A stretch of 39,836 nucleotides of DNA from a virus. How positions within the stretch are numbered: the first letter of the stretch is position 1; every line of letters starts with the position of its first letter. A program made the translations under genes and the position numbers. The DNA is taken from the IMG/VR virus record IMGVR_UViG_3300006735_000074, positions 1 to 39,836 of that record, one strand, 5' to 3'. The notes below the pieces were generated by a model that did not search any database, had not been told where the DNA came from, and saw nothing but the letters and a program-made list of their open reading frames with translations. Shown one piece after another: positions 1 through 39,836 of the stretch.

Positions 1-1
1 C

Positions 2-3000
2 TTTACAAATACATTAAAATCAAAATTAGATGGTATTGCTGCTAATGCTACGGCAAATACAGGAGATATAACCGCAGTTGTAGCGGGAACAGGATTATCC
101 GGTGGGGCAACAAGTGGTAGTGCTACCGTAAATCTAAGTCATCTTGGTATAGAATCATTATCTGATCCTAATGCAGACAGGATATTGATATGGGATGATT
201 CTGCGGGTGCAGTAGCATGGGCATCTCCAAACAATAATCTTGCTATAAGTGGAACAAACATCAATGCTACCGATACAAATACTACATATTCGGTAGGCGA
301 TGGTGGACTCACTCAAAACAACTTTACAAACACCCTCAAGAGTAAATTAGATGGCATAGAGGCATCAGCAACAGCAGATCAAACAGCATCAGAAGTAGTT
401 GCTTTGTTGAATGATATTGCAAGTTATTCACTTGGTACATCCGGTAGCGGTACTATTGCAGTAAATCATGATATGACTGTTGCAGGAGATTTGACTGTAA
501 CAGGTACAACAATCACTAGCAATGTCGAAACAGTATCAACATCCAATGGTGTTCAGTTTGAAGGTAGTGCTGCAAACAACAATGAGATATTATTGAAAGC
601 AGGAACAGTAAGTGCAGATAGAACAATTACATTGCCCGATGCAACGGGAACAGTAGCATTGACAAGCCAATTGTCTGATACTACTTATTCAGCAGGTACT
701 AACATATCTTTGAGTGGCACTACTTTCAATGTAGATGATGCATTCTTGAAGAATGATGCTAACGATACAACAACAGGAACAATTACTGCGGGCGGATTCA
801 CAACAGCAGGTTCTATTACATTAGGAGGTCATGCGTTTAATGACATAGATATAGGTTCTGAGTTTGTAGATACAGATGATCATATAATGTCATCCGGTGC
901 AATCAAAGAAAAGATAGAGGCTTACAGTTACATAACAGCGTCTAGTTCAGATACTCTCTCAAATAAAACAATCGCTATATCTCAAGTAACCGAACTTTCT
1001 AATTTGACAGCAGCAGAAGGAGAGCAATTAGAAAACATTGGTAGCACAACAATATCAGCAGCACAATGGGGCTATCTCGGTGCAGCAACAGGTGCTATCA
1101 CCAATACAGATACTAACACCGAATACACAGCAGGAACTAACATCTCACTAAGCGGCACTACTTTCAATGTAGATGATGCTTTCTTAGTCAATAATGCAGA
1201 CGATACAACATCCGGTACTATTACTGCGGGTGGATTTACTACGGCAGGTTCTATTACACTTGGCGGTCATGCGTTTAATGACATAGACATAGGTAGTGAG
1301 TTTGTTGATACTGACGACCACTTGATGTCATCCGGTGCAATTAAAGAAAAGATTGAGTCTTACAGTTATGGTACAGGTGATGCTACCTTAGCAGGTACTC
1401 AAACATTTAGTGGAACAAAAACATTTACTTCGGAAGTAAATATCGTTAATACTTACGCTAGACTTAATTTGAAAGGTGGAGGTAGTGCTAACAACCATTC
1501 TATTGACTTTTATGATGCTAATGGTTCTAACTTAAAAGGCCGAATTACTTACATGATTAGTAGTAACCAAATGCGGCTTCAAGCAAATAGTGCTGATCAA
1601 CTTTACATTACTGATGGTGCAATTTATCCACCTGTTGATAGTGATGTTGATTTGGGTACTACAAGTCTAAGATTCAAAGATACATTTGTAGATTCAATAA
1701 CTGTAACAGGTGAAGTAGATGCTGCTAGTTTAGATATATCGGGAGATGCAGATATTGATGGTACATTAGAAGCAGATGCAATTACTATTGGCGGAACTGC
1801 AATTGCAGCAGCAGGTACTACAAGTATTACTACACTAGGCACTATCGGAACAGGAACATGGCAAGGAACTGCAATTGCACAGGCTTACATAGCAGACCAA
1901 GCAATTAATGAAGCAAAATTACAAGTTTCAAATGCACCTACTAATGGTTATGTCTTAACTGCACAATCAGGCAATACAGGTGGCTTAACATGGGCGGAAG
2001 CAGCAGGTGGTGCTTCTCAACTTAGTGATTTATCAGACGTTGCTCTAGTTAGCAATTCTCTTGTTGCGGGTAGTCCTTCCGCTTCTATGAGTGGTTCACA
2101 ATTCAATGCAGGTTTTGGAAGAGGAACTTTAGGACTATTAAGTTCGGGAGATAATAACTCAGCAATAGGTTTCAATGCTTTAGGTGGTTTGAATACAGGA
2201 AGTAATAATACCGCTAATGGCTACAATGCAGGTGCAACAATTACTAGCGGAAGCCGAAATACTGTAATAGGGTATGGTGCGGGGGATGGTTTTGATACAG
2301 AAAACGATAACATAGCAATAGGTTACGATGCTTTAGGTGGTTCTGTTGCAGGTGGAGAAAAGAATATCGCAATTGGAAATTATTCTCTTGATGCACTAAC
2401 AAGTGCTGATCACAACATAGCAATAGGATATAACGCAGGAGGTCTAATACAAGATGGTGGGTCGAATGTTGTTATTGGTTCAGAAGCAGCAGGTAACGGG
2501 GATATAGGGGCTAACAATGTTCTCGTAGGTATGCAATCGGGCTATGGTTCAACAGATGCAACACAAAGCGTAGCGGTAGGAAATGATGCAGGTAAGTTTG
2601 GTTTGAAAGCAGCGACAGGCAGCATAGCGATGGGTCAAAACGCTCTCAAAGGTCATTCATCTAACACCACAGGTGCAAATTACAATACTGCACTAGGTCA
2701 TTATTCAATGGAAGATGTAACAACAGGTGATGATAACACCGCAGTAGGTTCTTACGCTTTAACGAATATTACAACAGCCACAGGAAATGTAGCGATAGGA
2801 CATGATGCGGGCAAATCAATAACAACGGGCGGCCATAACATAGCAATTGGTCATCAAGCATTAGACGCTGTTTCAACAAATGGACAAAACGTAGCGATAG
2901 GAATGTCTGCTTTAGGTCTATGCACATCGGGTAATAACGTAGCGGTAGGTGCAGATGCAGGTAGGGTAGTAACAAGTGGCGGGCAAAATGTGTTTGTTGG

Positions 3001-3598
3001 TTATGCAACAGGTTACTACGCAACATCATCTGCAAATACACTTGTAGGATATGGTGCAGGTGATAACGTAACAACAGGTGGTAATAACACTTTACTTGGT
3101 GTAACCGCAGGTGGTGCAATTAATTCAGGTACAGATAATATAATGCTTGGAAGAAATGCAGGAGATAATATAACATCGGGAGATAATAACGTAATTATCG
3201 GGGCTATTGATGCTGATTCGGCAACAGCAGACGACCAATTAATAATCGCATCCGGTGATGGTGGCGTTACTTGGATTAAAGGTAATTCATCCGGTGGCAT
3301 CAATTCTAAAGCAGAAGTTGTAGCAGTATCAGGCAATACAACACTTACACTAGCACAAACAGGTGCTTACATTTATTGGACAGCAGGAACATTAACTTTA
3401 CCTGCAAGTGGAACAGTAGGAACTCAATATACTGTAATTAATAATACAGGTGGTTCTGCTACTGTTGCAGTTAATGGTAGTAACTGTTCTATGGTAGCAG
3501 GTTTTACAAGTGCAACAAACGCAACAACGGCAATAGCAGATCATGAGTTAGCCTCATTCGTTTGTGTTACTGCTAACACTTGGATTCAAGTAGGTTGA
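2..3598 (+). CDS. Tail fibre / YadA-like adhesin, 5' end outside window
   Basis: The reading frame is open from the first bases of the window, so the N-terminus is missing; 1198 residues are visible. The N-terminal part has phrases typical of phage tail fibres (KLDGIEASATADQTASE, LIWDDSAGAVAW) and two near-identical 85-residue modules. Residues of about 717-1073 carry some 15-17 degenerate repeats of the form N-(V/I)-A-I-G-x-x-A-G followed by a T-(S/T)-G turn. This is the signature of the YadA/trimeric-autotransporter head beta-roll. A Gly/Thr-rich beta C-terminus follows; I saw no S74 chaperone peptidase motif. The likely role is a trimeric receptor-binding fibre on the virion. It lies upstream of the tail tube gene rather than after the hub, which is slightly unusual. 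An internal TTG at 185 is not needed as a start. The fibre/adhesin role is well supported by sequence style; the receptor is unknown. Confidence 0.8.
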   Translation, partial: FTNTLKSKLDGIAANATANTGDITAVVAGTGLSGGATSGSATVNLSHLGIESLSDPNADRILIWDDSAGAVAWASPNNNLAISGTNINATDTNTTYSVGDGGLTQNNFTNTLKSKLDGIEASATADQTASEVVALLNDIASYSLGTSGSGTIAVNHDMTVAGDLTVTGTTITSNVETVSTSNGVQFEGSAANNNEILLKAGTVSADRTITLPDATGTVALTSQLSDTTYSAGTNISLSGTTFNVDDAFLKNDANDTTTGTITAGGFTTAGSITLGGHAFNDIDIGSEFVDTDDHIMSSGAIKEKIEAYSYITASSSDTLSNKTIAISQVTELSNLTAAEGEQLENIGSTTISAAQWGYLGAATGAITNTDTNTEYTAGTNISLSGTTFNVDDAFLVNNADDTTSGTITAGGFTTAGSITLGGHAFNDIDIGSEFVDTDDHLMSSGAIKEKIESYSYGTGDATLAGTQTFSGTKTFTSEVNIVNTYARLNLKGGGSANNHSIDFYDANGSNLKGRITYMISSNQMRLQANSADQLYITDGAIYPPVDSDVDLGTTSLRFKDTFVDSITVTGEVDAASLDISGDADIDGTLEADAITIGGTAIAAAGTTSITTLGTIGTGTWQGTAIAQAYIADQAINEAKLQVSNAPTNGYVLTAQSGNTGGLTWAEAAGGASQLSDLSDVALVSNSLVAGSPSASMSGSQFNAGFGRGTLGLLSSGDNNSAIGFNALGGLNTGSNNTANGYNAGATITSGSRNTVIGYGAGDGFDTENDNIAIGYDALGGSVAGGEKNIAIGNYSLDALTSADHNIAIGYNAGGLIQDGGSNVVIGSEAAGNGDIGANNVLVGMQSGYGSTDATQSVAVGNDAGKFGLKAATGSIAMGQNALKGHSSNTTGANYNTALGHYSMEDVTTGDDNTAVGSYALTNITTATGNVAIGHDAGKSITTGGHNIAIGHQALDAVSTNGQNVAIGMSALGLCTSGNNVAVGADAGRVVTSGGQNVFVGYATGYYATSSANTLVGYGAGDNVTTGGNNTLLGVTAGGAINSGTDNIMLGRNAGDNITSGDNNVIIGAIDADSATADDQLIIASGDGGVTWIKGNSSGGINSKAEVVAVSGNTTLTLAQTGAYIYWTAGTLTLPASGTVGTQYTVINNTGGSATVAVNGSNCSMVAGFTSATNATTAIADHELASFVCVTANTWIQVG
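677..931 (+). repeat. Fibre module repeat, copy 1
   Basis: This is an 85-codon module running from DTTYSAGTNISLSG to KEKIEAYSY. It is matched almost residue for residue by copy 2 at 1115-1369. Most DNA differences are synonymous. Confidence 0.85.
1115..1369 (+). repeat. Fibre module repeat, copy 2
   Basis: This second copy of the 85-codon module runs from NTEYTAGTNISLSG to KEKIESYSY. It is separated from copy 1 by about 180 bases and keeps the shared core GGHAFNDIDIGSEFVDTDDH unchanged. Confidence 0.85.
2150..3220 (+). repeat. YadA-head-type repeat array inside the fibre gene
   Basis: About 15-17 tandem degenerate protein repeats, mostly 14-28 residues apart, are recognisable by N-x-A-I-G / A-G-x-x-x-T-x-G (examples: HNIAIGYNAG, GNVAIGHDAG, QNVAIGMSAL, NNVAVGADAG). 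In known adhesins this forms a left-handed trimeric beta-roll. Confidence 0.8.
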
Positions 3599-3602
3599 TA
3601 GT

Positions 3603-4151
3603 ATGAGTTTTATGGGAACAGTTGCCTCAGTTGCACAAGCAGGTCAAGCGGCAGCAAGCGCACCAACAGGTGTAAGCATAGCAACATCTTCTAGTGGCAA
3701 TTATGACAATGCAGTTGTAGTTGATTGTCAAACAGGAATTACTTTCTTTGAAGATGACGGTTCAAGTTTTAGTTCAGACGCTTGGGCAGAGTCATTCCAA
3801 AGTAATCACATGGCGGGTTCATATACAAATAATGCAGTTCAAGAAATATTTATTTTCAAAGGATATTGTAGAGCAACGGGGGCAACATCATTCCAATGGG
3901 ATGTATCAATTGATTCAAACTCAAGTGCAAATGGTAGTTATTCAATTATAGGTACGGCTTCAACAAGTCAAGATGCAACAGGGTCTAGTGGTGCAGGTGA
4001 AAAGGTAGAATGGTCTTTTGCAGGTGGCAAAGGTGGCGTTACATATCCTCATAGTGGTATGGAATTAATAATAAAGGTTAATTGTACGGCTACTAATGCT
4101 CATGGCTCAACAGCCGCAGACGAATTATCAATTATTTACATCTTTAATTAA
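3603..4151 (+). CDS. Putative virion structural protein, beta-rich
   Basis: This 182-residue protein starts four bases after the fibre gene stop, so the two are probably co-transcribed. After an Ala-rich start (VAQAGQAAASAPTG) the composition is rich in Ser, Gly, Thr and aromatic residues with alternating beta pattern (SFQWDVSIDSNSSANGSY, KVEWSFAGGKGG, LSIIYIF). This resembles jelly-roll or Ig-like tail decoration domains. I recognise no specific family. Position suggests a fibre-associated or accessory tail protein, which is inference from context only. Confidence 0.55.
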   Translation: MSFMGTVASVAQAGQAAASAPTGVSIATSSSGNYDNAVVVDCQTGITFFEDDGSSFSSDAWAESFQSNHMAGSYTNNAVQEIFIFKGYCRATGATSFQWDVSIDSNSSANGSYSIIGTASTSQDATGSSGAGEKVEWSFAGGKGGVTYPHSGMELIIKVNCTATNAHGSTAADELSIIYIFN

Positions 4152-4156
4152 GCAAA

Positions 4157-4167
4157 TCATATAAAGA
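4157..4167 (+). promoter_or_regulatory. Candidate archaeal TATA box upstream of 4188
   Basis: The sequence catataaag at about 4159-4167 lies in the 36-base gap between genes. Its centre is about 26 bases from the ATG at 4188, which has no convincing Shine-Dalgarno sequence. That spacing is what a leaderless archaeal transcript would show. The purine-rich bases just upstream could serve as BRE. Confidence 0.4.
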
Positions 4168-4187
4168 ATCGCACATTAGAAGTTATT

Positions 4188-4532
4188 ATGACCTTACAGA
4201 TTAGTTACGATACTTCTTATGGAATTAACTGCCCTCAAGCGATATGTGTAGTAAGGGATTTACGATGCAATAAAGAGGTTGAAGTTGAAAAAGCAGATAC
4301 TGATAATGACGGTCAAGAAGAACAAATTACTGTAAAACGATTTATAGTTTCATATAGTGGGCAAATATATGCAGATCAATCAGCCTATAACGATGACAAA
4401 TCACCAATAGGCGGTTTCAATGGCAGTTTTGAGTTATACGATGGAGATAAGAAAAATCATTACAATATTGTCAAACAATGCTATACTAACATGAAAGAAC
4501 AAGATTTGTTTGCAGATGGGATAGACCTTTAG
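4188..4532 (+). CDS. Hypothetical protein, small virion-module gene
   Basis: This 114-residue acidic protein contains three Cys and an acidic loop DTDNDGQEEQ that resembles a calcium-binding loop. A segment of alternating beta type follows (RFIVSYSGQIYADQSAY, GSFELYDG). No signal peptide or membrane segment is visible. It sits between fibre-related genes and the tail tube gene, so a structural or assembly role is possible. I do not recognise the family. A candidate leaderless promoter precedes it. Confidence 0.55.
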   Translation: MTLQISYDTSYGINCPQAICVVRDLRCNKEVEVEKADTDNDGQEEQITVKRFIVSYSGQIYADQSAYNDDKSPIGGFNGSFELYDGDKKNHYNIVKQCYTNMKEQDLFADGIDL

Positions 4533-4534
4533 AA

Positions 4535-4569
4535 AACTCTAACTTTATCCTGTCATAACTGATAGAGTT
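4535..4569. other. Inverted repeat in intergenic gap
   Basis: The 7-base arms aactcta (4535-4541) and tagagtt (4563-4569) flank a 21-base loop, just after the 4188 gene. It could be an operator, a weak terminator or chance. The following tgtatatat (4579-4587) is TATA-like but only about 14 bases from the next ATG, too close for a leaderless start. Confidence 0.25.
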
Positions 4570-4595
4570 AAGAACCATGTATATATCGGCAGCAT

Positions 4596-4880
4596 ATGGC
4601 TAAGAAAACTCCGCCCGCACCTGAAGATATTGAACTACCACCTGTACCACCAAATGAAGTAGATGTCGAACAATTAGTCAATTTGACTCGTGCATTGCAA
4701 ATGCAAACAGCAGATCGTTTGTCATTTATTCGTATATTTCAACAAGCATTTACTACAATTGAGGGTGCAATGGGCGTTTTACAATCAGATATTTCGCAAT
4801 TAAATGCGGGTATTGAGGCTAGAAATGCTCAGAATCGAGAAAACTCGACACAAGATGAGTCTGAAAAGACTGATGAATAG
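4596..4880 (+). CDS. Hypothetical small protein, proline-rich N-terminus, helical
   Basis: This 94-residue protein has a Pro/acidic N-terminus (PPAPEDIELPPVPPNEVD). A predicted long amphipathic helix follows (residues about 22-78, with spaced Leu/Ile/Phe), and then a polar acidic tail (ENSTQDESEKTDE). The helix suggests a coiled-coil oligomer. Position just before the tail tube gene suggests a tail assembly or head-tail role, but no family is recognised. There is no clear Shine-Dalgarno sequence ahead of the ATG. Confidence 0.55.
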   Translation: MAKKTPPAPEDIELPPVPPNEVDVEQLVNLTRALQMQTADRLSFIRIFQQAFTTIEGAMGVLQSDISQLNAGIEARNAQNRENSTQDESEKTDE

Positions 4881-4923
4881 AACCACTTAAGGATGATTGC
4901 ACGTCTAGCCCTAGTTGATAACT

Positions 4924-7095
4924 ATGGCGAATGCACTATTCAAGGGCGACTTAGCAGAAGTTTCCTTCGGGAAAGAAACAGGATTGAGAGGTCAAGGTAC
5001 AAGTAACAGCAACGGATTTGTAACTACTGTTAGCGGAAATACATCTACAATTACAATTGGTGCGGATTCTGCAAACTATTGGAGAGAAAAATTACCTGAC
5101 AATGTTCTTGTCGGTTGCGTTTTGAGAATTAATGCTTCAACAGGAAATATGCTTTCTGATGATTATGCATCTACTCGCCGGACATTTTACATTACAGCAT
5201 GGGATACTACTGCTCATCAATTAACAATTCAACCAAACCTAGCATCAGGCGCAGTTACTGCTGACGGCAATGCTTCATTTACAATTGATAGTTTTAGATC
5301 TCCTACTTTTGAAGCAGGTATGTCCGATACAGGAAACAATCACAAAGTAAAGACCGACCAATTCATCGGACTTCTAAATGAATTAGGATTACCTGAGCCT
5401 GTGATTGACGTAAGAAAACAACACGTTGTTGGAATGGGTCGAGATGTAAATGTAATAACAAGTGGTCGAGAAACGCTTTCAGGCGGTAGTCTTGAGATTA
5501 ATGCACATAGCCTTAGATGGTTGAAATATGCATTAGGCGGCCATACTGCAAAGAGCAATGGTTCTTGTTCAACAACGGCTGCCGGAAGCCATACAGTAAC
5601 TACCAAAGTATTCAATGTAGGTAGTGATGCTACTGTAACAGGTAGAGCCGAATTACAATCCGATTCATCTACTGCGGCAGATTATACTGCAATAGCAACA
5701 ACAGGTACTGTATTTACAGGCTTAAATAGCGTGTCATCAACAACTGGAACTAACGTAGTAATCGGTGCTAAAGTTGCATCTGTTGAAAGCACAACAACTG
5801 CTAGACTTTCTTCAATTGCAGTATTTGCAACCAATGGCGGTTCAGACGGCGGAATTATCAAAGTAAATAATAGTGGCACTACAAGTTACGCATCTTACAC
5901 AAGCGTAAGCAGTAATGACTTAGTTGGCGTGGCAGATATTGATTCGGGCGCAGCAACCCTTGTTCTTGCAGCAAACAAATGTGTTGTAGTATTAGCACCA
6001 ATTGCAGAAGCAATAACTGAAGGCGATACGAGAATAAATGTGGGTGCAACAGTTAGAGCAATGTATGCAGCAGGAGACTATTTACAAATTATAGACAAAG
6101 ATACTCATCAAATCCCCGGTCAAGACGCAACACCACCTACAATATTCAAACATGAAATTCGTAGAGTAATTGCAGTTCAAGGCAGTTATGTCCATGTTGA
6201 AGAACCATTCACCTTTTCACACGCTGTTGGTTCATGTGGTCTTGATAGATTAAGATACAATGCTGCTGCTGAAGAAGGTAGCCCAAACATTGCATCATCT
6301 ACCAAAGAATTACAAAACGGCGTGGATCATACAATCTTCGGTCATACAACTTTGCCTTCTTTTACCATAGAACAATCATTCCGTAATTCTGATGCTACAC
6401 CGGGCGGAGAGCAATTACTTCGCTTGTATAGCGGCTGTAAAGCAAATGGTGCATCATTATCAGCAGATACTGAGGGTGAATTGAAACTATCAGTAGAGTA
6501 TGAAGCAAGCCGTTCATATACAGATACAGGCGGCAGATTCACACCACACCGTATGTTTGACAATACTGCAAACACATCTGCTAACAGAAAAGTTAGTGGT
6601 ATAGCGGTTGATGGCGAAAAACCATACTTATTCCAAGACATTAGTATTGAGATATTTGGTCGCCCTGTATTGAGAGCAACTGAGTTTAACATTAGTGTTG
6701 CAAACAACAATACTTCACGATGGTACATTAGAGGATTTGAAGGAACAACATCAGATAACGACCAAGTGCAACACGGTGCAACTCAAACATCATTAGATAT
6801 TACTGAAGGCCAAAGAGAATACACTTTCTCATTCAAAGCATTAGTTGAAGATGATAGAATGTGGGAAGAACTTAGAACACGCCGTCATCATCAAAACACA
6901 AATGATATTACCTTTACAATGAACAAGGTTGGTAGTGCTGCAACAAGACAAACAGCAACTATTACAATTGAAGATTATACTATTACAAAAGCAGATCATC
7001 AAATCCCTAGTGATAAAGGGCCAATTACTGCTGATGTTGAACTTGTTGTAAGGCACATGAAACTAACAGAATCAAATCCTTACTACATACTTTAA
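4924..7095 (+). CDS. Major tail tube protein (large, with inserted domain)
   Basis: This is a 723-residue protein. I chose the ATG at 4924 (MANALFKGDLAEVSFGKETG) over a TTG nine bases upstream. The N-terminal part and the last about 250 residues have the style of tail tube proteins: a start stating a constant reference state, a segment on polarity and rotation of beta strands (ITSGRETLSGGSLEINAHS), and a closing block of strands (ISIEIFGRPVLRATEFNISV, REYTFSFKALVEDDRMWEEL). The middle (about 210-400) is a Ser/Thr/Gly-rich beta insertion that could be a surface-exposed Ig-like domain. Tube proteins of siphoviruses are usually 150-350 residues, so this one is long. Genes after it match the standard tail order. 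An alternative is another abundant structural protein. Confidence 0.6.
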   Translation: MANALFKGDLAEVSFGKETGLRGQGTSNSNGFVTTVSGNTSTITIGADSANYWREKLPDNVLVGCVLRINASTGNMLSDDYASTRRTFYITAWDTTAHQLTIQPNLASGAVTADGNASFTIDSFRSPTFEAGMSDTGNNHKVKTDQFIGLLNELGLPEPVIDVRKQHVVGMGRDVNVITSGRETLSGGSLEINAHSLRWLKYALGGHTAKSNGSCSTTAAGSHTVTTKVFNVGSDATVTGRAELQSDSSTAADYTAIATTGTVFTGLNSVSSTTGTNVVIGAKVASVESTTTARLSSIAVFATNGGSDGGIIKVNNSGTTSYASYTSVSSNDLVGVADIDSGAATLVLAANKCVVVLAPIAEAITEGDTRINVGATVRAMYAAGDYLQIIDKDTHQIPGQDATPPTIFKHEIRRVIAVQGSYVHVEEPFTFSHAVGSCGLDRLRYNAAAEEGSPNIASSTKELQNGVDHTIFGHTTLPSFTIEQSFRNSDATPGGEQLLRLYSGCKANGASLSADTEGELKLSVEYEASRSYTDTGGRFTPHRMFDNTANTSANRKVSGIAVDGEKPYLFQDISIEIFGRPVLRATEFNISVANNNTSRWYIRGFEGTTSDNDQVQHGATQTSLDITEGQREYTFSFKALVEDDRMWEELRTRRHHQNTNDITFTMNKVGSAATRQTATITIEDYTITKADHQIPSDKGPITADVELVVRHMKLTESNPYYIL

Positions 7096-7134
7096 TGGAA
7101 GGATTGAATAACCATAGGCCACGAGGAATAATTC

Positions 7135-7488
7135 ATGAAGTTAAGTGGATTTGTTACAATCAATGGTTCAAGAGAACAAATTAATTGGACATTAAGTGCG
7201 AGTGGTATTGTAGCCGGGCCGGGTTTAAGTGCCGATGAAATGAGTCTTGAGATACCTTTGCCGGAAGTTCAAGAAATAGAAGAAGTCGAATATACTGATG
7301 GTTATGATGAATTAACTGTTAGTGTTCTAAGAGGAATGTTAGAAGCAAGAGAAGAACCGATTTATGGAAATAAAGCGGATCTTGTTTCTCGCCTACGAGG
7401 ATGGGATGCCACCCACCCCGAAGGTTATACAGCACCATTAGAAGAGGGAGAAGTAGTTGGAGATGAGTCAAATGTTGAAACCGAGTGA
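7135..7488 (+). CDS. SAP-domain protein in tail module
   Basis: This 117-residue acidic protein starts at ATG 7135 with a GAGG Shine-Dalgarno sequence eight bases upstream. The N-terminal half is beta-like. Residues about 61-86 (DELTVSVLRGMLEAREEPIY then GNKADLVSRLRGWD) match the SAP motif L-x-V-x-x-L-(K/R)-x-x-L-x-x-R-x-x-x-x-x-G-x-K-x-(D/E)-L-(V/I)-x-R-L, which binds DNA in many proteins. The C-terminus is acidic. It lies between the tail tube gene and the tail assembly chaperone, and its 3' end overlaps that gene by about 26 bases. In phages this slot often holds small head-tail or tube-linked proteins. What a SAP fold does here is not known. Confidence 0.65.
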   Translation: MKLSGFVTINGSREQINWTLSASGIVAGPGLSADEMSLEIPLPEVQEIEEVEYTDGYDELTVSVLRGMLEAREEPIYGNKADLVSRLRGWDATHPEGYTAPLEEGEVVGDESNVETE

Positions 7489-7828
7489 TTTTACAATAAG
7501 TAATACGCCTGACCGCCATGAGATTGAAACCGAGGCGGGTACTCTAGTAATCTATGTGAAGCCTCTTTCATGGATTAAACAACAACAAGCAATATCACAA
7601 TTCGTAGATTTCAAATTAATTGATGGTGAACCTACGCCTTCTATTGATTTTGGGGGATATTGGGATTATGTATTAATTAACTGCGTAGTTGATTCTGAAC
7701 CTAAACTATCAAAGAAAGATTTGAGAAATCTAACCCCTGAAGTCGGTGCAAAAATATCCGAAGTGTTACCATCACTTGATGATTTAGTTGAAGGTATATC
7801 CGGTGGTGAACCAAGCCCTTTGGAATAA
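7463..7828 (+). CDS. Tail assembly chaperone, short (G-like) form
   Basis: This about 121-residue acidic protein lies directly before the tape measure gene, the usual place of the tail assembly chaperone (lambda G analogue). A TTG at 7457 (with GAGGGAG six bases upstream) and the ATG at 7463 are both plausible starts. It has a beta-like N-half (VIYVKPLSWIKQQQAI) and a helical C-half ending in GGEPSPLE. A slippery heptamer CCCTTTG overlaps the last codons, so a fraction of ribosomes should shift to the -1 frame and make the long form ending at 8193. Chaperones of this family coat the tape measure protein during tube assembly. The role rests on position, size and the frameshift arrangement more than on sequence identity. 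Confidence 0.7.
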   Translation: MSQMLKPSDFTISNTPDRHEIETEAGTLVIYVKPLSWIKQQQAISQFVDFKLIDGEPTPSIDFGGYWDYVLINCVVDSEPKLSKKDLRNLTPEVGAKISEVLPSLDDLVEGISGGEPSPLE

Positions 7829-7862
7829 CCCAATCTGATTTATTTGAATATTTAGAATCAGA
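7816..7862 (+). promoter_or_regulatory. Programmed -1 ribosomal frameshift signal
   Basis: CCCTTTG (7816-7822) is a perfect X-XXY-YYZ heptamer in phase with the zero-frame codons CCT TTG, two codons before the TAA at 7826-7828. The -1 frame is open from 7810 to 8193. Eleven bases after the heptamer a hairpin is possible: TCTGATT (7834-7840) pairs with AATCAGA (7856-7862), with a T-G extension. Confidence 0.75.
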
Positions 7863-8193
7863 CGGGGCAGATAATAAATTTACTTTCAAACAGAATTTAT
7901 TACTTTCTCATCACGCTGTTACGTTTATACTAGGAAGTCATTTTAACTGCCCGCCGCATATGTGGGATGATTTACCGCCTGAAAGGGTTTATTTGGATTA
8001 TTTGTTTGTTATATCATCACAAAAACAACAGCAAAAAGAAATAGAAAAAATGCAAAAAGACGACAAACGGTATAACGCTAGAGGCAATCAAAATAAAGGA
8101 AGGCCGATACGCACCACTAGCGACAGCAGAAACTTAGCGGATAGTTTCGATCTAATGAATGCGAAATTGAGGGAAAAGGAAGATGCCCGGTGA
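7822..8193 (+). CDS. Tail assembly chaperone, frameshift extension (T-like part)
   Basis: After a -1 shift at 7816-7822 translation continues GITQSDLFEYLESDG and on to the stop at 8191-8193. This adds 123 residues and gives a fusion of about 243 residues. The extension includes FKQNLLLSHHAVTFILGSHF, then CPPHMWDDLPPERVYLDYLFV, and ends in a Lys/Gln-rich basic helix and polar tail. There is an ATG at 7960, but it lies inside this frame, has no good ribosome binding site and would cut off the conserved-looking start of the region. The gene overlaps the tape measure start by 11 bases. In lambda the equivalent T part recruits the tape measure and tube proteins. Confidence 0.7.
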   Translation, partial: GITQSDLFEYLESDGADNKFTFKQNLLLSHHAVTFILGSHFNCPPHMWDDLPPERVYLDYLFVISSQKQQQKEIEKMQKDDKRYNARGNQNKGRPIRTTSDSRNLADSFDLMNAKLREKEDAR

Positions 8194-10504
8194 TTATGTA
8201 GAAGTTCAAACTGACAATCTAAAATCACAATTTGCTGCTATTAAAACTTTACACAAATCCGAAGCATCAAGGTTGATTTTATTAAAAGCAACGCAGAAAT
8301 TGTTTGGCCCATTTCAAAACTTTTATTACAAAATGGTGGGGAATTATAGAGTAGTTACAAAATTGCTTGGAATAAACACAAAAGCACAAGGCGAAGCAAC
8401 AAAACAAACAACTCTTCTAGGAAAAGCAACTAAATTATTACTTGTACCTTTGAGAATGTTTCGATTAACTTCTTTATTGACAATAGGAACTATTCTTTCA
8501 GTAATAGCAGTATTCGCATATCTATCTACAAGTTTTGGTTCAACAGCAAATAAAACGGGCGTGTTGATGGGTGCTTTAGGGGGAGTGAGTGATAGTGCGT
8601 CAAACTTAATTGATACTATAAGTGGCTTAGATTGGTCGCCAATTTTAGATCCTCTCATATCTGCATTTGAATCTGCTCAAGGCTTTTTAATGGACATGAT
8701 TATAATATCATTAAACTTGTTTTCTATATTATTAGATAACATGGGAGGTGTTGTCGAAGGCATTCGTGAGATTTTATTGAGTGTTAATTTTTCTCCAATA
8801 ATAGAATCTTTTACATTATTTGGTACGGCATTTGTAAATATGTTAAGCAGTATTGACTTTACTCCTTTAATAAACGGTCTTACAACTGCAATTGGAGAAA
8901 TCGGCAATGTTTTAGCGAGTATTAATTTTGCAGGGTTTATAGATACTATGACAAGTCTTATTCCTCCCGTTCAAGGGTTTGTAGGATTGATAATAGGTAT
9001 TATCTTCCAATTAGTTTCAGGAATAGGTATGGAATTATTAAAATTAGATTTGTCGCCAATTATTGATTTGTTATCTGTATTAGCGTTAAAGATAGCAACT
9101 ATTGATTTTTCAGGCATGGATGGTGGTATAGATTACATAATTGGGTTACTTGTTGAATTAACTTCAGAAATGGTAACGGTTGTTAATACCGTTTTATCGG
9201 GTATTTCTGATATGGCTATTATGTTATTGGGTCTTGATTGGTCGCCTATTACTGATATGTTAATCCTAGCATTCGGATTGATTGCACACCTTGTAGGTAC
9301 ATTTTTAATTTCAGCCACTAAAGCCTTTGGCGAGTTATTTGCAATTTTTACTCAATTAGTATTGTATCTTGGAGAAGTAGGTGTATTTCAACAATTGATA
9401 GATATAACAGGAATGTTATTTGCAGCAGTTATATTTGGTTTCACAAGTATATTTATTGCTTTAGACCAATTAGGTATTAATTGGGATTCAATTTTTGGTT
9501 TAATAGTTGATCTTGTAGCAGGTTTAGCAAACTTTTTGATAGATAGCGGGATAATACCGTTCTTTGTTGATTTGATACAGTATGTGGTTATACTATTATC
9601 TACATTTACTTTTGTAATTGGTGGAATATTAATTCTATTTGCTGATATGGCATCTTACATAACAGGGCCGTTATGGACTATATTTACAGCAGTTATAGGA
9701 GGTATAGTAGATTTAATTACAATTGCTAGTGGTGTTGTTCTTGGTGTTATTAGTGTAGTTTTCAAACTAATGATGTTACCTGCAAGATTGTTCTTTGGTT
9801 TGATAACGGGTGGCCTTGATGGTATGAAAGAACAATTTATTAAGGTAACACAAGAAATTTTAGGGGTTCTTGCACAAACAGGCTCAATGGTAGTTAGTAG
9901 GGTAAAAGATATGCTTGCGGGTTCAATAAAAATAGTGGTTGCAATGATTATGCTTTTAGCAGCACCCTTCCTTTATCTCTATGATAAATTAGAACAAGTA
10001 ACCCAATTTATAGTAGGGATATTTATAGATACATTACCAATTATGTATGATTGGGTTGATAGCATTGTAGATTATTTCAAATCAGGATTTGATAGTTTAA
10101 TGAAGCCAATTGAAGATATGATGGATAAATTAGAAGAGTTGAGAGATGTAGATATTACAGGCGGAGTCTCAGACGCAGTAAGTGATTCTTTTGTCGGTAA
10201 AGGCGTAAAGGGATTCGGAAATCTGATTGGGTTTTCACAAGGAGGTATTGCAAGAGGGCCAAGAAGCGGTTACGCTGCGGAATTACACGGAACAGAAGCA
10301 GTAGTTCCGTTGCCGGATGGAAGAACAATACCCGTAGCAATACAAGGGAGTATGGGTGGCAGCAGCCATACTGAAAATGTATCATTCACAATTAATGTAA
10401 GTGGTGGTGGAGATTCTGCAAAGATAGCAAAGGCTGTAAGCCAAGAAGTTCAGCGAGCATTTAGAACCCGTTCAAGATCGGGTGGATACGGGAGAGGATT
10501 GTAA
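8183..10504 (+). CDS. Tail tape measure protein
   Basis: This 773-residue protein sets tail length and is ejected with DNA in this family. Residues about 1-90 are basic and helical. From about 95 to 640 the protein is strongly hydrophobic with many membrane-like stretches. Within this, residues about 148-445 carry about eight degenerate copies of an aromatic motif (LDWSPI, VNFSPI, IDFTPL, LDLSPI, INWDSI) each followed by a hydrophobic helix. The C-terminus has the typical tape measure ending GFSQGGIARGPRSGYAAELH then GTEAVVPLPDGR. The purine-rich sequence gagggaaaaggaag precedes the ATG. Using the known rule of roughly 0.15 nm tail per residue, the tail would be about 115 nm. Position after the frameshifted chaperone supports the call strongly. 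Confidence 0.85.
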   Translation: MPGDYVEVQTDNLKSQFAAIKTLHKSEASRLILLKATQKLFGPFQNFYYKMVGNYRVVTKLLGINTKAQGEATKQTTLLGKATKLLLVPLRMFRLTSLLTIGTILSVIAVFAYLSTSFGSTANKTGVLMGALGGVSDSASNLIDTISGLDWSPILDPLISAFESAQGFLMDMIIISLNLFSILLDNMGGVVEGIREILLSVNFSPIIESFTLFGTAFVNMLSSIDFTPLINGLTTAIGEIGNVLASINFAGFIDTMTSLIPPVQGFVGLIIGIIFQLVSGIGMELLKLDLSPIIDLLSVLALKIATIDFSGMDGGIDYIIGLLVELTSEMVTVVNTVLSGISDMAIMLLGLDWSPITDMLILAFGLIAHLVGTFLISATKAFGELFAIFTQLVLYLGEVGVFQQLIDITGMLFAAVIFGFTSIFIALDQLGINWDSIFGLIVDLVAGLANFLIDSGIIPFFVDLIQYVVILLSTFTFVIGGILILFADMASYITGPLWTIFTAVIGGIVDLITIASGVVLGVISVVFKLMMLPARLFFGLITGGLDGMKEQFIKVTQEILGVLAQTGSMVVSRVKDMLAGSIKIVVAMIMLLAAPFLYLYDKLEQVTQFIVGIFIDTLPIMYDWVDSIVDYFKSGFDSLMKPIEDMMDKLEELRDVDITGGVSDAVSDSFVGKGVKGFGNLIGFSQGGIARGPRSGYAAELHGTEAVVPLPDGRTIPVAIQGSMGGSSHTENVSFTINVSGGGDSAKIAKAVSQEVQRAFRTRSRSGGYGRGL

Positions 10505-11733
10505 TGCCGATGATTCAACTACTTAGAAGAGATAGTAGCGTTATCGAGTTGGAAGCAGAAAGTATATCTTTTGGTTTTAATAGAGTAACCCTAACGTATC
10601 CTGTTGCTATATTTGCAACAAGAATGGGTATGGATTTGAATCAAAGTGATATGGATATTGTAATTGAAGGAATTTTTAGTGATGATGATACTGTTACTCC
10701 CGGTGTAGGTGCTGCTTTTCATTTAGATTTATCAAGAGGCGGGGGCATAAGCCCTGCAAGCACTTGGTTTAATCAATATTCAAGTTGGTCTGTTGCAAGA
10801 GCAGATTTAGATGGTGTAGAAATTACCTTTTCAAGTGCCTCTCAAATTAATGCAAATCTTGGCGAAGATATTACTATTCGTTTGAAAAACGGTACAGCAG
10901 CATCTGCTACTGTTGCTACAAATAGTGTATTTGAAATAAATATATCAGGGGCTGCTAGTAGTGATGCTGTTGCAGATTTGATACTATCAGCAATAAATGG
11001 TGCTTCTGCTAAAGTCAATACAGTTACTACCGATTTGAATGACATATTTACAGTTACACAATCTAGTGGACAACAAACAAATTTATCGGCTAGTCAGCAA
11101 TCTTCGACTTTTGATGGGGAAATGATTACCTTGATAAATAAAACAGTAGGTATTTCAGGTAATTCAACAGTCAATGTATCAAAAGACAATGCGGGGCAAG
11201 AATGGGCTAAACAATTTATTGTTACTAATATGAGTGGGGGTAAAGAATCTCTTATAATGACTAAAGAAGATAAAGTTCAAGATGTATTAAACTTAGCAAA
11301 CATGAGTGCGGGTGGTGCATTAATATCTCCGCAGATTTTAACAGGCAGCGTTATAGATTTACCAAATAGCGTTGCTTCTTTTGATACATCGAGATTTTTG
11401 AGCATAGAAGATTCTTCGGTAGTTGCTAAATATATTGTTGGTATTAGAGTGCCATACGAATCTCTTGCATCTTCAACAACAGGGGCAAGAGTCCTTAGAC
11501 AGTTTTTGATACCCGCAGGGCCGGGAACAAATTATCCTGCTGAAGGAAATACTTACGATTATGATCCTACGGTTACAGTAGATAACAAAACAATACGACC
11601 CAATCCGTTTTTAGAGCAAGGCGTTGCAATACCTGCTATAATCAAAGGTTTCACACCATCTTACAATGCAGGTGAAGGACATTGGACATATACATTAACA
11701 ATGTCGCCTATTGAACAATTAGTAGGTTTATGA
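10504..11733 (+). CDS. Probable distal tail / baseplate protein
   Basis: This 409-residue protein has its ATG overlapping the tape measure stop by one base (TAATG). A strong purine-rich GGGAGAGG lies just upstream. The N-terminus (LLRRDSSVIELEAESISFGF, then TLTYPVAIFATRMGMDLNQ) and the C-terminus (PAIIKGFTPSYNAGEGHWTY, then TLTMSPIEQLVGL) are beta-rich, of a kind seen in proteins at the tube-baseplate junction. The middle is an Ala/Ser/Thr-rich insertion. In long-tailed viruses this slot after the tape measure is normally the distal tail protein. That is a positional inference; I do not recognise a specific domain. Confidence 0.5.
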   Translation: MPMIQLLRRDSSVIELEAESISFGFNRVTLTYPVAIFATRMGMDLNQSDMDIVIEGIFSDDDTVTPGVGAAFHLDLSRGGGISPASTWFNQYSSWSVARADLDGVEITFSSASQINANLGEDITIRLKNGTAASATVATNSVFEINISGAASSDAVADLILSAINGASAKVNTVTTDLNDIFTVTQSSGQQTNLSASQQSSTFDGEMITLINKTVGISGNSTVNVSKDNAGQEWAKQFIVTNMSGGKESLIMTKEDKVQDVLNLANMSAGGALISPQILTGSVIDLPNSVASFDTSRFLSIEDSSVVAKYIVGIRVPYESLASSTTGARVLRQFLIPAGPGTNYPAEGNTYDYDPTVTVDNKTIRPNPFLEQGVAIPAIIKGFTPSYNAGEGHWTYTLTMSPIEQLVGL

Positions 11734-11734
11734 T

Positions 11735-14700
11735 ATGGGTTTGATACGTTTTTATGGTTCTGCCCTAAGATTCAATGGGCTTACTGATGGTTTAGTCGTA
11801 CCAACAGGAAAATATAGAGAAGCAGGAATTGATTTAAGATCTAAAGAATTTTCAGCGACTGTCAAATCAACAAAAAGCCATTCTACAAAAATGGGATTGA
11901 AACATATAGCATCCCCTTCTAATCCTTTGAATGCATTAAGAGGCGCATTTACTATTGACGCATATATCATACCCGATTATGGGGGCGTGATTATAGAGAA
12001 GCCGGGTTCATTCAAATTAAAGTATGGCAATCCGTTTTCAACAGGTAATCTAATTTTTGAAGTATATACCAACAAAGGTGGTGTCGCTGTTGCTACTGTC
12101 TTTGATGTGCCATCCCATACTCAAAGTAACTCAGGAGTATATTCTTCATCTAGCAACGCTCATCGGCCTCAAGACTTAACAATAGGAGAACAGGGGTTAT
12201 ATCTTGTTACAGCACAATTTACTCAAAAAGAAATAAAGTGCTTCATTAATGGCGAACTTGTTGCTACTACTAATCTAGGTGGAGAAAATCATATTGTAAC
12301 AGATGTATCTTCAGACATATACATCGGGGGTCAAGGCGGAGAGTTTAGAGGAATTATAGAAAGCATAAGGTTAGCAAGTGGTGTTCAAAATCCTAAACTA
12401 CAACCCCTAACTAAAACTGAAGATACTTTTGGTCTTTGGGAATTCAATGATGAATATGATAGCCCCGATATATATTTCTTTGATAATGCTAGACCGGGAA
12501 CACCAATGCAAGGTAGAGATGGCCCTGACACTCACGATGGATTATTGGACATACCAATGGTAGGTATCGGCCATTCATTTAGCACTACACATTTCAAGAT
12601 AAGAGATTACCCTGACAACCCAAGTGGCTTTGCAGATAGATATACTGCTTTAGAGAAACTAGCATCTTTGACTCAAGGCATACCTCTTGAAGAAGTAAGA
12701 AATCAATCTTGGTACACTTCAACATTAGATCTTACAGGAACTGCTTACTTTACAGGTGTTAATTCTACGGTTCTTAATGCAGTAATCAATCATTCAGGTA
12801 CAAGCCCAATAACAGGTGTTGTTACACCACCTGATACTAGAAAAGTTCAATTTAGCGATAATTCTACGTTAAGCACATCATCTACATCAACATTAAATCC
12901 ATCAATAAATAGAGTCGAAAGAATCCGTATAACAGGGATTGACTTTGCAAATAGTAGATTAAATTGCACATCTATACATTTGGCTAACGACCAAGCAAAC
13001 GGAACAATTGATAATTTCCCCGAAACACAAGGCCACTTATTTGCACATACAGACAATACGCCTGTATGGTTTACAATAGGTAATGCAGATGTTTTAGTTG
13101 ATCCCGGTACTAACGAAGTTAGCGGTTCAGTAACTAATCAAAGAACAAGAGAAAAGCATACATTTACTCTAGCCCATTCTACTCAAGGGCAAAGATTTTC
13201 TGACGCATCGGGATATGGTAATGATGCATATTTCTTCTCTAATAAAAGCAGAACAACCGATTCAACGGATGCAGATACGCTATACGAACCTAGCACAACA
13301 TATCCTTGCATGGGTGCAGTAACATCTTATTCATTAGTAAAAGGGGATTTCTTTCTCAAGATGTTGCCTCAACCTGATGAACAAAAAGTCAAACAAACCA
13401 TTCAAGGTATAGCAAATACGTTTCTTTATGATGCTGAAGATATAACATTACAATCTTTAGTTTCTGAAAATGAAAGAGTAAAGGTAACTGAACCTGCATA
13501 CAATGGTGAGATTAGTAAGGTGATAAACAAAGCAACAACAGTTACTGCGGTAGAATCGGGCGGTAGTAATGTATTCAATAGAATTGTAGTGGAACATGGG
13601 GTAGGGTTCTATGAAACAGGGATAAGTCAAAATGTATCAGCATCAACAAGAGATGAGATAGTTGCTATCGCTGTATCTAATCCTAAGCCATTCATGTTGA
13701 AAGGGCTAGATACCGAACATACAGCAGAAATTTCTAATGGTGTTCCTACTAATGATAATTACATTAAACATCTAACACCTGAGAAAGAACCAAGAATTGC
13801 TACTATTGAATCCCCTAGTGGATTAGTTAGTGCGGGTGGGCCATCTAAGATATTGATTTACTATGATGCTGTTGATCTTACAGGAGAAATAGTTGCAGGT
13901 ACAGGTCTTGCCAATTCAGGGGTTAGTGGTGCTTCAGCATCATTACAATTTAGAAAAGACCATGCAACAGGGAATGCAGCCTATCTAGTGGTTAAGAAAA
14001 CCGTACCTAGTGGTAGTGCCGTATTTGGTGCAAGGACTGTCTCAGGATGGCTTAGACGGCCATACACAGGTAATCAAACAGATGCTTCGGCAATCAAATT
14101 GACTCTTACTGCACCGGGCGGATTGGTTAGTTTACCAACAAGCAATTTCAATGATAGACCCGCTTCGCACGTTTTATCATCTAATCCGACAGGAGACTTT
14201 ACGCCCTCGCCATTCATCAACATAGAAGATACAGTATATTCTTTAGGAACAGGAATAAGAGGATATGGTAGGCCAAAGGCAATACCTAGCATCAATACAC
14301 CCGATGAGACAAGTAATGCTGATTTTCATCTATTATACTTTACAGGCTCAACAGGATTGAATAGAACAAACTATGCTACGACCAACGTAACCCCTTCTTC
14401 ATTGAGAAGAAGTAACTTAGGTGGCTTTGATGTTATAGACAATGAATTGGTTAGAACGGGCAATCTTGTATTGGTACATCCTAATAACAAATCTCGTTAT
14501 AACGGCCTTGATGATGTAGCATCATTAGATAAAGCATCAGCCGATCCTACATCTGTTGTATTAGAAAAAACGCTAATGCGGGGCAGAATAGAAGAAATCA
14601 CTCCTATGATTGATAGCCAAGATACTAAGATTGTCATTAGAGGTAGGTCATTGTTGATGGATGTAATAGACCATCGTTCTACAAGAGATTTTAATTTAGC

Positions 14701-17700
14701 AGAAGGTTCGCCTGTTAAAGAGATTGGAGACTTAGGTACACCAACGGTTAGTATGACTCTTGGTGGATTGGGTCAAGGCGGCATAGACATACAGCCAATC
14801 TACGAAGAACATCCGTTCTTGCCCGGTTGGAAGGATAAGGTAGTAGGTACAGGTAATGCATCTGTAAGGAACGATAAGCAAGCCTCAACATACTATGCAT
14901 CTACAAGAGCCATTACTGAGATACCGCTATTCCCTTCTATGTTTTATGATGTGGATAATATCATATTCGATGAATCAAGAACACCTTTGCCCTCATATTC
15001 AAATTTTATGATAAATATAGATTGCACTATGGCAACAAACCGACCTGAGATGAGAGAAAACGAATCCCGCTTTGCAGTTGATTGGGGGCAAAGAAGTTCA
15101 ATAGCGTCTTTAGAAATAACCAATCAAATAGAAAGTTGGATTTCAAATGAAGATACTGATAAGCGTTGGTTGATTAGATGCCAACGCCCGTCAGTCCAAG
15201 CAGTAGTGGCTACAACCGCATACAATACAGGTACAGGGGTACTTACTGTTGATGATGCATCTGCTTTCTTAAAAACAAACGGTGAAAGAGGTTTGGCTGC
15301 AAATTGTGCAGATGCATTTTATGTAACGATTGGAGAAGGCGTGTTGAATAGTGGTTATGGAATAGTAGCCAAAGCAGAATATACTTCAGGCACAACTCTT
15401 ACTTTGACCCCTGCACATACATGGAATCCTCTTGATACCACATCTAACTATTCAGGAAGTTTAGGAAATATAGATTTGGGGATGACTGTTACATTAGGCG
15501 GATATATTGTAATAGGTGGTGCAAACGAAGCATCTGAATCTCCAATCATATATGACTATACAGACTCAGCAATTGGCAACAGCACATTTTCTACTGGTTT
15601 AGGGGGTTTTGGTGCAACATTAGCATCTGATTTGGCAACAGCCGTAAGAAATCTGATGGGATTAAACGCAGATGCAGTTCATGCCGACCCAAATAATCAA
15701 TATCGTTATTATATCTTAGATGGGCCGAATATGGAAGCATTTGAATGGGATCCATTAGAGACTCATGAATCTGCTAATGATAGAGGTTCTTTACATCCTG
15801 TAATATGTCGAACAAGCACATTGGCATTAAAAGGTAAAAAATCAAACGGTTCAGCATTAGAATATGTTAGACCTTTAATTATTGATTTTTCAGATGTTGC
15901 TTTGAAAGTGAAAGATTTCAACGGTTGTGTTGATGAAGTTATTCGTAGAATAAATATGGCAGGTCATCCTCAAGCAAAAAATGCAGACGGTGGTAGTGCA
16001 TTCGACCCGCCACCATTATTCCCACTTGTTGCTACTAACAAAGATACAGGTACACATATGGGATATGTTCGTGCATTTATTGGTTCATCAACAGAAAGTC
16101 GAGATGGCGAATCAGGAGTATCAATAGTAATCCACAGCACCGTTCCGGGTGCAGCAGGTCGTAACTTTAATGTTAGGCTAAGTAATAAAACGCCTTATGT
16201 TTACAAACCGTCTGAAGTTATTGGCTATGGCGGATTGCTCAGTACCAATAGTAGATTATACCGCCCTAATTCGTTTGCAGCACCATTACCTATTGGTGAA
16301 GATGGAGAAACATTTGTTCCTATTACTACTTTTAGAGGCGCACCATCAGGTAGCGCATTAGATTCAACTAATTCTGTAAGGGCATATAACGGATTAGGAA
16401 ACTCTTTTGTTGTAACAACAGTAGCAAATGTAACAGGAGAAACATTAGCAGGTGTTGAAATTAGTGCAGGTACTATTAAAATGACAGATCCTGAATTCAG
16501 TAATAGTTTCTTTGATAGCCCCCCTACTTCTTTAGACCATTTAGCGGTAAGTGTAAATTGTGAAGATTATTTGAAAAGAATTACAAGAACTACTAGCAAC
16601 AATCATAACGGGGCGTTAAGAATAAATGGAATGCTTGCTACCTTTAGAACTATTACACAACAAAAGACAGCAGCATCAACAGATGTAGGAACTAATTGTT
16701 TCTTTATTCAAGATATAAGGCCACGAGGCAATATGGTAGATTTCTTTAGAAACCTGTATGATTACAATGACGGTTCACCTATTGATGGTGTTGAAGTTGA
16801 ATTAATATATCCCGGTGTAGATGGTGAAGGGATAGTTTACTTTGGTGGAGGCCATACAGGGGTTACATTTGACATAAGCGATGGTACTGCAAATGATTAC
16901 AGCGATGACTACGCACATCACTTATCCAAAGGCCCAACAGGTTTTTCAGGATTTCAAAACTTGCATGAGGTAAGCACCGCATCAGCAGTTCTTGATTTCA
17001 CCGACATAACAAATAACGATACAATCAATGAAAACACATTACAAGGGATTCATCACAAGTTACGAATAAATTCGGATGGCGAAATAGAGAATAATTGTAG
17101 GTTATATGTGCGATTAAACGATGCTGCGGCAGATATTGACGAAACTAAGTATGTTCAATCACAACAATTCAAAGAAGCGTTATACGGCTCATATCTAAGA
17201 TCAACCAAAGGTTTTGATGCTACAACTGTCCGTACTGCATACTCAAGTGGTTCTACATTAAACGTAGATGATTACGCAGCATTCAGCACAGGGGCAACAC
17301 ACAATGCGGTTACTGAAGAAAGCACAGTTGATTCGTTCACATACACAGGAACAACCTCAAACAATAGCGGTCAGATTTTAGGGGTTAGTAATTTAAGTGC
17401 AACACCCGAAGATGTCTATGTAGTGGACTTGAAAGGAAAAAGTGATGCAGATACACAATGGGAACATACTACAATCGGCCCTGATGGTAGCACAGGAGAT
17501 GCAAGCGGGGGTGGTGTTTACTTCAAAGGAAACCATGCTATTGCTACTCATTACTATCCCGGTTCAGGAAGTGTAGTCAATTCTGAATATGGGCCTATGA
17601 AAGATTTTGATTGTACGCAAGATTTTACAATTAGTGCATGGTTTAAGCCAACAGATGATAATCAAGCAAACTCAAATGAAACCGCATCAGGCCCAATTAT

Positions 17701-18370
17701 TACAGGTAAAGATGTGAATGGTAGGCATTGGGGTTTGTTGATGACAGGATTACAATACAGTAGTGCGTATCAAAAAATAGGGTTTTCATTTACATACCAT
17801 AATGGTACAACAACAAAAACAGTAACTAACACTACAAACAATTCAGGTCATCTTTTGATTACTGATGATGCATGGTGCAATATTATTGTTAGTAAAACAG
17901 GAGATACAGTAACGATGCATCTCGGTAGTCAAGGTAGTGTGCGTTCTTTGAACAGTTCTACAATTACACAAGTTGCTGCTAATTCGTTAGTTGATCTTAG
18001 CACAGGAACAACAGATACCATTACACGTTCTTTAGCATCGGGTACAGTTGGGGTTGTAGGCATAGATGCAACCATCCCTAGAGTGTTAGGTACAACCCCT
18101 AAAAACAGTAGTTGTTTCATTGGGCTATCTACAATCAAGAATATTGAGACATATAGAGGGGGTAGTGGAGTATTCCATTTAGGATACGGCTGCGGAACAA
18201 CAGATGGTGAAAAGACTCTAACTTCGGATGGTTCTAATTCTACTACTGATTATGGCGGTGCAATGGAAGTTTGGGCGTTTAACGTGATACTATCAGAAAT
18301 TGCAATATTCGACCACGTTCTCACAAGTACCGAAAGGACTGAATTGTTTGCATCTACGGGGGTATGGTGA
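11735..18370 (+). CDS. Giant baseplate protein with two LamG-like domains
   Basis: This 2211-residue protein starts one base after the previous stop. Residues about 70-240 look like a LamG/concanavalin-type lectin domain (FTIDAYIIPDYGG, VTAQFTQKEIKCFINGELVA, SDIYIGGQGGEFRGIIESIR). A second copy covers about 1960-2205 (DFTISAWFKPTDDN, WCNIIVSKTGDTVTMHLGS, AIFDHVLTSTERTELF). Between them, residues about 945-985 (LMRGRIEEITPMIDSQDTK, then IVIRGRSLLMDVIDHRS) resemble the hub-type beta domain of baseplate proteins. Long Thr/Ser/Gly beta regions fill the rest. The lectin-like ends suggest binding to host surface glycans or capping of the baseplate. It overlaps the next giant gene by seven bases, so the pair is probably translated together and assembled as one complex. 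Confidence 0.65.
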   Translation: MGLIRFYGSALRFNGLTDGLVVPTGKYREAGIDLRSKEFSATVKSTKSHSTKMGLKHIASPSNPLNALRGAFTIDAYIIPDYGGVIIEKPGSFKLKYGNPFSTGNLIFEVYTNKGGVAVATVFDVPSHTQSNSGVYSSSSNAHRPQDLTIGEQGLYLVTAQFTQKEIKCFINGELVATTNLGGENHIVTDVSSDIYIGGQGGEFRGIIESIRLASGVQNPKLQPLTKTEDTFGLWEFNDEYDSPDIYFFDNARPGTPMQGRDGPDTHDGLLDIPMVGIGHSFSTTHFKIRDYPDNPSGFADRYTALEKLASLTQGIPLEEVRNQSWYTSTLDLTGTAYFTGVNSTVLNAVINHSGTSPITGVVTPPDTRKVQFSDNSTLSTSSTSTLNPSINRVERIRITGIDFANSRLNCTSIHLANDQANGTIDNFPETQGHLFAHTDNTPVWFTIGNADVLVDPGTNEVSGSVTNQRTREKHTFTLAHSTQGQRFSDASGYGNDAYFFSNKSRTTDSTDADTLYEPSTTYPCMGAVTSYSLVKGDFFLKMLPQPDEQKVKQTIQGIANTFLYDAEDITLQSLVSENERVKVTEPAYNGEISKVINKATTVTAVESGGSNVFNRIVVEHGVGFYETGISQNVSASTRDEIVAIAVSNPKPFMLKGLDTEHTAEISNGVPTNDNYIKHLTPEKEPRIATIESPSGLVSAGGPSKILIYYDAVDLTGEIVAGTGLANSGVSGASASLQFRKDHATGNAAYLVVKKTVPSGSAVFGARTVSGWLRRPYTGNQTDASAIKLTLTAPGGLVSLPTSNFNDRPASHVLSSNPTGDFTPSPFINIEDTVYSLGTGIRGYGRPKAIPSINTPDETSNADFHLLYFTGSTGLNRTNYATTNVTPSSLRRSNLGGFDVIDNELVRTGNLVLVHPNNKSRYNGLDDVASLDKASADPTSVVLEKTLMRGRIEEITPMIDSQDTKIVIRGRSLLMDVIDHRSTRDFNLAEGSPVKEIGDLGTPTVSMTLGGLGQGGIDIQPIYEEHPFLPGWKDKVVGTGNASVRNDKQASTYYASTRAITEIPLFPSMFYDVDNIIFDESRTPLPSYSNFMINIDCTMATNRPEMRENESRFAVDWGQRSSIASLEITNQIESWISNEDTDKRWLIRCQRPSVQAVVATTAYNTGTGVLTVDDASAFLKTNGERGLAANCADAFYVTIGEGVLNSGYGIVAKAEYTSGTTLTLTPAHTWNPLDTTSNYSGSLGNIDLGMTVTLGGYIVIGGANEASESPIIYDYTDSAIGNSTFSTGLGGFGATLASDLATAVRNLMGLNADAVHADPNNQYRYYILDGPNMEAFEWDPLETHESANDRGSLHPVICRTSTLALKGKKSNGSALEYVRPLIIDFSDVALKVKDFNGCVDEVIRRINMAGHPQAKNADGGSAFDPPPLFPLVATNKDTGTHMGYVRAFIGSSTESRDGESGVSIVIHSTVPGAAGRNFNVRLSNKTPYVYKPSEVIGYGGLLSTNSRLYRPNSFAAPLPIGEDGETFVPITTFRGAPSGSALDSTNSVRAYNGLGNSFVVTTVANVTGETLAGVEISAGTIKMTDPEFSNSFFDSPPTSLDHLAVSVNCEDYLKRITRTTSNNHNGALRINGMLATFRTITQQKTAASTDVGTNCFFIQDIRPRGNMVDFFRNLYDYNDGSPIDGVEVELIYPGVDGEGIVYFGGGHTGVTFDISDGTANDYSDDYAHHLSKGPTGFSGFQNLHEVSTASAVLDFTDITNNDTINENTLQGIHHKLRINSDGEIENNCRLYVRLNDAAADIDETKYVQSQQFKEALYGSYLRSTKGFDATTVRTAYSSGSTLNVDDYAAFSTGATHNAVTEESTVDSFTYTGTTSNNSGQILGVSNLSATPEDVYVVDLKGKSDADTQWEHTTIGPDGSTGDASGGGVYFKGNHAIATHYYPGSGSVVNSEYGPMKDFDCTQDFTISAWFKPTDDNQANSNETASGPIITGKDVNGRHWGLLMTGLQYSSAYQKIGFSFTYHNGTTTKTVTNTTNNSGHLLITDDAWCNIIVSKTGDTVTMHLGSQGSVRSLNSSTITQVAANSLVDLSTGTTDTITRSLASGTVGVVGIDATIPRVLGTTPKNSSCFIGLSTIKNIETYRGGSGVFHLGYGCGTTDGEKTLTSDGSNSTTDYGGAMEVWAFNVILSEIAIFDHVLTSTERTELFASTGVW

Positions 18371-21300
18371 TGACGGTATATCGTAAGCAGTTATACCCCG
18401 CCAAAGTTCAGCCATTGGCTGCGAGTGATGGTTATCCTGCTAGTGGTTACTTTGCTATGCACATTACTTATCCTGATACTGAATATTCAGATGCAGTTAC
18501 TGATTGGGAATACGGAGAGAATACAAACGACCAATGGAAACAAGGATTGACCGTTCTTATTCGTACACCAATAGCAACATCAAGCGTACCTGCTGAAGAT
18601 ACTAACGTCATAGTAGTTGATTTGAAACAAGCCGCTACTGATGATACAAATAGCAAAACATACAATCTTGGTACTGAAGAAGCAACAAGGTTGATTGCAG
18701 CCAAGATAAACAGCCGTAGGGTCAAACAGGTAGGAGAACATAGCGTAACACGATACTTACGAGCAAGGTACGTTAGAATGTCAGGAAAGCCTACACATAC
18801 AGGTACTGCTACGATTGCTAAGGCAGCACAAACTTTGCGAGTTCAATGGGATGGGGCTTACAAACATGGTTATCCTTCTGATTTGCCCCAAACAGGCACA
18901 TTATCCTATACTGATGGAGATCATACAGGATTGTCTTTATCTTATACTGCAATAACTGCATTTAGAAGAGGGCCGAAAATGAACTCGGCAAGAAGAATAG
19001 CAGATCAAACCTCATTTGCTGATTTTACAATCACAGGTGATACTCTTGAGAATCTAATAAATCAGGTAGGAAATAGTTATCCCGATACTCTTTCAAGCGC
19101 AACAATCACAATTGCAGGTGAACCTGCGAAACACACCATTGTATTATCGTGGGAAGCAACAACACCTAACTCAGCAGGTGGTTATTGGGCTGCTGCTAAC
19201 GGTAGCCCTGTAATTCAAGGTCTTGGAACATCTATCCCAATATGGAAACTAACAGCAAAACCGATGGATGGCGGCAACATGAGCCTACCTGCAACAAACT
19301 ACGATTCAAGAGGTTCTACGGCTATTGCCCATACTACGGGGCATGGGTATGTTCGATTTAGTGTAGAAGGACTTAATTCATGCAACATGGCAGATATGCC
19401 ACCACCTGACTATACAGTAACCTCGCCATCTATTGCCGCTATTACCGAAGCGAACCCCGATACCCCTGCTTCAGGTGCAACAGGGGTTGTGAAACTTGCT
19501 GAATTAGAATATGGTACTACCTTGAATGCATCAGCAGGAGATATGTTTCACTTGAAGAGTGGATATAGGGCAACTGCAACAGCCGATTCTAACAATATGG
19601 TAACATATAGTCGAGATGAATTATCTAATTTGACATATGGTACTAACTTTTTGACGAAAGGAATTGACGGTACGGGCGATATTAATGTTCCTCGACCCAT
19701 ATTCTCGGCTAAGACTCTCAATAGTTCTCGTGTGAAGGGGCTACAAATCAGTAATGAGCATATGGTATTTGATGACATTCAGACAACAGATGATGCGGGG
19801 AACATATTAACTCTAACAGGAGACTCACCTTTGGGTGTGGTAATCAAAGATTTCACAGTTCAAAATACAAGAGAGAATCCTAAAACAGGTGAAGAAATCA
19901 CAGGCCCATCATCCCCCGATGGCAAATTAGAACCTAATTTGAGACTAGAATTACCCAACCCAAAGAAGATACCGGGAGAAATTTTCGTTAGAAGCGGCCA
20001 TGATCGTGTTCAAGCGTGGTCTAACATGACATGGGGGCTAGGTGGCCTAACAGCCCCTGACCCTCGTTCTAGCGGTGTTTTAGAGGCATCAGGGGGTGCT
20101 TCGCAGTTTGACACCCATGACCGTATGCTAATTTTCCATTGTAAGAGGCTATTGCATCCCGATATGGCTACGAAACAGGGTCTGACCCCCCACACTACCG
20201 CAGGGGCTGTTCCTAGCGGCTCTACACGCCTCTATGCGGCTCATAGGATAACAGACCACGCTGAGAGGGGTTCGGTGCTTACACAGACGAACAACGGCAC
20301 AGCAACGGGCTATCCCTTCCCTCACCATAGGATTCGCTTTGGTAGGCAAGGGCATTCATTCGTTACCCCAATGACTCAAAGAGGTACGCCTAATGCTATG
20401 AGAAGGCAATTACATAGAAGTCATGGTTCATCGTATTCCTTGCTTTTTGAAGCAGAAACGGAACATAAGCACTTTGGATTCGGTTCGGGCAAGACCTCTA
20501 ATTCTGCATCCGTCTTTGAGTTAGATACGCTTGAAGTTAAGGATGAATCCAATTACGAAGCCAATGGTTCGTTCTCATCTGAGGGCTTGCCGTTGTCAGA
20601 AATGGATGGATTTAGAATCCCTGACATAAGAACAAACAACAGTATCACCCAAAACAGCAGTTTTGACTATCTTATTGCACCCGGACAGGAACATACAGCA
20701 ACAACAGGTGCAGGTCATTTAGTAAGAACAGGCACTTTGAGTCGTACAACCACTACAAATTCAGGCCCAACTAGGCTTACTTTGACCTCTAATTTGACGG
20801 GTGGAAGCCGTTATAACACCGCAAGTGAGTTTTTGGTGAACGGATTTATCCTCGGAGACTATTCTTTGTCAGGAAGTAGGCCATTTGCCCCAATAATTAG
20901 CGAAGGATCTGCTGCTTATTTCGTGTCAGGATTGGAAGAAGGGGTCTTAGTACCCCGTTCAGGAACAGAATTGGCAACTGTTCCTCCACTTCTTTGCCAC
21001 GACCCTGAATATCTAAATATGGCCGTTACAACGCCCAACGCTGATGGTATAACCGCTACTTTTGGTGATTTTGCACTACTAAAAAAGGAAAATACAGGTA
21101 CAGGTTGTGTACCGGATGCCTTCTTGTGCAATTGGCTTGCTGAGTATAGCCACCCTGCACTACTTGGAACAAGCCGAGAACACTTCATGACCTTCCGATA
21201 TAGAGAGGCGGGGATGCCTCGTGCCTACAACTACCCCCCAACAAAGGGGTTGTTCCTTCGTAACCACTCTAACCCCTCTAGTGCAGGTGTGGCAATTGCT

Positions 21301-24300
21301 GCCGAACCCTTTGAAAGAATATATGTAAATCAATGGTTACAGAATTATGGGTACAATGGATTGAACGCAGGTGGGCATGGGAATATAGTCGGTCTTAAGT
21401 CAGCCAACGCTGTTCTTATGGGTCATACTACTGTTAGAGAGCCGCAGGGTACTATGAGACTACCTACCGAGTATGAGAATATAAGACATACAAGGGGTGA
21501 AGGTATAGGTGATAGTATCAACCCTGAGAAACTAAGTGGTACTATATCCTATGATGTGGACAATGATAGTGTTTCTTTCACGAAATATATTACAACTCTT
21601 GATAATATGGTCGGATATGATTACGGTAGGAGACTACCTGTAAGAGCATGGGGATTCAGAACAGGATCTGATGCCCTAGATATGTTAGCGGGCGACCCAA
21701 ATGAGAATACTAGCGCACAACAACCGATATATGGGAAAGGTCGTTTTGACGGGGGTATTCACGATTCAATGAATAAATTGCCAAATGCAACTACACACGG
21801 AGACTCTTGGGCATTCCCCGCAGATTACAACGGTGTGGAAAGAACCACGCCAATTGGTGTAATTCTTACAGACCATACAGCAGAAGCCACACCATTTGCT
21901 AGTATCGTTAGAAGAAGTAATTCAAGACCTTTGCAATCTGAGCAAAAAATAGGTATTGGTTTAACTCTTGGACATGAATCATTAGGATTAGTAAAACCTA
22001 CGGCTATGTCAGCAGGTAATTGGGAATCAAAGATTGACCCCAATGCTGCATCTACATTACCGTTAAAGGCCATACCAATGAATAAAGGTTCAGATCCATT
22101 TATTGATTTGACACAATATACGGGTTCATCTTCATACGCTCAGGCCAATTCTCAATCAGCAGTAAGTTCTACTCAATTTGGTGTTAGTGGCGTATTCTAT
22201 CATCTTAGAGGCAATGCTTTGCATACCAACGCATCTGCAATAGACCATTCCAATACATCAAATGTTCACTATCCTACAAGTGGTTGGGGAATAGGTACAC
22301 ATTCCAATTCAACAATTACAAGTCTATTACCTATACCTCTATCTGAAGTATCAGACCATAGACAAGTGCAATCAAGAACCGAACCAAGATTAGGATTTGT
22401 CATTGAAACAGAAAATGAGCGTCAGACAAATAAGAACATAGAATATGCGATTACATCTACTAAAGCGGCATCCTTGCATAGCGATTTAATCTTAGGGCAA
22501 CATTTCCCTGTAATGCCATCATGGACTGTAAACACAAAATTTACTACACATAACATGACAATCAATCCGAGTAGTCCAACAAGTCAATCTATATCTAATC
22601 CTTACACTTTGCCAACATGGAGTCCTGATTCAAAAACAGATAAAGGAGATGGCGGGCAGGGTGTTGCCTCTCTTGCAATATCAAACGCAGGTACAGGGTA
22701 TGCAGCAGGTAATCTAACTGCAACAGGTGGTGGTAGCGATGGTTCAGGATTTTCAGGAACATATACTATAAATCCTCTAGGTAACATAACTGCGTTTAAT
22801 ATAACAGGTGGTACGATTAACGGTACGGGTTTAAGTAATAGCGGGGGTAATGGTACATGGACTACAAATGGTGGTGGCGGGTCTAATGCAGCAGGTACGT
22901 TCAGTTACATAAAAGGTCAAAATGGTTTTGAAATTTCAGCAACAGCAGTAACTAATCAAGGAACAGGATATACCTCGCAACCCGAACCACTAATTGCAAA
23001 CATTGGCGGCCAACCCGTAGATACGGGCGGTTTAGGGTTCACTTTTACAATCAATACGGCCACCGGCACAATAGCAGCAGTTAGCATTACTAACTCAGGA
23101 ACAGGATATACTTCTGCGCCTACTATTGTAATGTCCAATGCCGGTTCTAGTGGAGTAGTAACCGCAACCTTAGTTACTGTATCAAATTCGCCACCAATAA
23201 TAGCAGCAAAGACTCATGCTAAGGATATATGGTCTGTTAGAGGATCAGCAGATTTGCCACCGTGGGGTGGCACATACATATTGCGTAAGACATACTTGAA
23301 TAGATTAGAACACGGCTCGTTATCTACTGAAGTAGAGGGAACAAGCGGCAATGCAACAACATCAAACCAAAGAAGAAAACAAATTGATTACTTCGTTAGA
23401 CCTGTTCGCCCGCTTAAGTTGTATGGCTTTGCATCAGACTTATTGCAAGATGGTTGGTTAGCAGGTGCAAGATCATCAACAGGCGATTCAAACTTTGAAT
23501 ATCAACCATTTACAAGAGACAACAGATATGGTGTATTTGAGGCTAATTTAGAAGAAACACTAGGGAATACTAATTTTGTTACAACAGCAGAAGGGGCATT
23601 TAGTATTGCATATCCTGATGCAAATGAGCATGATGTAACCTATCATTTAATGCCAAGTGCATCTATGTTACAATTCTTCAAATCAGATGCTGCAAGAAAA
23701 ACTATTGATGGTAACTTCAATCCTGAAATTGAACCAAGATACTCTCAAACTACACATCCGGGTGGTGGAGAAATAATTAACCAATCACAAGTAAAATACA
23801 CCGCTAACGGTACAGGCATAGGGGGAGACTTTGTTAAACATACAACCCCTGAAGGTATATCCTATACTCAAATGAATACATCTATGAGGCTATTCCCTCA
23901 ATTCAAAGTAGCAGATCATTTCAGCACCAACATAGTGCTTGAAGATGCAAGCCTTTTGCCATCAGCAGGAACACTATTCTTAGTAGGTAAAAGAGAAATA
24001 CACTATACAGGCAAAACCAAAAACAAACTTACAGGTGTTACTAACAGCACAGGGGTTAGTGATTTAACAGGAGAAATTTTAAGATACTATTCTAACAATG
24101 CATCTGATTCAGGCACACCATCTACTTTAGCAGATATACGACCTTTGACTATACCTCATTTAATTGCACCTACATTCGTAGATAATACAATTACATTATC
24201 CAAACAAGTGTCTGCACTATGGAATAGATATGATGTTACACAAGATGCTGTAAAGCAAACGACTCTCTCATATAGAGGGTTGTTAGAATATGACCCTACC

Positions 24301-25614
24301 GACTTTATGATGATTAATCAAAGTCCAATGATAATAGAAAATGGTAAAACAACAGCAAGAATCAAAACATCTAATTCTAGTATTAGAGAATTAAGATTCG
24401 ATGGAAAAGAATTGACAAGTAGTTATTTCCCCCCATATCTGTTTGATTCACAAGGATTCAATCTTAGAATAGCAGGACTAGATAAAGAAGAACAATCGTC
24501 ATCATTACTATTTCGTAATATCACTTCGGATAGTATTGTAGATGCGGGATTGAAAGAAGGAGACATATTGATGGGTCAGAAAGGGTTTGTAGGCATAAGA
24601 ACAAGTGATGCTGCTTTGATGTTACTAAATGATAGCGGTTCAGAATTAGCAGGATTCAATGTTACGCCTAGCAATTCATTGTTAGCAAAAGATAGAGAAG
24701 TCTCATCAACAATAGATGCTCATCCTTCTTTGAGATTAATTAACGATCACTCATCTATATTTACTGCTAGGAAAACTAGAGGATTGAACATTATGGAAAT
24801 TATTCGCAATCTTACCCAAATTGACGGAAAACAATTAGTAAATGAAAAGAATGGGTCTTTAGTATATTCATCGCCATTATTCATTAACAGAGGTTCTAAC
24901 TTAGGATTGGGAAGTGGAATACAAAGTGTTAGTGCAAGTAAAATGTATGATTCTCCAAATGAAATAGTGGTAGTAGGAGATTCTATGGCTGCTAATGAAA
25001 GAGTATTTGTTGTTGTGAAAGACTTAGAAAAAATGAAATTAAATGCTAATAAAGGTTCAGAAAGTAACTTAGTAAGGACATTGAGACAAGAGATACCGGG
25101 CTTGAAAACAAACAACGAAGCATTAAAGTTAGCAAAATCAATATTGTCTCGTGCTGAAAACGGTGCGCCTTTGATTAATATTAATGGTGCTTTGAAAGCA
25201 TCAACTATACAGCCCGGAGAAATAGTTACATTGAATCTACCAACTCACGGTATAACAGGAGAATTTGTTGTTTTTGAAGCAGAACACGATTATTCTAATT
25301 TGACAAGTAACTTTGTTATAGCGCAATATGACAAAGGAATTGAAGGTTTAATTTCAGACATACAAGCAATATCAGGTAATAGCCAACCATTAGATGAACA
25401 AGCAGGAAATGTAGTAGATATTGCAGAAATCTCACTTAGTAGCAAAGTTGAAATTGTAGCAGTTCATAGGATATATGTTCGTAATGTAAACAATGTCGGA
25501 TTTATTATTGGGGCGAAACACACTAATGGGATGGGTAAGATAGGGGTTCGTGATGGTAACAAGCGGGCAAGGCAGATTGGTACTAGCAAAGGGATATTCT
25601 ACGAGGTGAAATGA
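18364..25614 (+). CDS. Giant tail hub protein with PDZ-like and GTGY repeat parts
   Basis: This 2416-residue protein begins at ATG 18364, overlapping the previous stop. The first about 1400 residues are unrecognised beta-rich sequence. Residues about 1433-1602 hold three Gly-rich repeats (SNAGTGYAAGNLTATGGG, TNQGTGYTSQPEP, TNSGTGYTSAPTIVMSNAG), a motif common in phage tail proteins. Residues about 2026-2086 look like a PDZ domain (FRNITSDSIVDAGLKEGDIL, then a Gly turn and a closing helix). Residues about 2139-2336 resemble the C-terminal part of phage tail hub proteins of the gp27/D/XkdQ type, ending LKASTIQPGEIVTLNLPTHG and a final strand-helix YDKGIEGLISDIQA. The likely role is central hub of the baseplate that closes the tube tip. 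The DNA around 20000-21300 is visibly richer in GC than its surroundings. Confidence 0.6.
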   Translation: MVMTVYRKQLYPAKVQPLAASDGYPASGYFAMHITYPDTEYSDAVTDWEYGENTNDQWKQGLTVLIRTPIATSSVPAEDTNVIVVDLKQAATDDTNSKTYNLGTEEATRLIAAKINSRRVKQVGEHSVTRYLRARYVRMSGKPTHTGTATIAKAAQTLRVQWDGAYKHGYPSDLPQTGTLSYTDGDHTGLSLSYTAITAFRRGPKMNSARRIADQTSFADFTITGDTLENLINQVGNSYPDTLSSATITIAGEPAKHTIVLSWEATTPNSAGGYWAAANGSPVIQGLGTSIPIWKLTAKPMDGGNMSLPATNYDSRGSTAIAHTTGHGYVRFSVEGLNSCNMADMPPPDYTVTSPSIAAITEANPDTPASGATGVVKLAELEYGTTLNASAGDMFHLKSGYRATATADSNNMVTYSRDELSNLTYGTNFLTKGIDGTGDINVPRPIFSAKTLNSSRVKGLQISNEHMVFDDIQTTDDAGNILTLTGDSPLGVVIKDFTVQNTRENPKTGEEITGPSSPDGKLEPNLRLELPNPKKIPGEIFVRSGHDRVQAWSNMTWGLGGLTAPDPRSSGVLEASGGASQFDTHDRMLIFHCKRLLHPDMATKQGLTPHTTAGAVPSGSTRLYAAHRITDHAERGSVLTQTNNGTATGYPFPHHRIRFGRQGHSFVTPMTQRGTPNAMRRQLHRSHGSSYSLLFEAETEHKHFGFGSGKTSNSASVFELDTLEVKDESNYEANGSFSSEGLPLSEMDGFRIPDIRTNNSITQNSSFDYLIAPGQEHTATTGAGHLVRTGTLSRTTTTNSGPTRLTLTSNLTGGSRYNTASEFLVNGFILGDYSLSGSRPFAPIISEGSAAYFVSGLEEGVLVPRSGTELATVPPLLCHDPEYLNMAVTTPNADGITATFGDFALLKKENTGTGCVPDAFLCNWLAEYSHPALLGTSREHFMTFRYREAGMPRAYNYPPTKGLFLRNHSNPSSAGVAIAAEPFERIYVNQWLQNYGYNGLNAGGHGNIVGLKSANAVLMGHTTVREPQGTMRLPTEYENIRHTRGEGIGDSINPEKLSGTISYDVDNDSVSFTKYITTLDNMVGYDYGRRLPVRAWGFRTGSDALDMLAGDPNENTSAQQPIYGKGRFDGGIHDSMNKLPNATTHGDSWAFPADYNGVERTTPIGVILTDHTAEATPFASIVRRSNSRPLQSEQKIGIGLTLGHESLGLVKPTAMSAGNWESKIDPNAASTLPLKAIPMNKGSDPFIDLTQYTGSSSYAQANSQSAVSSTQFGVSGVFYHLRGNALHTNASAIDHSNTSNVHYPTSGWGIGTHSNSTITSLLPIPLSEVSDHRQVQSRTEPRLGFVIETENERQTNKNIEYAITSTKAASLHSDLILGQHFPVMPSWTVNTKFTTHNMTINPSSPTSQSISNPYTLPTWSPDSKTDKGDGGQGVASLAISNAGTGYAAGNLTATGGGSDGSGFSGTYTINPLGNITAFNITGGTINGTGLSNSGGNGTWTTNGGGGSNAAGTFSYIKGQNGFEISATAVTNQGTGYTSQPEPLIANIGGQPVDTGGLGFTFTINTATGTIAAVSITNSGTGYTSAPTIVMSNAGSSGVVTATLVTVSNSPPIIAAKTHAKDIWSVRGSADLPPWGGTYILRKTYLNRLEHGSLSTEVEGTSGNATTSNQRRKQIDYFVRPVRPLKLYGFASDLLQDGWLAGARSSTGDSNFEYQPFTRDNRYGVFEANLEETLGNTNFVTTAEGAFSIAYPDANEHDVTYHLMPSASMLQFFKSDAARKTIDGNFNPEIEPRYSQTTHPGGGEIINQSQVKYTANGTGIGGDFVKHTTPEGISYTQMNTSMRLFPQFKVADHFSTNIVLEDASLLPSAGTLFLVGKREIHYTGKTKNKLTGVTNSTGVSDLTGEILRYYSNNASDSGTPSTLADIRPLTIPHLIAPTFVDNTITLSKQVSALWNRYDVTQDAVKQTTLSYRGLLEYDPTDFMMINQSPMIIENGKTTARIKTSNSSIRELRFDGKELTSSYFPPYLFDSQGFNLRIAGLDKEEQSSSLLFRNITSDSIVDAGLKEGDILMGQKGFVGIRTSDAALMLLNDSGSELAGFNVTPSNSLLAKDREVSSTIDAHPSLRLINDHSSIFTARKTRGLNIMEIIRNLTQIDGKQLVNEKNGSLVYSSPLFINRGSNLGLGSGIQSVSASKMYDSPNEIVVVGDSMAANERVFVVVKDLEKMKLNANKGSESNLVRTLRQEIPGLKTNNEALKLAKSILSRAENGAPLININGALKASTIQPGEIVTLNLPTHGITGEFVVFEAEHDYSNLTSNFVIAQYDKGIEGLISDIQAISGNSQPLDEQAGNVVDIAEISLSSKVEIVAVHRIYVRNVNNVGFIIGAKHTNGMGKIGVRDGNKRARQIGTSKGIFYEVK
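22660..23170 (+). repeat. GTGY-type glycine-rich protein repeats
   Basis: Three copies of an N-x-G-T-G-Y motif, each followed by a short beta segment, lie inside the hub gene. The last two copies (NQGTGYTSQP and NSGTGYTSAP) are nearly the same. Confidence 0.7.
25603..25609 (+). promoter_or_regulatory. Shine-Dalgarno GAGGTGA deciding the start of the 25614 gene
   Basis: GAGGTGA ends one base before the ATG at 25611 and four bases before the adjacent in-frame ATG at 25614. The second ATG has the more usual spacing. Confidence 0.55.
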
Positions 25615-25955
25615 TGCCGGTTCTTGATTCATTAAAAGCGGCACTAACCGATCATCTATCCACATTAGTTACACGAATGACTCTTGGCTCAAGTGGAGGA
25701 GATGCTTCAAGTAGAGATGGTGGGGCAGGTACGCCTCAGATTACAGTATCACCTCAAGTTACAAAGGTAGATGATAGAACAGTAGCAGTAACTGCTAGTT
25801 TCAATACACAACAAACATCATCTGAAACAATTAAGGAAATTGCGTTGCATGGGGATACTGCATTAGATACTCCTGCATACCGAGCAACATTTTTACCACT
25901 TACTAAAGACGGCACAAACGAAATCCGTGTTGATGTATTAATGGAGATTAGATAG
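25611..25955 (+). CDS. Small baseplate / fibre-base protein
   Basis: This about 113-residue protein overlaps the hub gene stop (ATGA). A helical start (VLDSLKAALTDHLSTLVTRM) leads to a short Gly/Ser/Asp loop (LGSSGGDASSRDGGAGTP). A beta domain with the pattern SSETIKEIALHGDTALDTPA, then YRATFLPLTKDGTNEIRVDV, follows. This last part resembles the small domain that many phage tail fibres and baseplate adaptors use to state a new item is added to a growing list and to bind the fibre (the E-(I/V)-(A/G)-(L/I) ... F-x-P-(I/L)-x-K-x-x-x-x-(E/D)-(I/L) motif). It is probably the fibre attachment protein for the next gene. Confidence is moderate because the motif is short. Confidence 0.55.
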   Translation: MMPVLDSLKAALTDHLSTLVTRMTLGSSGGDASSRDGGAGTPQITVSPQVTKVDDRTVAVTASFNTQQTSSETIKEIALHGDTALDTPAYRATFLPLTKDGTNEIRVDVLMEIR

Positions 25956-25956
25956 T

Positions 25957-27066
25957 ATGGCAGGAATAGGTCAAGGACATGAAACAGCAAGTGCATCGCA
26001 TCAAACAGATGGGTTGAGAGATACAGATGTATTATCAAGCCCTACATTAACTAACTTTAATGAAAGAGCATTGATGAATGGTGTTGTACCTATTACTACA
26101 AACAAATATAGTGATACAGCAAGAAACACTCAAACCACATTGAATTGTGCTTGTTCTATATCTAGCAATCAATCTATTGTCATAGCAGCAGGTACTATAC
26201 TTGTTGATGGTATGTTCTATTCAATAAGTGAACAAACAATAAATGTTACAAGCAATTCTAATGCTTCGACAGGGGTATATCGTTTACATAGTGGAAATGC
26301 ACCATCTTTATCAGGAACAAATGAAGCAATATTGTTAGTATATTTCGACCCATTAGTAACGGGCAAAATTGGTTTTACATATGGTTCAAACCAAGACGTT
26401 TCAGGGGGGGCATATCCTCAAAGCCCATCAGGTCATTTAGTGAGGCAGACTATCGTATTAGCATCTGCAAGATTACATTACAGCAGTAATGAGATAAGAA
26501 TAGCATCTCTTGAAGATAAGAGAGTATTCGTAAGACCCGGCCCTATGCCCCTATCTTCTCTAATTGATGCTTCGGGTAATGCAACAATGCCTACTAATAC
26601 ATTCATTTCAGGAGATGCAACTGCGAGTTTACCAATTACAGATTTAGGATTTTTGTTTGCTCGTGATCCTGTTGGGCTTGGTTCATATGCAGACGGTAGA
26701 GGTGGTACACATCTTTTCTATCAATCTGATTTAAGGATTAATCAATCGGGAATGGGGGGGGCTTATCAGATAACTCCAACTCACAGGCAATCTATCAAAA
26801 CAGATACATATACGGGTTCTCAAAAAGACATTACATTAGCATACACGCCTTTAGAATCTCAAGATGAAGCAACTACAAGAATGATGGATGTAGTGATGTA
26901 TAAATCAGGCACACCTAGATTTATTGCGGTTCTAATACAAGGTTTAGACTATACAGTATCAGATAATGTTGTAACGGTGAATGGAAGTCTAGGATATACA
27001 GGCACACCAACTCATGTCAAAATCACATACACTCATGCAGGTCATACAGGTGATGTCTCCCCATGA
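25957..27066 (+). CDS. Probable distal tail fibre / receptor-binding protein
   Basis: This 369-residue protein begins one base after the previous stop. The N-terminal half (FNERALMNGVVPITTNKYSD, IAAGTILVDGMFYSISEQT, YRLHSGNAPSLSGTNEAILL) resembles the start of phage fibre or baseplate wedge proteins, which list default and optional parts. The second half contains a beta region with aromatic residues (GGTHLFYQSDLRINQSG) and ends in two Ig- or fibronectin-like strands (YTVSDNVVTVNGSLGYTG, HVKITYTHAGHTGDVSP). No enzymatic motif or S74 domain is visible. It follows the small baseplate protein, so it is likely the peripheral fibre. The receptor cannot be judged from sequence. Confidence 0.55.
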   Translation: MAGIGQGHETASASHQTDGLRDTDVLSSPTLTNFNERALMNGVVPITTNKYSDTARNTQTTLNCACSISSNQSIVIAAGTILVDGMFYSISEQTINVTSNSNASTGVYRLHSGNAPSLSGTNEAILLVYFDPLVTGKIGFTYGSNQDVSGGAYPQSPSGHLVRQTIVLASARLHYSSNEIRIASLEDKRVFVRPGPMPLSSLIDASGNATMPTNTFISGDATASLPITDLGFLFARDPVGLGSYADGRGGTHLFYQSDLRINQSGMGGAYQITPTHRQSIKTDTYTGSQKDITLAYTPLESQDEATTRMMDVVMYKSGTPRFIAVLIQGLDYTVSDNVVTVNGSLGYTGTPTHVKITYTHAGHTGDVSP

Positions 27067-27248
27067 AGCATTATCGAGATAAGATTAGTCAAGACTGTCC
27101 TAAATGCAAACATAGAATTCTTGCTATTCGTATCAACGGTTTCTATGCCGGTTCACGAGATAGAATCTTTTTATGGGAATGTCCTTTGTGTTCATTTGTA
27201 TGGAAGAAGGCAAAACCTCGCCTCAAACCTATGAAGGTGGAACAATGA
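27063..27248 (+). CDS. Zinc-ribbon protein, 61 residues
   Basis: The ATG at 27063 overlaps the previous stop (ATGA) and has GGTGATG seven bases upstream. Two CxxC pairs, CPKC (residues 12-15) and CPLC (about 40-43), are set in beta-like sequence with an aromatic after the second pair (CSFVWKKAKPRLK). This is the zinc-ribbon pattern of transcription-type C4 ribbons. The C-terminus is basic. It could bind nucleic acid or act as a late regulator. Being the second last gene of the tail operon, it may also be a small virion protein. The partner is unknown. Confidence 0.7.
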   Translation: MKHYRDKISQDCPKCKHRILAIRINGFYAGSRDRIFLWECPLCSFVWKKAKPRLKPMKVEQ

Positions 27249-27496
27249 GTGCTTTTGAAGAAGCATGGGATATTGTTAGATCTGAAGAAAAAGGTAAGTT
27301 TAGAGGATATACTCGCAATACAATAAGCGATAGACCATCCAAACAAAGCAAGGCGAGAGCATGGGGGCAAAGCCGCAAGGTTAAGCGTGGCAGAACACGA
27401 AGAAGATATGCTCGCAATAAGTCAAGAGGGAATGTTAGACCTAAATTGAGAAGGCAATTAGGTGCAGGTCAAGAACGTAAAGAAACAAGCAGATGA
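27245..27496 (+). CDS. Small very basic protein, last gene of tail operon
   Basis: The ATG at 27245 overlaps the zinc-ribbon gene stop (ATGA), and AGGTGG lies about five bases upstream, so this start is preferred over an upstream in-frame ATG at 27173. The protein has 83 residues. The N-terminal 20 are acidic and helical (MSAFEEAWDIVRSEEKGKF). The remaining about 60 are rich in Arg and Lys (SRKVKRGRTRRRYARNKSRG). This suggests binding to DNA or RNA, for example genome condensation in the capsid, or regulation. I do not recognise a family. It ends directly against the last base of the convergent gene. Confidence 0.6.
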   Translation: MSAFEEAWDIVRSEEKGKFRGYTRNTISDRPSKQSKARAWGQSRKVKRGRTRRRYARNKSRGNVRPKLRRQLGAGQERKETSR

Positions 27497-27526
27497 TTAT
27501 TCTTCTTCTTTGATTTCTTTCATGTT
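27497..27526 (+). terminator. Pyrimidine-rich stretch right after the + strand genes
   Basis: The + strand reads ttattcttcttctttgattt and on to ctttc from 27497 on. T-rich runs like this act as archaeal terminators. Here it also encodes the acidic C-terminus of the opposite gene, so the assignment is tentative. Confidence 0.35.
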
Positions 27527-28189
27527 GATTGTATATCTATCAATGTCTCTAACGTGTTCAAATGATATTGAAACAGGATGTTCTGTTCTTTCATCTATTA
27601 TTTTTAGTGATTCATGACAAACAACTTGGCAATACATTTGGGCAATCAATTCTGCTTCGGCTGCTAATGCTTTCAAGACATTACGAGACATACCCATACG
27701 CCATTCGGCCATAAGAGTAAAAGGTTTCAATAAAAACGATATATGTTTTAATGCAGTTTGTTTGTATCTATTCAATTCTACTAATTGCTGTATATCGTAT
27801 CTCCTGCCTCTATCGCCATAATGATTTTTTGACGCATCAAATACTAATTCTGCTAAATCAACATGATCTCCTGCTACGGAATGTTTTCTTGTAAGCAAAA
27901 GAGAATCAAACTTTCGTGAACCATATCCTACAAAGGTCGCCCCTCTTGTAGTGTTTAACCATGATTGCATCTCCTCTAAGGGGTGATTCTTTGTTTTCTT
28001 ATCTTTAATCAATACTTTTGCAACCTTATCTGAAAAAACAATCATGTGTCTGCCATCATAAAAAACAGCACCATCTAAAGTAAATTTTGATGTTTTTGTC
28101 CAACCCGTAGGCAAATCGCTTGCATCCGTAGAAGAGAAGATTTTGAAAGATATAACATCATTAGCAATCATCCAATCTGAAACACTCAT
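27497..28189 (-). CDS. DnaQ/RNase H-fold exonuclease-like protein, active site apparently degenerate
   Basis: This 230-residue protein starts at ATG 28189, because GGAGGTG lies five bases upstream; a GTG six bases further up is less likely. Residues about 75-115 (ATFVGYGSRKFDSLLLTRKH, then a segment with VDLAELVFD) match motif II of DnaQ-type 3'-5' exonucleases, usually (V/I)-G-(Y/H)-N-x-x-x-F-D. The end (RMGMSRNVLKALAAEAELIA, then QMYCQVV) resembles motif III where the last acid is replaced by E or shifted. The expected first motif D-x-E seems to be FKIFSS (about 15-20), so the metal-binding acids are missing. It may be a structural or regulatory paralogue rather than an active nuclease. The fold match is my reading and needs profile search. 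Confidence 0.45.
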   Translation of the reverse strand: MSVSDWMIANDVISFKIFSSTDASDLPTGWTKTSKFTLDGAVFYDGRHMIVFSDKVAKVLIKDKKTKNHPLEEMQSWLNTTRGATFVGYGSRKFDSLLLTRKHSVAGDHVDLAELVFDASKNHYGDRGRRYDIQQLVELNRYKQTALKHISFLLKPFTLMAEWRMGMSRNVLKALAAEAELIAQMYCQVVCHESLKIIDERTEHPVSISFEHVRDIDRYTINMKEIKEEE

Positions 28190-28191
28190 AA

Positions 28192-29643
28192 TCACACCTC
28201 CAAAGCAATATACGCATTGCGGCCTTCAGTAATCCTTGTTACAATTTTTGCTTCAATCATTACGTTTAATCGTCTTTTAGCAGTTTTTACACTTACGCCT
28301 GTATTTGCAGAATATATCTTTTCTAAATCTCCTTTCTTGACTACTTCTTTCTTTAGCCTATCATGTATCTTTCTTTCACACTTGTTGTATGCTGCTTTCC
28401 ATTGTCTCAAGTCTGATTCTCTCTTCTTACTGACTCGGAAATCTTGCTTGTTTTCAAGCCAAATAATAGTATTGTGTAAATTATCGTAAATAATCTCGGT
28501 AGCCATTTGAACATGAGTCGCTGTTATCACCGAAGATCTCATGGTTGCTGCGATGAGATTAGAAAAGATGAGTGTATAATTCTCAACATTAGGTAGGAAT
28601 GACAATGCGGTTTCTCGTATGTTTTCATTCTTTATCGAAGCAATTAGGTCATAGTAATCATCTGTTGCAGATAACAATGCCGCATGGTATGATGGCCCTA
28701 TGTCAAACAATCCATGAGCATACTTAGTGGTTATCTCCTCTCTTTGATCTTCGCTTAGAGCATTCCATCCCTCTTCATCAATACCTGCTAAATCAAACAG
28801 CCTATGTTTTATCTCATCTTTTATGTCAATGATTGATTGTGCAAGATGTTCGTAAGACCATACTCTCTCAGGTACAGGAACGTAAGCCCCTGCCATTCGA
28901 TGTTCGCTGACTGTCCTTCTTGTTTCCAATCCTACATCGTTTTGGAATAAGAATACACGCTGAAAGAAACCCTTCTCTAATACATGAGCCATGATGTCTT
29001 TTGGGGGGAATGTAGTAGCCCATAGAGAGACACCCGATGGCGTATATACCGAACCACCTACTAAGTGTTTAACCAATACATTTGTTTCTGAACCGATTGG
29101 GGCCATAGCCTGTTGAAGGTATAGAATTTTATCGCTAAAGTATGATTTTGAATCGTTTAATAAAACGCTACCTTCATCGAATAAGAGTGTCTTGTAACCA
29201 TTCAGCAAGCCGGGAATTACCTCATACTCATATTCCCCTGTTGGTTTGCCTTCATCATTGTAAACCATCTTTTGCTCTACTGTACCAATTAGTTTAGCAT
29301 CAGAACCTGCACTAAACTTTTCAGTTTCAATACCAACCGCTTTCAATACCTTCGATGTAAATTCATAAGCAATTGATTTCCCCGTTCTTGATTGCTGAAT
29401 CCAAAACACATGAAGTCTGCAATCAATAAACGCACCATGAATCGGAATACGCATATACGGGGCTAATGATTGTCCTATTATGAAAAAGTAAGATAATAGC
29501 CCTGCAAACTCATTGAAATAAGATACGGTACTAAAACGCTCAATATACTGTTTGATATACTGACCGCCATCAAAAGGTGTCTTAACTAAAGAGTAATCAT
29601 TCCACTTACGAGTCGTATCTGTTTCTTGTCTTAATAGTGTCAT
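28192..29643 (-). CDS. MCM-like AAA+ helicase / ATPase
   Basis: This is a 483-residue ATPase. Residues 81-90 are WIQQSRTGKS, a Walker A. Residues 152-157 (TLLFDE) are Walker B, reached through a segment EVIPGLLNGYKTLLFDEGS that resembles the MCM region before Walker B. A sensor-like LWATTFPP (207-214) and a possible arginine finger in KGFFQRVFLF (224-233) follow, as in MCM. The last about 70 residues (KKGDLEKIYSANTGVSVKTA, then KRRLNVMIEA) form a winged helix as at MCM C-termini. MCM proteins have an N-terminal OB and zinc domain that is absent here, so this is a short MCM-like helicase, probably the replicative helicase of the virus. A DUF3987-type ATPase is the alternative. GAGGGC upstream of ATG 29643 supports the start. 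Confidence 0.65.
   Translation of the reverse strand: MTLLRQETDTTRKWNDYSLVKTPFDGGQYIKQYIERFSTVSYFNEFAGLLSYFFIIGQSLAPYMRIPIHGAFIDCRLHVFWIQQSRTGKSIAYEFTSKVLKAVGIETEKFSAGSDAKLIGTVEQKMVYNDEGKPTGEYEYEVIPGLLNGYKTLLFDEGSVLLNDSKSYFSDKILYLQQAMAPIGSETNVLVKHLVGGSVYTPSGVSLWATTFPPKDIMAHVLEKGFFQRVFLFQNDVGLETRRTVSEHRMAGAYVPVPERVWSYEHLAQSIIDIKDEIKHRLFDLAGIDEEGWNALSEDQREEITTKYAHGLFDIGPSYHAALLSATDDYYDLIASIKNENIRETALSFLPNVENYTLIFSNLIAATMRSSVITATHVQMATEIIYDNLHNTIIWLENKQDFRVSKKRESDLRQWKAAYNKCERKIHDRLKKEVVKKGDLEKIYSANTGVSVKTAKRRLNVMIEAKIVTRITEGRNAYIALEV
28195..28201 (-). promoter_or_regulatory. Shine-Dalgarno GGAGGTG for the exonuclease-like gene
   Basis: On the minus strand GGAGGTG ends five bases before the ATG at 28189. 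It lies inside the last codons of the upstream helicase gene, pointing to coupled translation, and fixes the start of the downstream gene. Confidence 0.7.
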
Positions 29644-29644
29644 T

Positions 29645-30349
29645 TCAAGCCCTCGTCATCTTTACCTTTTCTTCAATTACTGCATCCTCGCTGTTGAGAC
29701 AATGAAGGATGCGAGAAGCGGTAATTTTCCCTACACCTTCAATCACTTGTAATTCCTTTGGTGATGAAGCGGTAATTTCGCTAATTGAGCCGAATTGTTC
29801 CAAGAGTTTTTTTGCTATTGCTTCACTACATCCAAGCATACGGAGAGCATCTACTCTCTTATCTTCTGATGCAGTTTTTCTCATGTAGCGATATGTAGTA
29901 GATGATCCTAACGTACCATCCTTTTCATACCTCTTAGATATGAATCGTGCAGCAGATGATTTGTCAGGAAACGTGCATATACTAATGTCATAGTCATTAT
30001 GAAATCTAGCAATAGAGCCAAGAAACGCATTGAACACTTTAGCAAACGCTATTTTTTTGCCCCCTCTTTTTGCCTGTAATATGTAATGGTCTATTGTTCC
30101 ATGAACAACTAAAACCAATTGATTATAATTGTCATCAAGATTTTGTAACTGTCTTTCAAGATGACCTGAATAAAGACTACCCATGTAATCTTGAATACTC
30201 TTTGCTTCAATCCCAACATTACCAAAGGCGTAGTCTGTAATTAAATTCTCTCTCTCCTCATACGGAAGCCCCTTTCTATCGCAATATTTCTTAACTAAAA
30301 CTTCTAAGCCTGAACGCTCTCGATGATCTATATACATCATTTTACTCAT
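29645..30349 (-). CDS. XPF/ERCC4-type nuclease with helix-hairpin-helix
   Basis: This 234-residue protein is built like the catalytic half of archaeal XPF/Hef. The ERCC4 domain has D8 and R10 (IDHRERSG), D39 (LITDYAFGN) and the signature E48-A-K50-S-I-Q-D54, where the family usually has E-R-K-x-x-x-D. The Glu, Lys and Asp are kept while Arg is Ala. Residues about 165-217 form a double helix-hairpin-helix (LRMLGCSEAIAKKLLEQFGS, then LQVIEGVGKITASRIL). XPF-family nucleases cut flaps, forks and other branched DNA, so it likely resolves replication or recombination intermediates. It has no helicase domain. GAGGGATAG lies ahead of the ATG. Confidence in family is high. Confidence 0.88.
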   Translation of the reverse strand: MSKMMYIDHRERSGLEVLVKKYCDRKGLPYEERENLITDYAFGNVGIEAKSIQDYMGSLYSGHLERQLQNLDDNYNQLVLVVHGTIDHYILQAKRGGKKIAFAKVFNAFLGSIARFHNDYDISICTFPDKSSAARFISKRYEKDGTLGSSTTYRYMRKTASEDKRVDALRMLGCSEAIAKKLLEQFGSISEITASSPKELQVIEGVGKITASRILHCLNSEDAVIEEKVKMTRA

Positions 30350-30458
30350 CTCTATCCCTCTTGTTTCTGTTTACTGCTTGTTGGCATACCCAACATAATG
30401 TCTTGCCATTAGCAAATCCCTTTGTGGGCTTGTTACAATTATGACAATTCCACGGCAT
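30342..30458 (-). CDS. Mini zinc-ribbon protein, 38 residues
   Basis: This 38-codon gene runs from ATG at 30458 to TAA at 30342-30344. It encodes MPWNCHNCNKPTKGFANGKT and then LCWVCQQAVNRNKRDRDE. Two CxxC pairs (CHNC at 5-8, CWVC at 22-25) make a compact zinc ribbon with a basic tail. It starts immediately after the stop of the 93-residue gene (30459) and overlaps the start of the ERCC4 gene by eight bases, filling an otherwise unexplained gap exactly. It may be a partner or regulator of the nuclease or helicase. Function unknown. Confidence 0.7.
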   Translation of the reverse strand: MPWNCHNCNKPTKGFANGKTLCWVCQQAVNRNKRDRDE

Positions 30459-30740
30459 TCACAATCCCTCTTCTCCTAACATCCCTGATTCTAATACAAG
30501 AATCATACGATTCAAATGGTCTGTAACTACTTCAGCAAATCTTGGGTCTTGAGTGATAGCCACCATATTGCCCTGTTGTAGTATCTCTATGAATTGGGTT
30601 TCATTGTTTAATCTGTAAGCCCACGGTAATACCTCAGTCGCTTGTTGCCTAATTTCTTCATTGTCGCTATCCAATGCACCAAGCAATTCTCTTGCTTTTT
30701 GTGCTTTAGCCTTTCTAATTTCTTCTATATCTTCGCTCAT
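30459..30740 (-). CDS. Hypothetical small acidic protein
   Basis: This 93-residue protein starts at ATG 30740 with GGAG about seven bases upstream. It is highly helical: a Lys/Glu/Ala start (EDIEEIRKAKAQKARELLGA) is followed by a segment QQATEVLPWAYRLNNETQFI, then a hydrophobic helix (LNRMILVLESGMLGEEG). It has no cysteine pairs and no membrane segment. It lies between the primase gene and the mini zinc-ribbon gene in one operon, suggesting a replication or repair accessory role. I recognise no family. Confidence 0.6.
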   Translation of the reverse strand: MSEDIEEIRKAKAQKARELLGALDSDNEEIRQQATEVLPWAYRLNNETQFIEILQQGNMVAITQDPRFAEVVTDHLNRMILVLESGMLGEEGL

Positions 30741-30766
30741 GTATATCTCCGACCTTCTATTTGCAC

Positions 30767-31870
30767 TTAATCTCTCTTCACACCTTTACCATCAAAGAAC
30801 GGACATTTGCCTATGCACAATCCTTCTTGGTATATCTTAGGGCATGATGGTGTGAGATAGTTTCTTGATGCACCATGCACCAACATTTCGTTAGTTATTT
30901 TAGGGCTATAATCGGCCCATTCAAGATCCGCAATAAATTGATGAGTTTTTCTAACGACATCTAAAGAAGATACCTTTGAATTGCTTGGGGGTCTAGCAAA
31001 CTCTCTAAAATAGTCCATTAGATACATCATAAGGTATGCACGAGACTGATGGGGGGGATTGTCGCCCTTCGTACAACAAGCGGCCTCTAAGCATGGTAAT
31101 ACAGGTATTCCTGATACATTACCTGCATTGACCGATATATCTTCAGCATCAAACTTCTGAAATATGCCCGACATACCATTTAGATAGTTTGTATCTCCTT
31201 CGACTATCTCTATTTCTATTCCTTTCTGACCTGATACTTTCATGCCACCTTTAGCATGACGGGCTTCATTGATGATGTAATCCCAACCCATTTCTAACTC
31301 TTCAATAGATAACGGAATAGACCATAACTTACGCTTGTAATTGTATGTGTTTGGTATTCTAATATGTCTATCGGGGCGAAATGATACAACGGGGTCTATG
31401 GTTACTAAATCCATATCATTAATCCACTTGTTAATTAATACTCTCCCTGAGAACAACAAATTACTCAATTCGTTTGGTGGCAACTCATGTGTTTTATCTA
31501 ACATAACCCAAATATGAAAACCGCCACCTGAAAACCATACTGCATGACGAATGTTACGATCTCTAAGATAAGATGCTAAGATTAAGGTATCTTTGGTGCA
31601 TCTATGTCCTGTTTCAGAATCTTCAATGTCGAGCATTTGTGCGGCTCTCCCTTTATCCAAATCTACTACAAAGTGAGGTACGATAGCAGTATTGTATTCA
31701 CAACGGTTGCCTTTGGGTTTCAATTGCCTAAATCCATATACCGTTGTAGTGAGGTTTTGTTTACCATTTGTTCTCTTGATATAATTCTGTAATCCATCCA
31801 TGCTCAATACTACTTTTCGTGATTTCATATCCATTTCACGAGGAAAATGATTGAACAAATGATTACTCAA
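30767..31870 (-). CDS. Archaeo-eukaryotic primase, PriS-like fused to PriL-like Fe-S domain
   Basis: This 367-residue protein has the AEP catalytic signature: D70-L-D72 (FVVDLDKG), SGGGFH119 (HAVWFSGGGFHIWVML) and a third motif RPDRHIRIPNTYNYK (166-179). The C-terminal third (about 255-360) resembles the PriL-type Fe-S domain. It has C260 (LPCLEAACC) and then SRAYLMMYLMDYFREFARPP, followed by SRNYLTPSCPKIYQEG, with C343, C352 and C356. Fusions of this kind occur in archaeal plasmids and viruses and act as one-piece primase. The TTG at 31870 is preferred as start because GAGGTG lies seven bases upstream inside the end of the Cas4-like gene. It presumably lays down primers with the MCM-like helicase encoded downstream. 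Confidence 0.85.
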   Translation of the reverse strand: MSNHLFNHFPREMDMKSRKVVLSMDGLQNYIKRTNGKQNLTTTVYGFRQLKPKGNRCEYNTAIVPHFVVDLDKGRAAQMLDIEDSETGHRCTKDTLILASYLRDRNIRHAVWFSGGGFHIWVMLDKTHELPPNELSNLLFSGRVLINKWINDMDLVTIDPVVSFRPDRHIRIPNTYNYKRKLWSIPLSIEELEMGWDYIINEARHAKGGMKVSGQKGIEIEIVEGDTNYLNGMSGIFQKFDAEDISVNAGNVSGIPVLPCLEAACCTKGDNPPHQSRAYLMMYLMDYFREFARPPSNSKVSSLDVVRKTHQFIADLEWADYSPKITNEMLVHGASRNYLTPSCPKIYQEGLCIGKCPFFDGKGVKRD

Positions 31871-32795
31871 ACTTCATCACCTCTCCAAATCTAGGGCAGA
31901 ATCCTTTGAGTTTGCACCACGGCTCACATACTGTTTTTTGTCGGTATGGTGATATAAGATCAAATTGCCGGCCATGCTGTAACCCATCATACTGTATGTG
32001 TGTAGAAATTAACTCATCTAATTTCTTTAACATAGATTGAATCTCTTGAACCCTAACAGGTTCTCTACCTCTAAATAAGTCCTCTCCACCTGTAAAATCC
32101 CATCCCCAAAACAAAGCATCTCTCCCCCCAAACTCTTCGTGATCACAATGCTTTATTAGATAAGCATAGAAAGCCATTTCTTCACGCATACCTTCCCATT
32201 TGAAATTACTTTCTTTCCATTTACCTGTTTTCAATTCGTGAATATGTAAGTTTCCTTCTGAATCTTCAAACAATCTATCTACTATCCCATTAAGATGAAC
32301 CGTAACCCCCTTGATTTGAATAATGGCATTCAACGGTACTTCATTACCAACAGGCAAAAAATATTTAGAATCAGAATCCATGAATCTTCTTGCTTCTACT
32401 ACCATGATTTTTCTTAGATGCTCTTGTTCACCTAATTCAAAATCTCCTCTTTCGGGATTAGATTCAGGCATAAGGCTAAGAAACCATTCTAATACTGCAT
32501 GGTAGCCTTTAGACTTCAATTTAATTGCATGGTCTAAATCAAAGTTAGCATACCAATCATCAATAGCATCGTGAACATTACTACCTCTAGTCATAGCATC
32601 ATTAGGCGGCTCTTTGACCCCTAATACATACTTGATGAAGTATTGCTGCATACAAAAATCGGATGCCCCAAGTGATGATTTAGATACCCTCATCATAGCA
32701 TCCAAATGAAAACTCGGATGCCATTGATATGACGATTCTTTATCTGAATTAGGTATAGGCACACTACGAGGCGGGCGAATCTTCATCAGATCCAT
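31863..32795 (-). CDS. Cas4/RecB-like PD-(D/E)XK nuclease with Fe-S cluster
   Basis: This 310-residue protein has the order of motifs of Cas4/AddB-type nucleases. The first cysteine is C48 (GASDFCMQQYFIKYVLG), followed by His75 (RGSNVHDAIDDW), D173 (HLNGIVDRL), E187-L-K189 (LHIHELKTGKW), a REEMAFYAYL helix in place of the Q-x-x-x-Y motif, and a C-terminal trio C290, C294, C300 (CEPWCKLKGFC). The four Cys would hold a 4Fe-4S cluster. Cas4-family enzymes are 5'-3' exonucleases that make 3' overhangs. No other CRISPR gene is nearby, so this is a viral recombination or replication nuclease, next to a RecA-type ATPase that would use the overhangs. It overlaps the primase gene by eight bases. Confidence 0.87.
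   Translation of the reverse strand: MDLMKIRPPRSVPIPNSDKESSYQWHPSFHLDAMMRVSKSSLGASDFCMQQYFIKYVLGVKEPPNDAMTRGSNVHDAIDDWYANFDLDHAIKLKSKGYHAVLEWFLSLMPESNPERGDFELGEQEHLRKIMVVEARRFMDSDSKYFLPVGNEVPLNAIIQIKGVTVHLNGIVDRLFEDSEGNLHIHELKTGKWKESNFKWEGMREEMAFYAYLIKHCDHEEFGGRDALFWGWDFTGGEDLFRGREPVRVQEIQSMLKKLDELISTHIQYDGLQHGRQFDLISPYRQKTVCEPWCKLKGFCPRFGEVMKFE
31878..31883 (-). promoter_or_regulatory. Shine-Dalgarno GAGGTG supporting a TTG start of the primase
   Basis: GAGGTG on the minus strand is seven bases from TTG 31870. Alternative ATG starts (12 or more codons further in) have no such site. Confidence 0.6.
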
Positions 32796-32801
32796 GCTGA
32801 A

Positions 32802-34109
32802 TCACTCAGTAGAGAATGAACCATCACGCAATCCATGCCAACCGAACCATTCACCACCTTCTGTATCTTGACGATAGATAGTAACTGTACCTGATGACTT
32901 CAAACTCACACCATTAGACTTCAATATAGCCGTAGATGTAACAACGCCTGTTCTTCGGCCTGTATCGTCTATCTCTTCATCTAATGTCATGTATATGATT
33001 TGAGTCAATGCACTTTCGGTTTTACGAGGCAACCAATGCGGTACACCCTCGCCTTTGATTTCATTACCATTACTATCATAATCGGCTTTGAAGTGAGTAA
33101 TAACATAACAATGAACACCTCTACGAGACAATTCTTTCATCAAGTCAAGAGCCGCCATGAAGTAATTGCTACGGATATACCAATTGGTTCTACCAACGCT
33201 AGTAGTGGCCTTTTTACCCGATACTGCAATAGCGTCAGCCCCTAAGTCAAGATCAGCAATCTTCATGTTTAATTCACATATCTTCAAGAAACTATCAGCA
33301 CCATCAAGCATAACTGTCTTTAGCCATCTCTCAGGCATTTTACCGTGTTGATTGAAGTATTCCTCTTGAGTATCTACTTGTCTCAAAGCATCCTGTAAGA
33401 TGTTTATTATATTCAAGTGAGTCTTAGGAAAATCATATGGTACTCTACCATCTTCTTTGTAAATTACATAAGGATTGATTGCTAGAATGTTATCCTTGCG
33501 ATGAGGATAGTTTTTCATTATAGAAGCATGAGCGTGTCCATCGAAATCAATATCCCATACTTCAGCACCACTTGCTGCTTCTTCATCAGTTAGGCTATCA
33601 AATACGATAGAAGATTTACCTGCTTTAGGCGGGGCTACTATACCGCAGAAAACATGATGATTCTTTTGTTCTTTCATAAATGCTTGAGCCTGACGTGCCT
33701 TTTCAACAGCAGTTAGGTGTTTACCATACCCTGTAAGATTATCTTCAGCATCAGCGATAGATGGTGGGGTGAATGTAGAAGTAATAGCAGGTTTAACTGC
33801 GGGTATTGCATTCATTAGAAATTCCTTGTTAATCTTTTTCTCTTCTAAATCTTTTTGAGATGTTGCTTTAACAGGCGGTTCTTTGCTGATGAAGCCTTGT
33901 GCTAATACAGTAGGTGCGGGCTTCTTCTTTACAGGTGGCGGTGCGACTGATTGTTTGTCTAATTCCTCTAAAGACATCTTATCATGACCTTCAGGTAGAG
34001 GTTTTATCTCCTCTCCCCATACGTTAGTCTTTTTCTTCTTTACAGGTGGCGGTGCGACATCTGATGTGTCCTCTTCTTTCCAACCATCTAGGAATCCTGT
34101 ACCACTCAC
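32802..34109 (-). CDS. RecA/Sak4-type recombinase ATPase
   Basis: This 435-residue protein starts at GTG 34109, with GGGGTGA about six bases upstream. The first about 130 residues are a low-complexity linker with the repeat APPPVKKK twice (19-26 and 56-63). The ATPase has Walker A VAPPKAGKSS (158-167), a DIDFDGHAH segment that fits the catalytic acid region, and Walker B KTVMLDGAD (264-272). The end (CYVITHFKADYDSN, TESALTQIIYMTLDEE) fits a RecA-like fold as in Sak4/RadA relatives of viruses. The likely role is strand annealing or exchange on ssDNA. Neighbours are the nuclease that makes the overhangs and the ssDNA-binding candidate. Archaeal RadA and DnaB-type ATPase are alternatives; the short core favours Sak4-like. 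Confidence 0.75.
   Translation of the reverse strand: MSGTGFLDGWKEEDTSDVAPPPVKKKKTNVWGEEIKPLPEGHDKMSLEELDKQSVAPPPVKKKPAPTVLAQGFISKEPPVKATSQKDLEEKKINKEFLMNAIPAVKPAITSTFTPPSIADAEDNLTGYGKHLTAVEKARQAQAFMKEQKNHHVFCGIVAPPKAGKSSIVFDSLTDEEAASGAEVWDIDFDGHAHASIMKNYPHRKDNILAINPYVIYKEDGRVPYDFPKTHLNIINILQDALRQVDTQEEYFNQHGKMPERWLKTVMLDGADSFLKICELNMKIADLDLGADAIAVSGKKATTSVGRTNWYIRSNYFMAALDLMKELSRRGVHCYVITHFKADYDSNGNEIKGEGVPHWLPRKTESALTQIIYMTLDEEIDDTGRRTGVVTSTAILKSNGVSLKSSGTVTIYRQDTEGGEWFGWHGLRDGSFSTE
33922..33947. repeat. 26-bp direct repeat, copy 1
   Basis: A perfect 26-base repeat inside the RecA-type gene that encodes the second APPPVKKK. Its other copy is at 34033-34058. Confidence 0.9.
34033..34058. 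repeat. 26-bp direct repeat, copy 2
   Basis: This is the other perfect copy of the 26-base sequence at 33922-33947, starting 111 bases further on. It encodes the first APPPVKKK near the N-terminus of the RecA-type protein. Confidence 0.9.
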
Positions 34110-34111
34110 GC

Positions 34112-35431
34112 CTAATCACCCCTAAATCCATCAAGCCCGCCAAGATCGTTAGAATCTTCGGTAGGCGTTTCTGCTATGAATGCACGACTTGGTATAGCGT
34201 ATATGTTGTATGCGTCAATGTTCAATCCTATGTCTCCATCATTTCTTTCATAGGTTCTAGTTTTACCAACTACGATTACTTGTGTTCCCGTAGTGTATTC
34301 TCTCCATTCATCGTTTTTATTCACTTTGAATGCGTTATGGTGTTCTTCTAACCCTTTTGATAGGTTGATGTATAGAGCAGAATTAGCATCTTCTCTTCTC
34401 ATGCTATTGCTACTAATCCTCATAGAGAATTGTGTTCCGCCTTCAGCCCACTCTAATTCCCTACCAACGTAGTCTATGTATTCAACAGTACCTTTGAATG
34501 AAAATGTAGGGCCAATTTTGTTAGCACTATATGATGACTCAAATGAGTTTTGTTCATGATAATCAAAGATTTGTGTTAAATCATTTAGATGTGGCACAAA
34601 TTGAGTAAGGTATTGTGCAGGATCAAATAATTTCTCTACTTTAGGTAAATGCTCATCATCTACCCATCCAAGACCATAGTTAGGTTCTATATTGCCTGTT
34701 TGCAAAAGGAATCCTGACCCGTCTTTGTAGTCTATTTTTTCGGCTTTGAATCTAATAGGGGTATTCATGCGGAGATTAGTCATTCCTGCATCCCATCGGC
34801 ACTTCAAAGTAATAGGTATATCAAATGGGCCTTGAGATAGCAATTTGTCTGTTTCATTACCTACAAACAACCATGTTCTTTCGTATGAATAAGCATCCAT
34901 AGGCTTACTGTTTCTATTCATCATACAAACATAGAATTTCTGATTAGGTATAGCGATAGCCCAAGCCGGAATATCTGTTTCTCGACCTTCTTCGGTGTGT
35001 ACGACTTGATCTTGTGCATTAGCAATAAGCCATTTATCTTCTTGGAAATATGCCCTACATACAGGAACAGTAATTTCTTTATTGCTATACGGCTTGATGC
35101 CGCTAGTCAATACTGCTTGTAAATTAGACATAGCAGATGTTACTGCTAATTGCCTTGCATCTTCTTTTGTATCTCTTACGCCTTTGTATGCTACAATCAT
35201 ACCAACATATTCAGTACCTTTGCTACCACTTGATGCGGATTTTCTGTTTTGTGTTACTTGGAATGCACCAATCAGCCAATCTTGGTAATCTTCATCTGCT
35301 TCATCTAAATTACCGTTGCACTCATCAAAAGCATCTTTGAATCCGGCTTTCCACCAATCCAAAAGTGCCTGTTTAGTTTCATCTAAAGTCCATCCTTTCA
35401 TTTCTCCTATCTTCTTCAATTCATCATTCAT
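34112..35431 (-). CDS. Probable ssDNA-binding OB-fold protein (RPA-like)
   Basis: This 439-residue protein starts at ATG 35431 with AAGGAG about nine bases upstream. The N-terminal 60 residues are helical and acidic. The body holds several beta-rich blocks that look like OB folds (VGMIVAYKGVRDTKEDARQ, KFYVCMMNRNSKPMDAYS, TFSFKGTVEYIDYVGRELEW, EYTTGTQVIVVGKTRTYERN, GLNIDAYNIYAI). The C-terminus is acidic (TPTEDSNDLGGLDGFRGD), as in single-stranded DNA-binding proteins that recruit partners by their tail. It sits directly upstream (in transcription order) of the RecA-type ATPase with no spacer. The call rests on fold pattern and context, not on a diagnostic motif. Confidence 0.55.
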   Translation of the reverse strand: MNDELKKIGEMKGWTLDETKQALLDWWKAGFKDAFDECNGNLDEADEDYQDWLIGAFQVTQNRKSASSGSKGTEYVGMIVAYKGVRDTKEDARQLAVTSAMSNLQAVLTSGIKPYSNKEITVPVCRAYFQEDKWLIANAQDQVVHTEEGRETDIPAWAIAIPNQKFYVCMMNRNSKPMDAYSYERTWLFVGNETDKLLSQGPFDIPITLKCRWDAGMTNLRMNTPIRFKAEKIDYKDGSGFLLQTGNIEPNYGLGWVDDEHLPKVEKLFDPAQYLTQFVPHLNDLTQIFDYHEQNSFESSYSANKIGPTFSFKGTVEYIDYVGRELEWAEGGTQFSMRISSNSMRREDANSALYINLSKGLEEHHNAFKVNKNDEWREYTTGTQVIVVGKTRTYERNDGDIGLNIDAYNIYAIPSRAFIAETPTEDSNDLGGLDGFRGD

Positions 35432-35454
35432 ATCTTTATTCTCCTTACGGGATG

Positions 35455-35844
35455 TTATCGGACATCGGCTTTACTATTAACCTCTCTTATCTCATCCAAA
35501 TAGTCTAAAGCATCCTTAACTTCTTGATGAGTATTTGGTTGAACAAGGACACCATTAGCCGTTTTTACCATCATTAAACCACTTGTTGTGCTTGATAAAT
35601 CTTCTAGCCCTTTTATAATTTGTAATATTTTACTTATCTCATTTTCTTTAGAATACGTTGTGCGGAGAGTTAAGCCGACTTCTGATAATGCACGAGCCGC
35701 ACCCGCTTCGATATTAGTAAACCATAATTCAGGTCTGATAATATAACCACATTTTCGTTCTATTGATTGAACGCATTTTATGTCGCCTCTAATTGTAGAA
35801 GCCAAGATAATTACATCTCTATCCTTCTGATTCAAGATTGACAT
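35455..35844 (-). CDS. Hypothetical protein next to the ssDNA-binding gene
   Basis: This 129-residue protein overlaps the end of the ligase-like gene by 26 bases. The N-half mixes strands and helices with two Cys (KDRDVIILASTIRGDIKCVQ, RKCGYIIRPELWFTN). The C-half is helical (ENEISKILQIIKGLEDLSS, HQEVKDALDYLDEIRE). The start at 35844 has a GAGGAATTAGG-like upstream sequence. No known family is recognised. Tight linkage to the OB-fold and ligase-like genes suggests a replication or repair partner. Confidence 0.6.
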   Translation of the reverse strand: MSILNQKDRDVIILASTIRGDIKCVQSIERKCGYIIRPELWFTNIEAGAARALSEVGLTLRTTYSKENEISKILQIIKGLEDLSSTTSGLMMVKTANGVLVQPNTHQEVKDALDYLDEIREVNSKADVR

Positions 35845-37243
35845 AACCTAATTCCTCAACACCTAGACAATCCGCAATACCTGCATTTTCAGCCAATCCT
35901 ACTATGTTGCAACTCATGTATGCCCCAATATCACCCCAACCTGACGATAGTATATCCACTTCAACAAACAAAGGAGATTCAACTTTTATTGCTTCACCTT
36001 CTAATCTTTTGAATGGTGAACAAAAGCGTTTGAAATCTTGATCTGATTCTACTTCAGTTACAGGATAATAGTCATATCCATCTCTTACACCAATTTTCCA
36101 TAGTATAATCGGTTTGCCGCCATCATTTGATTTAGCAACACGCCCTGATATAATTCTAACAATTCTTTCTTTCTTAGCGGGATTTAACAATGCTACTTCT
36201 TCAATGGTATTTTGATAAGTTAATATTCCTCTTGCATTTCTTAATAATACAGGCAATTCACTATTTGTTATGCCTATAACCATGTGTGGTGAATCTAATT
36301 TTATCATATCTTTGATTGCCCATGAAGGTGCAACTGATTCAAAGTATTCTCTTCTCAACCTGTATGTCTGTTGCACATCATCAGGATCTAACCAATCAAT
36401 TAACAACAAAGGGTTATCTCTATGTTCTGCATAATCGCACAAGTATATTCCATACTTCAATCCTACCGATTCAACCCATTTCCTAATCCATTCATCATCA
36501 TCAGCAATCTCACTACCTGATGGGGTAAAACCAACAGTCTTGGTTGAGGTATGATGGATAGATACCCATGAACCTTCTACAATCTCGGCATAGCAATTAG
36601 AAAATGATATTGCTTCAGGACTTTTTACAAGAACAGGCATAGGTATCATTAGAGGCATACCTCTCATTGGCCTTATTTTAGCGTAATTAAATGCACCTAA
36701 AGACAAATCCCTTACTGTATTTTGTAATCCTAAAAGATTGACACTTGTTCGTATATGATGAAATGGTTGGTCGTAAGCAAGTCCTAACGCTCTCACGACA
36801 TCTCTACGCCTTATTGGAGATGCACGAACAGATAGTCGCATCAATAGTGGGTGTAAATCCCTTTTACTTATTCTTTCAAACAACGGGCGTAATAACCACG
36901 ATCTTGTAGTATTGTCAGGGGCTTCTAAGATATTATGAATACGGCCAACAATTGCATTGGCACTACCTTTAGTGTTTTCAACTTCGGATAAAGAACATAG
37001 GATATGTATTGGGTCAGGGTTCTCTTCTACTTCTTCAGGATAAGCGTCAGTTAGTAAAAAGAAAATCTCCCTGAAATCTTCATCACTAAGCCTATTGCCA
37101 ATACCATCTTTAGGATAAAAGAATGATACAACAGTCCATGATTCATCCATAGATGCTCTTATGTTGTTAGCAACAATTTCTGCACGATTTCTCAATGAAT
37201 AAGAATCCATAACTCGCCACGATTCTGCAAGAGAACGATACAT
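35819..37243 (-). CDS. ATP-dependent DNA ligase-like protein with catalytic residues missing
   Basis: This 474-residue protein starts at ATG 37243, five bases after the stop of the zinc-finger gene; an upstream ATG at 37309 would overlap that gene by 61 bases. The layout follows ATP-dependent DNA ligases. A helical N-domain comes first (SWLLRPLFERISKRDLHPLL, then RRRDVVRALGLAYDQPF), followed by a linker RPMRGMPLMIPMPV like the PG-x-P-x-x-P-M linker. A segment YAEIVEGSWVSIHHTSTKTV aligns with E-x-K-x-D-G-x-R-x-Q-x-H, and LLLIDWLDPDD with LRREYFESV fits the D-x-L ... (E/L)RR-x-x-L-E region. The catalytic Lys of K-x-D-G is replaced by Ile221, Asp by Glu and Arg by Trp. RGILTY replaces the EG-(V/I)-(M/V)-x-K motif. 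It is likely a non-catalytic ligase relative that binds nicked DNA or a partner. Family call moderate; loss of activity is inference. Confidence 0.5.
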   Translation of the reverse strand: MYRSLAESWRVMDSYSLRNRAEIVANNIRASMDESWTVVSFFYPKDGIGNRLSDEDFREIFFLLTDAYPEEVEENPDPIHILCSLSEVENTKGSANAIVGRIHNILEAPDNTTRSWLLRPLFERISKRDLHPLLMRLSVRASPIRRRDVVRALGLAYDQPFHHIRTSVNLLGLQNTVRDLSLGAFNYAKIRPMRGMPLMIPMPVLVKSPEAISFSNCYAEIVEGSWVSIHHTSTKTVGFTPSGSEIADDDEWIRKWVESVGLKYGIYLCDYAEHRDNPLLLIDWLDPDDVQQTYRLRREYFESVAPSWAIKDMIKLDSPHMVIGITNSELPVLLRNARGILTYQNTIEEVALLNPAKKERIVRIISGRVAKSNDGGKPIILWKIGVRDGYDYYPVTEVESDQDFKRFCSPFKRLEGEAIKVESPLFVEVDILSSGWGDIGAYMSCNIVGLAENAGIADCLGVEELGYVNLESEG

Positions 37244-37248
37244 TAGCA

Positions 37249-37452
37249 CTACAATAACCCCTTCAATCGTCTTTCTTCTTTTTTCGATTTCAAATAACAT
37301 GGGCCGCATTTGATATGCTCACGTTTATGATCTCCTATATTTCCTTTAGTTTTGGTAGTTATTGTTTCATTACATACACTACATTTTGTAACAACCGAAC
37401 CACGAAAAAAACGAGGTTTTTCTTTTTTATAATCTATCTTGTTCCCCCCCAT
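37249..37452 (-). CDS. Small basic zinc-finger protein, 67 residues
   Basis: From ATG 37452 (an alternative TTG lies nine bases upstream) the protein is MGGNKIDYKKEKPRFFRGSV, then a zinc finger with CSVC (23-26), a His-rich segment DHKREHIKCGPC carrying the second Cys pair, and a Lys/Arg-rich tail (YLKSKKEERRLKGLL). This arrangement suggests one structural zinc and nucleic acid binding. Its start overlaps the end of the next upstream gene by 26 bases. Function unknown. Confidence 0.65.
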   Translation of the reverse strand: MGGNKIDYKKEKPRFFRGSVVTKCSVCNETITTKTKGNIGDHKREHIKCGPCYLKSKKEERRLKGLL

Positions 37453-37849
37453 AAACTTCAATCCACGGCTTCATAACATCGTCATACAAATCTTGGTTGC
37501 CGTCAAATAAATTCATAATTTCAGACTCACCTTTAGATGACAAAAACCATCTAGGCTCATCTTTACCTGAACGATTTTGCATGGCCTTTACATTTTTTTG
37601 AATGACTTGTTCACCAACATATGATAAAAATGAAAGAGATACTGCATTACCTGTTGCATTGGCTACAATATAAACACAATCAAAACAAAGACTTAGAGGA
37701 CTTCTATTAGCAAAAACACGAACCCTATCCCATAATTGATAAGCCAATTCAATTAATTCATCGGGTTCATCACATGATGCTAACATTAATTTTTTAATTA
37801 CATCATAATGATGTGCTTTGAAATCATCTAAACTATCCCATTTACTCAT
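37427..37849 (-). CDS. Hypothetical protein with possible TFIIB/cyclin-like repeat
   Basis: This 140-residue protein starts with an ATG next to the stop of the previous gene. GAGGGG lies upstream. Residues about 30-92 (DELIELAYQLWDRVRVFANR, then SPLSLCFDCVYIVANATGN) resemble one cyclin-type repeat of archaeal TFB. TFB repeats carry (G/N)-(R/K)-S-P followed by A-x-A-x-(I/L)-Y-(I/L)-A and then a helix with an HTH. The typical second repeat, the zinc ribbon and the B-reader/linker region are absent. The C-terminal 45 residues are unrecognised. If real, it would be a one-domain TFB relative acting on viral or host transcription. The match is weak and based on eye alignment. Confidence 0.35.
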   Translation of the reverse strand: MSKWDSLDDFKAHHYDVIKKLMLASCDEPDELIELAYQLWDRVRVFANRSPLSLCFDCVYIVANATGNAVSLSFLSYVGEQVIQKNVKAMQNRSGKDEPRWFLSSKGESEIMNLFDGNQDLYDDVMKPWIEVYGGEQDRL

Positions 37850-38156
37850 TATCTACCCATCCCCTCGCTTCTCTTAGCGGTTCATTTTCAACGACTTCCC
37901 ATGCCCCTTCATCTTCTATAACGTCTGAAAGATAATCTCTCAGTTCTCTCGCCTCTTTTTTAGTTAGGAAAAACCCAACTCTTGTATATCCTGTATGCCC
38001 CGTTTTTGAGGGTACAATTCTACACATTCTAATGTTTAACACACGATTATTATATGCGTTAGATGTAATGATATGCAATTCTTCACCAAGATGACATGAA
38101 ACATCTACTTTACCATGTACCTTGTTGTGATAATCATGTTTCTTGTTCGTTTCCAT
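37842..38156 (-). CDS. Hypothetical protein, possible PC4-like ssDNA-binding fold
   Basis: This 104-residue protein starts at ATG 38156 with AGGAG about eight bases upstream and overlaps the next gene by eight bases. Residues about 28-84 have the PC4 layout: a beta stretch (NNRVLNIRMCRIVPSKTGHT), then YTRVGFFLTKKEARELRDYL, where PC4 has G-x-x-P-x-(R/K)-K-G-(I/V)-(S/A)-L-x-x-(E/D)-Q-W-x-x-L, and a closing helix SDVIEDEG. PC4 proteins are ssDNA-binding dimers. The basic N-terminus (METNKKHDYHNKVHGK) would fit nucleic acid binding. The neighbouring gene (37427) may be TFIIB-like. This is a pattern match by eye, so it is tentative. Confidence 0.4.
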   Translation of the reverse strand: METNKKHDYHNKVHGKVDVSCHLGEELHIITSNAYNNRVLNIRMCRIVPSKTGHTGYTRVGFFLTKKEARELRDYLSDVIEDEGAWEVVENEPLREARGWVDNE

Positions 38157-38472
38157 CGCCCGAATCTCCTTCTTCTAATCTATTAGGATTCACACAATCT
38201 AACCATTGAGCCTTCAATAGATTTGCCTTGCCTTCAGACATTTCAACAGTAGTAAATATTGTACCATTAGTCATGTGCAAATCCATCTGTACGTCTTTAG
38301 ATCTTCTAAATCCCGGTAAAGGTATCTGAACCATCGGCTCATTTGTGATGACCGTTGTTATTGCAATAATATGGTCTAATAGCAATAATGTATTGCCACT
38401 TTTTGTCTTGACCTTTGTATATTGACTTTCACCTGTTCTTACGAAATTACCTGTTGTTACTTCTTTATCCAT
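38134..38472 (-). CDS. Hypothetical small protein
   Basis: This 112-residue protein has its ATG at 38472, with the purine-rich AGAGGAAGA upstream. The middle is beta-rich (NTLLLLDHIIAITTVITNEP, QMDLHMTNGTIFTTVE) and the tail is acidic (RLEEGDSGDGNEQET). Near the N-terminus it has GNFVRTGESQYTKVK. The next upstream gene product has the similar GKYIRTGETELTLVE, which suggests a shared small domain. No known family is recognised. It overlaps the PC4-like gene by 23 bases. Confidence 0.55.
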   Translation of the reverse strand: MDKEVTTGNFVRTGESQYTKVKTKSGNTLLLLDHIIAITTVITNEPMVQIPLPGFRRSKDVQMDLHMTNGTIFTTVEMSEGKANLLKAQWLDCVNPNRLEEGDSGDGNEQET

Positions 38473-38473
38473 C

Positions 38474-38965
38474 TTACTCTTCCTCTCTTATACTTTGTTT
38501 CAACCTTATTGCGGTTTTATCCGTAACAACGTGAATATCATTCCATTTTACCTCAAATGTATTTTTCTTACAATGAGGACATTTACCATCAACAACTTGC
38601 TGATATACCTGCCACGGATTAGCAGGTTCTACTCTAATGACTAAGCCGCATGAACATACAGCAACATCGCCAATCATACCTTTAGGTATATTCAAAACAT
38701 CTCCATCTGAGTCAAATGCTCTTTCTATACCCAAAGTAACATTCCAACCAATTTCATTACCCAATTGTGCGATAAAATCATGATGATCGAATAGACTTCT
38801 CTCATTTGCAGATACAGTAGGCGAATACATTTCAACCAATGTTAATTCTGTTTCTCCTGTTCTAATGTATTTACCCACTTTAGGCAATATCCATTCTCCA
38901 TTAGGCACTAATGATTGCCATAATCGTAAAGCAAACTCAACTTCATTTTGACTAATTGCCATCAT
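38474..38965 (-). CDS. Hypothetical protein with C-terminal zinc ribbon
   Basis: This 163-residue protein starts at ATG 38965 or the adjacent ATG at 38962. The N-part is helical (FALRLWQSLVPNGEWILP) with GKYIRTGETELTLVE at 31-45. The C-part has a zinc-ribbon pattern CSCG (C104, C106) and CPHC (C129, C132), separated by 22 residues. The rest is beta-like (TFEVKWNDIHVVTDKTAIRL). The start overlaps the mini zinc-ribbon gene at 38952-39101 by 14 bases. Function unknown. Confidence 0.6.
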   Translation of the reverse strand: MMAISQNEVEFALRLWQSLVPNGEWILPKVGKYIRTGETELTLVEMYSPTVSANERSLFDHHDFIAQLGNEIGWNVTLGIERAFDSDGDVLNIPKGMIGDVAVCSCGLVIRVEPANPWQVYQQVVDGKCPHCKKNTFEVKWNDIHVVTDKTAIRLKQSIREEE

Positions 38966-39101
38966 ACCACACCCATTTCTTGCATGATTGACAGTATAAT
39001 ATTGGTCTTGTCTCTTTAGAAATTATATCATATCTAGTATCTCTATCCATCCGAGAGCCGCAAGCATCGCAACGATCTTCATCATCCATTACCATTATCA
39101 T
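38952..39101 (-). CDS. Mini zinc-ribbon protein, 49 residues
   Basis: This 49-codon gene runs from ATG 39101 to TAG at 38952-38954. The protein begins MIMVMDDEDRCDACGSRMDR and ends LYCQSCKKWVWYDGN. Two CxxC pairs (11-14 and 37-40), each in a short hairpin with an aromatic-rich end (KKWVWYDGN), define a zinc ribbon. Its ATG overlaps the stop of the upstream gene (ATGA) and its own stop lies inside the start of the next gene. This fills a gap of more than 130 bases that would otherwise be empty. Function unknown; it may act on transcription or join a replication complex. Confidence 0.7.
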   Translation of the reverse strand: MIMVMDDEDRCDACGSRMDRDTRYDIISKETRPILYCQSCKKWVWYDGN

Positions 39102-39406
39102 AATACGCCCTCTAATTCAGAATCACTAAGCAAAGAAACATCTTTCAACCATCTCTTGACCCCCCGACTAGCACCTTTAGTCCTCTCTCTTTCGTAATGT
39201 AATAGCCATTCCTGAACCATTACTAATCTATCATCTATGGTATCAAGAGCCTTTGCTTTCTCGACCCCCGCCATCTCCTCATACTGTTTTGTACCAAGTA
39301 ATGCACCTCTTTCTGCTCTTATCTCTAAAAGCATCTCCTTCCACGGTTCAGATAACATTCTGTATCTTCTTTCAATAGCGTATGCTTTGCCTTTGTCGTC
39401 TTTCAT
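39098..39406 (-). CDS. Hypothetical helical protein, 102 residues
   Basis: The ATG at 39406 is preferred because GAGGAAGA lies six bases upstream; a GTG two codons earlier is also in frame. The protein is charged and helical (AIERRYRMLSEPWKEMLLEI, then RAERGALLG and a long LDTIDDRLVMVQEWLLHYER). The tail is short (LKDVSLLSDSELEGVL). No cysteine or membrane segment is present. The helix pattern suggests a coiled coil. I recognise no family. It overlaps the mini zinc-ribbon gene by four bases. Confidence 0.6.
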   Translation of the reverse strand: MKDDKGKAYAIERRYRMLSEPWKEMLLEIRAERGALLGTKQYEEMAGVEKAKALDTIDDRLVMVQEWLLHYERERTKGASRGVKRWLKDVSLLSDSELEGVL

Positions 39407-39408
39407 AA

Positions 39409-39756
39409 TCACTCTTCCTCTTTTTTCTTATCAGGGGTTATTCTTAGATTATCATATTCTTTTTTTGAAGGTATTCGATAGACTTTTTTTCTCCTCTTCA
39501 TTACCACTAACTCAACAAAAAATGCTAAAGTGAAATAAATTATAGCAACAGCAGATATAATCATACCATTTTGACATAGCAATTCTAAATTGCTATTTGT
39601 TTCATACCTAATCTCTAACTTGGAAGAATTAAAAAATCCTAAACCTCCTATGCCAATTAAGACTAGGTAATTGAATAATTTCTTGTATCCCATATTAAAC
39701 ACCGAATAGAGTTTTGTTCTTAATCTCTCATCTGCTTCCATTCTTGATATTCCCAT
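39409..39756 (-). CDS. Small membrane protein with two transmembrane helices
   Basis: This 115-residue protein has a basic N-terminus and two hydrophobic segments: YLVLIGIGGLGFF (about 30-42) and MIISAVAIIYFTLAFFVELV (about 65-84). These are followed by a basic stretch (MKRRKKVYR) and a Lys/Glu-rich tail. Both ends probably lie on the cytoplasmic side with a short loop between. The role is unknown; a small membrane protein in an early viral operon could be involved in exclusion, lysis or host membrane change. Alternative in-frame ATG starts at 39741 would shorten the N-terminus by five residues. Confidence 0.6.
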   Translation of the reverse strand: MGISRMEADERLRTKLYSVFNMGYKKLFNYLVLIGIGGLGFFNSSKLEIRYETNSNLELLCQNGMIISAVAIIYFTLAFFVELVVMKRRKKVYRIPSKKEYDNLRITPDKKKEEE

Positions 39757-39836
39757 TCATCTGTTTGAATTGTGAACATCTTTAGTAGATATTTTCCATC
39801 ACTTAATGTCATTTTATTCATTGTAAATCCTGCCTC
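39720..39836 (-). CDS. Possible 3' part of a gene at the window edge
   Basis: The minus frame is open from the window edge to TAA at 39720-39722. It reads EAGFT, then MNKMTLSDGKYLLKMF and TIQTDEWEYQEWKQMRD. It may be the end of a larger gene, or a 33-codon gene from ATG 39821. It overlaps the start of the membrane protein gene by 37 bases, more than its neighbours do, so it may also be chance. Confidence 0.35.
   Translation of the reverse strand, partial: EAGFTMNKMTLSDGKYLLKMFTIQTDEWEYQEWKQMRD

Follow-up and report, generated by a model that had tools for sequence, protein, structure and literature searches.

A DNA ligase homologue lacking most catalytic residues in a conserved operon of marine, probably archaeal, tailed viruses

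Can a DNA ligase that has lost the residues for ligation become a fixed part of a viral operon, and if so, what might it do there? The question is raised by an ORF of 474 codons (ATG at 37243, stop at 35819, minus strand) in a 39,836-nucleotide stretch of viral DNA (IMG/VR record IMGVR_UViG_3300006735_000074, here called the window), in which a sequence-only reading had seen the layout of an ATP-dependent DNA ligase with all catalytic motifs lost. The frame is open as far as 37309, and the start in relatives lies approximately at the Met at 37243. The features of this putative pseudo-ligase (PL) are:

35819..37243, minus strand: PL coding sequence, 474 aa, based on the ORF, a full-length profile match, AlphaFold2 and Foldseek, and dN/dS
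36674..37243, minus strand: DNA-ligase DBD-like helical domain, PL residues 1-190; hhalign of this part alone, all-helical model
37064..37093, minus strand: RLSDEDFREI, PL residues 51-60, the most conserved family-specific motif; (near-)invariant alignment columns
36803..36838, minus strand: basic loop R136..R147, shortened, in place of the ligase-invariant GxxRxG DNA-binding loop
36179..36673, minus strand: nucleotidyltransferase-like domain, PL residues 191-355, catalytically degenerate; hhalign of this part alone, beta-rich model
36566..36586, minus strand: motif I equivalent EIVEGSW, PL residues 220-226; the Gly remains, without the Lys and Asp
36389..36409, minus strand: motif III equivalent LLLIDWL, PL residues 279-285; Asp kept, aromatic lost
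36215..36235, minus strand: motif IV equivalent ARGILTY, PL residues 337-343; most members lack the catalytic Glu, and Tyr stands in place of Lys
35822..36163, minus strand: OB-fold-like C-terminal domain, PL residues 361-474; colinear with ligase OB, strands in the model, motif VI basic residues lost

Relationship to ATP-dependent DNA ligases

As a single sequence, PL gave only noise (DED, HEAT) against Pfam, PHROG and PDB sequences, and it falls below the curated Pfam PF01068 cut-off. Scans of IMG/VR with the protein, then with successive alignments, recovered 9, 38 and 64 loci, the relatives being 26-99% identical and located on contigs of up to 108 kb. A profile of 43 family members was compared with ten genuine ATP-dependent ligases, from haloarchaea, actinobacteria, proteobacteria and HGTV-1. 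The alignment is colinear and takes in 424 columns, starting at the N-terminus and reaching as far as the OB domain (hhalign 95.9% probability, E 5.1e-9, score 77.7); 22 controls, with either profile reversed or the family columns shuffled 20 times, scored at most 22.9. Taken alone, the N-domain and the nucleotidyltransferase part each align with the corresponding ligase region in the expected, colinear position (E 3e-4 for each), while the OB part is weak (E 0.03), yet in register. The family profile also matched another ligase set (hhalign 89.9%, E 1.7e-6), and an HMM built from ligases only detected a family member among 3,323 frames (E 2.7e-4).

An AlphaFold2 model of PL from 41 sequences reached pLDDT 87.4 and pTM 0.66 (an earlier run with 6 sequences, at pLDDT 46, was too weak). 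Searched with Foldseek, it matched DNA ligases or ligase complexes in all 50 PDB matches listed, with the ligases of T. gammatolerans, Thermococcus sp. 1519 and P. furiosus at the top (best E 3.2e-17, ranging to 1e-16). Its matches among viral models were, for the most part, DNA ligases too. Global TM-scores against ligases are low (0.3-0.4) and the rmsd is large, as expected for three rigid domains that are placed differently; the structural evidence is therefore local agreement in 3Di and sequence, not a single global superposition.

Chance similarity is excluded by the profile-profile comparison with its controls together with the structure, and the layout that had been proposed is borne out: alignment and predicted fold give good support for true homology between PL and the ATP-dependent DNA ligases of archaeal type, with their three domains (DBD, nucleotidyltransferase, OB). 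That it is instead unrelated to ligases, a convergent helical and beta protein misassigned by profile methods, or else a decaying gene, is extremely improbable: the missing Pfam, PHROG and PDB sequence matches would suit such a reading, but it is opposed by the full-length colinear alignment and clean controls, by the makeup of the PDB matches listed, and by the ligase HMM match and the purifying selection described below.

The closest comparison is with the archaeal/eukaryotic ligase I type (P. furiosus, T. gammatolerans and A. fulgidus Lig; PF04675, PF01068 and PF04679), which has the same three-domain order and fold over the full length. PL differs from it in the missing catalytic Lys, in the degeneracy of motifs I, Ia, III, IV, V and VI, and in the absence of both the segment from the Gly-Glu motif to motif III and the GxxRxG loop of the DBD.

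The catalytic motifs

Residues 220-226 (EIVEGSW) show the changes in motif I that the sequence-only reading had described, Lys to Ile, Asp to Glu and Arg to Trp, and the loss of the Lys extends to all 57 distinct members with a readable motif across all loci. Among the 43 aligned members, the Lys column of KxDGxR holds I, V, S, T, E, P, H, N, R or Y but never Lys, and the Asp column E, R or Q (Asp in 0/43); the Gly is invariant, and the last position is Arg in 21 of 43 and otherwise W, F or Y. KxDG was found nowhere in the 43 proteins, so no alternative register restores the motif. The best-scoring hhalign alignment places E220 opposite the conserved Glu of vExKxDG and sets a gap against the Lys column, so that deletion of the Lys, rather than substitution, is a second possible reading.

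The remaining motifs are similarly worn. The motif Ia Arg is replaced, the Glu of the Gly-Glu motif is Ile or Val in 43/43, and the segment between this motif and motif III is deleted, the ligase-invariant F315 and R321 having gone with it. Motif III keeps its Asp in 43/43, with V, I, C or L for the aromatic residue. Motif IV (where the quoted RGILTY is indeed found) has Glu in only 3/43, and Tyr, Phe or His at the Lys position in every member; the KxK of motif V is unrecognisable (a clade bearing an RFC-like gene keeps a nearby Lys), and RFPRxxxxRxDK of motif VI is absent from the aligned OB part. What is kept comprises the motif I Gly, the motif III Asp, a conserved His and an Arg after motif III; the quoted LRREYFESV is also present. 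The claim that all catalytic motifs are lost consequently holds for I, Ia, IV, V and VI, and only in part for III.

PL is very probably a catalytically dead ligase homologue. Since the GER form is present in divergent clades, loss of the Lys is most simply older than the common ancestor of the family, and the chemistry of adenylation and nick sealing would have been lost before that point.

Might some residual or altered chemistry survive? Some Lys-mutant ligases are able to carry out step 3 on pre-adenylated ends, and PL could on this account seal such ends or use another nucleophile, for instance Lys311, which is invariant (43/43). This is very improbable: the motif I Asp, the Ia Arg, the Glu of the Gly-Glu motif, the motif IV Glu and Lys and the residues of motifs V and VI are gone along with the deleted segment, and K311, which maps between motifs III and IV and not to any known catalytic position, is unsupported as a replacement nucleophile.

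Operon, selection and host

The gene order around PL is h-g-f-e-PL-d-c-b, followed by EXO and often by a, z and XPF. It is the same in the 47 loci examined, save at contig ends or where neighbours were not found, and adjacent genes frequently touch or overlap. The neighbours in the window are:

39098..39412, minus strand: gene h, 104 aa, conserved upstream neighbour (40/47 loci)
38474..38965, minus strand: gene g, 163 aa, conserved upstream neighbour (42/47 loci)
37842..38156, minus strand: gene f, 104 aa, conserved upstream neighbour (45/47 loci)
37427..37849, minus strand: gene e, 140 aa, conserved upstream neighbour (46/47 loci)
35455..35844, minus strand: gene d, 129 aa, its start overlapping the PL stop by 26 nt; directly after PL in nearly all loci
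34112..35431, minus strand: gene c, 439 aa, conserved in 46/47 loci
32802..34109, minus strand: gene b, predicted P-loop ATPase from its motifs (GK[ST] Walker A, DGAD), with a weak AAA_24 match; 46/47 loci
31863..32795, minus strand: EXO, PD-(D/E)XK nuclease (PF12705, E 4.6e-17); in 33 loci
29645..30349, minus strand: XPF, ERCC4/XPF-type nuclease with HhH (E 5.8e-11)

PL has dN/dS values of 0.025-0.117 (NG86; 17 pairs with a defined ratio), and a decaying gene is rejected on this range. It is under purifying selection in a rigidly collinear operon, and the suggestion of a dead ligase in a compact viral operon can be extended to the whole family. Strong selection on a protein without sealing residues implies some other job.

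We infer gene c to be RPA/SSB-like and gene b RecA/Sak4-like. Gene d resembles a degenerate LAGLIDADG fold (GYxIRPExWF, then EEITxILxxIxG) and matched the homing endonuclease 5gkk in the PDB weakly (E 0.17); it is possibly LAGLIDADG-like. Just upstream of PL, a small zinc-finger-like ORF of 70 aa with CxxC...CxxC (37249-37461, minus strand) is present in only 2 loci. The structural half of the window contains two very large ORFs side by side (11735-18370 and 18364-25614, plus strand), encoding 2,211 and 2,416 aa. DNA methyltransferases of differing types occur in the operon region of relatives (L122:10273-11367, minus; L125:2988-4301 and 4561-5715, plus).

One clade (L042/L043/L053-L065; 9 of 34 records) has an archaeal RFC-like clamp loader between d and c (L124:15378-16358, plus, and relatives). 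PolB and the primase large subunit lie downstream in the L043 record, and PolB also in that of L042. In records that are possibly incomplete, no canonical ATP-dependent ligase above the Pfam cut-off was found among 37, and neither an NAD-dependent ligase nor PCNA among 21, the PCNA search including records of the RFC clade.

Which viruses are these? In one relative the head-module portal resembles those of haloviruses HVTV-1/HCTV, and the genome encodes a thermosome-like group II chaperonin (L123:4612-6231, minus; best PDB match 1a6d, E 5e-112). The portal and chaperonin together make an archaeal host likely, and the viruses are likely marine tailed viruses of archaea. Poseidoniales are plausible hosts, given that this portal/MCP clade lies among viruses of marine archaea (PMC8651126). 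Magroviruses, marine archaeal tailed viruses of Poseidoniales, are reported to carry PolB, a DNA ligase and an ERCC4 nuclease (PMC10160649), a gene content resembling that of the PL viruses as far as the published description goes.

Relatives of PL did not turn up in GTDB genome contigs searched with the family alignment, nor did relatives of PL, b or c in GenBank phages (tblastn). HVTV-1, HCTV-1, vir335, vir519 and HGTV-1 gave no match to the family profile in a search that had no positive control. The ligase of the halovirus HGTV-1 resembles PL in being viral, in its archaeal host and in its similar length, and was among the Foldseek matches (R4T9C5); unlike PL, it keeps KxDGxR (as KVDGYR) and exceeds the PF01068 cut-off.

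A further peculiarity lies in the head module, where a second nucleotidyltransferase domain of ligase type, also degenerate, is part of a protein of ~1,110-1,185 aa located between the portal and the head protease (L120:8039-11509, plus; L127:6353-9853, minus; L132:11087-14416, minus; L140-L145). Weak PF01068 matches repeatedly fell in this protein of ~1,150 aa, for which HVTV1_113, considered as a counterpart, has no similarity. Its domain matched ligases with hhalign probability 85%, E 6e-6 and score 49.5, against no more than 24 in 20 shuffles. At the motif I position the sequence reads WVVQKKPEGKRVFVEKKG, with a Lys displaced by one residue and no Asp, so that its catalytic status is ambiguous. 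The domain is closer to real ligases (49.5) than to PL (26.9), which suggests that its origin is separate.

Possible roles of the pseudo-ligase

The scaffold that survives in PL consists of the helical DBD-like domain, the nucleotidyltransferase shell and the OB-like domain, with the acidic motif at residues 51-60 strongly conserved in the family form RLSDEDxREI. The GxxRxG loop contacts the DNA minor groove in ligases, as in LIG1 structures. The loop that replaces it in PL is two residues shorter, with a near-invariant Arg146 within a basic run, and the nucleotidyltransferase and OB parts are net acidic. PL may still touch DNA in some other way, but recognition of nicks in the usual manner should not be taken for granted, and the earlier idea of a nick sensor is possible in weakened form. 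With the GxxRxG loop and the basic residues of motif VI/OB lost and two domains acidic, DNA binding itself is an inference, and a purely protein-protein scaffold could also be envisaged.

Conservation among replication genes favours a role in replication or recombination. We lean slightly towards a pseudo-ligase kept as a non-catalytic, DNA-engaging scaffold in an early replication/recombination operon, catalysis having been lost before the family ancestor; the chances that it has a specific structural role in these processes seem evenly balanced. PL would work alongside the products of genes b, c, d and EXO (partners guessed from synteny), holding or bridging DNA at ends, junctions or ssDNA-dsDNA borders and positioning these partners, and sealing of viral DNA would be left to the host ligase. 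A precedent is human Lig4 K273A, a scaffold without catalysis that still promotes DNA repair by end joining (PMC9638927): by analogy, a ligase scaffold can work without catalysis, although Lig4 K273A is an engineered point mutant of an active enzyme, and PL naturally lacks the catalytic residues throughout its family.

Alternatively, PL could be a decoy or inhibitor that occupies nicks or contacts the host ligase or clamp, blocking host sealing or repair and favouring viral recombination. A host-type ligase layout without catalysis would suit such a protein, as would the lack of any canonical ligase above the cut-off in the virus records, but family members as little as 26% identical remain locked among replication genes, dN/dS is low, and the viruses presumably need host sealing. 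A clamp-binding factor, as had also been suggested, is likewise weakened: the family has no conserved PIP box, only scattered matches mostly within a predicted helix, and candidates such as QWPVVHFF were rejected as helical and unconserved. A decoy is accordingly unlikely.

It is also rather improbable that PL is a ligase-derived clamp or processivity factor, closing round DNA and sliding along or tethering it for the viral replisome. The three-domain ligase architecture would lend itself to this, as would the clade with a clamp loader gene two genes from PL in which PCNA was not detected in the records searched; RFC is, however, absent from 25 of the 34 records, host PCNA could serve, and the DNA-contact loop of the DBD is altered.

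To return to the scaffold that we favour, a broader picture can be offered only tentatively: in this family of marine archaeal tailed viruses, a pseudo-ligase may be a core structural part of replication or recombination, as a clamp or synapsis scaffold, alongside the second degenerate domain in the head module, the ligase fold having been recruited twice for non-catalytic use in one lineage.

Kinases and proteases provide familiar cases of pseudoenzymes, and ligase homologues are known as well. A description of an inactive viral ligase, or of a naturally dead ligase as a core viral operon gene, was not found in the open literature; as far as that literature shows, what is new here is that a naturally dead ligase has become a fixed, core member of an operon in one lineage of viruses. 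PL provides a testable case for non-catalytic ligase functions, as engineered dead Lig4 has done. For marine archaeal viruses, annotations of "DNA ligase" can mislead on who seals viral DNA, and the absence of a database match, as for PL, can mislead on it likewise.
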